40,015 bases of DNA from an uncultured bacterium (GTDB lineage Bacteria > Bacillota_I > Bacilli_A > RF39 > UBA660), in contig CAMVPB010000009.1 in NCBI GenBank assembly GCA_947169285.1, positions 1 through 40,015 of the forward strand, in the 5' to 3' direction. Below the pieces are notes generated by a model. The model was not told the origin of the DNA and did not search any database. It saw only the letters and a program-made list of their open reading frames with translations. Shown here one piece after another: positions 1 to 40,015 of the stretch. A program made the position numbers and the translations under genes. Every line of letters starts with the position of its first letter. The stretch's first letter is position 1.

Positions 1-6
1 AAAAAA

Positions 7-82
<76 letters not shown>

Positions 83-88
83 ATTAAA

Positions 89-165
89 TGGTGGGCGATG
101 AGAGACTCGAACTCCCGACCCCCTGCTTGTAAGGCAGATGCTCTAACCAACTGAGCTAATCGCCC
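89..165 (-). tRNA. tRNA-Val (UAC)
   Basis: On the minus strand the acceptor GGGCGAT/ATCGCCC, the D arm, the loop CTTACAA with anticodon TAC and an encoded CCA (89-91) form a complete cloverleaf. It is the first gene of a two-tRNA transcript. A strong promoter lies at 191-219. Confidence 0.97.
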
Positions 166-190
166 ATATAATACTGGGTTTGCGTTATTA

Positions 191-219
191 AATATAACAT
201 TTTAAATGATTTATGTCAA
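191..219 (-). promoter_or_regulatory. promoter of the tRNA-Val/tRNA-Thr unit
   Basis: On the minus strand a perfect -35 TTGACA (214-219) is followed by a 17-base spacer and a -10 TATATT (191-196). The -10 is preceded by TGT (an extended -10). The predicted start is near 184, about 20 bases before the tRNA-Val 5' end. Confidence 0.8.
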
Positions 220-229
220 CAATTTTTTT

Positions 230-580
230 CTATTTTGTTAATTCATCCATTCTTTTGCTAACCCAAATTGGTAAGTTAGTTTCAAGTAACTCAAAACCCA
301 AACCACTTTCTTCTATTTTTGATTTACTAGATTTCACTTTTGGATTTATCTCTTTTATTGATAATTTCAAATGATTCTTGTTGTTATCTATATCTATTAC
401 TTTAGCTCTAATTATATCTCCAACCATAAATCTCTCTTTTAAATCTTTTACATATTTATTTGACACTTCCGAAATATGAACAAGTCCAGTATATTCATCT
501 TCAAAACTCATAAAAACACCATATTTTGTTACACCAGTTACTTGGCCTTTAACAATATCTCCAACATTAATTTTACTCAT
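230..580 (-). CDS. S1-domain RNA-binding protein (YugI/CvfD-like)
   Basis: A small protein of about 116 aa. Residues 5-75 form one S1 (OB-fold) RNA-binding domain, with the typical GDIVKGQVTGV start, a GLVHISE core and GDIIRAKVIDID. In Bacillus and Streptococcus, single-S1 proteins such as YugI and CvfD associate with ribosomes or mRNA and act in post-transcriptional control. The reading frame stays open nine codons upstream to an ATG at 607. The ATG at 580 is preferred because it precedes the S1 fold directly and has GTGAT upstream. A promoter-like TTGTAA-17-TATAAT (extended -10 TGT) ends about 15 bases before this start, implying a very short leader. The yutH-like gene lies just upstream. 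The exact RNA target cannot be inferred. Confidence 0.85.
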   Translation of the reverse strand: MSKINVGDIVKGQVTGVTKYGVFMSFEDEYTGLVHISEVSNKYVKDLKERFMVGDIIRAKVIDIDNNKNHLKLSIKEINPKVKSSKSKIEESGLGFELLETNLPIWVSKRMDELTK

Positions 581-607
581 ACAAATCACAATAAAATTAT
601 AACACAT

Positions 608-1522
608 TTACTCTTTATTTACAATCCAATCTATAGGTTCAATATTATACTTTGCTTTTAAGTTATAGTATAATTCTTTTAAAAACAATTCATATTGTTC
701 AGATATGTTTCTTATTTTTTCTAATTCTACCTCAGTTTTTTCTTTATTTAGAACCCCTTCAAACAAGTCAAAATAATATGTCGGATATAATAGTCTTCCA
801 TAAAGCAATTTAATATCATCTAAACTATAATATTCAATATTTTCATCTATGACTTTTAGTATTTCTTCTTCATCTATACTATCATAAAAGAAACTTTCTT
901 TAATATATTCTGATAAATCCCTAACTTTATAATCAAATACAAATCCTATCGGATTATAAAGTAGACCTGTTGTTAAAGGGAATTTTATTCTTTTATGTGA
1001 TAAATAAAACTGTCTATCTTTTAAATCAATATTTTTAATATAACTAATAGCATTTTCTGCAAGGCCAACATAATAATCAAATACACTTAATAAATTTGGG
1101 TATTCCTTATTTAATTCACTAACTTGTTTTTCAAAAGAATCCACTGTGTTTTCCCATCTTGTTATCCAAGTTGCACTATTTAATTTGCTATTATTGTTTA
1201 CTATTTCCATATTATTAAATTTAATAATATCATAGATATCTAATTTTTCATTTTCGTTTGTATTAACTCTCAACAAAACATACTTTTGATCACCATTTTC
1301 AAAATAAAATTTATTTTCTTTGCTCTCAATAAATGTATGCACTTTTACGCCTTTTAAATATAATTTATTAGTTAATTCAATTAATGCATTAAGGTCATCT
1401 ATACTTCTATTAAATGGTATTAAATAGTATTTGATATCTTCTATATAAAAATAGATCACATTAGAATTTTTAAATATTTTGTTTGGATAAATATTATAAT
1501 AATATTTAAGTGAATTTTTCAT
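608..1522 (-). CDS. yutH: YutH/CotS-like spore coat-associated kinase-fold protein
   Basis: A 304-aa protein with the overall pattern of the YutH/CotS/YsxE group, which are proteins of aminoglycoside-phosphotransferase-like fold linked to the Bacillus spore coat. Visible landmarks are an N-terminal region rich in Tyr and Ile, a central W-x3-RW...F segment near residues 118-135, and the family-like YVGLAENAI stretch near 150-160. No clear HxDxxxxN catalytic loop is visible, in keeping with YutH-type proteins being doubtful kinases. The start is supported by AGGGTGGT four bases before the ATG. Its position in a cluster with yunB and yutD matches the yun/yut region known in Bacillus. The family call rests on remembered similarity. 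Confidence 0.6.
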   Translation of the reverse strand: MKNSLKYYYNIYPNKIFKNSNVIYFYIEDIKYYLIPFNRSIDDLNALIELTNKLYLKGVKVHTFIESKENKFYFENGDQKYVLLRVNTNENEKLDIYDIIKFNNMEIVNNNSKLNSATWITRWENTVDSFEKQVSELNKEYPNLLSVFDYYVGLAENAISYIKNIDLKDRQFYLSHKRIKFPLTTGLLYNPIGFVFDYKVRDLSEYIKESFFYDSIDEEEILKVIDENIEYYSLDDIKLLYGRLLYPTYYFDLFEGVLNKEKTEVELEKIRNISEQYELFLKELYYNLKAKYNIEPIDWIVNKE

Positions 1523-1567
1523 AATACCACCCTAAAACATTTTATGTTTTTATAAAATAAAAAAACA

Positions 1568-1885
1568 CTAATTTTGATTATTCAAAATCAGTGTTTTTGA
1601 TTGGTCTTGTGAAATTGTTTCTCCACCAATTGGATTTGCATTAAATAATGCTGCATCATAACCACTTTTATAAGCTTTTTTAAGTTCCTCATTAACCTCT
1701 TCTTTAATTTGTGTGACCATATTCTCTGCAGCAGTCTTTCCGGCTACACTTATATCCAATGACTTTTCTAATTCTTCTATTTTTTCATTTTTTTCTTTTA
1801 TAACTTTTTCAAAACTTTGAATTTTAGAATTAATTAAATCGATTATTTCCCTACAAGAATCAGAAATATTACTTTTATCTACCAT
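1568..1885 (-). CDS. small coiled-coil protein of unknown function
   Basis: About 105 aa. Residues 15-55 are a Lys/Glu-rich heptad-like helix (EKVIKEKNEKIEELEKSL), followed by a second helix and a polar Gln/Asn-rich tail. There is no signal peptide or membrane segment. The frame is open to 1915, but the ATG at 1885 is preferred: it overlaps the upstream gene by only 11 bases and has GGAAATGG before it. The overlap suggests translational coupling with the 289-aa protein. I do not recognise a family. A structural or partner role for the upstream protein is only a guess. Confidence 0.6.
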   Translation of the reverse strand: MVDKSNISDSCREIIDLINSKIQSFEKVIKEKNEKIEELEKSLDISVAGKTAAENMVTQIKEEVNEELKKAYKSGYDAALFNANPIGGETISQDQSKTLILNNQN

Positions 1886-2744
1886 AAATACCATTTCCAT
1901 AATCTTGTTGTTCATATGGATTTTGACTACTAATTACCGTATTTTTAATGGCTTGCATATCGGTTCTTTTTTGTTCTACACTTGCATCATTAGCACGGCT
2001 TATCTCATTAAGTCCCTTATCAATCGCATCCATAAGTTTTTTACTACTATCTTCAACAGCTCTCAACTGATTATTCTTTTCGGTTTCAACTATCTTTTTA
2101 AATTCTTCTCTCCATCTTTCAATTACAACTGCAGTATTAGATTGTACTCTAGTATTGTCATGAACTTCAAATTCTTGAGGCGTTTGAAGAGGTTGCTCAA
2201 CCACTTCTCTTCTAACTTCTTGAGGATTCCTTCTAACTTCATAATCTATTGCAGCCGTAACTAAATCTGGCGTTTTAGTAGCTGTATTTTCATCATTTAC
2301 AAATTGAGAGATTGGCTTAATTTGTGGAATTGACTCTTCAAAAGATTGATTAGATTGACTAAAAGGTTGAGGCTGTTCAATAGAAACTTCTGGAATTATA
2401 TTATTAATTGGACTAACTGATGATTCAATCGGTGTATTACTAGTTACATCAAATCCAGCAAATCTGCTAACAGCTCTATTAAGTGGATTTGAAGAATCGG
2501 CATTTACAAGTTTTGCATCTGGGGCAATGTATGTAGATTCTTTTACCGGCCTTTCTTCACTTAAATATCCAGAATTAACTAGTGGTTGATTAGCATACAA
2601 AACCTCAATTGGCTCATCTAAACTTGATCTTTCCATTGCTTCTAAAGTTTTAGGGCTCACTAATAATGCTTTTAAATTTAAAGCTGCTTGCTTTAAAAAT
2701 GACACATTATTTGATTCTATTTTTCCTTTTTTTACATTTTTCAT
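1875..2744 (-). CDS. uncharacterised low-complexity/helical protein
   Basis: A 289-aa protein with no recognised domain. Residues 1-40 look helical. Residues 50-190 are low complexity, rich in Pro, Gln, Ser, Asn and Glu. Residues 195-265 form a charged, probably coiled-coil helix (IERWREEFKKIVETEKNN). The C-terminus ends in a Gly/Tyr-rich tail (YGNGIYGR). There is no signal sequence or TM helix. The start has AGGTGCAG about six bases upstream. It overlaps the next small coiled-coil gene and follows the DUF1292 gene by 14 bases, so these are probably one operon. Its place beside yunB and yutH makes a spore-coat or cytoplasmic scaffold role conceivable but unproven. Confidence 0.55.
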   Translation of the reverse strand: MKNVKKGKIESNNVSFLKQAALNLKALLVSPKTLEAMERSSLDEPIEVLYANQPLVNSGYLSEERPVKESTYIAPDAKLVNADSSNPLNRAVSRFAGFDVTSNTPIESSVSPINNIIPEVSIEQPQPFSQSNQSFEESIPQIKPISQFVNDENTATKTPDLVTAAIDYEVRRNPQEVRREVVEQPLQTPQEFEVHDNTRVQSNTAVVIERWREEFKKIVETEKNNQLRAVEDSSKKLMDAIDKGLNEISRANDASVEQKRTDMQAIKNTVISSQNPYEQQDYGNGIYGR

Positions 2745-2758
2745 AATTTCTGCACCTT

Positions 2759-3013
2759 CTATTCTTGTACTATTTCTTTCATAGCTTGTTTTACTTTATC
2801 CCAAAGAACATCATCTGATATTCCAATAAGTTCATATACGCCAGGGCTTGTTTCTAAAACTTCTGAAACATAAACTTTTGAAAGCCCTTCTCCATTTGTT
2901 TCATTTTTTGATAAAATAACAAAATCTTTATTAATATCAACTATTCCAAAAGATTTTACTAAATCAACTTCTTCCATTGTTCCGTCCATATTTTTTACAG
3001 TTATTTTTTTCAT
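2759..3013 (-). CDS. DUF1292-like small protein
   Basis: An 84-aa acidic protein with the layout of DUF1292 (YrzB-like) proteins: a short N-terminal beta segment, a hydrophobic FVILSKN core, a VYVSEVLE strand, and a C-terminal helix beginning near DDVLWDKV. The function of the family is unknown. A strong GAGGAGGG ribosome site lies seven bases before the ATG. The gene sits between the yutD-like gene and the 289-aa protein with short spacers, all leftward. Confidence 0.6.
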   Translation of the reverse strand: MKKITVKNMDGTMEEVDLVKSFGIVDINKDFVILSKNETNGEGLSKVYVSEVLETSPGVYELIGISDDVLWDKVKQAMKEIVQE

Positions 3014-3068
3014 AAACGCCCTCCTCTACTCTATAAAATAATTATATCACAAAAAAAAATACAATCAA

Positions 3069-3350
3069 TTATTTTTGTATTTTTTCTAGAATAAAATATT
3101 TGCAACCATAAGCACAATTTTCTTTCAAATACTTCTCCAAATTAGAAAAATCATTAATGCTATTAAAATTTTTGTTACCTTTTTTATTAAAACCTTTTAA
3201 TCTAAGTTTACTATAAGCAATATCACCAACTATATAATCATATCCATTAAAATAATCAGTAAATTTCTCCCTTAATTCTTCTTCATTAAATCCATCATTA
3301 TAATTTTTTATTAATCTATACTCATTATTTTCAAGTTCCAAAGTTTTCAT
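3069..3350 (-). CDS. yutD: YutD-like protein
   Basis: A 93-aa protein matching the YutD family along its whole length: a DGFNEEELREKF segment (residues 19-30), YDYIVGDIAYSKLRLKGF (38-55), and a C-terminal YGCKYFILEKI that contains the second Cys of the family's Cys-rich end. The biochemical role of YutD is unknown. In Bacillus its gene lies between yunB and yutH, and the same order is seen here with other genes inserted. The start is fixed by GGTGAT four bases before ATG. Confidence 0.8.
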   Translation of the reverse strand: MKTLELENNEYRLIKNYNDGFNEEELREKFTDYFNGYDYIVGDIAYSKLRLKGFNKKGNKNFNSINDFSNLEKYLKENCAYGCKYFILEKIQK

Positions 3351-3386
3351 AATATCACCAATGAAATTATATCATAAAATAAAATT

Positions 3387-4097
3387 TCACTCAATTAAAT
3401 CAGAAACAATATTTGAAGATGTAGAATACATACCACCATATACAGTTGGAATTTTCCCTTCTATTATTTTTTTAACAATTGGCAATTTATAATTAACTTT
3501 AATATTGTTTGTTGTATATGGTAAAAGTATATTTGTGTTTATATTAATATCTATACAGGTTTCTAACATTACATTGTTAATCCCATATTCTTTAATGTTC
3601 GTTTCAAGTTTTGCCTCAACATTACCAGACGTCATAACTTTAATAGGAATTTGAGGCCCAATCCAAGAAGAAGAACTTAAATTTGTTATTGCACCAAAAG
3701 GAATATAATAAATTGTATTATTATTTGAAAAAGTACTCTCTTCTATTGTTTTTAAATTTTTTATTAAATTAAGAGTTATATCATTTAACAAATTCTCTAT
3801 TTTTAAAGTATCATAGTCTATATATATAATTTCTTCTTTATTATTACTTATTGTATTTATAAAATCCTTATAATTAAATTCTTTTTTATTAAATTCATAT
3901 TTAATCGTTTTTACTATTAACATTTTAGTTTCCAATTCTATTTTATTTTTAGCATAATCCAATAATAAAGGTTTCGTATTTTTATTAAACAACACTAATA
4001 AAAATATACTATTAAAAAAAACAAGCATAGATATAATTACTACCTTGTTTTTTAATACCTTTTTTCTATTAGTTTTTAATTTTATTCTACTTTTCAC
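3387..4097 (-). CDS. yunB: sporulation protein YunB
   Basis: A 236-aa protein. The N-terminus is basic, residues 18-38 form one TM segment, and the rest lies outside the membrane. The C-terminal half carries the YunB-family signature: IPFGAITNLSSSSWIGPQIPIKV, GNVEAKLETNIKEYGINN and a PIVKKIIEGKIPTVYGG ending. In Bacillus subtilis YunB is produced in the mother cell under SigE and is needed for normal sporulation. The only start that keeps the basic N-terminus and full TM is a GTG at 4097. It has no Shine-Dalgarno, but TATAAT lies five bases upstream, so it may be read from its own short or absent leader or coupled to the preceding gene 15 bases away. The stop is TGA. Confidence 0.85.
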   Translation of the reverse strand: MKSRIKLKTNRKKVLKNKVVIISMLVFFNSIFLLVLFNKNTKPLLLDYAKNKIELETKMLIVKTIKYEFNKKEFNYKDFINTISNNKEEIIYIDYDTLKIENLLNDITLNLIKNLKTIEESTFSNNNTIYYIPFGAITNLSSSSWIGPQIPIKVMTSGNVEAKLETNIKEYGINNVMLETCIDININTNILLPYTTNNIKVNYKLPIVKKIIEGKIPTVYGGMYSTSSNIVSDLIE

Positions 4098-4112
4098 ACT
4101 AAATTATATTTA

Positions 4113-4976
4113 TTAAAATAAATTTAATACATATTTTAAAATCACAAATACTGTAGCTAAAGCCAACAGAATTAATATAAATATTCCTAATTTAACCATA
4201 TTGTTATTCTTTTTAACGTTTTTTTCTAATTCTTCAAAACCTTCAAAATCCTCTTTACTAAATGACATTGAATTAGTATAAAAAGATTTATCTAAAGTTT
4301 TTATTGCTGTATTTGTTTCATTAAGTTCTTTCAAATCCGATTCATTTTCATTTTTGCTATCTTTTATTTCTTTAATAGCTTTTGTTACAATTTCATCATT
4401 TTTTTCTTCGTTTATAGGTGCGGTTATTATTGTGTCATCATTTCCTGCTTTCAATTCTTCAAACAAATCTTTTTTATTTTTTGTGACTGTATTTATTAAA
4501 TCAACTAATGTTTTCTCATCAGTGTTTAATTCAATTGAATCTTTTTCTTCGGGCTTTTCTTCATCATACAATTTAATTTTACTTAAAATATCATATTGAG
4601 TATCTCTTAATTTTTTATGTTTTTCATCCTCGTAATAAACTTCTTTTTTTTCTTTAGCAAGTTCTAATACAGAATTAATATCATATATCTTTTCTTCGGC
4701 AAAGATATCCTTTTGAGGTAAATCATCTATATTATCTTTAACCACTACACTTCTACTTTGAGTTTCTATCTCATTATTGTTTTCAATGTAATTCTTTATC
4801 TTATTCAAATCTATTCTACTAGCACTCGTTTCTATGACTTTAACATTATCATTTGGCTTCATTTTTGAAAAATCAGACATACTTAAATCATTGTAAAGTT
4901 TTTGGTTTTTTGCAACTCTTGAAGGAACTTCACTATTTTCTTCTTCATACTTGTATCTTTCTACCCTAGAATTCAT
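4113..4976 (-). CDS. acidic, C-terminally membrane-anchored protein of unknown function
   Basis: About 287 aa. Residues 1-255 are highly charged (Glu/Lys/Asp/Asn-rich) and probably disordered or helical. A single hydrophobic helix at about 262-284 ends the protein, which is the layout of a tail-anchored cytosolic protein. There is no signal peptide. An in-frame TTG exists at 4988, but the ATG at 4976 is preferred because GGTG lies six bases before it. It is the first gene of the leftward yun/yut-like cluster, 15 bases before yunB. No family is recognised. An early, sporulation-linked membrane role would fit its position but is inference. Confidence 0.55.
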   Translation of the reverse strand: MNSRVERYKYEEENSEVPSRVAKNQKLYNDLSMSDFSKMKPNDNVKVIETSASRIDLNKIKNYIENNNEIETQSRSVVVKDNIDDLPQKDIFAEEKIYDINSVLELAKEKKEVYYEDEKHKKLRDTQYDILSKIKLYDEEKPEEKDSIELNTDEKTLVDLINTVTKNKKDLFEELKAGNDDTIITAPINEEKNDEIVTKAIKEIKDSKNENESDLKELNETNTAIKTLDKSFYTNSMSFSKEDFEGFEELEKNVKKNNNMVKLGIFILILLALATVFVILKYVLNLF

Positions 4977-5074
4977 ATTATTCACCAATATAATAATATA
5001 CTAAAATAAGTTTTTTTTCAAGAACAATTGCTTTTTTTTATACTTCATTATATAATTTTATTGAGGAGAATAAT

Positions 5075-5278
5075 ATGGAAAAATTAGTAGTTAAAGAGGG
5101 CTGCATTGGATGTGGCATTTGCGTTGGTGAAAACCCTGATTATTTTGAATTTGGAGATAATGGACTTAGTCATGTTGTAAAAGAAGAAGTAGATCCAAAA
5201 GATAAGGAACGATTACTTAATTCTGTAGAACAATGTCCAGCTGAAGTAATTGTTATAGAAGAAGAAAAAATCGCTTAA
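5075..5278 (+). CDS. fer: [4Fe-4S] ferredoxin
   Basis: A 67-aa acidic ferredoxin with four cysteines, C10-x2-C13-x2-C16 and C54-P, enough for one [4Fe-4S] cluster. It is the short Bacillus/thermophile type rather than the two-cluster clostridial type. It would carry low-potential electrons in the cytoplasm. A good GAGGAG site precedes the ATG, and a TATAAT lies just upstream of it (cattaTATAATttta). Its stop codon sits in the loop of a terminator hairpin. Confidence 0.93.
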   Translation: MEKLVVKEGCIGCGICVGENPDYFEFGDNGLSHVVKEEVDPKDKERLLNSVEQCPAEVIVIEEEKIA

Positions 5279-5290
5279 AGCGATTTTTAT
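5266..5290. terminator. bidirectional intrinsic terminator
   Basis: The hairpin AAATCGCT-TAA-AGCGATTT is flanked by A and T runs, so it works on both strands. The loop is the ferredoxin stop codon. On the minus strand it follows the CmpB-like gene, which ends at 5287. Confidence 0.85.
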
Positions 5291-5925
5291 TTTGATTTTT
5301 TAAGTTTTGGAAATGAATCAAATATTCTTTTATAAAAAGTTTTACCTTTTTTAATAAAATCAAACATTTTTTCTTTTAATTCTTCAGTTGAATCTACTCC
5401 AGAATTTTTTTCAACATCATTTATTTTTGATACAAACAAATTGGAAAAAATTGTATCAATAATTATTAACATTAATAATAGTATAAACAATATTGTTGAA
5501 AATGTATTGCTCATTAAGCCTAGTACTTTAAATAAAATAGGATTTATAACCTTTACTATTATGCATGCGCCTAATCCAAATGGAATTGTCGTTTCTAAAC
5601 ATATTCTACCATTTATATTAAATTTTCTATTTGAATAATTCCACCATCTATATTTAAATATTTTCTCCATTATATAACTAGTAAAATATTCTAAAGCAGA
5701 ACATATAAGTGCTGATTTTAAAAATAAAGATACAAAATCATCAGTTTCATTTAAACAAACTGTTATAAATGCACAGCCAAAACCATATATAGGACAATAA
5801 GGTCCAATTAAAAATCCCCTATTTATAAATTTTTTTTCATAAATTAAACAATCAATTACTTCAATTATCCAACCAACTATTGAATAAAAGAAGAAAACAA
5901 AAAACAAATTCTTAAATGTTAGCAT
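5287..5925 (-). CDS. CmpB-like membrane protein (putative ABC-transporter type IV family)
   Basis: A 212-aa polytopic membrane protein of the PF06541 (ABC_trans_CmpB) type. Characteristic segments are the first TM with YSIVGWIIEV, the RGFLIGPYCPIYGFG motif (about residues 36-50) and RWWNYSNRKFNINGRICLE (about 92-110). About five TM helices are followed by a charged cytosolic tail of about 50 residues. The molecular function of the family is not settled despite its name. It is 8 bases downstream of the pduL-like gene, with GGAGGT before its ATG, so the two are probably cotranscribed. Confidence 0.8.
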   Translation of the reverse strand: MLTFKNLFFVFFFYSIVGWIIEVIDCLIYEKKFINRGFLIGPYCPIYGFGCAFITVCLNETDDFVSLFLKSALICSALEYFTSYIMEKIFKYRWWNYSNRKFNINGRICLETTIPFGLGACIIVKVINPILFKVLGLMSNTFSTILFILLLMLIIIDTIFSNLFVSKINDVEKNSGVDSTEELKEKMFDFIKKGKTFYKRIFDSFPKLKKSK

Positions 5926-5933
5926 ATAACCTC

Positions 5934-6491
5934 CTAATCAATTATTTCGATTTCATCACCCGTGTGTATATTATATTTTATTTCATCATCTTTATCTAAA
6001 TGACATTCAAGAACACAAGTTGAGTTGCTCTTTATATGAACATTATCAATTATAGTACTACCATTTTTTATTTTTACTATTTCACCATTATGCATATTAA
6101 ATGATTTTAAATCATAAGAACTCATATGAATATGCCTATTAGCAATCATTACACAAGAATTAACATATGCCTCTCCTTTGGGACCCACAATAGTTATACC
6201 AGGTGTATTTTTTAAATCACCACTATCTCTAAAATCAGTTTTAATTTTAAGAATATCTTCATCACTTTTTAATATCTCAACCTGTGTATATTCTCTTAAA
6301 GGGCCAATCACTCTAACATTTTCAATTTTCCCTTTATTTGTTTTTATTGTCACTTTAGATGTGCTTGAAAATTGTCCCAATTGTTTCAAAGGATATTTAA
6401 CTTCAAGTTCATAATCACTGCCAAATATTATATCTTTTATTTCTTTTGTTAAATGCACATGTCTATTGCTAATTCCTACTGGTATTTTCAT
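5934..6491 (-). CDS. pduL: PduL-type phosphate acyltransferase
   Basis: A 185-aa enzyme of the PduL family. It has two repeated halves, each with a metal-binding NRHxH motif (NRHVHLT near residue 9 and NRHIHMS near 117), plus GPLREYTQVEI and an FRDSGDL-x-NTPGI segment. PduL converts acyl-CoA and phosphate into acyl-phosphate, and here most likely makes acetyl-phosphate for ATP generation with acetate kinase. No microcompartment shell genes are nearby, and no N-terminal encapsulation peptide is seen. The start at 6491 has GGAGTGAT immediately upstream. An in-frame GTG two codons earlier is part of that ribosome site. Confidence 0.92.
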   Translation of the reverse strand: MKIPVGISNRHVHLTKEIKDIIFGSDYELEVKYPLKQLGQFSSTSKVTIKTNKGKIENVRVIGPLREYTQVEILKSDEDILKIKTDFRDSGDLKNTPGITIVGPKGEAYVNSCVMIANRHIHMSSYDLKSFNMHNGEIVKIKNGSTIIDNVHIKSNSTCVLECHLDKDDEIKYNIHTGDEIEIID

Positions 6492-6577
6492 AATCACTCC
6501 TCTATTAAAAGTATACTATATTTATTCATATTTTCAAATATTTTTCATATTATAGATTAGAAAAAGGAAGTGATTAT

Positions 6578-6910
6578 ATGAATGGCAGTTATTATAAAAA
6601 TCCAACTTATCCATCAAATATGAGACCCGCTGATACATATATAAATACTCCAGTAACAAAGCCAGAACTTTTAACAGAGCAAAGCTACGTTGAAAACATT
6701 CTCAGAATGAATAAAGGAAAAAAAGTAAAAGCATTTGTATCATATTCTGATTCAGTTGAATGGAGAGATAGAGTATTTGAGGGTATTATTGAGCAAGCAG
6801 GAAGAGATCATTTGATTTTAAGTGATCCAAATACAGGAAAATGGTATTTAATATTGTTAATTTATTTAGACTACGTAGAATTTTCAGAAAAAATAAATTA
6901 TGGACTATAA
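6578..6910 (+). CDS. gerQ: spore coat protein GerQ
   Basis: A 110-aa protein with the GerQ (YwdL) signature: LTEQSYVENILRMNKGKK (residues 33-50), a W-containing strand (EWRDRVFEGIIEQAGRDH) and DPNTGKWYLILLIYLDYV. The N-terminal 30 residues are Pro/Tyr/Asn-rich. In Bacillus, GerQ is a coat protein made in the mother cell, cross-linked by transglutaminase, and required for the lytic enzyme CwlJ to localise to the coat. The start has GGAAGTGAT three bases before ATG. Its presence is the strongest single indication that the lineage sporulates. Confidence 0.9.
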   Translation: MNGSYYKNPTYPSNMRPADTYINTPVTKPELLTEQSYVENILRMNKGKKVKAFVSYSDSVEWRDRVFEGIIEQAGRDHLILSDPNTGKWYLILLIYLDYVEFSEKINYGL

Positions 6911-6926
6911 AAGTCCTTTTTTTTTT
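6902..6926 (+). terminator. intrinsic terminator of gerQ
   Basis: The stem GGACT/AGTCC is followed by ten T residues. The loop ATAAA contains the gerQ stop codon. Confidence 0.85.
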
Positions 6927-6952
6927 GATATAATTTATTTTAAGGAGAGTAT

Positions 6953-7504
6953 ATGCAAAAGGGATTAATAATTTTAATAACCATTTCAATGTTAACTTTT
7001 ATTAGTGCAATTATTACCATATTAGTTTTCAATTTTAAAAATAAAATAAAGTCTTTACAATATAAAATGACAGTTTCAGAAACAAGTATTAATGAAAATT
7101 TGAAAAATAAATTAGACTTAATAATAAGGAGCATTAATATAATTGAAAGAGAATTAAAAATAGAAAGTAAGAAATTTGAAGCAGTTAAAAAAATAAGAAA
7201 CGAAAAAATAAATAGTATAGTTTTTGATAATTTACTTTCTGAAGCAGCTGATGAAATTTTTGACATTAAGGATGATTATAAAGAAATAGAAAAAATTAAA
7301 AGTTTTAAAGGTTTAATAAGTGATATAAAAGATTTAGATACCCTACTTATAGGTGGCAAAAAATTTTATAATAAATATGCTGCAGAATATAATAACTTAT
7401 CTAAGAGTTTTCCATATAAACTATTTAAAAACAAATATCAATATAAACAACTATACATTGATAATGTTATGAATGAAAAATTAGAAATAGGTTTTGATAT
7501 ATAA
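6953..7504 (+). CDS. LemA-like membrane protein
   Basis: A 183-aa protein. TM residues 4-27 give an N-in or N-out anchor followed by a long helical domain. The C-terminal pattern, with GGKKFYNKYAAEYNN then SFPYKLFKNKYQYK, is the usual end of LemA proteins (helical bundle, FP and a Y/F-rich tail). LemA function in bacteria is unclear. The start has AAGGAGAG, and an extended -10 (TGATATAAT) lies between the gerQ terminator and the gene, so it is probably transcribed on its own. It is convergent with ung. Confidence 0.75.
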   Translation: MQKGLIILITISMLTFISAIITILVFNFKNKIKSLQYKMTVSETSINENLKNKLDLIIRSINIIERELKIESKKFEAVKKIRNEKINSIVFDNLLSEAADEIFDIKDDYKEIEKIKSFKGLISDIKDLDTLLIGGKKFYNKYAAEYNNLSKSFPYKLFKNKYQYKQLYIDNVMNEKLEIGFDI

Positions 7505-7515
7505 ACCTGTTTTTA
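7489..7515 (+). terminator. terminator after the LemA-like gene
   Basis: The stem AGGTTT (7489-7494) pairs with AAACCT (7503-7508), followed by GTTTTTAT. The LemA-like stop codon overlaps the hairpin. Confidence 0.65.
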
Positions 7516-8172
7516 TAATTTGAAATTTATTGGTTTCATACCATTTGCTTTTAAAAAGGCGTTTGTTTTTGAAAAAGGTTTACTTCCAAAAAAACCATTT
7601 CTTGCCGAAAATGGAGATGGATGAGAACTTTCAATTATTAGATGTTTAGGATTAGTAATAAACATTTTTTTATTTCTTGCAAAGTTTCCCCAAAGTATAA
7701 AAACAACTGGATCTTTTTTTATATTCAATAATTTAATAATATAATCCGTTAGTATCTCCCACCCCAAATCTTTATGAGAAGCTGGTTTATCTTTTTCAAC
7801 AGTTAAAACTGAATTTAAAAGAAGAACTCCTTCTTTAGCCCAAGGCGTAAGATCTCCAGTATCAGTTATCATTATACCCAAATCATCATAAAGTTCTTTG
7901 TATATGTTTTGAAGAGATGGTGGTAATTTAACTCCCTTTTGAACAGAAAAAGAAAGTCCGTGGGCTTCTCCTACTCCATGATATGGATCCTGTCCTAATA
8001 TTACAACTTTAACATCTTTATATGGGGTTAGTTTTAAAGCATTAAATATATCTTCGTATTTAGGAAAGCAAATTGTATTTTCATACTTGCTTTTTACAAC
8101 ATTCATAAATTTATTAAAACCTTCACTTTCAAACACACTCTTTAATATAGTATCCCAATCATTTCCTATCAT
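7513..8172 (-). CDS. ung: uracil-DNA glycosylase
   Basis: A 219-aa family-1 UDG of normal length. The water-activating motif GQDPYHG lies at residues 60-66 (catalytic D62), the uracil-binding LLNSVLTV near 120-127, and the HPSPFSA loop begins at H184. It removes uracil from DNA as the first step of base excision repair. The start overlaps the end of the AGCS-like gene by 14 bases, indicating translational coupling in a leftward unit. All catalytic motifs are intact. Confidence 0.97.
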   Translation of the reverse strand: MIGNDWDTILKSVFESEGFNKFMNVVKSKYENTICFPKYEDIFNALKLTPYKDVKVVILGQDPYHGVGEAHGLSFSVQKGVKLPPSLQNIYKELYDDLGIMITDTGDLTPWAKEGVLLLNSVLTVEKDKPASHKDLGWEILTDYIIKLLNIKKDPVVFILWGNFARNKKMFITNPKHLIIESSHPSPFSARNGFFGSKPFSKTNAFLKANGMKPINFKL

Positions 8173-9337
8173 TACGCATCACTAAACATATTATACTATA
8201 AGAATTAATTATAATCATAATAAATATTAATATATCCAAATATTTCCATATATAATTATTTTTTAAAACAATACCCAAAATACAAGAAATAATAAATAAT
8301 AATTTAAATAATAGGATAAATACTTTTTTATTTTTCAAAAATTCAACATTTGAAAGTCCTATATAATATCCACTAAGAACTGTGGTGATTCCAAATAGCA
8401 AATATATTATTAATAAAAAATATGTACCAAATTTTCCTAATAGATTATCAAAAACATTATTAATAAGTAAATTATAATCATCAGGTATTACATTTCCATT
8501 CATATAAATAAGTAATAGGAGTGCTACTAATATTGTAATAATTATAGATATAAAATAAGTACTTAATATTTGATACTTTATAGATATATTAATATTATTT
8601 TTGTCACTAGCAGCTCCAGTGGAAGTTGTTCCTATTAAAATTTCATTCATAAATATGCTTCTTTTAACCCCAATCACTAATCCAATAAAAATACTTTTTA
8701 TAGAATTAAAATCTTCAAAAAATATATTTAAATTTATATTATTTATATTTTTTATTATTACAAAAATACAAACCGAAACAAAAAATACACACATATATGG
8801 AACTATTTTATTTAAAACACTTAATATATCATTTGTTTTCAAATTAAGAGTGACTATTAATAAAACTAAACTAATAATTATTATTATAAATTTCGATATT
8901 TTTAAACTATTTATCAATATATAACTAATAGTATTAAACTGAATCATTTGAAAGAAAAACGAATAAACAAATATTAGTAAAATTAAGCTTATTGTTGAAA
9001 GCGTTTTTTTATTTAAACCATACTTAATTATAAAATAAGGGCCACCTATATTATTTTTCTTATATTTATTACCATAATAACTTTCATAATAAATTAGTGA
9101 TGTAAATAAAACAGAAAATATTATAATCCATATTAAAGATGAAAAACCACCAATTAATATTGATGAAGCAGTCCCTATAATAGAACCCACTCCTATTTTA
9201 GTTCCAAGTGTTAAAAACAATGATGTCTTATCTTTTTTAATAAGTTCCTTAATATTTATTCTATAATTTTTAAATCTTAGTTTAATAGATAAAAAAAATG
9301 ATAGTATTAATAAATATATTATTAAAATAGTCCACAT
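8159..9337 (-). CDS. divergent AGCS-type sodium:amino-acid symporter
   Basis: A 392-aa protein with about 10-11 TM helices. Remnants of AGCS (alanine/glycine:cation symporter) motifs are visible: GTKIGVGSIIGTASSILIGG near residues 45-64, a GGPYFIIKYGL segment near 98-108, and GVKRSIFMNEILIGTTSTGAASD near 222-244, matching the RGxFSNEAGxGS(A) consensus imperfectly. It is about 60 residues shorter than usual family members. It may import small amino acids with Na+, but the altered motifs leave the substrate open. The stop (TGA) lies inside the start of ung. There is no convincing Shine-Dalgarno. Confidence 0.65.
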   Translation of the reverse strand: MWTILIIYLLILSFFLSIKLRFKNYRINIKELIKKDKTSLFLTLGTKIGVGSIIGTASSILIGGFSSLIWIIIFSVLFTSLIYYESYYGNKYKKNNIGGPYFIIKYGLNKKTLSTISLILLIFVYSFFFQMIQFNTISYILINSLKISKFIIIIISLVLLIVTLNLKTNDILSVLNKIVPYMCVFFVSVCIFVIIKNINNINLNIFFEDFNSIKSIFIGLVIGVKRSIFMNEILIGTTSTGAASDKNNINISIKYQILSTYFISIIITILVALLLLIYMNGNVIPDDYNLLINNVFDNLLGKFGTYFLLIIYLLFGITTVLSGYYIGLSNVEFLKNKKVFILLFKLLFIISCILGIVLKNNYIWKYLDILIFIMIIINSYSIICLVMRNDRK

Positions 9338-9370
9338 AATAAATTTTATTTGTATTTTAAAAAGTTATCA

Positions 9371-10594
9371 CTATTTGTGATAACTTGTATTAATTACTTT
9401 TTTAAATCTAATCATATAAAGTACAAAAATAATAAACATTGTTAATAAATAACTAATAACTCCACCCAACAATGAATATCTACTTACCAAAAAAGAAGCA
9501 ATAAGCAAAGATAGTATTGTTGATATAAAGTAAATTATAAATTGAAATTTAGTCTTTCTTTTAATAGTGTAAATAAGATTTAATAAATTATTTAAAGCAT
9601 AAAAGCTTGAACCAAGCATAACTAATAATAAATAATACTTATAATTACTTAAATTTAAATTATAAATTAAATTTAATACTGGTATCCCAAATAAATATGC
9701 AAGTAATAAGCAAAACACTGAAATATATATTGTGTATTTAAGTATTTTTTTAGTTTGCTTTTTAAAATCACTAATATTATTTTTATTTAATTCAGATAAT
9801 TTTACAGCAAAAGGCTGAAGAATAAACTGACTCAAAAGCGCAGTCATTGTAGCGGGCATAACTATTATTCCATATATTCCTTGAAGTTCATCAGAAAGAT
9901 AAAAATCTATGAAATATCTTGGAATATTAAATATAAAAATATATATAAAATTAAATAAGAAAAAATATAAAGTCTTACTAAATATTCTTTTATAATTTTT
10001 TTCAAATTTAAATTTTTCTCTTGATATTTTTTTCGATTTAAATATATCAAAAAAAATTAAAAACAATAAATTTATTAGTCCCCAACAAATAAGTGAAATA
10101 TATAAATTTTTAAATATACAATCTGTAATTATAAAAGCAATTAACGCTAAAAAATTTTTAAAAAATAAACTGATACCAACTAAATACAATTTGTTATTTT
10201 TTTGAAATATTCCAAAATAAACATCACTTAAAGATTCAAAACTTCTAATAATTATAAGAAATATTATTATTAAATATTTATATATAGAATATTTAAATAA
10301 TAAAAATAATAATGCAAATAAAATCAAAGATATTATAGTTGTTAAATATCTAAAATTTTTATAAACATTATCGCTAAATTCTTTTTTTATATCAGTTATT
10401 TGATAATTTCTTCCTCCAAAAGTTGCCACTATTAAAAATATATTTGATATTGTAAAAGCATAAGAAAAAATACCAGAATTTTCTAATCCATTTATTCTAG
10501 TAACGATTATTAAAAAGAATAGTGAATTAAAAGCATGTATTAAACTTCCCAAAGTATTCCATACAAAATCTTTTTTCAATGTGTTATTTTTCAT
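9371..10594 (-). CDS. oligosaccharide flippase (Wzx-like)
   Basis: A 407-aa integral membrane protein with about 12 predicted TM helices and the MVF/polysaccharide-biosynthesis layout. It starts FVWNTLGSLIHAFNSLFFLIIVTR, has the GIFSYAFTISNIF segment near residue 40, and a basic loop midway. Such proteins flip lipid-linked glycans across the membrane. It overlaps the preceding 469-aa membrane protein by 11 bases, so the two are translationally coupled. Together with the glycosyltransferases and TagO nearby, it points to a surface polymer or glycolipid pathway. The substrate cannot be read from sequence. Confidence 0.8.
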   Translation of the reverse strand: MKNNTLKKDFVWNTLGSLIHAFNSLFFLIIVTRINGLENSGIFSYAFTISNIFLIVATFGGRNYQITDIKKEFSDNVYKNFRYLTTIISLILFALLFLLFKYSIYKYLIIIFLIIIRSFESLSDVYFGIFQKNNKLYLVGISLFFKNFLALIAFIITDCIFKNLYISLICWGLINLLFLIFFDIFKSKKISREKFKFEKNYKRIFSKTLYFFLFNFIYIFIFNIPRYFIDFYLSDELQGIYGIIVMPATMTALLSQFILQPFAVKLSELNKNNISDFKKQTKKILKYTIYISVFCLLLAYLFGIPVLNLIYNLNLSNYKYYLLLVMLGSSFYALNNLLNLIYTIKRKTKFQFIIYFISTILSLLIASFLVSRYSLLGGVISYLLTMFIIFVLYMIRFKKVINTSYHK

Positions 10595-11984
10595 TATTTA
10601 ACCAATATTTTATTAATATTGCTCCCATTAAATATAATACCAAAAAATTCGAATAATAATACCTAACATCATTAACACTTGCAGTTAAAGCTATTCCTAT
10701 AGTATTTATTAATGTTGGTAAAAACACCAAAAACATACTAACTTTTTCCTTCTTTTTTAAATAAATTAAAATTAAAATTGATAAATACAAACACAAAGAT
10801 CCGCTATAAAAAACTGTCTGAAATATGACATTTTCTCTAGAAAATATTACATATTTATAGATAAGATCATATGCAAACGTTCTTTCAAATGGCCTTCTAT
10901 ATAGCATTTCATTAGCATTATAAGAATATATTCCTAAATAATTGATATTTCCAAAAGAATCCTTATATCTTACTATTCTCCAAACATAACCCCATTCCTT
11001 TAAAAAATATCTTATAGAAACCCAAACATTTTTAGACATCATTTTAAATATTGTTTTATACATATTAACCTTATTGGCTTCCATTATTTCTGGTTTTCCT
11101 TTGCAATCCAACCATAAAGGATCTAAAAGATTATATTTACTAACCCTTTTCATACACTCAAAATTTATATATTTGTCTATTTCGGTCGCTTCTTCTTTTG
11201 TATAATTTCCGTATCTTCCAATTTCACCAGTTACTGCTATCATTTTATAATCTATAATGCTCCCTATACCAGTAACACTTAAACCTTTATCAACATTATA
11301 AAGTTTATTAAGCCCTTTAAAACCTAATAAAAATACAACAACAAAACCAGCCAGTTTTAAATAATTATATCTCTTTTTGTCTTTAACAATAAAAATTATA
11401 AATAAGATTATAGACATTAATAATGTTATTAAATACCCATTATGTCTCAAATTAGGGATTATAGCTAACATAAGTGATATTTTTATTACATCTTTTAATT
11501 CCAATTTGAATTTTTTATCAATTACTTTTTCCATTTCAAAGCAAAACCAAAGTAACATATAAGAATATAAGACATCTTTCCATAAAGTAATAGATAAAAC
11601 TTTATTTAATGGATTAAAACATATTATTACTGTTAACAAAATTTGATAACCCAAAGAAAGCTTATTGTATTTGTTCCTATTATATTTACAAATTCTACTC
11701 CAAAGTATTGAAAAAAATGATATTTGAAATATTCCAATCATAGCTGGAGTATTTATGATTTTCATTAAAACCATTTCAATAAATGTATGAAAAAATGGAT
11801 GAGATGAATTAAAAGTCATTTCTTTTATTTGATGCAATTGGTTATAAGAATCATATGATAAAACCCCAGGATAAAAAATTGTTAAATAAATTCCAAAGAA
11901 AATAAAAGGTATTAAAAATATTATAATATCCTTATAATCTACCTTTCTTATAAACATTTTAAATGCATCTTTTATTTTTTTCAT
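10584..11984 (-). CDS. DUF6020-like multi-TM protein, probable GT-C-type glycosyltransferase
   Basis: About 466 aa with 10-12 TM helices. Near residue 45 is an outside-facing PGVLSYDSYNQLHQ loop with acidic residues, as in DUF6020 and related GT-C polytopic glycosyltransferases. A second extracytoplasmic loop of about 130 residues (about 235-365) precedes the last helices. Such enzymes use polyprenyl-phosphate sugars as donors, which fits the adjacent flippase and the DPM1-like GT2 further along. ATG 11984 is chosen because it follows AGTGATT. An in-frame GTG three codons upstream belongs to that sequence. Confidence 0.65.
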   Translation of the reverse strand: MKKIKDAFKMFIRKVDYKDIIIFLIPFIFFGIYLTIFYPGVLSYDSYNQLHQIKEMTFNSSHPFFHTFIEMVLMKIINTPAMIGIFQISFFSILWSRICKYNRNKYNKLSLGYQILLTVIICFNPLNKVLSITLWKDVLYSYMLLWFCFEMEKVIDKKFKLELKDVIKISLMLAIIPNLRHNGYLITLLMSIILFIIFIVKDKKRYNYLKLAGFVVVFLLGFKGLNKLYNVDKGLSVTGIGSIIDYKMIAVTGEIGRYGNYTKEEATEIDKYINFECMKRVSKYNLLDPLWLDCKGKPEIMEANKVNMYKTIFKMMSKNVWVSIRYFLKEWGYVWRIVRYKDSFGNINYLGIYSYNANEMLYRRPFERTFAYDLIYKYVIFSRENVIFQTVFYSGSLCLYLSILILIYLKKKEKVSMFLVFLPTLINTIGIALTASVNDVRYYYSNFLVLYLMGAILIKYWLNNEK

Positions 11985-12038
11985 ACTAATCACTATTTAA
12001 TTATATAATATTTTTTTTATATTTGGTATAATTTTTGT

Positions 12039-12689
12039 ATGAAAGAAGTTTTAATAAGTATTATTGTTCCAGTTTATAATGTTGAAAGTAAGATTAAAAA
12101 ATTACTTGATTCTTTATATAATATTCTTTTATATAAACCCAGTTTGTCGAATAAAATATTTAAAAAAGAATTAATTAATAAAAAAGATTTCATATTTACT
12201 GAAATTGGCGAAGATATGTATATAACACTCCCTATATTAGCTAGCACAAATAATATAGAATATATAGATAATCCAATTTACAATTATGTTAGAGATAATA
12301 ATAGTGTATCTAATAGGAATAGTTTTCAAATATTAGAGAATTGTATTAAAACATTAAAATTATTAAAAATTAAATTTATAGAAAACAATATATATAAAAA
12401 GCAAAGAAGAAATTGATTATGTTTTATTAACACATTCTTTATACAGAGGATTTAAAGGAATACTACTAAAAAGAGTTGAAAAAAAATAATAAGAGAAGAA
12501 GTTTTATTGTTCATAAAAACTCTAGATTATAAAAATAATAAATATTGCAAAAAATCCTTAATTTATAAACTTGTTAATTTACTTATTAATTCAAATTTTT
12601 TATATAATCTTATAATTACGAAAATAATAGTTAATTTACTTTTTAATAACAAAATTTTTAACAAAATATTAAAAAAAATAGATAAATAA
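12039..12689 (+). pseudogene. decayed family-2 glycosyltransferase
   Basis: The first 30 codons encode a normal GT2 start (ISIIVPVYNVE...LLDSL). The frame then jumps directly to the typical late part (NKIFKKELI, EIGEDMYITLPIL, NPIYNYVRDNNSVSN), so the central 80-110 residues with the nucleotide-sugar and DxD motifs are deleted. After residue 121 the reading continues in another frame with EEIDYVLLTHSLYRGFKGIL (about 12406-12480), then shifts again at an A-run near 12479-12486 back to LLFIKTLDYKNNKY... ending at 12689. One internal deletion plus two frameshifts make it a pseudogene. An extended -10 (TGGTATAAT, 12024-12032) lies six bases before the ATG. It is rightward, against the surrounding leftward block. 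Confidence 0.85.
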
Positions 12690-12692
12690 TTT

Positions 12693-13031
12693 TTATCTAT
12701 TTTTTCTATTTACTTTTTCTTTTAATATTGCTATTTGTTGTATTAAATCTCTAATTTCTTCAGAATGTAAAGCTTGTATTTTATTTAGTCTAAATAATAG
12801 ATATAATAAAAACAATATTACAAAAACAAAAAATATAGAAGGCGGATAATCAACTCCAAAAAACTTTGCAACTTTATCAATGATTTTTGGAAATAAAGAA
12901 AGAATTAAAACTGCTATAGAACCCATTACCCAATAAAAACTTTCTTTTATACTTAAATGACTTTTTCTAACTTCAAATACAATAAAAACAATTATAAAAA
13001 TTGACATTATTACAAAATATTCATTTTTCAT
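12693..13031 (-). CDS. DUF2304 membrane protein
   Basis: A 112-aa protein with three TM segments (about 5-21, 34-52, 62-82) and a short helical cytosolic tail. The motif RKSHLSIKESFYW...SIAVLILSLFP is typical of DUF2304. These proteins are usually encoded next to a DPM1-like GT2 and are thought to anchor or assist it. That is the case here: the start overlaps the GT2 stop in an ATGA junction (13028-13031), so translation is coupled. Confidence 0.85.
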   Translation of the reverse strand: MKNEYFVIMSIFIIVFIVFEVRKSHLSIKESFYWVMGSIAVLILSLFPKIIDKVAKFFGVDYPPSIFFVFVILFLLYLLFRLNKIQALHSEEIRDLIQQIAILKEKVNRKNR

Positions 13032-13750
13032 TTTAAACCACTTCTTTTTCCTATATTTTTTATTACTATAAATACTATTGTGTATATCATTTGTACCATG
13101 TATTTAATCGGTTTAATAATACCGCTATGCATACTTTTTCCATATTTTCTTATTCTCATTTTTGAAGGTATTTCTTCAATTTTATAACCCTTAATTAACA
13201 TTTCAATAATTAAATTAGCATCAGGATATTCAGGATAACCAGATATTTTTGAGTATTCTTTTATAACCTTTTTATTTAAGCATTGAAATCCAGATAACGG
13301 ATCAGTTATTTTTTTATGACAAAAAATTCTAATCATAATTTGAAATATTTTAGTACCTATTTTTCTAAAAAAAGGACATTTATATTTTAAATCTTTTAAA
13401 TACCTTGAGCCTATTACAATATCACAATTTGTTTTTTTTATATGCTTGTATAATTTTTCTGCTTCTTTTGCAATGTGTTGGCCATCAGCATCAAATTGAA
13501 TAACATAATCATAGTTGTTTTCATACGCATATTTAATTCCTGCTTGAACCGCATTTGAATACCCACTATTAAAAGGCATATCAATACATTTAACGCCTTC
13601 TTTGTTTACTATTGTAGAGGTATTGTCATTTGAACCATCATTTACAACAATTATATCTGCATACGTAATTTCACTTTTTACTTCACTTAAGACTTTTTTA
13701 ATGTTTTTTTCTTCATTATAAGCTGGTATTATTAATAAAACTTTTTCCAT
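13028..13750 (-). CDS. DPM1-like family-2 glycosyltransferase
   Basis: A 240-aa GT2 enzyme: IIPAYNEEKNI near residue 7, VVNDGSNDNT near 34, the metal-binding QFDADGQH near 84-91, GSRY near 115, and DPLSGFQCLNK near 148. It probably transfers a sugar from a nucleotide donor to polyprenyl phosphate at the inner membrane face, supplying the GT-C-type protein nearby. It has no C-terminal membrane domain of its own, and the coupled DUF2304 protein may supply one. A GAGGGTT ribosome site precedes the ATG. Confidence 0.88.
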   Translation of the reverse strand: MEKVLLIIPAYNEEKNIKKVLSEVKSEITYADIIVVNDGSNDNTSTIVNKEGVKCIDMPFNSGYSNAVQAGIKYAYENNYDYVIQFDADGQHIAKEAEKLYKHIKKTNCDIVIGSRYLKDLKYKCPFFRKIGTKIFQIMIRIFCHKKITDPLSGFQCLNKKVIKEYSKISGYPEYPDANLIIEMLIKGYKIEEIPSKMRIRKYGKSMHSGIIKPIKYMVQMIYTIVFIVIKNIGKRSGLK

Positions 13751-13783
13751 ATTAACCCTCTATAACAATTATAGCATAACAAA

Positions 13784-13800
13784 AGTTGGCATAGCCAACT
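13784..13800 (-). terminator. terminator of the tagO-like gene
   Basis: The perfect stem AGTTGGC/GCCAACT with a three-base loop is followed on the minus strand by TTTTGTT. The hairpin touches the tagO stop codon. Confidence 0.75.
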
Positions 13801-14836
13801 ATTTTTTTCTTTCAAATATAATATTTGTTTTTAAGATTAAAAATAGCACTAAAAATAACAAAACTACATAGCATACTATCATTTCATATTGATATCCTAT
13901 TGCATAAAATATACTTGTTATTGAAAACAATGCATTAATTGAATATATTATTAATAATGTTTTAGTTTTTGATAAATTCATTTTTAATAATTGATGATGT
14001 AAATGTTCTTTATCAGGTTGCATAGCAGGTTTATGTTTTAGTTTTCTACGTATAATTGCAAATAAAGTGTCTAAAATAGGAATTGCAAGCAACAAAGATG
14101 GTATAATTAATGACGTTAATGTAAGGGTTTTAAAACCTATCAACATTATAATTGAAATCATTAATCCAATGAAAGTAGATCCAGCATCACCCATGTATAC
14201 TTTTGCTGGAGGAAAATTATGAACAAGATATCCTAATGTAGCACCTAGCATTATAATCGATATAGTTATATCTAAACCACCAAATCTATTTAATATAAAG
14301 CCTAAAACTGCAGTAGTTAAAAAATAAATTGAAGCTATTCCCCCAGAAAGTCCATCAAGCCCATCTATTAAATTAATTGCATTTATGATTCCAACAACAA
14401 GTAAAATTGTTACTAATGGAGATGCTATGCCAAATTTAATATTCAATCCAAACAAACTAGCATTATCAAGTCTTAGATTTCCATAAAACACTATTATTGA
14501 AGCAATAAGTAGATGAACAACAAACTTGTATTTAGCTGGGATTGGTTTTATATCATCAAATATTCCAAGAAGTAAAATCAAAAAAGATGCTATTAATATT
14601 GAAGACATAATATCACTTGGAGTTCCAAATAATATATATCCAAGCAAAAATGTTAAAAATATTCCAACCCCGCCAAGTAGTGGCACTGGAGTTTTTTGTA
14701 TTTTTCTTTCATTTGGAACATCATAAACTCCTAAATATATTGCAACTTTTTTCATAAGCCAAACAAGCAATATTGAACTTATAAAGCATACAAATAATAT
14801 TAATAAAGCATTATGACCATTAACAACTAATTTCAT
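13799..14836 (-). CDS. tagO: undecaprenyl-phosphate N-acetylglucosaminyl-1-phosphate transferase (TagO/WecA family)
   Basis: A 345-aa polytopic enzyme with 10-11 TM helices. It has the family motifs in order: GGVGIF near residue 55, GIFDDIKPIP (91-100), NLIDGLDGLSGG (155-166), MGDAGSTFIG (215-224) and the HIP-like EHLHHQL (277-283). It moves GlcNAc-1-phosphate from UDP-GlcNAc onto undecaprenyl phosphate, the committed step for wall teichoic acid or related glycopolymers. The start has AGGTGTGAC directly before ATG. It is divergent from the docked autolysin operon. An LCP-family protein that could attach the finished polymer is encoded at 22960-24846. Confidence 0.93.
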   Translation of the reverse strand: MKLVVNGHNALLILFVCFISSILLVWLMKKVAIYLGVYDVPNERKIQKTPVPLLGGVGIFLTFLLGYILFGTPSDIMSSILIASFLILLLGIFDDIKPIPAKYKFVVHLLIASIIVFYGNLRLDNASLFGLNIKFGIASPLVTILLVVGIINAINLIDGLDGLSGGIASIYFLTTAVLGFILNRFGGLDITISIIMLGATLGYLVHNFPPAKVYMGDAGSTFIGLMISIIMLIGFKTLTLTSLIIPSLLLAIPILDTLFAIIRRKLKHKPAMQPDKEHLHHQLLKMNLSKTKTLLIIYSINALFSITSIFYAIGYQYEMIVCYVVLLFLVLFLILKTNIIFERKK

Positions 14837-14944
14837 GTCACACCTCTAAATATATTATAAACTATTTTATTTTTTTTACTAGTGTAAAATATTTTGTAAA
14901 AAAATGTCAATTAGTTTTATCCAATTTATTTTATAAAATTTATT

Positions 14945-14956
14945 TGGTATAATATA
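14945..14956 (+). promoter_or_regulatory. extended -10 promoter of the dockerin-cohesin operon
   Basis: TTTGGTATAAT contains a consensus -10 with TGG (extended -10), about 30 bases before the ATG at 14985. The -35 region is poor. The same TTTGGTATAAT string precedes the glycosyltransferase pseudogene at 12022-12032. Confidence 0.55.
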
Positions 14957-14984
14957 AATTGATAATAAGAATGGAGTAGAAAAC

Positions 14985-17171
14985 ATGAGAAATAGAAAAT
15001 TAATTTTTATAACATTTGCTGTATTAGTTTCATTTGCTTTTTTGCCATATTTAAATGCTCAAACTGAAGCATATGTTTCTACATCTGCTCTTAGGGTTAG
15101 AGAAAAACCAACAACCGATTCAAACACTTTAATTAAAATATATAATGGTGAGACAATCACTGTGATAGATGAAAATAAAATTGCTGGAACAGGATGTAAT
15201 GATGGATGGTATAAAATTGAAAAGAATTCTATCCAAGGATATGTGTGCAGTACTTTTATAAAATTAGGTAACATAAATTCAAGTTATAACACCGCTGATT
15301 TTGATGCTAGGGTTTATGCAAATTCAGTTTCTGTTAGAAGTTATGCTTCATCAAGTGCTAGCAAAATTACAAATTTATTAAATGGAACAAACCTTACTAT
15401 ATTAGATACATTGCCTTCTGGAAATGGATGTTATGATTCATGGTATAAAGTAAATTTTCATAACAATAAAATTGGATACATATGTGGAACATACGTAATA
15501 AAAAAAGAAAATATGATTGCAAACGATACTGAATATGAAACTATTCTTTCCAATCTTGGATTTCCTAATAGTTATATTCCATATTTAGTTTCATTACATA
15601 AAAAACATTCTAATTGGATATTTAAACCAATACAAACCAATTTGAAATGGGACAATGTTATAAGTGGTGAAAGCGGTAAGAATTACATAGAGAACCCTTC
15701 TGAAGAAGCATATAGAACTTCTTCTACTCCAGCGGAAGGAAGAAGCTGGTTTGAAGCAACTGATGGAGTCAATGCTTTCTTTATAGACCCTAGAAATTTT
15801 TTGACAGAAAAATTTATATTTATGTTTGAAAATTTACAATTTGATGAAGAAACTCAAACATTAGAAATAGTAAAATCCGTTTTTGGATCAAGCTATCTAG
15901 CAACAGATGAATATTCAAACTATTTTATTGAGGCGGGTAAAAAATTTAACGTTAGTCCAGTGCATCTTGCAGCTAGAGTTGTTCAAGAAGGTGGTGCAAA
16001 TAGCAATTATGCTGCAATAACAGGAACTTCTACTCAAACTTATAGAGGACATTCTCTTACTGGATTTTACAACTACTATAATATTGGTGCATATGCCGAT
16101 GCATATACATCAAGCCCAGTTACAAGAGGCCTTGCATATGCAGCAGGATTAGTTGGTGGAGATGGTAAATCTTTAGGTAGGCCATGGAACACAAGAGAGA
16201 AAGCAATTTATGGTGGTGCAGAATTTATCAGTAATGGTTATATTGGAAGTGGTCAATATACATTATACTTTGAAAAATTTAATACTTCCCCTACTTCTAA
16301 TTATAGTAGATTCACACACCAATATATGACAAATGTACAAGCTCCAACCAGTGAAGGAAGTAATTTGTTTAATTCATACAATTCAAATGGGTTATTAGAT
16401 AACGCTTATGTATTTGCTATTCCAATTTACAATAATATGCCAGATGTTGTTTCCCTACCCGCAATCGGAGATATAGTAAATACATTGAGTTCAATTTCTA
16501 TAAATGACAATAAACTTTCAGAATTTGATCCAGATGTTTTAAGTTACACATACTTTGTAACAAAAGATACTGAGGAGGTTGAAATAAAAGCTACCCCTAC
16601 AAGTGCTGTTAGTGTAGTTGAAGGGGTTGGCAAAATAGGACTTGATAGTGATGAAACGATTCTTACAATAAAAGTTACTTCTCAAAATGGCAATATAAAA
16701 ATATATTCAGTAACAGTTAAAAAAGTTGATGACACTAAAACAATTGAAGAAATATTTAATAATTTAGAAGTTAAATTATCAAATAATTATATAAAAAATA
16801 TTACAAAAGATACAAAAGTTAATGATTTAATTACAAATATAAAAAGAAATAGTCCTTCTGCAATTATAACAATAACAAATTCATCAGGTTCCTTGCTTGC
16901 TTCAACAGATAAGTTAGCAACTGGACAAATATTAAATATAAAAACCGCTAATAATGAAAATAGAGATCTAGTATTAATTGTTAAAGGAGATACCAGTGGT
17001 GATGGAAATGTAACAATATTAGATTTATTACAAATTCAAAAGCACATATTAAATTCAAAAAAATTATCTAATGCTTACTTTGAAGCGGGAGATACCAGTG
17101 GTGATGGCAAAATAACAATATTAGATTTATTACAAGTTCAAAAACATTTAGTTGAAGGAAAAAAATTATAG
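14985..17171 (+). CDS. secreted SH3-SH3-glucosaminidase (LytD-type) with C-terminal type I dockerin
   Basis: A 728-aa exported protein. A signal peptide covers residues 1-25. Two bacterial SH3 domains follow (about 28-95 and 110-175), each with a Cys pair (GTGC...GYVC; GNGC...GYIC) that could form a disulfide. Residues about 185-480 are an endo-beta-N-acetylglucosaminidase of the LytD/GH73 type: FIDPRNFLTEKFIFMFENL from 264, SPVHLAARVVQEGG with probable catalytic E335, and a YNYYNIGAY segment. A cadherin-like beta-sandwich (about 499-580) and a short domain come next. The end is a type I dockerin with two Ca-binding repeats, DTSGDGxxTILDLLQxQKH, at D669 and D703. It should cleave peptidoglycan glycan strands outside the cell. 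Ten bases separate it from the cohesin gene, whose ribosome site overlaps its stop. Confidence 0.93.
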   Translation: MRNRKLIFITFAVLVSFAFLPYLNAQTEAYVSTSALRVREKPTTDSNTLIKIYNGETITVIDENKIAGTGCNDGWYKIEKNSIQGYVCSTFIKLGNINSSYNTADFDARVYANSVSVRSYASSSASKITNLLNGTNLTILDTLPSGNGCYDSWYKVNFHNNKIGYICGTYVIKKENMIANDTEYETILSNLGFPNSYIPYLVSLHKKHSNWIFKPIQTNLKWDNVISGESGKNYIENPSEEAYRTSSTPAEGRSWFEATDGVNAFFIDPRNFLTEKFIFMFENLQFDEETQTLEIVKSVFGSSYLATDEYSNYFIEAGKKFNVSPVHLAARVVQEGGANSNYAAITGTSTQTYRGHSLTGFYNYYNIGAYADAYTSSPVTRGLAYAAGLVGGDGKSLGRPWNTREKAIYGGAEFISNGYIGSGQYTLYFEKFNTSPTSNYSRFTHQYMTNVQAPTSEGSNLFNSYNSNGLLDNAYVFAIPIYNNMPDVVSLPAIGDIVNTLSSISINDNKLSEFDPDVLSYTYFVTKDTEEVEIKATPTSAVSVVEGVGKIGLDSDETILTIKVTSQNGNIKIYSVTVKKVDDTKTIEEIFNNLEVKLSNNYIKNITKDTKVNDLITNIKRNSPSAIITITNSSGSLLASTDKLATGQILNIKTANNENRDLVLIVKGDTSGDGNVTILDLLQIQKHILNSKKLSNAYFEAGDTSGDGKITILDLLQVQKHLVEGKKL

Positions 17172-17181
17172 GAGGAATTAA

Positions 17182-18630
17182 ATGAAAAAATTTTTAAAAT
17201 TTATATCAGCTTTATTAGTAATATGTTTATTTATTCCAGGTTTAAAAGCAGCTTCTGCTACATTTAAAACCACATCCAATAGATCAAGCGTTGTAGTTGG
17301 AAATACATTTACAGTTACAGTCAAAGTATCATCTTCTTCAGTGCTTGGTAGTTGGGAATATACTATTAATTATGATGGTTCAATTATTCAAATGATCAGT
17401 GGTAAAAAAGCAGTTGCTGATCCAGGAAATGGAAGTCAAAAATCTCAAACTTATACATACACTTTTAAAGCAATTAAAGCTGGCAAATCAAATATATCTG
17501 TAAAATCATATGCAGCTTATGGTTGGGATGAAAAAGCGCTTAGTTGTTCCGCTTCTGGAACATCTGTTAAAGTTATTACAAAAGCAGAATTACAAGCTTC
17601 TTACTCAAAAGACAACAATTTAAAAAGTTTATCTGTTGAAGGAGCAAATATATCCCCTACTTTTTCAAAAGACATAGTAGATTACAAAGTCGAATTAGGA
17701 GCTAATACAACTTCAATATCCATCAAAGCTTCTCCCAACGATTCAAAAGCACACGTGTCAGGAACTGGAACATTTGAAGTTACTGAGGGAGATAATAAAT
17801 TTCAAATAATCGTTACTGCCGAAAATGGTTCAACAAAAACATATAATTTAATAGCAAGTGTTGTGGATCCTAACCCAATAACCGTTAAGGACACCAAAGG
17901 AAATGAATTAGTTGTAGTTAAAAGAAAGGCATTGCTTACATCACCAGAATCATATAAAGAAACTACTGTTTTCGTTAACGATCAGGAAGTCCCCGCTTTT
18001 ACAAGTGAAATAACTAATTTTATATTAGTGGGTTTAAAAAATAATGAAGGCAAAATTAACTTATATATTTATGATAAAGATAAAAACACATTTACTAAAT
18101 ATACAGAATTAAAAATGAATGAATTAGTTTTATTACCTATAAAAAGCAACAATTATAAAGATTATATAAATACTACTATTAAAATTAATGATGAGGAAAT
18201 AGAAGCATATAAACATAGTAATGATTCTAAATTTGCGATTATATATGCATTAGATACTCAAAACGGAGAAAAGAATTATTACAAATATGATTTAAGGAAT
18301 AATACAGTTACATTTCTTGACGAAGAAATAGAAAAGAATTTAGAAAGCAAATTAAAAACATATTCATATATAATTATAGGTTTACTTGCTGAAACATTTA
18401 TCTTATTTATAATACTAATTCTTCTTTTAAGAAATAAAGCATTACATAACAAAAGAAAAAAAATGAAATTACAAGAAGCAAAAGAAAAATACGAAAATGA
18501 AAAGAAAGAAAATACTATAATTGAAGAAAATAATAATGAATTTAAAAGAGATGTAGAAAAAAATAATTCAAAAAAAGAAGAAAAAAAAGATGATATTAAA
18601 AATAAGAATTCAAAAAAGAAGAAAAAATAA
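17182..18630 (+). CDS. membrane-anchored cohesin-domain protein
   Basis: A 482-aa protein. A signal peptide covers residues 1-25. A cohesin domain (about 26-150) starts SSVVVGNTFTVTVKVSSSS and continues with GSWEYTINYDGSIIQMISG and a YTYTFKAIKAGKSNISV strand pair. A cadherin-like beta-sandwich (about 158-230) has the same plan as the one in the preceding enzyme. About 150 residues of unrecognised extracellular sequence follow, then one TM helix (about 393-416) and a long Lys/Glu/Asn tail in the cytosol. Cohesins bind dockerins in a calcium-dependent way, so the obvious partner is the dockerin enzyme encoded just upstream. AGGAGG lies seven bases before ATG and overlaps the upstream stop, indicating translational coupling. 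It contains only one cohesin, not a multi-cohesin scaffold. Confidence 0.9.
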   Translation: MKKFLKFISALLVICLFIPGLKAASATFKTTSNRSSVVVGNTFTVTVKVSSSSVLGSWEYTINYDGSIIQMISGKKAVADPGNGSQKSQTYTYTFKAIKAGKSNISVKSYAAYGWDEKALSCSASGTSVKVITKAELQASYSKDNNLKSLSVEGANISPTFSKDIVDYKVELGANTTSISIKASPNDSKAHVSGTGTFEVTEGDNKFQIIVTAENGSTKTYNLIASVVDPNPITVKDTKGNELVVVKRKALLTSPESYKETTVFVNDQEVPAFTSEITNFILVGLKNNEGKINLYIYDKDKNTFTKYTELKMNELVLLPIKSNNYKDYINTTIKINDEEIEAYKHSNDSKFAIIYALDTQNGEKNYYKYDLRNNTVTFLDEEIEKNLESKLKTYSYIIIGLLAETFILFIILILLLRNKALHNKRKKMKLQEAKEKYENEKKENTIIEENNNEFKRDVEKNNSKKEEKKDDIKNKNSKKKKK

Positions 18631-18646
18631 TATTTTTCTTCTTTTT
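18617..18646 (+). terminator. terminator of the dockerin-cohesin operon
   Basis: The ten-base stem AGAAGAAAAA/TTTTTCTTCT is followed by TTTT. The cohesin stop codon TAA is in the loop. The stem is AT-rich, so strength is moderate. Confidence 0.6.
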
Positions 18647-18659
18647 CTATAATAAAAAG

Positions 18660-18688
18660 TTGACATGAATAATAAAATTGTGTAGAAT
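18660..18688 (+). promoter_or_regulatory. tRNA-Gly promoter
   Basis: A perfect TTGACA (18660-18665), a 17-base spacer and TAGAAT (18683-18688) end 19 bases before the tRNA-Gly 5' end. Confidence 0.85.
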
Positions 18689-18707
18689 ATTATATGTAAT
18701 TTAAAAC

Positions 18708-18781
18708 GCAGGTGTAGTTTAATGGTAGAACTTCAGCCTTCCAAGCTGCTAACGTGGGTCCGATTCCCATCACCTGCTCCA
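18708..18781 (+). tRNA. tRNA-Gly (UCC)
   Basis: The acceptor GCAGGTG/CACCTGC, the D arm, the anticodon loop CTTCCAA (anticodon TCC), the T arm GGGTCCGATTCCC and an encoded CCA (18779-18781) are present. The outermost anticodon-stem pair is mismatched. The 3' half has an inverted near-copy at 18831-18847. Confidence 0.95.
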
Positions 18782-18793
18782 TAAAAAATATAT

Positions 18794-18814
18794 CTGGTCA
18801 TATGACCAGTTTTT
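18794..18814 (+). terminator. tRNA-Gly terminator
   Basis: The perfect 16-base palindrome CTGGTCATATGACCAG is followed by TTTTT, 12 bases after the tRNA. Confidence 0.8.
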
Positions 18815-18830
18815 CATTGAAAAAAACTCC

Positions 18831-18847
18831 CGGACCCACATTAGCAG
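18831..18847 (-). repeat. inverted fragment of the tRNA-Gly 3' half
   Basis: Read on the minus strand, 17 bases match tRNA-Gly 18746-18762 with one mismatch, and the short CAAG flank also recurs after one inserted base. The copy is inverted, 68 bases from the parent segment. It encodes the last codons and stop of the leftward frameshifted gene that begins at 19588. Confidence 0.6.
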
Positions 18848-19588
18848 TCTTGAGAAGAATTCTTTAAATACATATTTAATAATATATCATCAAACAAACT
18901 ATACCACTTTACTTGAACACAAAACCTTTTCTTTTCATATAAAGGATTATAATTCAAATTTCTCGCTTGCGGTTGGCAAAATAAACTGCTGAAATGGATA
19001 CCAGTAGAATACTCATTAATTTTGTATTTTAATACTTTTATAATATCAGCTTTTGTTATCCATAAATAATCATTCGGTATTCCCAAACATATTGCATCAA
19101 TACCATATTTAGAATTAGTTCCAGTAATAACAAATCTTTCTATTGCCTTTTCTACAATTTTGTTATTATTAACTCTTTTATTAAATAAATCAATATCATT
19201 TTGATGCGATTTCTTATATTCTTCACTACTCACACGATTTTTTCCTTTTCCATCAAAGGTTCCATCACCAAAGTGATAATACAAATATGTGTCAATAATG
19301 TCTAATGAAATGCCATTATTTTCCAAAAAATAGCAAAAACTACTAAGGGGTTCTACATGTACCGAATTTTTGCTCCCGCTTTTTATGCTTATTCCCTTTA
19401 TTATTCCGTTTTATCATTATATCTGTTTTTTGCTTGTAATGATTTTTCCATGCTTTAACAACATTACCATCATTAATATTATTATATATTGCATGTATTA
19501 AATCATATGAATTTGGATCTAATTCTGATATTTTTTTTCCATTAAACATCAGCACAAAATCATATTCATTTTGTTTTCCACTATTCAT
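18841..19588 (-). pseudogene. frameshifted PD-(D/E)XK-nuclease-like gene
   Basis: Two leftward frames, 19588-19343 (81 codons) and 19326-18841 (161 codons from a TTG), are one gene broken by an extra base. Deleting one A of the AAAA run at 19409-19412 joins them without a stop into about 248 codons. The join gives ...TDIMINGIIKGISIKSG and then SKNSVHVEP. That repaired segment has the Asp...hydrophobic-x-hydrophobic-Lys spacing seen around PD-(D/E)XK nuclease sites. The rest is basic and aromatic without TM segments and has a Cys/Pro-rich stretch (SLFCQPQARN). A good AAGGAG site precedes the start at 19588. The 3' end runs into the inverted tRNA-Gly fragment. It is either a real pseudogene or a homopolymer sequencing error. 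The nuclease assignment is tentative. Confidence 0.65.
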
Positions 19589-19892
19589 TTATTTCTCCTT
19601 TCCATTCCATAATATAAAATATCAAAAAAACTATCAAACACATTATTATTCAAAAATATAAAGCATTAATAATTAAAAAAATAAATTATTATATATATTC
19701 TTAAATATTTAATATGTTATGTCAAAATTATTTTATCATTTGATTTTAATGCTTTTTAAAATTTTTAGAAATGATGTATAATTAGACATACCAAAAACAA
19801 AAATCATCGAAATTCGGTGATTTTTTTAATTCATTTTATATTTATAATTTATTATTTTTAATAAAGTATAGTGTTTTAATATTACACTTTTT
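19589..19892. other. 304-base gene-free AT-rich stretch
   Basis: No supported gene. It holds the ribosome site and presumed promoter of the leftward frameshifted gene near 19589-19620, a lone rightward TATAAT near 19777, and a terminator hairpin at 19801-19823. Confidence 0.6.
19793..19828. terminator. bidirectional terminator after the 86-aa gene
   Basis: The stem AAATCATCG/CGGTGATTT (one T-G pair) with loop AAATT has T-runs on both strands (TTTTTTT rightward, TTTTTGTTTTT on the minus strand). On the minus strand it follows the gene ending at 19893. Confidence 0.75.
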
Positions 19893-20153
19893 TTAAAATA
19901 AACTATATATTAATTCTAAAAAACTATTGAAATTATCTGGTACGCTATTTCCTATATATAAATCGTATTGTTTATCTTTCTCTATAACACCAACAATCAA
20001 TATTTTATCTTTTTTTATTCTATTATAATAACTTTTCCATTCTCTTATTATTCTAAAAAAGATGTTTACAAACTTTTCATAATCTTTTAATGATAAATTA
20101 CTATATTTTTTATTTATAGAAACATTTTTTTTATTGCTGTCAATAATTATCAT
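19893..20153 (-). CDS. small protein of unknown function
   Basis: An 86-aa protein with no signal or TM segment: a short beta start (MIIIDSNKKN), an aromatic basic helix (IFFRIIREWKSYYNRIKKDK), then two beta strands and a final hydrophobic helix. No family is recognised. It starts 29 bases after the 420-aa HEIIH protein, in the same direction, and is probably its operon partner. No Shine-Dalgarno is visible. A small immunity or accessory protein for the larger gene is possible but unsupported by motifs. Confidence 0.55.
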   Translation of the reverse strand: MIIIDSNKKNVSINKKYSNLSLKDYEKFVNIFFRIIREWKSYYNRIKKDKILIVGVIEKDKQYDLYIGNSVPDNFNSFLELIYSLF

Positions 20154-20182
20154 TTCATAGAAATAATTATTTAATTAAGTCT

Positions 20183-21445
20183 TTAAACATGTATGTTTTC
20201 TCCTTTTTCGAATGATTCCATATTAGCAATTAATTTTGAAATATCATTGTTAACATCATTTATAATATGCTTATTCTTTGAATAAAAATGCGCATGTTTA
20301 GAAAATATATTGTTAAGTTCTTCACTAAAAACTTCCCAAGACTCTCCAAAAAAATCATATAATTTTTCTGGTACGCCATTAATTGCACAATTAGAAAATA
20401 TTATTTCGTATTTATCAAAGAAATCTCCCACTAAAGGAAATAAATTCTCATAAGCTGACGATCCTAAAAGTGTAAAATTATTAGGATTATCAAACATGAA
20501 TATTCCTCTTTTGTGCAATTCGTTTGTCATTTTTATTGCAAGCTTTTGCGTCCTTATTTCGTTTGCTATACTATTTGTGTCATCTAACATTGCTATTCCG
20601 ACACTATTTTCATCTGTTTCAACTTTATGAATAATTTCATGCATAGCACTAACATCTAATGCCTCACATCCTATATTTACCATATGAGATATTGGAACTC
20701 TAATGATATGGTAATCTTTAACACTTATTGAATTTTTAGAAGAGACAGTCATAGCGACTGGATTGGTATTAAAAATAAGTTTACTAATATTTTCAAAAGA
20801 CAGTTTAATTCCCAATTCTCTTTCAGCTCTATTATATATACTTTTTCCATATTCAGAATGTTTTGCTACACTATTTCTATAATTTATTTGTAGTGTCTTT
20901 ATAAATTTAACAATTTCATCCACACTACTTGAAGATAATCTTTTAATCTTTATATTTCCAAAATGAACAACCATCTTAAAACAAGCTTGATCATGTAGTA
21001 TATTATCCTTGATCGATTGTGGGGTATCAGCATTATTTAATAAATTAATACTATTTGTACTAAATGCATCAATATATCCAGTATTAAAGTTATCATCCAT
21101 AAACAATGTTATCAAATTATCTTCATCAATATTTTCTATTAAAAAATTCTGTTTTAAATATTCTAAAAGCAACTTTCTATTTTCTTTTTTGCACTCTTCA
21201 CTTACTCTTGCAAATTCTTCATATTTTAATTCTATTAATTGTTTTTTTTGATTATCGAACTCATCACTATGCATTTTTAAGAATTTATAATCATCCTCTG
21301 GAGTACTAGAAAAATCAAAAAACACATTTCCTAATCTTTTTTTAATAATTTCAGAATACTCTTGTCCATAATAATTTATTAACATTTCAATTAAAAGATT
21401 TTTGTTTTTATCAAAAATTTCATTTATATTTGCTAAATCAATCAT
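20183..21445 (-). CDS. zincin-like protein with HEIIH motif, unknown function
   Basis: A 420-aa, largely helical soluble protein without signal peptide. Residues 269-273 are HEIIH, the zinc-binding HExxH of metallopeptidases. N295-E296 (NEIRTQ), 23 residues later, is placed and phrased like the third ligand of gluzincins (NExxx). The HExxH is preceded by small and hydrophobic residues (DVSAM), as usual for an active helix. Residues 1-110 are charged helices and residues 330-400 a second helical region rich in Phe and Asn. AGGTGAT lies four bases before ATG. It heads a two-gene unit in an accessory-looking island. It could be a cytosolic peptidase or a toxin-like enzyme. No named family is recognised. 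Confidence 0.6.
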   Translation of the reverse strand: MIDLANINEIFDKNKNLLIEMLINYYGQEYSEIIKKRLGNVFFDFSSTPEDDYKFLKMHSDEFDNQKKQLIELKYEEFARVSEECKKENRKLLLEYLKQNFLIENIDEDNLITLFMDDNFNTGYIDAFSTNSINLLNNADTPQSIKDNILHDQACFKMVVHFGNIKIKRLSSSSVDEIVKFIKTLQINYRNSVAKHSEYGKSIYNRAERELGIKLSFENISKLIFNTNPVAMTVSSKNSISVKDYHIIRVPISHMVNIGCEALDVSAMHEIIHKVETDENSVGIAMLDDTNSIANEIRTQKLAIKMTNELHKRGIFMFDNPNNFTLLGSSAYENLFPLVGDFFDKYEIIFSNCAINGVPEKLYDFFGESWEVFSEELNNIFSKHAHFYSKNKHIINDVNNDISKLIANMESFEKGENIHV

Positions 21446-21546
21446 TTATATCACCTATAATAAATATTCTAATTATATTTTAGCATACTTTATCGAAATA
21501 TAGAAAAATTTGTTAAATGAAGCTATACATAATATGCTTTTTTGAT

Positions 21547-22902
21547 TTAAATCCTTCTTATATCATTATTAGCTGGTCCACTTATGACCATACCTTCTTT
21601 ATTAAACCTAGACCCATGACAAGGACAATCCCACGTGGATTCAACTTCATTATATATTAGTTTACACCCTAAATGAGGGCAAATTTTAGATATTGATTTA
21701 TCTTCTTTCTTATTAATATTAATTAAACCTTTTACAAAACCAATAGCATTTTTCCAAACATTAATAAATGAGTCTTTAAAACTGCATATTGTTTTTCTAT
21801 ACGGATCAAACAATTTTATATATGAATTCCTTTTGTTTAAAATTATATCTTTAAGTATTTCTCCTGCCAAAAAACTAGTAGATAATCCCCAAGTATTATA
21901 ACCTGTTGATATCATTATATTATCTTTTAATACTCCTATGTATGGCAATCCATCATTAGTAATTATATCTACATTACTCCATGAATAATTGGGTTTTAAT
22001 TTTAAATTACTTAATTTTTTCATCAATTCATTAAAATTCTTTTTATCACAAATGTGTTTCTCTATTGAATGAGAATTACTAAGATATATTAAACTGTTTT
22101 TATAAGTCCTTATAGAGACAAAAGGATTGCTATAACTTATTAATGATAATTTATCTCCGTTATAATTAGATGCACTCAAATATGATTTTTCTAAACTACT
22201 TTTTAAAGGGAAGAGAAAGGGTAAAATAAAATATGGATAATGTGAAGCTATTATAACCCACTTTGCTTTTATAATAGCATTATTACTATAACATATGTAA
22301 TAATTACTATTTTTTTCTATCTTTTTTATACTTGTATTTTCATAAATATTATTGCATTTATTTGCTAATAACAATATATATTTTACTGGATTAAAAATAT
22401 AAGTGTCTTTTACTTTAAAGATATATTTATTTATAATGAGTGAATTAGTGGTATTATATGTTTTTACATTATTCTTTTCTAAAAATTTTCTTAAATTTTC
22501 TAATTTTTTTATTTCTTCTTGATTATTTGTATATATTATTGAATCAACCTTCTCTAAATCACATTCAAGTTTTTCTTTTTTTATAATAGTTACAATTTTT
22601 TGGATTGCTTCTATTTGTGAGTGTAAATATTTAGCTGCTATCTTATCTCCGCATTTATTTCTTATTTTATCAATTAAATCATTTTGAAGATATGAAAGTT
22701 TTCCAGTGCTCCTAGATGTTATCGAAGATGCTATCCTATTTTGCTCAACTAATATAACATTTAAATTAGTTTCTCTTAAATTATAAAGTGTATTTATTCC
22801 AGTTATCCCACCACCTATTATTAAAACATCGACACTTTTATTCTCATTTAAACTAGGATACTCTTTTCTTTCTATATCATCCCATATACTAATAGTTTTC
22901 AA
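21547..22902 (-). CDS. FAD-dependent oxidoreductase with C-terminal Rieske domain
   Basis: About 451 aa. An N-terminal FAD-binding (DAO-type) Rossmann motif GGGITG lies at residues 30-35, then VEQNRIASSITSRSTGKLS. A substrate domain follows, then a second FAD contact (NDGLPYIGVL...TGYNTWGLS, about 330-355). The C-terminal 50 residues are a Rieske [2Fe-2S] domain with CPHLGC and CPCHGS, matching CxH...CxxH. Similar fusions (YhfW-like) occur in Bacillota, and the substrate is unknown. The start is a TTG at 22902, chosen because AGGTGAT lies four bases before it. A GTG in the same frame at 22911 is inside that ribosome site. Confidence 0.88.
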   Translation of the reverse strand: MKTISIWDDIERKEYPSLNENKSVDVLIIGGGITGINTLYNLRETNLNVILVEQNRIASSITSRSTGKLSYLQNDLIDKIRNKCGDKIAAKYLHSQIEAIQKIVTIIKKEKLECDLEKVDSIIYTNNQEEIKKLENLRKFLEKNNVKTYNTTNSLIINKYIFKVKDTYIFNPVKYILLLANKCNNIYENTSIKKIEKNSNYYICYSNNAIIKAKWVIIASHYPYFILPFLFPLKSSLEKSYLSASNYNGDKLSLISYSNPFVSIRTYKNSLIYLSNSHSIEKHICDKKNFNELMKKLSNLKLKPNYSWSNVDIITNDGLPYIGVLKDNIMISTGYNTWGLSTSFLAGEILKDIILNKRNSYIKLFDPYRKTICSFKDSFINVWKNAIGFVKGLININKKEDKSISKICPHLGCKLIYNEVESTWDCPCHGSRFNKEGMVISGPANNDIRRI

Positions 22903-22944
22903 TATAATCACCTATTATTAGTGTTTGTGAAAATTAATAAATTA

Positions 22945-22973
22945 TAATAAAAAAACTTCTTATTCAGAAGTTT
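22945..22973 (-). terminator. terminator of the LCP-family gene
   Basis: The minus-strand stem AAACTTCT/AGAAGTTT is followed by a T-run. The LCP stop codon overlaps the loop. Confidence 0.8.
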
Positions 22974-24846
22974 CCTGTTCTTGAGGTTTCTCTTCAACCT
23001 TTTTATTAGCGTAATATAAATTTAATGTATTCCCCGCTTTTACAACTAGTGTTCTTTCATGCATTGATTGACTAACAAAATTCATTCCACTTATATTAGA
23101 TAATTCTTCATTCGTATCATAATTTATAAAATGAATTGTTATTCCGTTTTTATTTGCCCAATCTTTTGCTTGAGAATAACTATATTTTGAAAAATTAGGA
23201 ACAGTGGGTAACTTTGATTCACTATAAGTTTTATTACCTACTAATTCTTGTTCATAAGGTTTATTAACTGAAAAAGAAAATTCTTTTACAATATTTGGTT
23301 TAGTTATTTCAAGATTTTGTTTCATTAAATTAACAATGTCATTCATACTTCCTTTATAGTTAAAGAAAGCATATCTATAGCCACTTACATTAGGCTCCCA
23401 AACATTCATATCATAACCTCTTAAAAATGTTTTCTGAATATTAACAAGTTCTAAATCTTTAGCACCAATTAAATTTTCTAAAACCTCATAGAATGAAAAC
23501 ATTTCATTAGTAGATAAATCAGTATCTATATTTTTACTTATTACATCTAATACTTCTAATAATTTGTTGACATTCCTAATCTCTTTAACCTTTTTTAATA
23601 TTGCCTCTATAACTAACTGTTGATTTTTGCCTCTAATAAAATCGTTTCTTGGTCCTTCAGTAAAAGTAGGGCAATATTTTTTCATTAAAGAATATTCACT
23701 TGCTGAATGCCTATTTCTAGATAAAGCTAAAGCTTGTTCACCATTTAATACTTGAAGCCCTTTTTGATTTACATAAACTGTTTTATCTCCCCAAGAACGT
23801 GTACTATTTTGTTCACAAAAAGCATATGGAACATCAACTTCTACTCCACCTAAAGCATCGACAAGATCCACAACTCCTTTAAAATTGATTTTTATATAAT
23901 AATCAATATTTAATCCTGTAATATTCTCAACTGTTTTTTTAACACATTTTGCTCCACCATAAGCAGATGTATTTATCTTTTGAAATTGTCTATTACCACA
24001 AGCAATCTTAGCATAAGTATCTCTTGGTATTGAAAACATTGTAGCATTTAAAGTTTTCGGATTAAATGTAACTATCATTATAGTATCTCCATTAAATGCA
24101 GCATTTACATCAGATACAGAATCAACACCTAATATTAAGAATGTAAAAGGATTTGTTAAAGTTTTGCCTTCATTGATATTAGACTCTTTTTCAATAGATT
24201 TATTTTCTAGCTTTTCTGAATATTCAATTACCTCTATTGCTTTCTCAGATAAATCAGCATATTCTTCAAAATTAATAAATAAGTCCTTATAATTACTATT
24301 TATAAATATTAAATCAATTTCTTTATTATACAAGGCATCCATCAAATCAATAATGCTGTTATACTTGATAATACTATTATTTTCATTTAATAAATTCTTT
24401 TCTATAACCTTTTTAGGCAATAAGTATAATTCAATATCTTCTTCATCATCGACTATACCTATTTTAGTTTGCTGCACATCTTTAATAGTTTTATATTTAT
24501 CATCAAATGTTAATAAAACTGTTTTATACATTATTTCTTCTTTTTTAAAAAAGTTTAATTTTGAATGAACGCCATTTAACAAATAAATGACTGCGCCATA
24601 AATACCACATATAATTACTACAAGTATACAAGATACTAAAAATCTTTTTGGTCTATTCAACCTATAATTTTTGTTTACTATATATCCAATAAATAAAGAT
24701 ATATATGACACTAAAAATATTAAAAGATTAATATATAATTTTTTTAATCCTGTAAATAGAACTAAAGAGTAAATTAAAAAACCGCTTGTAATAACAAGTA
24801 TAACCAAAAGAATAATTTGAATTATTTTATACATCTTATTTTTCAT
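22960..24846 (-). CDS. LytR-CpsA-Psr family protein with SBP-like insert and PASTA tail
   Basis: About 628 aa. Four TM helices cover residues 1-100. A region of about 120 residues follows that resembles one lobe of a periplasmic-binding protein (KIGIVDDEEDIELYLL, then IIDLMDALYNKEIDLIFINS). The LCP domain spans about 230-430: FLILGVDS, GDTIMIVTFNPKT, SIPRDTY with the catalytic Arg-Asp, and GPRNDFIRGKNQQL. A single PASTA-like domain lies near 555-615, then an acidic Glu-rich tail. LCP enzymes move teichoic-acid-type polymers from undecaprenyl carriers to peptidoglycan, and the PASTA part would help bind the wall. The start at 24846 has no ribosome site but lies six bases after a consensus promoter, suggesting a leaderless mRNA. 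Confidence 0.9.
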   Translation of the reverse strand: MKNKMYKIIQIILLVILVITSGFLIYSLVLFTGLKKLYINLLIFLVSYISLFIGYIVNKNYRLNRPKRFLVSCILVVIICGIYGAVIYLLNGVHSKLNFFKKEEIMYKTVLLTFDDKYKTIKDVQQTKIGIVDDEEDIELYLLPKKVIEKNLLNENNSIIKYNSIIDLMDALYNKEIDLIFINSNYKDLFINFEEYADLSEKAIEVIEYSEKLENKSIEKESNINEGKTLTNPFTFLILGVDSVSDVNAAFNGDTIMIVTFNPKTLNATMFSIPRDTYAKIACGNRQFQKINTSAYGGAKCVKKTVENITGLNIDYYIKINFKGVVDLVDALGGVEVDVPYAFCEQNSTRSWGDKTVYVNQKGLQVLNGEQALALSRNRHSASEYSLMKKYCPTFTEGPRNDFIRGKNQQLVIEAILKKVKEIRNVNKLLEVLDVISKNIDTDLSTNEMFSFYEVLENLIGAKDLELVNIQKTFLRGYDMNVWEPNVSGYRYAFFNYKGSMNDIVNLMKQNLEITKPNIVKEFSFSVNKPYEQELVGNKTYSESKLPTVPNFSKYSYSQAKDWANKNGITIHFINYDTNEELSNISGMNFVSQSMHERTLVVKAGNTLNLYYANKKVEEKPQEQETSE

Positions 24847-24852
24847 AATTAG

Positions 24853-24881
24853 ATTATACAATATTTATCATTTTTTCTCAA
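24853..24881 (-). promoter_or_regulatory. promoter giving a leaderless LCP transcript
   Basis: On the minus strand TTGAGA (24876-24881), a 17-base spacer and TATAAT (24853-24858) are followed by only six bases before the ATG (24846). Transcription should start at or within a base or two of the ATG. Confidence 0.7.
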
Positions 24882-24889
24882 TGGATATA

Positions 24890-24918
24890 TTGACTAAAAT
24901 ATTAAATTATATTAAACT
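24890..24918 (+). promoter_or_regulatory. metK promoter
   Basis: TTGACT (24890-24895), a 17-base spacer and a weak -10 TAAACT (24913-24918) lie about 22 bases before the riboswitch aptamer and are divergent from the LCP promoter. Confidence 0.5.
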
Positions 24919-24940
24919 TATATATGTAAATAAAAATTAG

Positions 24941-25080
24941 CCTTATTAAGAGAGACTGAGGGAATAGGCCCTGTGAAGTCCGGCAACCTGCCTGAAAGGT
25001 GTTGGTGCTAAATCCTACGGTAATCCGAAAGATGAGATTATAAAAATGTAATTCACTTAGGATTCATCCTAAGTTTTTTT
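24941..25080 (+). ncRNA. SAM-I riboswitch (S-box) with terminator
   Basis: The S-box core is intact: CTTATTAAGAGAGACTGAGGG, the GGCCCTGTGAAGTCCGGCAACC block, GGTGTTGGTGCTAAATCC, and the closing P1 strand GATGAG (25031-25036) that pairs with CTTATT. The expression platform is a strong terminator, CTTAGGAT/ATCCTAAG (25056-25073) followed by seven T. When SAM binds, transcription should stop before metK. Confidence 0.95.
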
Positions 25081-25101
25081 AAGGCTTATAGGGAGGTAGA
25101 A

Positions 25102-26268
25102 ATGAAAAAATTATTTACATCAGAATCAGTAACTAATGGACATCCTGATAAAGTTTGTGACCAAATTTCAGATGCTGTGTTAGATGCTTATTTAAAAGGA
25201 GATCCAGATTCAAGAGTTGCTTGTGAAACAGCTATTTCTTGTAAAGGAGTTCTAGTAATGGGAGAAATTACTAGTAAATCTACAGTGGATGTAGAAAAAA
25301 TTGTAAGGGATAAAATTGTAGAAATTGGATACAATGATCCAGAATTAGGATTTGATGGCAATACTTGTAAAGTTACTATTGAACTTAATAAACAATCAGC
25401 AGATATTGCATTGGGAGTTGATAACTCACTAGAGACTAAGAATGGCAGCGAAATAGAACGTGGTGCTGGTGATCAAGGAATGATGTTTGGCTATGCAACT
25501 GATGAAACACCGGAATATATGCCAATGCCATTAATGTTAGCTCATAAACTTGCTAAAAGACTAATGAACGTTAGACTTGATGGAACTTTAAAATATTTAA
25601 GACCTGATGGTAAAACTCAGGTAACACTTGAATACAATGAAGATGGAAGTGTTAAAAGAATTGATACAATAGTTGTATCTACTCAACATAACCCAGATGT
25701 TAGTGTTGAACAAATCGCAAAAGATATTAAAGAATATGTTATCAAGCCTGTAATCGATTCAAAATTATTAGATGAAAATACTAGAATATTAGTAAATCCA
25801 ACTGGTAGATTTGTAATTGGAGGCCCAGCTGGTGATTCTGGTTTAACAGGAAGAAAAATAATAGTTGATACATATGGTGGCTCTTGTGCACATGGTGGCG
25901 GAGCTTTCTCTGGTAAAGACTATACTAAAGTTGATAGAAGCGCTGCTTATTATTCAAGATATGTTGCTAAAAACTTAGTAGCTGCTGGTATCGCCCATAA
26001 AATTGAAATAGAAGTTGCATATGCAATAGGTGTTGCTAAACCAGTAAGTTTATATGTTAATACATATGGAACAAGTAAATATTCAGATGATCAAATTTTA
26101 GAAGTAATTGATAAAGTTTTTGATTTTAGGCCATCAAGTATTATTAAATCATTAAGTTTAAATTCTCCAATATATTCTAAAACAGCTGCATATGGACATT
26201 TTGGTTGGGATAGTTACCCTTGGGAAAAACTGGATAAAGTTGAAGAAATAAAAAAAGCAATTATTTAA
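25102..26268 (+). CDS. metK: S-adenosylmethionine synthetase
   Basis: A 388-aa enzyme of normal length that makes SAM from methionine and ATP. Signatures present: [13 protein letters not shown] (residues 13-25, with H14 and D16), [12 protein letters not shown] (about 121-132), the [16 protein letters not shown] region and GGGAFSGKD (about 265-273). A strong GGGAGG site precedes ATG. Expression is controlled by the SAM-I riboswitch directly upstream, a feedback loop on its own product. The last eight bases overlap the convergent SDR gene inside a shared terminator. Confidence 0.98.
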
Positions 26269-26278
26269 TTGCTTTTTT
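26251..26278. terminator. bidirectional terminator shared by metK and the SDR gene
   Basis: The perfect 13-base stem AAAAAAGCAATTA/TAATTGCTTTTTT with a two-base loop carries the overlapping ends of both convergent genes. Confidence 0.9.
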
Positions 26279-27085
26279 TGGTTTTAATTTATTATAATAA
26301 ATTTTATCTATTATATATTCGGGCAATAAATTCATTAAAACTAAACTAATATTATTTTTAACTCTATAACGTATTTTAGGCTTTTTAGATTCACATGCTT
26401 GAACTATTGAATATAATAAATATTTTATATTTTCCGAACTTTTAAATTCATTTTTCATTAATCTAGACATATTTTTTAATTCATTCTTATAATATTTTGT
26501 ATTATCAATTAATTCTTTAAAACTATCTATTGTATTTTGTCTCATAGGTGTTTTAAAAGTCCCTGGTTCAATTTTTATAACTTTAACCCCTAAAAAATTT
26601 AATTCTCTTCTTAAAGTATCATTATATGCATCAACTGCATGTTTACTTATTGAATCCACTCCGTTAAATGGAGAAGGACTTATCCAACCACTTTCTGAAC
26701 TAATATTAATTATTCTTCCAGTTTCTTTATTTAATAATGAAAAAAACAAATTATTAACTCTTATCATGCCAATTAAATTAACATCTATTGCTTTTTGTAA
26801 TTTATTTAAATCTTCTTCAATTAATGAAGTTATGTATCTTATACCTGCACTATTAATTATTACATCTAAATATAATGTTTCTTTAGCAACTTTTATAAAA
26901 GCATCTATTATAGTCTTCTCTTTTGTAACATCCATATAAATAGGAATAATATTTTTAGCTTCCATACTTCTTAATACTTCTTTATTTTGATCAGCTGCAA
27001 AAACTTTCCATCCTCTTTTCGCCATTGTTTCAGTAATAGATTTACCTATTCCACTAGCAGCACCAGTAACTAACATATATTTCAT
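26261..27085 (-). CDS. short-chain dehydrogenase/reductase family protein lacking the catalytic Tyr
   Basis: A 274-aa protein with the SDR Rossmann fold: VTGAASGIG at residues 6-14, MDVT near 51, the NNAG-equivalent NSAG (78-81), NISS (127-130) and a PGTFKTPM segment. The catalytic YxxxK is DSISK (D144, K148), so Tyr is replaced by Asp (codon GAT), although the local HAVDAYND context is typical. Classical oxidoreductase activity is therefore doubtful, and a non-enzymatic or altered role is possible. The start has GGAGTGAG just upstream. It is convergent with metK. Confidence 0.85.
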
Positions 27086-27145
27086 AAGCTCACTCCTATT
27101 TATTCTTTTTTAATTATATCATTTTAATTTATTTTTTTCCATATG

Positions 27146-27171
27146 AAAAATAAGCTATAAAGATAGCTTAT
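27146..27171 (-). terminator. terminator of the 119-aa gene
   Basis: The stem TAAGCTAT/ATAGCTTA (27151-27170) is followed on the minus strand by TTTTTC. It overlaps the end of the coding sequence. Confidence 0.75.
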
Positions 27172-27514
27172 ATTCGATTAATTTATTGGATAAGTCTTTA
27201 AGGCTTAAATTATTAGTTAAATGATTGGGAACAATATCTATATCATTAACTATATCAAATAAATAAATCATAAAATCTAATTTTTCATATATATCTAACT
27301 TATCAAAATAATTAATTAATGTATTTATTTCTTCATCAAAATTAATTTTAGAACAATTTAAATATACTTTTAATATATCATTAATATTATTTATATTAAA
27401 CTTACTTGGCAACAATTTTTTGTTTTTATGTATAATATTACCCTTATTCCAATAATCAAATATTTTATAAGCAAGATAAACTTTTTGGTATTTATTTAAA
27501 TTATCTATTTCCAT
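27155..27514 (-). CDS. unknown small helical protein
   Basis: A 119-aa Asn/Ile/Leu-rich soluble protein, mainly helical (YQKVYLAYKIFDYW; DILKVYLNC; LDFMIYLFDIVNDID). It has no motif I can name. No Shine-Dalgarno is visible before the ATG. It starts 25 bases after the OGG-type glycosylase gene in the same direction and probably shares its transcript with that gene and the LtaS-like gene. Confidence 0.6.
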   Translation of the reverse strand: MEIDNLNKYQKVYLAYKIFDYWNKGNIIHKNKKLLPSKFNINNINDILKVYLNCSKINFDEEINTLINYFDKLDIYEKLDFMIYLFDIVNDIDIVPNHLTNNLSLKDLSNKLIEYKLSL

Positions 27515-27539
27515 ACTATTATTATGGGTTATTATTTAT

Positions 27540-28364
27540 TTATAATACATTTTTATTTCTAGAATAATGAAACATATATTGAATAATTAATCCAGAATAT
27601 TCTCCATATTTTTTAACTGCTTCTTTTTTAATTATAGATTGATTTTCTTCATTAAATAGTTTTTTTACCCATGTATCTATTGGAAAAGTATCTAATTTAC
27701 CGTATCCAAATAAAAGAATACATGATGCAACTTTCATTCCTATTCCTTTTACATCCATTAATTTATTCATTGCTTCTTCACTTGATAAATTATTTATTTC
27801 ATTTAAGTAATTACTATCTTTTTTTATTTCATTTAAAGCATTAATAATATATTTACTTCTAAAACCCACTTTACATTCTTTAAGGCTTTCATCAGTAATA
27901 TCTTTTAATTCATCAAATGTTGGAAATAAATAGTATTCTTTATTATTAAATAAAATTTTTTTACCATATTTTCTAGATAGCTTTTCTATAGATGAAGATA
28001 TATTTTTAACGCTATTATTTTGACTTATTATATAACTTATTAACATTTCAAAATCTGGTTGATTTAAAATTTTATAACCTTTTGAGTATTCAACAATATT
28101 TTTTATATTGGGATTTTTACGCAATACTTGATTATTTATTTTATTATAGTCTCTATTTAAATCTAAATATTCTATTACTTTTTCTTCAAGATTTATTTCA
28201 TCATTGGAATTAAGTATTAAATATTCATTTTCTTCTTTAATATTGACTATTCTATCATTTAAAATAACTGTAAAACTATTATCAAACTCTTCTTTTATTC
28301 TAAATGCTTGGCCACTTAATAAAGTGGCCTTTAAATTAATATCATTCTTCAGTATTTTCTTCAT
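27540..28364 (-). CDS. 8-oxoguanine DNA glycosylase (OGG1-type HhH-GPD)
   Basis: A 274-aa enzyme. Residues 1-90 form the OGG N-terminal domain, starting with LKATLLSGQAFRIKEE, where OGG enzymes have GQ(A/S)FRW. The HhH-GPD domain spans about 95-265: ISQNNSVKNI near 113, the hairpin VKGIGMKVAS (205-214) with catalytic K211, and FPIDTWVKK with catalytic D230. It would excise oxidised guanine by base excision repair with lyase activity. There is no Fe-S cluster motif at the C-terminus. The start lies inside the end of the LtaS-like gene (23-base overlap), so translation is coupled. Confidence 0.88.
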   Translation of the reverse strand: MKKILKNDINLKATLLSGQAFRIKEEFDNSFTVILNDRIVNIKEENEYLILNSNDEINLEEKVIEYLDLNRDYNKINNQVLRKNPNIKNIVEYSKGYKILNQPDFEMLISYIISQNNSVKNISSSIEKLSRKYGKKILFNNKEYYLFPTFDELKDITDESLKECKVGFRSKYIINALNEIKKDSNYLNEINNLSSEEAMNKLMDVKGIGMKVASCILLFGYGKLDTFPIDTWVKKLFNEENQSIIKKEAVKKYGEYSGLIIQYMFHYSRNKNVL

Positions 28365-30414
28365 GTTTATCTAATCCTAAATGTTTATAATAGTCATTTG
28401 ATAATATTAAGTTTGACATTCTAAATCTTCCATTTGCTTTAGCGGTTACTTCTTCAACATATCCTTCAGGTACTTCGACAGGTATTTTTTCAACTTCCCC
28501 TGCTTCATTTGTTACTTCTTTAGTAAATGGTTTAAATACACCTTTTATAGAATTGTATGTTCCCTTATCAGTTATCCAACTTCTATCACTTAATATTACT
28601 AATCCTTCTTCATCATCAGATAACATATCTCTTCCCATAAATAATCTGGAATCAAAGTTAAGACCAAATAAATTATAAACAGTTGGTATTATATCAATAC
28701 TTGTGGTATATTTAGTAACCTCTATTGGTTCAGTAATCGCACTATTATAAAGTATAAAAGTTGTTCTATAGTTTTCAAATTTGTCAGTTCTATCATATCC
28801 TAAAATTTTACTCATTTCTTTTCTTTCATTTTTAAGACCATAAGGATAATGATCTGGAGATATAACTATTACTGTGTCATCTAAAATTCCATATTCTTCT
28901 AATTTTTGTAATAAATATTCCATGGCTTTATCAAATTCCATATTACATCCAATGTAAGCTTTTACTGCTTCACTATATGGAAGATTTTTCACTTCATTCC
29001 AATGTTTATATGCCATTGAATTACCCATTTTACTGTAATTTAAATGCCCACTTACAGTCATGTAATAAGTTGCAAAATGTTGTATTTCTTTTTCTTCTAT
29101 TGGGGTTTCTTCAATCATACTTGAAACAGTTTCATCTATAGTATTTTTATTTAAATTATAAGCATAATCATCAAGAGTGACTTTCATCATATCCAAGTCA
29201 CTTTCAGGCCATATCTTGCAATTCATTCTTTTTTCTAGTCCGTTCCCACATCCTATATATGTAAATCCCATATTAGGATGAGATAAATTTCTATCATAAT
29301 ATTTATAAGCATTATTGTGATATGCCATTGTTTTATAACCTATTGATTTAAATATATTCCCTATAGCAAATGGCTGATATGTAAAACTACTTCTATACAT
29401 ACTCCATACACCCTCTTTAGGAATTAATCCAGTCATATTTAAATATTCTCCATCAGATGTACTTACTGGATACAATGGCTGATAGAAATTTTTAAATACA
29501 AATGAATTATTTGCAAGTTTATACAAAGTTGGTGTTAATTCTTCGTTAACCGCAAGAGTATCAAAGCCTTCTGCTGTTATAAATATTAAATTTTTATCTT
29601 TAAACATTCCTGTATAATCATTTTGCTTAGTAGGTGTTACATTTTTAAAATATTCATGCATACTTTTAATAGTTTCATTTGTTTCACTCTCTAGTAATTC
29701 ATCAAAGTCTATGTCTAATATGTTGTATTTTACTTCAGGAATTATTTCTACTGGTTTAATATCTTCTACTTCAGTTTTTTCTTCAAAACCAAATATAAAT
29801 CTAACCAAATCATATCTTGTCATAGTAAGAAGTCCAACCTTTTTAGCCGTTATCATTGGAGCATGTGTTTTAGCATACAATGTATTCAAAGAATAAGAGC
29901 CTTTATTATCTAATTTAATAACTAACAAAGTCGATAAATAAAACATAATAGTTATTATTAAATATATCATAGCTTTTCTAAAACCTAATTTTTTAAAGCT
30001 AAATATCTTTTTACTAAATATTAAAAATAATATAAATGGAATTAACATTATCAATAAAACATACCAAATACCAGCCATTATCTTAACTATATCTTTAACA
30101 AAAGCCATTACTTGACCAGTTCCATTCATAAGTGAGAAGAATGAAAACATTGATTGATAAAAATTAAAATATACTGCTTGTGCCATGAAAATAATGGTAA
30201 TTATAAATGATAAAATTGTAACTAGAATTTTATTAAGTTTTTCATTAAATAGATTAGTAATCAAATAAAAGAATGTAGCGATTGGAATGCTAAATAAAAC
30301 TAAATACAATAAATCTAAGTTTAAAAATGTATTAAATATAAATATTCTATACATTATTTCTAAATAAATAATTAAAAAACCATACCAAAATAAATTTCTA
30401 ATTTTGTTTTTCAT
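28342..30414 (-). CDS. LTA synthase family sulfatase-fold protein (first copy)
   Basis: A 690-aa protein with about five N-terminal TM helices (1-170) and a large extracellular sulfatase-like domain (about 270-640). Key features are LIFITAEGFD with the metal-binding Glu, nucleophile T319 in STSDGEY, SGHLNY, SPDHYPYG and a KNERKEMSKILG-like section. The family transfers glycerol-phosphate from phosphatidylglycerol to build or prime lipoteichoic acid. GGGTGATAAA directly precedes ATG. The stop is TGA, overlapping the glycosylase gene. A second family member lies at 32016-33956, so roles may be split, for example primase and polymerase. Confidence 0.9.
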   Translation of the reverse strand: MKNKIRNLFWYGFLIIYLEIMYRIFIFNTFLNLDLLYLVLFSIPIATFFYLITNLFNEKLNKILVTILSFIITIIFMAQAVYFNFYQSMFSFFSLMNGTGQVMAFVKDIVKIMAGIWYVLLIMLIPFILFLIFSKKIFSFKKLGFRKAMIYLIITIMFYLSTLLVIKLDNKGSYSLNTLYAKTHAPMITAKKVGLLTMTRYDLVRFIFGFEEKTEVEDIKPVEIIPEVKYNILDIDFDELLESETNETIKSMHEYFKNVTPTKQNDYTGMFKDKNLIFITAEGFDTLAVNEELTPTLYKLANNSFVFKNFYQPLYPVSTSDGEYLNMTGLIPKEGVWSMYRSSFTYQPFAIGNIFKSIGYKTMAYHNNAYKYYDRNLSHPNMGFTYIGCGNGLEKRMNCKIWPESDLDMMKVTLDDYAYNLNKNTIDETVSSMIEETPIEEKEIQHFATYYMTVSGHLNYSKMGNSMAYKHWNEVKNLPYSEAVKAYIGCNMEFDKAMEYLLQKLEEYGILDDTVIVISPDHYPYGLKNERKEMSKILGYDRTDKFENYRTTFILYNSAITEPIEVTKYTTSIDIIPTVYNLFGLNFDSRLFMGRDMLSDDEEGLVILSDRSWITDKGTYNSIKGVFKPFTKEVTNEAGEVEKIPVEVPEGYVEEVTAKANGRFRMSNLILSNDYYKHLGLDKHEENTEE

Positions 30415-30524
30415 TTTATCACCCTATTTCTATTTAATTATATCACTAATATGCTTTTTTAACTATCTTTTATTTTTATATTATGATATTATTATTTTAT
30501 AAAAAGTGGTAAGGAAGTGTGTAT

Positions 30525-32012
30525 ATGCTTAATAATATTATTACATCTATTGGTTCAGTTTATCATAATGCAAAAGAAATAAACAATTTAATTGGTTCGA
30601 TTTTTAGTATAATGCTTGCTTATAAAACGATATATATAATTATTGGGATATTTTTTACAAGAAAATTTAAACCTGCTAAAAAGAAGCATAAATATGCTAT
30701 ATTAATTGCAGCTAGAAACGAAGAAAAAGTTATTAGAAATTTACTTGATAGTATAAATAAGCAAGATTATGACATGAAAAAAGTAACTACTTTTGTAGTA
30801 GCAGATAATTGTACTGATAATACTGCAAAAGTTGCTAAGAAACATGGTGCAATTGTTTATGAAAGGCATGATACCGAAAGAAAAACAAAAGGATTTGCGC
30901 TTCAATATTTATGTGAAAAAATTGAAGAAGATTATGGCAGAATGTCTTTTGAAGGTTATTTTATATTTGATGCCGATAATTTATTAAATAAAGACTTTAT
31001 TTCAAGAATGAATGATTCATTTGATGCTGGTTGTAAAATTATTTGTTCTTATAGAAATACTAAAAATTTTGATGAAAGTTGGATATCTTCTACTTATGCT
31101 TTGCACTGGTTAAGATCAATAAGAATTAATCATAGACCAAGAAGTTTTTTAAGACTTGCAACTAATATTCAAGGAACCGGATTTTTATTTAGTAATGAGA
31201 TAATAAAAGATGGGTGGAAATATACTTCATTAACAGAAGATAGGGCATTAACTGCAGATGCAGTAGCTCAAGGATATCAAATATCTTATAATAATGATGC
31301 AATATTTTATGATGAGCAGCCAACAAACCTAAAAGTTGCTCTAAGACAAAGATTACGTTGGTCAAGAGGACATTTAGAAGCATTTGTTGAAACAGGTCCA
31401 TATTTATTTATAAATATTTTTTTTGGAAAGCTATTTTTAAAAACAAAATGGAATAATGAAAAAAAGAAAAAAGAAAAGAAAACATTCAAAAAAATTATGC
31501 TATCAATAATTGAATCAATTAGGCATAGATTTGCATCATATGATACATTAATGCAACTAACACCATTTTCTATTATAAATATTATAAGATGGTTAATCGT
31601 TTCAGTAATCATGTATGCTTGTTATTCATATATAAATGGAATACAAAATTTTAATATATTTGCTGGTGGAACTTATATAGCCCAATTACTTAGAAGTGAA
31701 TTTAACATTAAAGTAAATTTCACACCTGGAATTGTATCATTAATTGCTGGCCTTTGGACTACAATATGGTTAAGAATATTTTATAGAATAACTGTTTACA
31801 TTGAAAATACTTGGATGGCAATATATGTATTTTTCATTGAAAGAAAAAGAATTATAAAGATTCCTTTTTATAAAAAAATTTTATATTGTTTTACCTGGCC
31901 AACATTCGATATAATCGGAAGATATACTCAATATATAGCATTATTTAAAAAAATTGAATGGAAACCAATTCCTCATGAATCTAAAGTAACAATTGATGAT
32001 TTACAAAAATAA
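30525..32012 (+). CDS. processive family-2 glycosyltransferase
   Basis: About 495 aa. One N-terminal TM (about 24-45) is followed by a GT2 catalytic domain and several C-terminal TM helices. Motifs in order: LIAARNEEKVI near 64, VADNCTDNT near 94, metal-binding FDADN (about 149), TEDRAL (about 237) and RQRLRW (about 273), matching the D, DxD, (T/E)ED, QxxRW set of cellulose-synthase-like enzymes. It should polymerise or add sugars from a nucleotide donor and pass product across the membrane. It sits between two LtaS-like genes, so a glycolipid anchor or surface glycan is plausible. ATG 30525 is chosen for the AAGGAAGTG site. Confidence 0.9.
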   Translation: MLNNIITSIGSVYHNAKEINNLIGSIFSIMLAYKTIYIIIGIFFTRKFKPAKKKHKYAILIAARNEEKVIRNLLDSINKQDYDMKKVTTFVVADNCTDNTAKVAKKHGAIVYERHDTERKTKGFALQYLCEKIEEDYGRMSFEGYFIFDADNLLNKDFISRMNDSFDAGCKIICSYRNTKNFDESWISSTYALHWLRSIRINHRPRSFLRLATNIQGTGFLFSNEIIKDGWKYTSLTEDRALTADAVAQGYQISYNNDAIFYDEQPTNLKVALRQRLRWSRGHLEAFVETGPYLFINIFFGKLFLKTKWNNEKKKKEKKTFKKIMLSIIESIRHRFASYDTLMQLTPFSIINIIRWLIVSVIMYACYSYINGIQNFNIFAGGTYIAQLLRSEFNIKVNFTPGIVSLIAGLWTTIWLRIFYRITVYIENTWMAIYVFFIERKRIIKIPFYKKILYCFTWPTFDIIGRYTQYIALFKKIEWKPIPHESKVTIDDLQK

Positions 32013-32037
32013 GCACTACTTATTAGTGCTTATTTTT
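32005..32037. terminator. bidirectional terminator between GT2 and second LtaS-like gene
   Basis: The stem AATAAGCACTA/TAGTGCTTATT with loop CTTAT is flanked by A and T runs. The GT2 stop codon lies in the stem. Confidence 0.88.
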
Positions 32038-33956
32038 TTAAAATAATTATATTTTAAAGTTAAATCATTTTTTCTAGCGAGTTCAGTAACCAATATATTT
32101 TTTTCATTTAGTGATTCCTTACTAATCTTTTTTCCGTTAGTAACTTCTCCACCATCAACATAAACATTACCATCATACCAAGAATAATCGCTAAAAAATA
32201 CTATTCCTGAATACTTATTAGAAAGCGCATCTTTCATAATATAATTATTTTGGTCAAACTCAAAACCATATAAATTTAATATTGTTGGAAGTATGTTAAG
32301 TTGAGAAGTTGCTTTTTTAACATTTTCCTTTGTTTTCCCATTATCCCATATTATAAATGGTGTTTTATTTATTAAATTATTAGTTGTTTTCTTATAATTA
32401 TATATAATAGATTGGTCTTCCATAGTGTATAAATAATGGTCAGTAAAAGCAACTATTACTGTATTATTTATTAAATCTTTTTCTTTTAATTTATCAATTA
32501 ATAATGAAATCATATAGTCTGTTTCTTTTGCTTGCCTTCTTACACATTCTTCTTCGCTCATTTGAACAAATTCAGATATTGATGAAGTTTCTTCTTCTGT
32601 TTTTTCTTTATCCATATTATAAAGCATTTTACATACACCTTTTTTGTTATTAAATGGTATATGTGGTGAATATGTAATTATATAATCAACAAATAATGAT
32701 TCTTCTGGAAACATTAGATTAGAAAACTCTTCATTTAAAATTAATTCTCTATCTAATTCATACTCATTATTATCATATTTAAACATGTCAATAAGTCCAT
32801 AATAATTATCATAACCCCAGTTTTTATAATTAATACTCCTTGAATAATACTCCCCATGATTCATATGAAAAGCATTAACAGTATACTCTCTTTCTTTAAA
32901 TAACTTTGCCATAGAATATGGAAAATAATTATTATTAAATGAATATGCATTTTGATTATATGATAGTGGCACAATAAACCCTGTGTTAACAGCAAATTCA
33001 GAATTAAATGTAGAACCTCCCCCAGTATAAAATGAATAATGATCAGTAAAATTTATAGAATTTTTCATCATATTATATAGATTAGGCATTGTATCTTTAG
33101 TTACTAACCAATTGTCAATTCCCTCAAGCTGTAAAAATATTAAATTCTTACCTTCATATTTACCAGTGTATTTATTCTTAGAATTTATTTTTTCTTCAGA
33201 ATAAATATTAGATAAATAATTTAAATCTTCTTCATTAACTTTCTCTTTTCTTAAATATGTTACATATAGGTTTCTAAATGTATATTCATATAACCCACTT
33301 ACTCTCATACTCTTGTTAGCATCATTATATTGATTGTATATATTTCTAGGATTTTTCCATGTACTCCATACAAGCGAAGAATTAGCCCTTCCCAATAATA
33401 AAGGAGTTATAATATGTAAAATCAAGAATACAATGATAACTTTTAATAGTTTTTTACCATTAAAAGTTTTATTATTTGGTATATTTTTATACCCCATTAT
33501 AATTAATAAAATTATTGGTATTAATAATAAATATACAAATATATTGCAATTCTTAATTGCCTCAAGCAAATAAGGTGCTCCTTCAGAAGCAGATTCAATT
33601 AAATTAAATGTAAAAAAATTAGATGTCATCGAAAAATATACATTGTTTATTAAATAAAATATTAAAAATATTATATTTAAAAATAAATACATCCATTTTC
33701 CTAAACTCTTTTTAAATGATAAAACGATTCCTATAAACAAATATACATACCCAATAGTAAACAAATTGGGTACTAACCTATATGTTTTATAAAAGCCTAT
33801 ACTGCTACCTAAAATTCTAGTAAATAAATCCATTGCAAAAAAAGAAAATGACATAAAAATTAAAGCTTTATTTATTATTATTATTTTCTTAATATCTATA
33901 AAAATTTTTTTATGATTCTTTTTTAGCCCTTTAAAATACTCTTTTAACGCTCTCAT
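32016..33956 (-). CDS. LTA synthase family sulfatase-fold protein (second copy)
   Basis: A 646-aa protein with five N-terminal TM helices (to about 190) and an extracellular sulfatase-type domain: LIFLQLEGID with the metal-binding Glu, nucleophile T316 in GGGSTFNSEFAV, a MNHGEYY segment, and FTDHYLY for the second metal site. It is clearly a paralogue of the 690-aa protein but divergent, with a shorter C-terminus. Its expected substrates are phosphatidylglycerol and a glycolipid or LTA chain. GGTGGTTGG lies directly before the ATG. It is the only gene of its unit, convergent with GT2. Confidence 0.88.
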   Translation of the reverse strand: MRALKEYFKGLKKNHKKIFIDIKKIIIINKALIFMSFSFFAMDLFTRILGSSIGFYKTYRLVPNLFTIGYVYLFIGIVLSFKKSLGKWMYLFLNIIFLIFYLINNVYFSMTSNFFTFNLIESASEGAPYLLEAIKNCNIFVYLLLIPIILLIIMGYKNIPNNKTFNGKKLLKVIIVFLILHIITPLLLGRANSSLVWSTWKNPRNIYNQYNDANKSMRVSGLYEYTFRNLYVTYLRKEKVNEEDLNYLSNIYSEEKINSKNKYTGKYEGKNLIFLQLEGIDNWLVTKDTMPNLYNMMKNSINFTDHYSFYTGGGSTFNSEFAVNTGFIVPLSYNQNAYSFNNNYFPYSMAKLFKEREYTVNAFHMNHGEYYSRSINYKNWGYDNYYGLIDMFKYDNNEYELDRELILNEEFSNLMFPEESLFVDYIITYSPHIPFNNKKGVCKMLYNMDKEKTEEETSSISEFVQMSEEECVRRQAKETDYMISLLIDKLKEKDLINNTVIVAFTDHYLYTMEDQSIIYNYKKTTNNLINKTPFIIWDNGKTKENVKKATSQLNILPTILNLYGFEFDQNNYIMKDALSNKYSGIVFFSDYSWYDGNVYVDGGEVTNGKKISKESLNEKNILVTELARKNDLTLKYNYFKKISTNK

Positions 33957-34070
33957 CCAACCACCATTTTTATTATTATAGCATCTTATAAGATTTATGT
34001 AAATATTATTGTCTTTCTGAAATTGACTATTTATAAGTTTTATAATATAATTTCTACGAGGTGAAAAGGG

Positions 34071-34913
34071 ATGAAAGATATAATTTTTGATACATTAATA
34101 GATGCTTTAAAATTATTACCATTTTTATTTCTAGCATTTTTTATAATAGAAATTTTAGAACACAAATTAAGTAATAAAACTGAAAATATAATAAAAAAAT
34201 CTGGGAAATATGGTCCATTATTAGGATCAATATTTGGAGCATTCCCACAATGTGGTTTTTCAGTACTAGCTACAAACTTTTATATAACAAGAATTATATC
34301 TCTAGGAACTCTTATATCAATCTATTTATCAACAAGTGACGAAATGCTGCCTATACTTATATCTCACAAAGCTAATTTCTTATCTATATTATTAATTTTA
34401 TTAATTAAAATATTTATAGGTATGCTTTCTGGTTTTATAATAGATTTTATTATTAGAAAAAATAAAAAAGATAAAATAAACTATAAATTATGCAATGATG
34501 ATAATTGTGATTGTGAAGAATCCGGTCCATTTAAATCTGCATTAATTCATACTTTTAAAACTATAATATTTATAATAATTATATCATTTATATTAAACAT
34601 AATAATGGAATATAAAGGAAGTATGTTTTTAGAAAAATTATTCTTAAAAGATTCATTATTTTCACCTTTTATATCAAGTATAGTTGGACTTATACCTAAT
34701 TGTGGTGCTAGTGTATTGATAACAGAACTTTATATAAATAATGCCATATCCTTTGGAGCTCTTATTTCAGGGCTTTTAACAGGTAGTGGAGTTGCAATAC
34801 TAGTATTATTTAAAAATAATCATGATTTAAAAGAAAACTTTAAAATACTATTAATTATATATTTAATTGGTTCAATAAGTGGATTTATAATAAATTTAAT
34901 TAACTTAATATAA
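34071..34913 (+). CDS. ArsP_2-type putative heavy-metal/manganese exporter
   Basis: A 280-aa membrane protein of about 8-9 TM helices in two related halves. Each half has a Pro-x-Cys-Gly core, GAFPQCGFSVLATNFY (about 56-71) and GLIPNCGASVLITELY (about 205-220), the hallmark of PF11449 permeases (putative Mn or As exporters). Between them is a Cys/Asp-rich cytosolic loop, LCNDDNCDCEESG, that could bind metal. The start has GAGGTGAAAAGGG just upstream. No known metal riboswitch is visible in the 114-base leader. Confidence 0.85.
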   Translation: MKDIIFDTLIDALKLLPFLFLAFFIIEILEHKLSNKTENIIKKSGKYGPLLGSIFGAFPQCGFSVLATNFYITRIISLGTLISIYLSTSDEMLPILISHKANFLSILLILLIKIFIGMLSGFIIDFIIRKNKKDKINYKLCNDDNCDCEESGPFKSALIHTFKTIIFIIIISFILNIIMEYKGSMFLEKLFLKDSLFSPFISSIVGLIPNCGASVLITELYINNAISFGALISGLLTGSGVAILVLFKNNHDLKENFKILLIIYLIGSISGFIINLINLI

Positions 34914-34940
34914 GATGCATAAACATCTTATATTTTTTTA
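34911..34940 (+). terminator. terminator of the ArsP_2-type gene
   Basis: The stem TAAGATG/CATCTTA is followed by TATTTTTTT. The stem begins with the stop codon itself. Confidence 0.8.
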
Positions 34941-34949
34941 TAATTTAAT

Positions 34950-35315
34950 ATGAATGATAGAATAATTAATAGTTTAAATAGATTAAAATTTGAAGACTTC
35001 TTATTAATAATATTTATTATACTAAGTTTATTAAATATATATGGAAATCAAAATGAAAAAAATTATATAAAAACAAATAATACTATATATAAAAATAAAG
35101 CAAATGATATATTTAAATTCACAATATTAATAACTATATTTATATATTCATATTTTTTTATAAGAAACTATCATTCATATAGAATGTCAAAAGAACATGA
35201 AAAGCATATTTTCATAATAAAACTATTAGGCTCTTCCTTTTTAATAGCTGGTGCAGTATGCCTACTCTATTTTCAATCTAGAGAATCTTCTTTTGCCGGT
35301 TCTCCTGCAATATAA
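34950..35315 (+). CDS. small membrane protein of unknown family (copy A)
   Basis: A 121-aa protein with three hydrophobic helices (about 16-32, 51-70, 85-104) and a basic N-terminus LNRLKFEDF. It resembles the oppositely oriented 126-aa protein at 35324-35704 in length, helix positions and the L-x-x-LK-x-ED start. No Shine-Dalgarno is visible. TATAAT lies five bases before ATG, directly after the previous terminator. Function unknown. Confidence 0.6.
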   Translation: MNDRIINSLNRLKFEDFLLIIFIILSLLNIYGNQNEKNYIKTNNTIYKNKANDIFKFTILITIFIYSYFFIRNYHSYRMSKEHEKHIFIIKLLGSSFLIAGAVCLLYFQSRESSFAGSPAI

Positions 35316-35341
35316 AACTTGCATTAATTAAATGCAAGTTC
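35315..35341. terminator. shared hairpin between the two small membrane proteins
   Basis: The perfect ten-base stem AACTTGCATT/AATGCAAGTT (35316-35340) lies between convergent genes. Only the minus strand has a modest T-run, so it is a better terminator leftward. Confidence 0.6.
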
Positions 35342-35704
35342 AACTGATAAATCATCATCCACAAGAGCGATAAATAAAAATATAAGTCCACTTACTAATA
35401 TGAAAAACGAACCAAAGAATGATAAATAAACTAATGTTTTTTTTCTTTCTGAATCAGTTGGCTTAATATTCTTTATATCAGTTAAAGATGACTTTAAGAA
35501 GTAAAAATAAACTATTATTAAAATACTAAATATAAATATCATTACTTTTCTATACTTTTCTTTACTTATTTGATCATTAAATACATAATATTTTCTTTCT
35601 AAGCTATTAGCAAACCAACTTAAAAATATTATACCAATATATATTAACCATATTTTATCTTCTGCTTTTAATTGTTTTAATTTATTTTCTACTCCCTTAT
35701 TCAT
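35324..35704 (-). CDS. small membrane protein of unknown family (copy B)
   Basis: A 126-aa protein. Three TM segments (about 19-35, 52-70, 92-113), a Lys/Glu-rich start (LKQLKAED) and a central basic loop parallel copy A. The C-terminus is acidic and short. The ATG lacks a clear ribosome site. It is tail-to-tail with copy A, nine bases apart, and starts 23 bases downstream of the ABC transporter genes in the same direction, so it may be read with them. Confidence 0.6.
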   Translation of the reverse strand: MNKGVENKLKQLKAEDKIWLIYIGIIFLSWFANSLERKYYVFNDQISKEKYRKVMIFIFSILIIVYFYFLKSSLTDIKNIKPTDSERKKTLVYLSFFGSFFILVSGLIFLFIALVDDDLSVELAFN

Positions 35705-35727
35705 AATAAAATATATGGTTTTTTTAT

Positions 35728-37506
35728 TTAATTAGAAGTTTGAAATTGTGAATTATATAGTTCTGCATAAAAACCATTTTTATTAATTAATTCTTCATGA
35801 GTACCTTGTTCAACTATATTTCCTTTATCCATAACTAATATTAAATCAGCATTTTTAATTGTTGAAAGCCTATGAGCAATTATAAAACTTGTTTTATTTT
35901 TAGTTAATTTATTCATTGCAGATATTACTATTTTTTCTGTTCTAGTATCTATGTTAGATGTTGCTTCATCCAATATTATAAAAGGTTTATCATCTATCAT
36001 TGCTCTAGCAATAGTAAGAAGCTGTTTTTGACCAGAAGATAAATTATCATTATCACCCAAAACTGTATCATATCCATTAGGAAGTGTTTTTATATAATGA
36101 TCAAGTCCGACTAAAGAACAAACTTCTTTTATTTTTCCATCACTTATATTTTTCTTATTATAAACTATATTATCTTTTATTGTTCCATTAAATATCCATG
36201 TATCTTGAAGTACCATTGTAAATAAATTATGTATATTTTCTCTAGTTATTTTATTTATTGAAACATTATCTATTTTTATATCTCCAGAATCAATGTTATA
36301 AAATTTCATGAGTAAATTTACTATAGTTGTTTTACCAGCTCCAGTAGGCCCAACTATTGCAATTTTTTGACCCGATTTTATTGAAGCATTAAAATCTTTA
36401 ATTATTATTTTATCTTTATTGTAGCCAAATTTAACATTATTAAATTCAATATTTCCTTTTACATCTTTTTTACTTAACTTTACATTGTCAGTTTCATTGA
36501 TCATTTCTTCTTCTGCAAGAAATTTAAATACCCTTTCAGAAGCAGCTGAAGCAGATTGCAAAGTAGACATTCCTTGAGCAAATTGTGATAAAGGACTAGT
36601 AAATAATCTTACATATATCATAAACGCTACTATTACGCCAAATGAAATATTTCCTTTTATTACAAGTAAGGCTCCTACTATACATACTGCAATGTATCCA
36701 AAGTTACCAATAAATCCCATTATAGGATGCATTAAACCAGAATAAAATTGGCTTTTTCTAGAGTCTTCAAATAATTTATCATTTAACTTATCAAACTTAT
36801 TCATCATTTCATCAGTTGCATTATAAACTTTTACAATATTTTGACCAGAGAATACTTCTTCTATATGTCCATTAACTTCACCCAATTCATTTTGAACACT
36901 TGTAAAATATTTTTGACTTTTCTTAACTATAACAATCATTAAAGAAAACCCAATTATACTAGATAATATTGCAGTAATAGCAAGTATTCCATTTGTATAA
37001 AACATCATTACTATTGAACCTAAAAAGGTTGTTAATGCACTTATTAATGTTACTAAACTTTGGTTTAAATTATGTCCCAAAGTATCAACATCATTAGTTA
37101 CTCTTGATAATATGTCTCCAATAGTTGTAGAGTCAAAATAGGAAAGTGGTAATTTATTAATTTTATTAGATATATTACTTCTTAAATCTTTTGAAAATTT
37201 ATTTGTAACACTAGCCATTATTAAACCTTGAATATAATTAAATATAAAACTTAATATATAAATAATTAATAACACAGTTGCTATTTTATTAATTTTATTT
37301 ATATCTATTTTAGTCATAAGACCTAATGTAATAATATTAGTTATTTCCTTTAATTTATCAGGCCCTATAATTGTTAGTATACTTGATAACATTGATAATA
37401 CTAAAGAAATAATTACTAAATGAGTATATTTTTTATTAAGAGATAATGCTTTAATTAAATAACCTTTAAAATCAGATGTTTTTTCTATATTCATTCTATT
37501 ATGCAT
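35728..37506 (-). CDS. ABC exporter half with consensus Walker B, heterodimer partner 2
   Basis: A 592-aa fusion of a six-helix membrane domain (about 30-320) and an ATPase domain (about 355-585). Walker A is GPTGAGKTT, the Q-loop is LQDTW, the signature is LSSGQKQ (second Gly of LSGGQ changed to Ser), Walker B is FIILDEATSNID with the catalytic Glu, and the switch is IIAHRLST. Its start overlaps the end of the neighbouring half-transporter by eight bases and has GGAGG upstream. Together they should form one heterodimeric exporter of lipids, peptides or drugs. Its weak signature would pair with the partner's defective Walker B, as in TM287/288-type exporters. Confidence 0.92.
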   Translation of the reverse strand: MHNRMNIEKTSDFKGYLIKALSLNKKYTHLVIISLVLSMLSSILTIIGPDKLKEITNIITLGLMTKIDINKINKIATVLLIIYILSFIFNYIQGLIMASVTNKFSKDLRSNISNKINKLPLSYFDSTTIGDILSRVTNDVDTLGHNLNQSLVTLISALTTFLGSIVMMFYTNGILAITAILSSIIGFSLMIVIVKKSQKYFTSVQNELGEVNGHIEEVFSGQNIVKVYNATDEMMNKFDKLNDKLFEDSRKSQFYSGLMHPIMGFIGNFGYIAVCIVGALLVIKGNISFGVIVAFMIYVRLFTSPLSQFAQGMSTLQSASAASERVFKFLAEEEMINETDNVKLSKKDVKGNIEFNNVKFGYNKDKIIIKDFNASIKSGQKIAIVGPTGAGKTTIVNLLMKFYNIDSGDIKIDNVSINKITRENIHNLFTMVLQDTWIFNGTIKDNIVYNKKNISDGKIKEVCSLVGLDHYIKTLPNGYDTVLGDNDNLSSGQKQLLTIARAMIDDKPFIILDEATSNIDTRTEKIVISAMNKLTKNKTSFIIAHRLSTIKNADLILVMDKGNIVEQGTHEELINKNGFYAELYNSQFQTSN

Positions 37507-39259
37507 TTTCTAGTTCCTCCTTTGATAATTGAGATTCAGCTATTTCTTTATAAACTTTACAAGTTTTAAGTAACTCTTTATGTGAACCAATTCCAACTAA
37601 AATACCATTATCAAGTACAAGAATTTTATCTGCATCTTTAATTGTTCCAATTCTACTAGAAACAATAAATTTAGTAGAGTTTTTAGTATACTTATTTAAT
37701 TTTTTTCTAAGATTATAATCTGTTTTATAATCAAGAGCCGAAAAAGAATCATCAAAAATATAAATTTCAGGATTACGAGCTATTGCTCTTGCAATTGAAA
37801 GTCTTTGTTTTTGTCCACCAGATACATTAGTACCACCTTGAGAAAGATCTGAGTTTATTCCTTTATCCATCTTGTTAACAAAAGATTCAGCTTGAGCAAT
37901 ATTCAAAGATTCATTAATAACATCTTTATTAACTTTTTTATTATTTATTTTACCTAAACTAATGTTATCTCTAACACTTCCTTTAAACAAAATAGCTTTT
38001 TGAGAAATATAGCCAAGTTTATTATAAAGATACTCTAATTTCATATCCTTAATATCAATACCATCTACTAGTATTTTACCTTCAGTAGCATCATAAAATC
38101 TAGGTATTAAATTAACTAATGTAGATTTACCTGATCCAGTTGATCCTATGACTCCAATTACTTCTCCAGTATGCACTTTAAAACTTATATCTTTTAAAAC
38201 ATACTCTTCTGCATCAGGATATTTAAAACTAACATTTATAAATTCAACATCACCTTTTAAATTATTTCCCTTTGAAATAGTACCATCTTTTATTTTACTA
38301 TTAGTATTTAATACTTCATTAATTCTAGATATTGATACAGAGGCTCTTGGATATATTATAAATATAGCCACTAATAGCATAAAAGATATTATAACTTGTA
38401 CTGCATATGATGAAAACACTACCATGTCACTAAATATATTTATCTTATCCATTAATAAAGCTTTATTTATCATATAGGCACCAGTCCAATAAATAGCTAA
38501 AGATATTCCTGACATAATAGTTGACATAACCGGACTAACTATTGCCATTAATTTTTGTGTAAACATATGAGTTTTAGTTAAGTCATCATTAACATTTTCA
38601 AATTTGTTTAGTTGATAATCCTCTGCATTATATGCTCTTACTACTCTTATACCAGTTAAATTTTCTCTCGTTATTTTATTAATATCATCTGTTAATTTTT
38701 GAACTTTCTTGAATTTAGGAATTGCCACAAAAATTAATACAACACTCAATACTAAAATGATTAAAACTCCAATAATTGTTATTAAAGAAAATGTCCATTC
38801 TTTACCAATTATTTTCATTATTGCCATAGATGCCATTATAGGAGCTTTTGCAAACATTTGAATACCTAATATTAAAAACATTTTAACTTGTGTAATATCA
38901 TTAGTAGTTCTTGTAATTAAACTACTGGTAGAAAATTTTTGTATTTCTTCCATACTAAAAGACTCGACTTTTTCAAACATATTTCTTCTTAATTTCTTTT
39001 CAAAAGAAGTTCCAACATAAGCCGCAAAGTAACCTACAAATATAGCTAGTATTAAACTTCCAAATGAACAAGCAAGCATCCACAATCCTTCTTTTAAAAT
39101 ATCATTTATATTTGCATTATTCATTTGAATTAATCTAGTTATATTAGACATATATTCTGGTATTTTTAAATCTAACCATACTTGTAAAACTATAAAAATT
39201 ATAGAAATTATTATAAATAATACTTCTTTTTTTTGTAAATTTTTTAATATTTTAATCAT
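37499..39259 (-). CDS. ABC exporter half with degenerate Walker B, heterodimer partner 1
   Basis: A 586-aa membrane domain (about 15-310) plus ATPase (about 340-575). Walker A is GSTGSGKSTL, the Q-loop YISQKA, the signature a consensus VSGGQKQR, but Walker B is IYIFDDSFSALD, where the catalytic Glu is Asp. The switch-His region reads FIVSSRIGTI, without the usual His. This half therefore contributes an ATP site that binds but hardly hydrolyses, the normal asymmetry of heterodimeric exporters. AAGGAG precedes ATG. It is first in the operon with partner 2. Confidence 0.92.
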   Translation of the reverse strand: MIKILKNLQKKEVLFIIISIIFIVLQVWLDLKIPEYMSNITRLIQMNNANINDILKEGLWMLACSFGSLILAIFVGYFAAYVGTSFEKKLRRNMFEKVESFSMEEIQKFSTSSLITRTTNDITQVKMFLILGIQMFAKAPIMASMAIMKIIGKEWTFSLITIIGVLIILVLSVVLIFVAIPKFKKVQKLTDDINKITRENLTGIRVVRAYNAEDYQLNKFENVNDDLTKTHMFTQKLMAIVSPVMSTIMSGISLAIYWTGAYMINKALLMDKINIFSDMVVFSSYAVQVIISFMLLVAIFIIYPRASVSISRINEVLNTNSKIKDGTISKGNNLKGDVEFINVSFKYPDAEEYVLKDISFKVHTGEVIGVIGSTGSGKSTLVNLIPRFYDATEGKILVDGIDIKDMKLEYLYNKLGYISQKAILFKGSVRDNISLGKINNKKVNKDVINESLNIAQAESFVNKMDKGINSDLSQGGTNVSGGQKQRLSIARAIARNPEIYIFDDSFSALDYKTDYNLRKKLNKYTKNSTKFIVSSRIGTIKDADKILVLDNGILVGIGSHKELLKTCKVYKEIAESQLSKEELENA

Positions 39260-39377
39260 ATATTCTCCTTATAAGCCTTAATTTATTATACATTATTATA
39301 TTTACAACAACAATAGTTTTATGATTATATTAGATTTTTGTATTATTGTGTTGTATAATAATATTTAAGGAGGAATT

Positions 39378-39953
39378 ATGAGAAAAGTATTATTGACAAT
39401 TTGTGCACTATTTTGCTTTATACCTTTTGTGAGTGCTAAAAAAGAACCAGTAAAAGTATATATATTTGAAGCAGGCGGTTGCCCTTATTGTGAAGCTGAA
39501 ATAGAATATCTTAAAGGTTTGGATTCTTATGAAAAAGAATTTATTATTGTTCAAAAAGAAGCATATGTTGATCATGTTGATTGGGAAAATGGAAAGGATT
39601 TTGAACTTGCTAAAAAAGTTGCTGAAGCATTTAAAGCAGCTGGTTTCCAAGATGCAACTTATCAAGCTACACCATTTGTTGTTATAAGTGATATATATGC
39701 AGCCGCTTCATATAATACAAATCTTGAAGATACAATTAGTGAAGCATATAAAAAAGGTGATAAAGACGTTGTTTCATGCATTGAAAAAGGTAAAACAAAC
39801 TGCATAAAAAAATCTAACAATATTGACTTAAATAATTCAACTATTATAATAATTATATGCACTTTATCATTATGTTGCTTATATTTAATTAAATCAAATA
39901 AAGATACTAAAAAAATAATTGAAGAAATTCAAAAATCTAATAAAAAGAAATAG
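39378..39953 (+). CDS. secreted, membrane-tethered thioredoxin-like protein (CPYC)
   Basis: A 191-aa protein. A signal peptide covers residues 1-20, then a thioredoxin/glutaredoxin fold with the redox motif C35-P-Y-C38 after VYIFEAGG. A cis-Pro equivalent in ATPFVVI (about 107-113) and an extra Cys pair (about 133 and 141) follow. A C-terminal TM helix (about 152-170) precedes a basic cytosolic tail. It would act outside the membrane on disulfides, and secreted proteins with Cys pairs exist in this window (the SH3 domains of the dockerin enzyme). AAGGAGG precedes ATG and a TATAAT lies near 39354. Confidence 0.85.
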   Translation: MRKVLLTICALFCFIPFVSAKKEPVKVYIFEAGGCPYCEAEIEYLKGLDSYEKEFIIVQKEAYVDHVDWENGKDFELAKKVAEAFKAAGFQDATYQATPFVVISDIYAAASYNTNLEDTISEAYKKGDKDVVSCIEKGKTNCIKKSNNIDLNNSTIIIIICTLSLCCLYLIKSNKDTKKIIEEIQKSNKKK

Positions 39954-39979
39954 CATTACAAATGAAGTTGTAAGATAAA

Positions 39980-40012
39980 AGTAGACAGAAAAAGAACTGT
40001 TTACTTTTTTTG
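39980..40012 (+). terminator. terminator of the thioredoxin-like gene
   Basis: The stem AGTAGACAG/CTGTTTACT (one G-T pair) is followed by seven T, just before the window ends. Confidence 0.8.
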
Positions 40013-40015
40013 ATA

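What the first reader, a model, noticed from the sequence alone, without database searches (positions are those of the whole stretch)
14985..18630. A one-enzyme, one-cohesin docking system for a peptidoglycan hydrolase
Seen: two coupled genes. The first ends in a two-repeat type I dockerin (D669 and D703 repeats) on a secreted SH3-SH3-glucosaminidase. The second has a signal peptide, one cohesin, a cadherin-like domain, one TM helix and a charged cytosolic tail. Known: cohesin and dockerin form tight calcium-dependent complexes, best studied in cellulosomes and in some clostridial surface hydrolases. Inference: here the pair is used to hold an autolysin at the membrane face, replacing wall-binding repeats, and may link wall cutting to the cytosol through the TM protein. 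Both proteins also carry the same type of cadherin-like domain.
Basis: partly seen in the sequence, partly recalled or inferred. Interest (0 to 1): 0.85.

Follow-up and report, generated by a model that had tools for sequence, protein, structure and literature searches.

The report
Membrane dock for a wall-cutting enzyme
Gut bacteria with tiny genomes make a cell-wall-cutting enzyme that carries the plug of a cellulosome-type plug and socket, and the next gene makes the matching socket on the cell membrane; plug and socket have changed type together in many relatives, so this looks like a dedicated, widely kept way to hold a wall cutter at the membrane.

Summary
Gene 1 (14985-17171) encodes a secreted SH3-SH3-GH73 (SagB-like) glucosaminidase ending in a two-repeat type I dockerin. 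Gene 2 (17182-18630), 11 bp on, encodes a cohesin, a cadherin-like domain, a conserved juxtamembrane domain, one TM helix and a charged tail. The cohesin is marginal in Pfam but firm by profile search and predicted fold. This genome (about 91% complete) has one dockerin and one cohesin. In 193 genomes of the order the two genes co-occur (143 both, 1 cohesin gene only), and in 51 of 52 homologue loci examined the dockerin gene is directly upstream. Other Bacilli families and a cultured Clostridia isolate, Vescimonas fastidiosa, have the pair too, usually with a wall hydrolase (GH73, GH25, amidase). Dockerin divergence tracks the N-terminal docking domain (partial r 0.68), not the other domains of either protein, and matched types switch together within at least five genera. 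I conclude: a dedicated one-to-one membrane dock for a peptidoglycan hydrolase. Direct binding, calcium dependence and wall effect are inferred. Signalling to the cytosol is poorly supported (tail 5-159 aa across relatives). The enzyme keeps its SH3 domains, so the dock adds to wall binding rather than replacing it.

The parts
14985..17171 (+). Secreted GH73 (SagB-like) glucosaminidase with C-terminal dockerin, 728 aa
14985..15059 (+). Signal peptide (residues 1-25, cut site LNA|Q predicted by eye)
   Evidence: sequence
15084..15260 (+). SH3_3 domain 1 (residues 34-92)
15312..15497 (+). SH3_3 domain 2 (approx. residues 110-171)
   Evidence: two stretches
15531..16454 (+). GH73 catalytic region (residues about 183-490); Glu335 at 15987-15989
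16485..16721 (+). Cadherin-like domain PF12733 (501-579)
16752..16970 (+). Conserved pre-dockerin module (590-662), no Pfam or meaningful PDB match; accompanies the dockerin across different catalytic domains
16983..17150 (+). Type I dockerin, two calcium-loop repeats (667-722)
17170..17176 (+). Ribosome-binding site AGGAGGA of gene 2, overlapping the stop of gene 1
17182..18630 (+). Cohesin membrane protein, 482 aa
17251..17592 (+). Cohesin domain (residues about 24-137)
17620..17850 (+). Cadherin-like domain PF12733 (147-223)
17863..18357 (+). Conserved juxtamembrane domain (228-392), no solved relative found
18370..18426 (+). Transmembrane helix (397-415)
18427..18627 (+). Charged cytosolic tail (416-482), variable in relatives

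Best explanation
The two neighbouring genes, probably one transcript, make a dedicated dock. The glucosaminidase is secreted, and its C-terminal dockerin binds the single cohesin at the outer end of the neighbouring type I membrane protein. The cadherin-like and juxtamembrane domains act as a spacer that sets the enzyme's distance from the membrane. This holds a SagB-like GH73 enzyme in the inner wall zone, where new glycan strands emerge, so that it trims or releases them instead of diffusing away or lysing the cell, while its SH3 domains probably still touch the wall. Shown: gene anatomy, cohesin and dockerin identity, conservation of the pair, specific co-divergence of dockerin and docking domain. 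Inferred: co-transcription, direct calcium-dependent binding, location, effect on wall growth.
For: Adjacent genes with overlapping RBS. Only dockerin and only cohesin in the genome. Co-occurrence 143 both, 1 cohesin gene only, 16 dockerin only, 33 neither. Immediate upstream dockerin gene in 51 of 52 order-level homologue loci examined. Same order in other families and in Vescimonas fastidiosa, with GH73, GH25, Amidase_2 or metallo-beta-lactamase-fold partners. Dockerin versus docking-domain distance r 0.74, partial 0.68 (p 0.0005, 51 loci); partial correlations with cadherin -0.20, juxtamembrane 0.18, catalytic 0.06; 0.67 after also controlling for the module next to the dockerin. Motif classes: 76 matched, 1 mismatched, 12 unclassed; matched switches within several genera. 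Cohesin fold and family. Catalytic Glu invariant. SagB precedent: a membrane protein, SpdC, positions this enzyme type for glycan-strand cleavage (PMC10581084).
Against: No complex could be modelled or measured. One relative (G025, L123) keeps the cohesin gene but its enzyme lost the dockerin, so the membrane protein may have another use. In many relatives the docking domain is a shorter Ig-like domain that is not clearly a cohesin by fold. Dockerin and docking domain lie within about 500 bp, so joint transfer can add to the correlation. Enzyme activity is untested.
Confidence: 0.74

Rival explanations
1. A reduced cellulosome or other multi-enzyme display system: the membrane cohesin is a general surface receptor for many dockerin proteins, and the glucosaminidase is only one client.
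For: Some relatives have up to 12 dockerins, including M6 peptidase, GH25, papain-like and LRR proteins; one locus has a second dockerin hydrolase nearby (L083).
Against: The window genome has one dockerin and one cohesin, and 91 of 159 dockerin-positive genomes of the order have just one. The M6-peptidase dockerin proteins have their own adjacent cohesin gene. Each dockerin matches the type of its neighbour.
Confidence: 0.12
2. A transmembrane sensor: the cohesin protein reads the docked state of the wall enzyme and passes it to the cytosol through its charged tail.
For: Single TM helix and a 67-aa charged tail; conserved juxtamembrane domain.
Against: The tail ranges from 5 to 159 aa, often 7-15 aa; none of the window genes that recur next to the pair looks like a signalling gene.
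Confidence: 0.07
3. Conserved linkage without binding: the genes form an envelope operon and the domains only resemble cohesin and dockerin.
For: Envelope neighbours (WecA-like transferase, LCP protein) recur; in one genome the dockerin is lost and the cohesin kept.
Against: Dockerin divergence follows the docking domain and not the other domains of the same proteins, and types switch together within genera.
Confidence: 0.07

Closest known systems
Clostridial cellulosome, type I cohesin-dockerin (e.g. C. thermocellum; 1ohz)
   Same: Type I dockerin at the enzyme C-terminus with two calcium loops; cohesin fold
   Different: One cohesin and one client, a membrane protein instead of a multi-cohesin scaffoldin, no cellulose-binding module seen in either protein, and the likely substrate is the cell's own wall
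Clostridium perfringens non-cellulosomal cohesins (GH84C/NagJ 2jh2 and 2w1n, GH33 2vo8)
   Same: Closest cohesin folds to the window domain (Z 12.7-13.1); pairwise rather than scaffold use is discussed for glycoside hydrolases in PMC12997984
   Different: There the cohesin sits on secreted glycan-degrading enzymes; here it is part of a membrane anchor and the client is a peptidoglycan hydrolase
S. aureus SagB-SpdC (6u0o)
   Same: GH73 glucosaminidase of the SagB type positioned by a membrane protein for glycan-strand cleavage (PMC10581084)
   Different: SpdC is a CAAX-protease-like integral membrane protein; here the proposed link is a cohesin-dockerin pair on a single-TM protein
Dockerin-bearing cell wall hydrolases of Ruminococcus champanellensis ('lyticome' idea)
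   Same: Wall hydrolases carrying dockerins (PMC6403190)
   Different: Those join a cellulosome scaffoldin; here a dedicated membrane cohesin is encoded next door

Membership tests
Type I dockerin (PF00404) | Profile match above the curated cut-off | tested here: met
   48.4 bits vs 22.9, residues 667-722
Type I dockerin (PF00404) | Two F-hand calcium loops, each starting D-x-[NSD]-x-D-G and ending in D12 | tested here: met
   GDTSGDGNVTILD and GDTSGDGKITILD; 17 of 22 positions identical between repeats
Type I dockerin (PF00404) | Calcium-dependent binding to a cohesin | not testable with these tools
   Only indirect: co-divergence with the neighbour's docking domain
Cohesin (PF00963) | Profile match above the curated cut-off | tested here: met
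   26.4 bits vs 24.1 in the genome search, marginal; absent from the hmmscan list; orthologue-profile search gives mainly PDB cohesins, best 5e-7
Cohesin (PF00963) | Cohesin beta-sandwich fold | tested here: met
   AlphaFold pLDDT 94.6; 2jh2 Z 13.0, 2.2 A over 110 residues; most of the top rows are cohesins
Cohesin (PF00963) | Binds a dockerin | not testable with these tools
   No complex prediction or assay available here
Cellulosome | Scaffoldin with several cohesins serving many dockerin enzymes | tested here: not met
   One cohesin match and one dockerin in a genome about 91% complete
SagB-type GH73 glucosaminidase | GH73 domain with catalytic Glu | tested here: met
   NF052642 partial match 1.1e-11 (44.5 bits, far below its full-length cut-off of 425); PDB GH73 hits; Glu335 in 52/52 rows
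SagB-SpdC complex | SpdC-type (CAAX-protease-like) membrane partner | tested here: not met
   The linked partner has one TM helix and a cohesin ectodomain; an SpdC homologue elsewhere in the genome was not searched for

The most novel reading that the evidence does not exclude
A previously undescribed, general membrane docking system for peptidoglycan hydrolases in gut Bacilli and Clostridia: a conserved membrane stalk with a fast-evolving docking domain (classical cohesin or two shorter Ig-like types acting as new dockerin receptors) and matched clients ending in a pre-dockerin module plus dockerin, doing for GH73, GH25 and amidase enzymes what SpdC does for SagB, with mutually exclusive specificity classes.
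Probability: 0.42. Interest if true: 0.85.

Novelty: new variant of a known kind. Interest (0 to 1): 0.72.

Why it matters
Cohesin-dockerin pairs are known mainly as tools for digesting outside polymers. A conserved one-to-one pair that holds a cell's own wall hydrolase at the membrane, in organisms with about 1 Mb genomes and no sign of a multi-cohesin scaffold in this one, would move the interaction into core cell-wall biology. It would give a calcium-dependent answer to how growth hydrolases are kept where strands emerge. The co-switching types also offer ready-made candidate orthogonal cohesin-dockerin pairs, including unusually small receptors, for protein engineering. A cultured isolate carries the pair, so it can be tested.

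Tried and rejected
hmmscan of the cohesin protein against Pfam did not list PF00963; taken alone this would have spoken against the cohesin, but the genome search, profile search, hhalign and fold all support it. One search counted 44 'non-adjacent' cohesin-protein matches; fetching most of them showed this was mainly list truncation: the dockerin gene is directly upstream in all but L123, and in five second-type loci (L135-L139) it is directly downstream. My first dockerin profile was built partly on the wrong strand and was redone. The first PDB search for the cohesin profile included PF00963-selected reference cohesins, so it was repeated without them. Shorter docking domains (types B1/B2): homologous to type A by hhalign (97%), but against the reference cohesins only 89% and 37%; the fold search of a B1 model gives general Ig-like sandwiches first and cohesins at Z 9.4, so their cohesin identity is open. 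Juxtamembrane domain and pre-dockerin module: no meaningful PDB match. Literature searches found no description of a membrane cohesin paired with a wall hydrolase, but only open-licence papers are held. The dockerin motif classes were defined after seeing the data; the distance-based test does not depend on them.

Full report
OBSERVATION. Protein 1 (728 aa) has two SH3_3 domains, a GH73 region, a cadherin-like domain and a type I dockerin at 667-722. Pfam did not report the catalytic domain, but the NCBIfam SagB model and solved GH73 enzymes did; the presumed catalytic Glu335 is kept in all 52 order-level rows. Protein 2 (482 aa) has a signal peptide (by eye), a cohesin, a cadherin-like domain, a conserved juxtamembrane domain, a TM helix at 397-415 and a 67-aa charged tail.

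IS IT REALLY A COHESIN? Pfam alone is marginal: missing from the hmmscan list, 26.4 bits against a cut-off of 24.1 in the genome search. A profile of 28 orthologous domains, with no reference cohesins in it, hits mainly solved cohesins in the PDB, best E 5e-7. hhalign against other PF00963 domains from the order gives 98% probability, against about 1% or less for the neighbouring domains of the same protein. The AlphaFold model (pLDDT 94.6) matches C. perfringens cohesin modules best, Z 12.7-13.1.

GENOME CONTEXT. The window's genome (981 kb, 91% complete) has one dockerin and one cohesin. Among 193 genomes of the order, cohesin gene and dockerin are both present in 143, cohesin gene only in 1, dockerin only in 16, neither in 33 (Fisher p 6e-24, not corrected for phylogeny). 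91 of 159 dockerin-positive genomes have exactly one. For the primary type, the dockerin gene is directly upstream (gap -27 to 31 bp) in 51 of the 52 homologue loci of the order whose upstream region was fetched, counting the near relative L103. The exception is L123.

WIDER DISTRIBUTION. Other families of the class carry the same membrane protein downstream of a dockerin protein, with catalytic domains PF01832 glucosaminidase in most, GH25 in L090, Amidase_2 in L087 and metallo-beta-lactamase fold in L085. A phylum-level sample found the juxtamembrane domain in three Bacilli families only, but a plasmid-collection search found the pair in Vescimonas fastidiosa MM35 (Clostridia, cultured, human source): WP_212821509.1 and WP_212821511.1, 10 bp apart, 32-38% and 27% identical to the window proteins. 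A second locus type places the cohesin gene just upstream of an M6-peptidase-dockerin gene (L135-L139).

PRE-DOCKERIN MODULE. A ~70-aa module (window enzyme 590-662, no Pfam match) sits 1-13 residues, most often 5, before the dockerin in 49 of 51 order-level enzymes and also in GH25, amidase, M6-peptidase and Vescimonas proteins. All 65 ORFs with it also have a dockerin; it was not found in the dockerin proteins of L140-L143. It is a candidate X-module-like partner of the dockerin.

CO-EVOLUTION. In 51 loci I compared distances between domains. Dockerin and N-terminal docking domain correlate at r 0.74; the partial correlation, controlling for cadherin-like, juxtamembrane and catalytic domains, is 0.68 (p 0.0005). 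The same test for dockerin versus cadherin-like, juxtamembrane and catalytic domain gives -0.20, 0.18 and 0.06. Adding the pre-dockerin module as a control leaves 0.67, while that module itself scores 0.10 with the docking domain. By motif, docking type A goes with DLLxxQK dockerins (47), B1 with DYxxIKN (15), B2 with DLLxxRQ (14); 1 mismatch (G010) and 12 loci with an unclassed dockerin, two of which also have an unclassed docking domain. Genera g3, g18, g19, g58 and g63 each contain two docking types with matched dockerins, and g57 does too except for one unclassed dockerin. Partial Mantel tests on related sequences inflate significance, and the two segments are physically close; the contrast with the control domains in the same genes is the stronger argument.

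DOCKING DOMAIN TYPES. Type A (window) is a compact cohesin. B1 and B2 are about 105 aa, homologous to A by hhalign (97%), but a B1 model matches general Ig-like domains before cohesins. Either they are strongly shortened cohesins or a related domain took over; the matched dockerins suggest they are still receptors.

THE EXCEPTION. In G025 the orthologous enzyme (39% identical) ends right after the catalytic domain, has gained several SH3 repeats, and the genome has no dockerin match at all, yet the cohesin gene remains. It is one draft genome.

MECHANISM. Most likely the dockerin binds the cohesin outside the membrane, tethering a SagB-like glucosaminidase near emerging glycan strands. In S. 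aureus, SagB is scaffolded by the membrane protein SpdC for glycan-strand cleavage (PMC10581084). Binding, calcium dependence and wall effect are inferred. Cytosolic signalling is not favoured because the tail is not conserved.

NOVELTY. Dockerin-bearing wall hydrolases are known from a cellulosome context (PMC6403190), and pairwise non-scaffold use is discussed for glycoside hydrolases (PMC12997984). I found no report of a dedicated membrane cohesin for a wall hydrolase in the open library. New variant of a known kind.

Noticed in passing
L123 (G025), enzyme 1618-4266 -: Natural experiment: the enzyme lost cadherin-like domain, pre-dockerin module and dockerin and gained several SH3 repeats; the cohesin gene remains.
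   Followed up: partly
L135-L139: Second locus type: cohesin membrane gene immediately followed by an M6-peptidase protein with pre-dockerin module and dockerin.
   Followed up: partly
L140 (G168:C7:5000-24900): Cluster of dockerin proteins (papain-like, LRR, Big_2), one carrying a cohesin match and two dockerins; no strong window-type cohesin membrane protein in this genome.
   Followed up: no
L085:7136-8356: Metallo-beta-lactamase-fold protein with a dockerin directly upstream of a cohesin membrane gene; not an obvious wall hydrolase.
   Followed up: no
table: Many relatives encode proteins of about 2,200-4,000 aa with a PF00963 match, apparently unrelated to this pair.
   Followed up: no
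window 13799-14836 - and 22960-24861 -: WecA/TagO-like transferase and a 633-aa LytR-CpsA-Psr protein; homologues of each occur in 10 of 20 fetched neighbourhoods, so the pair tends to sit in an envelope region.
   Followed up: partly
window 18708-18781 and about 18832-18855: tRNA-Gly just downstream of the pair, followed by an inverted partial tRNA-like stretch and ORFs, two of which have no Pfam match (18841-21445); possibly an old insertion. A search with up to 3 mismatches found only the tRNA itself.
   Followed up: partly
window 28342-30414 - and 32016-33956 -: Two large sulfatase-family (possibly LTA-synthase-like) proteins.
   Followed up: no
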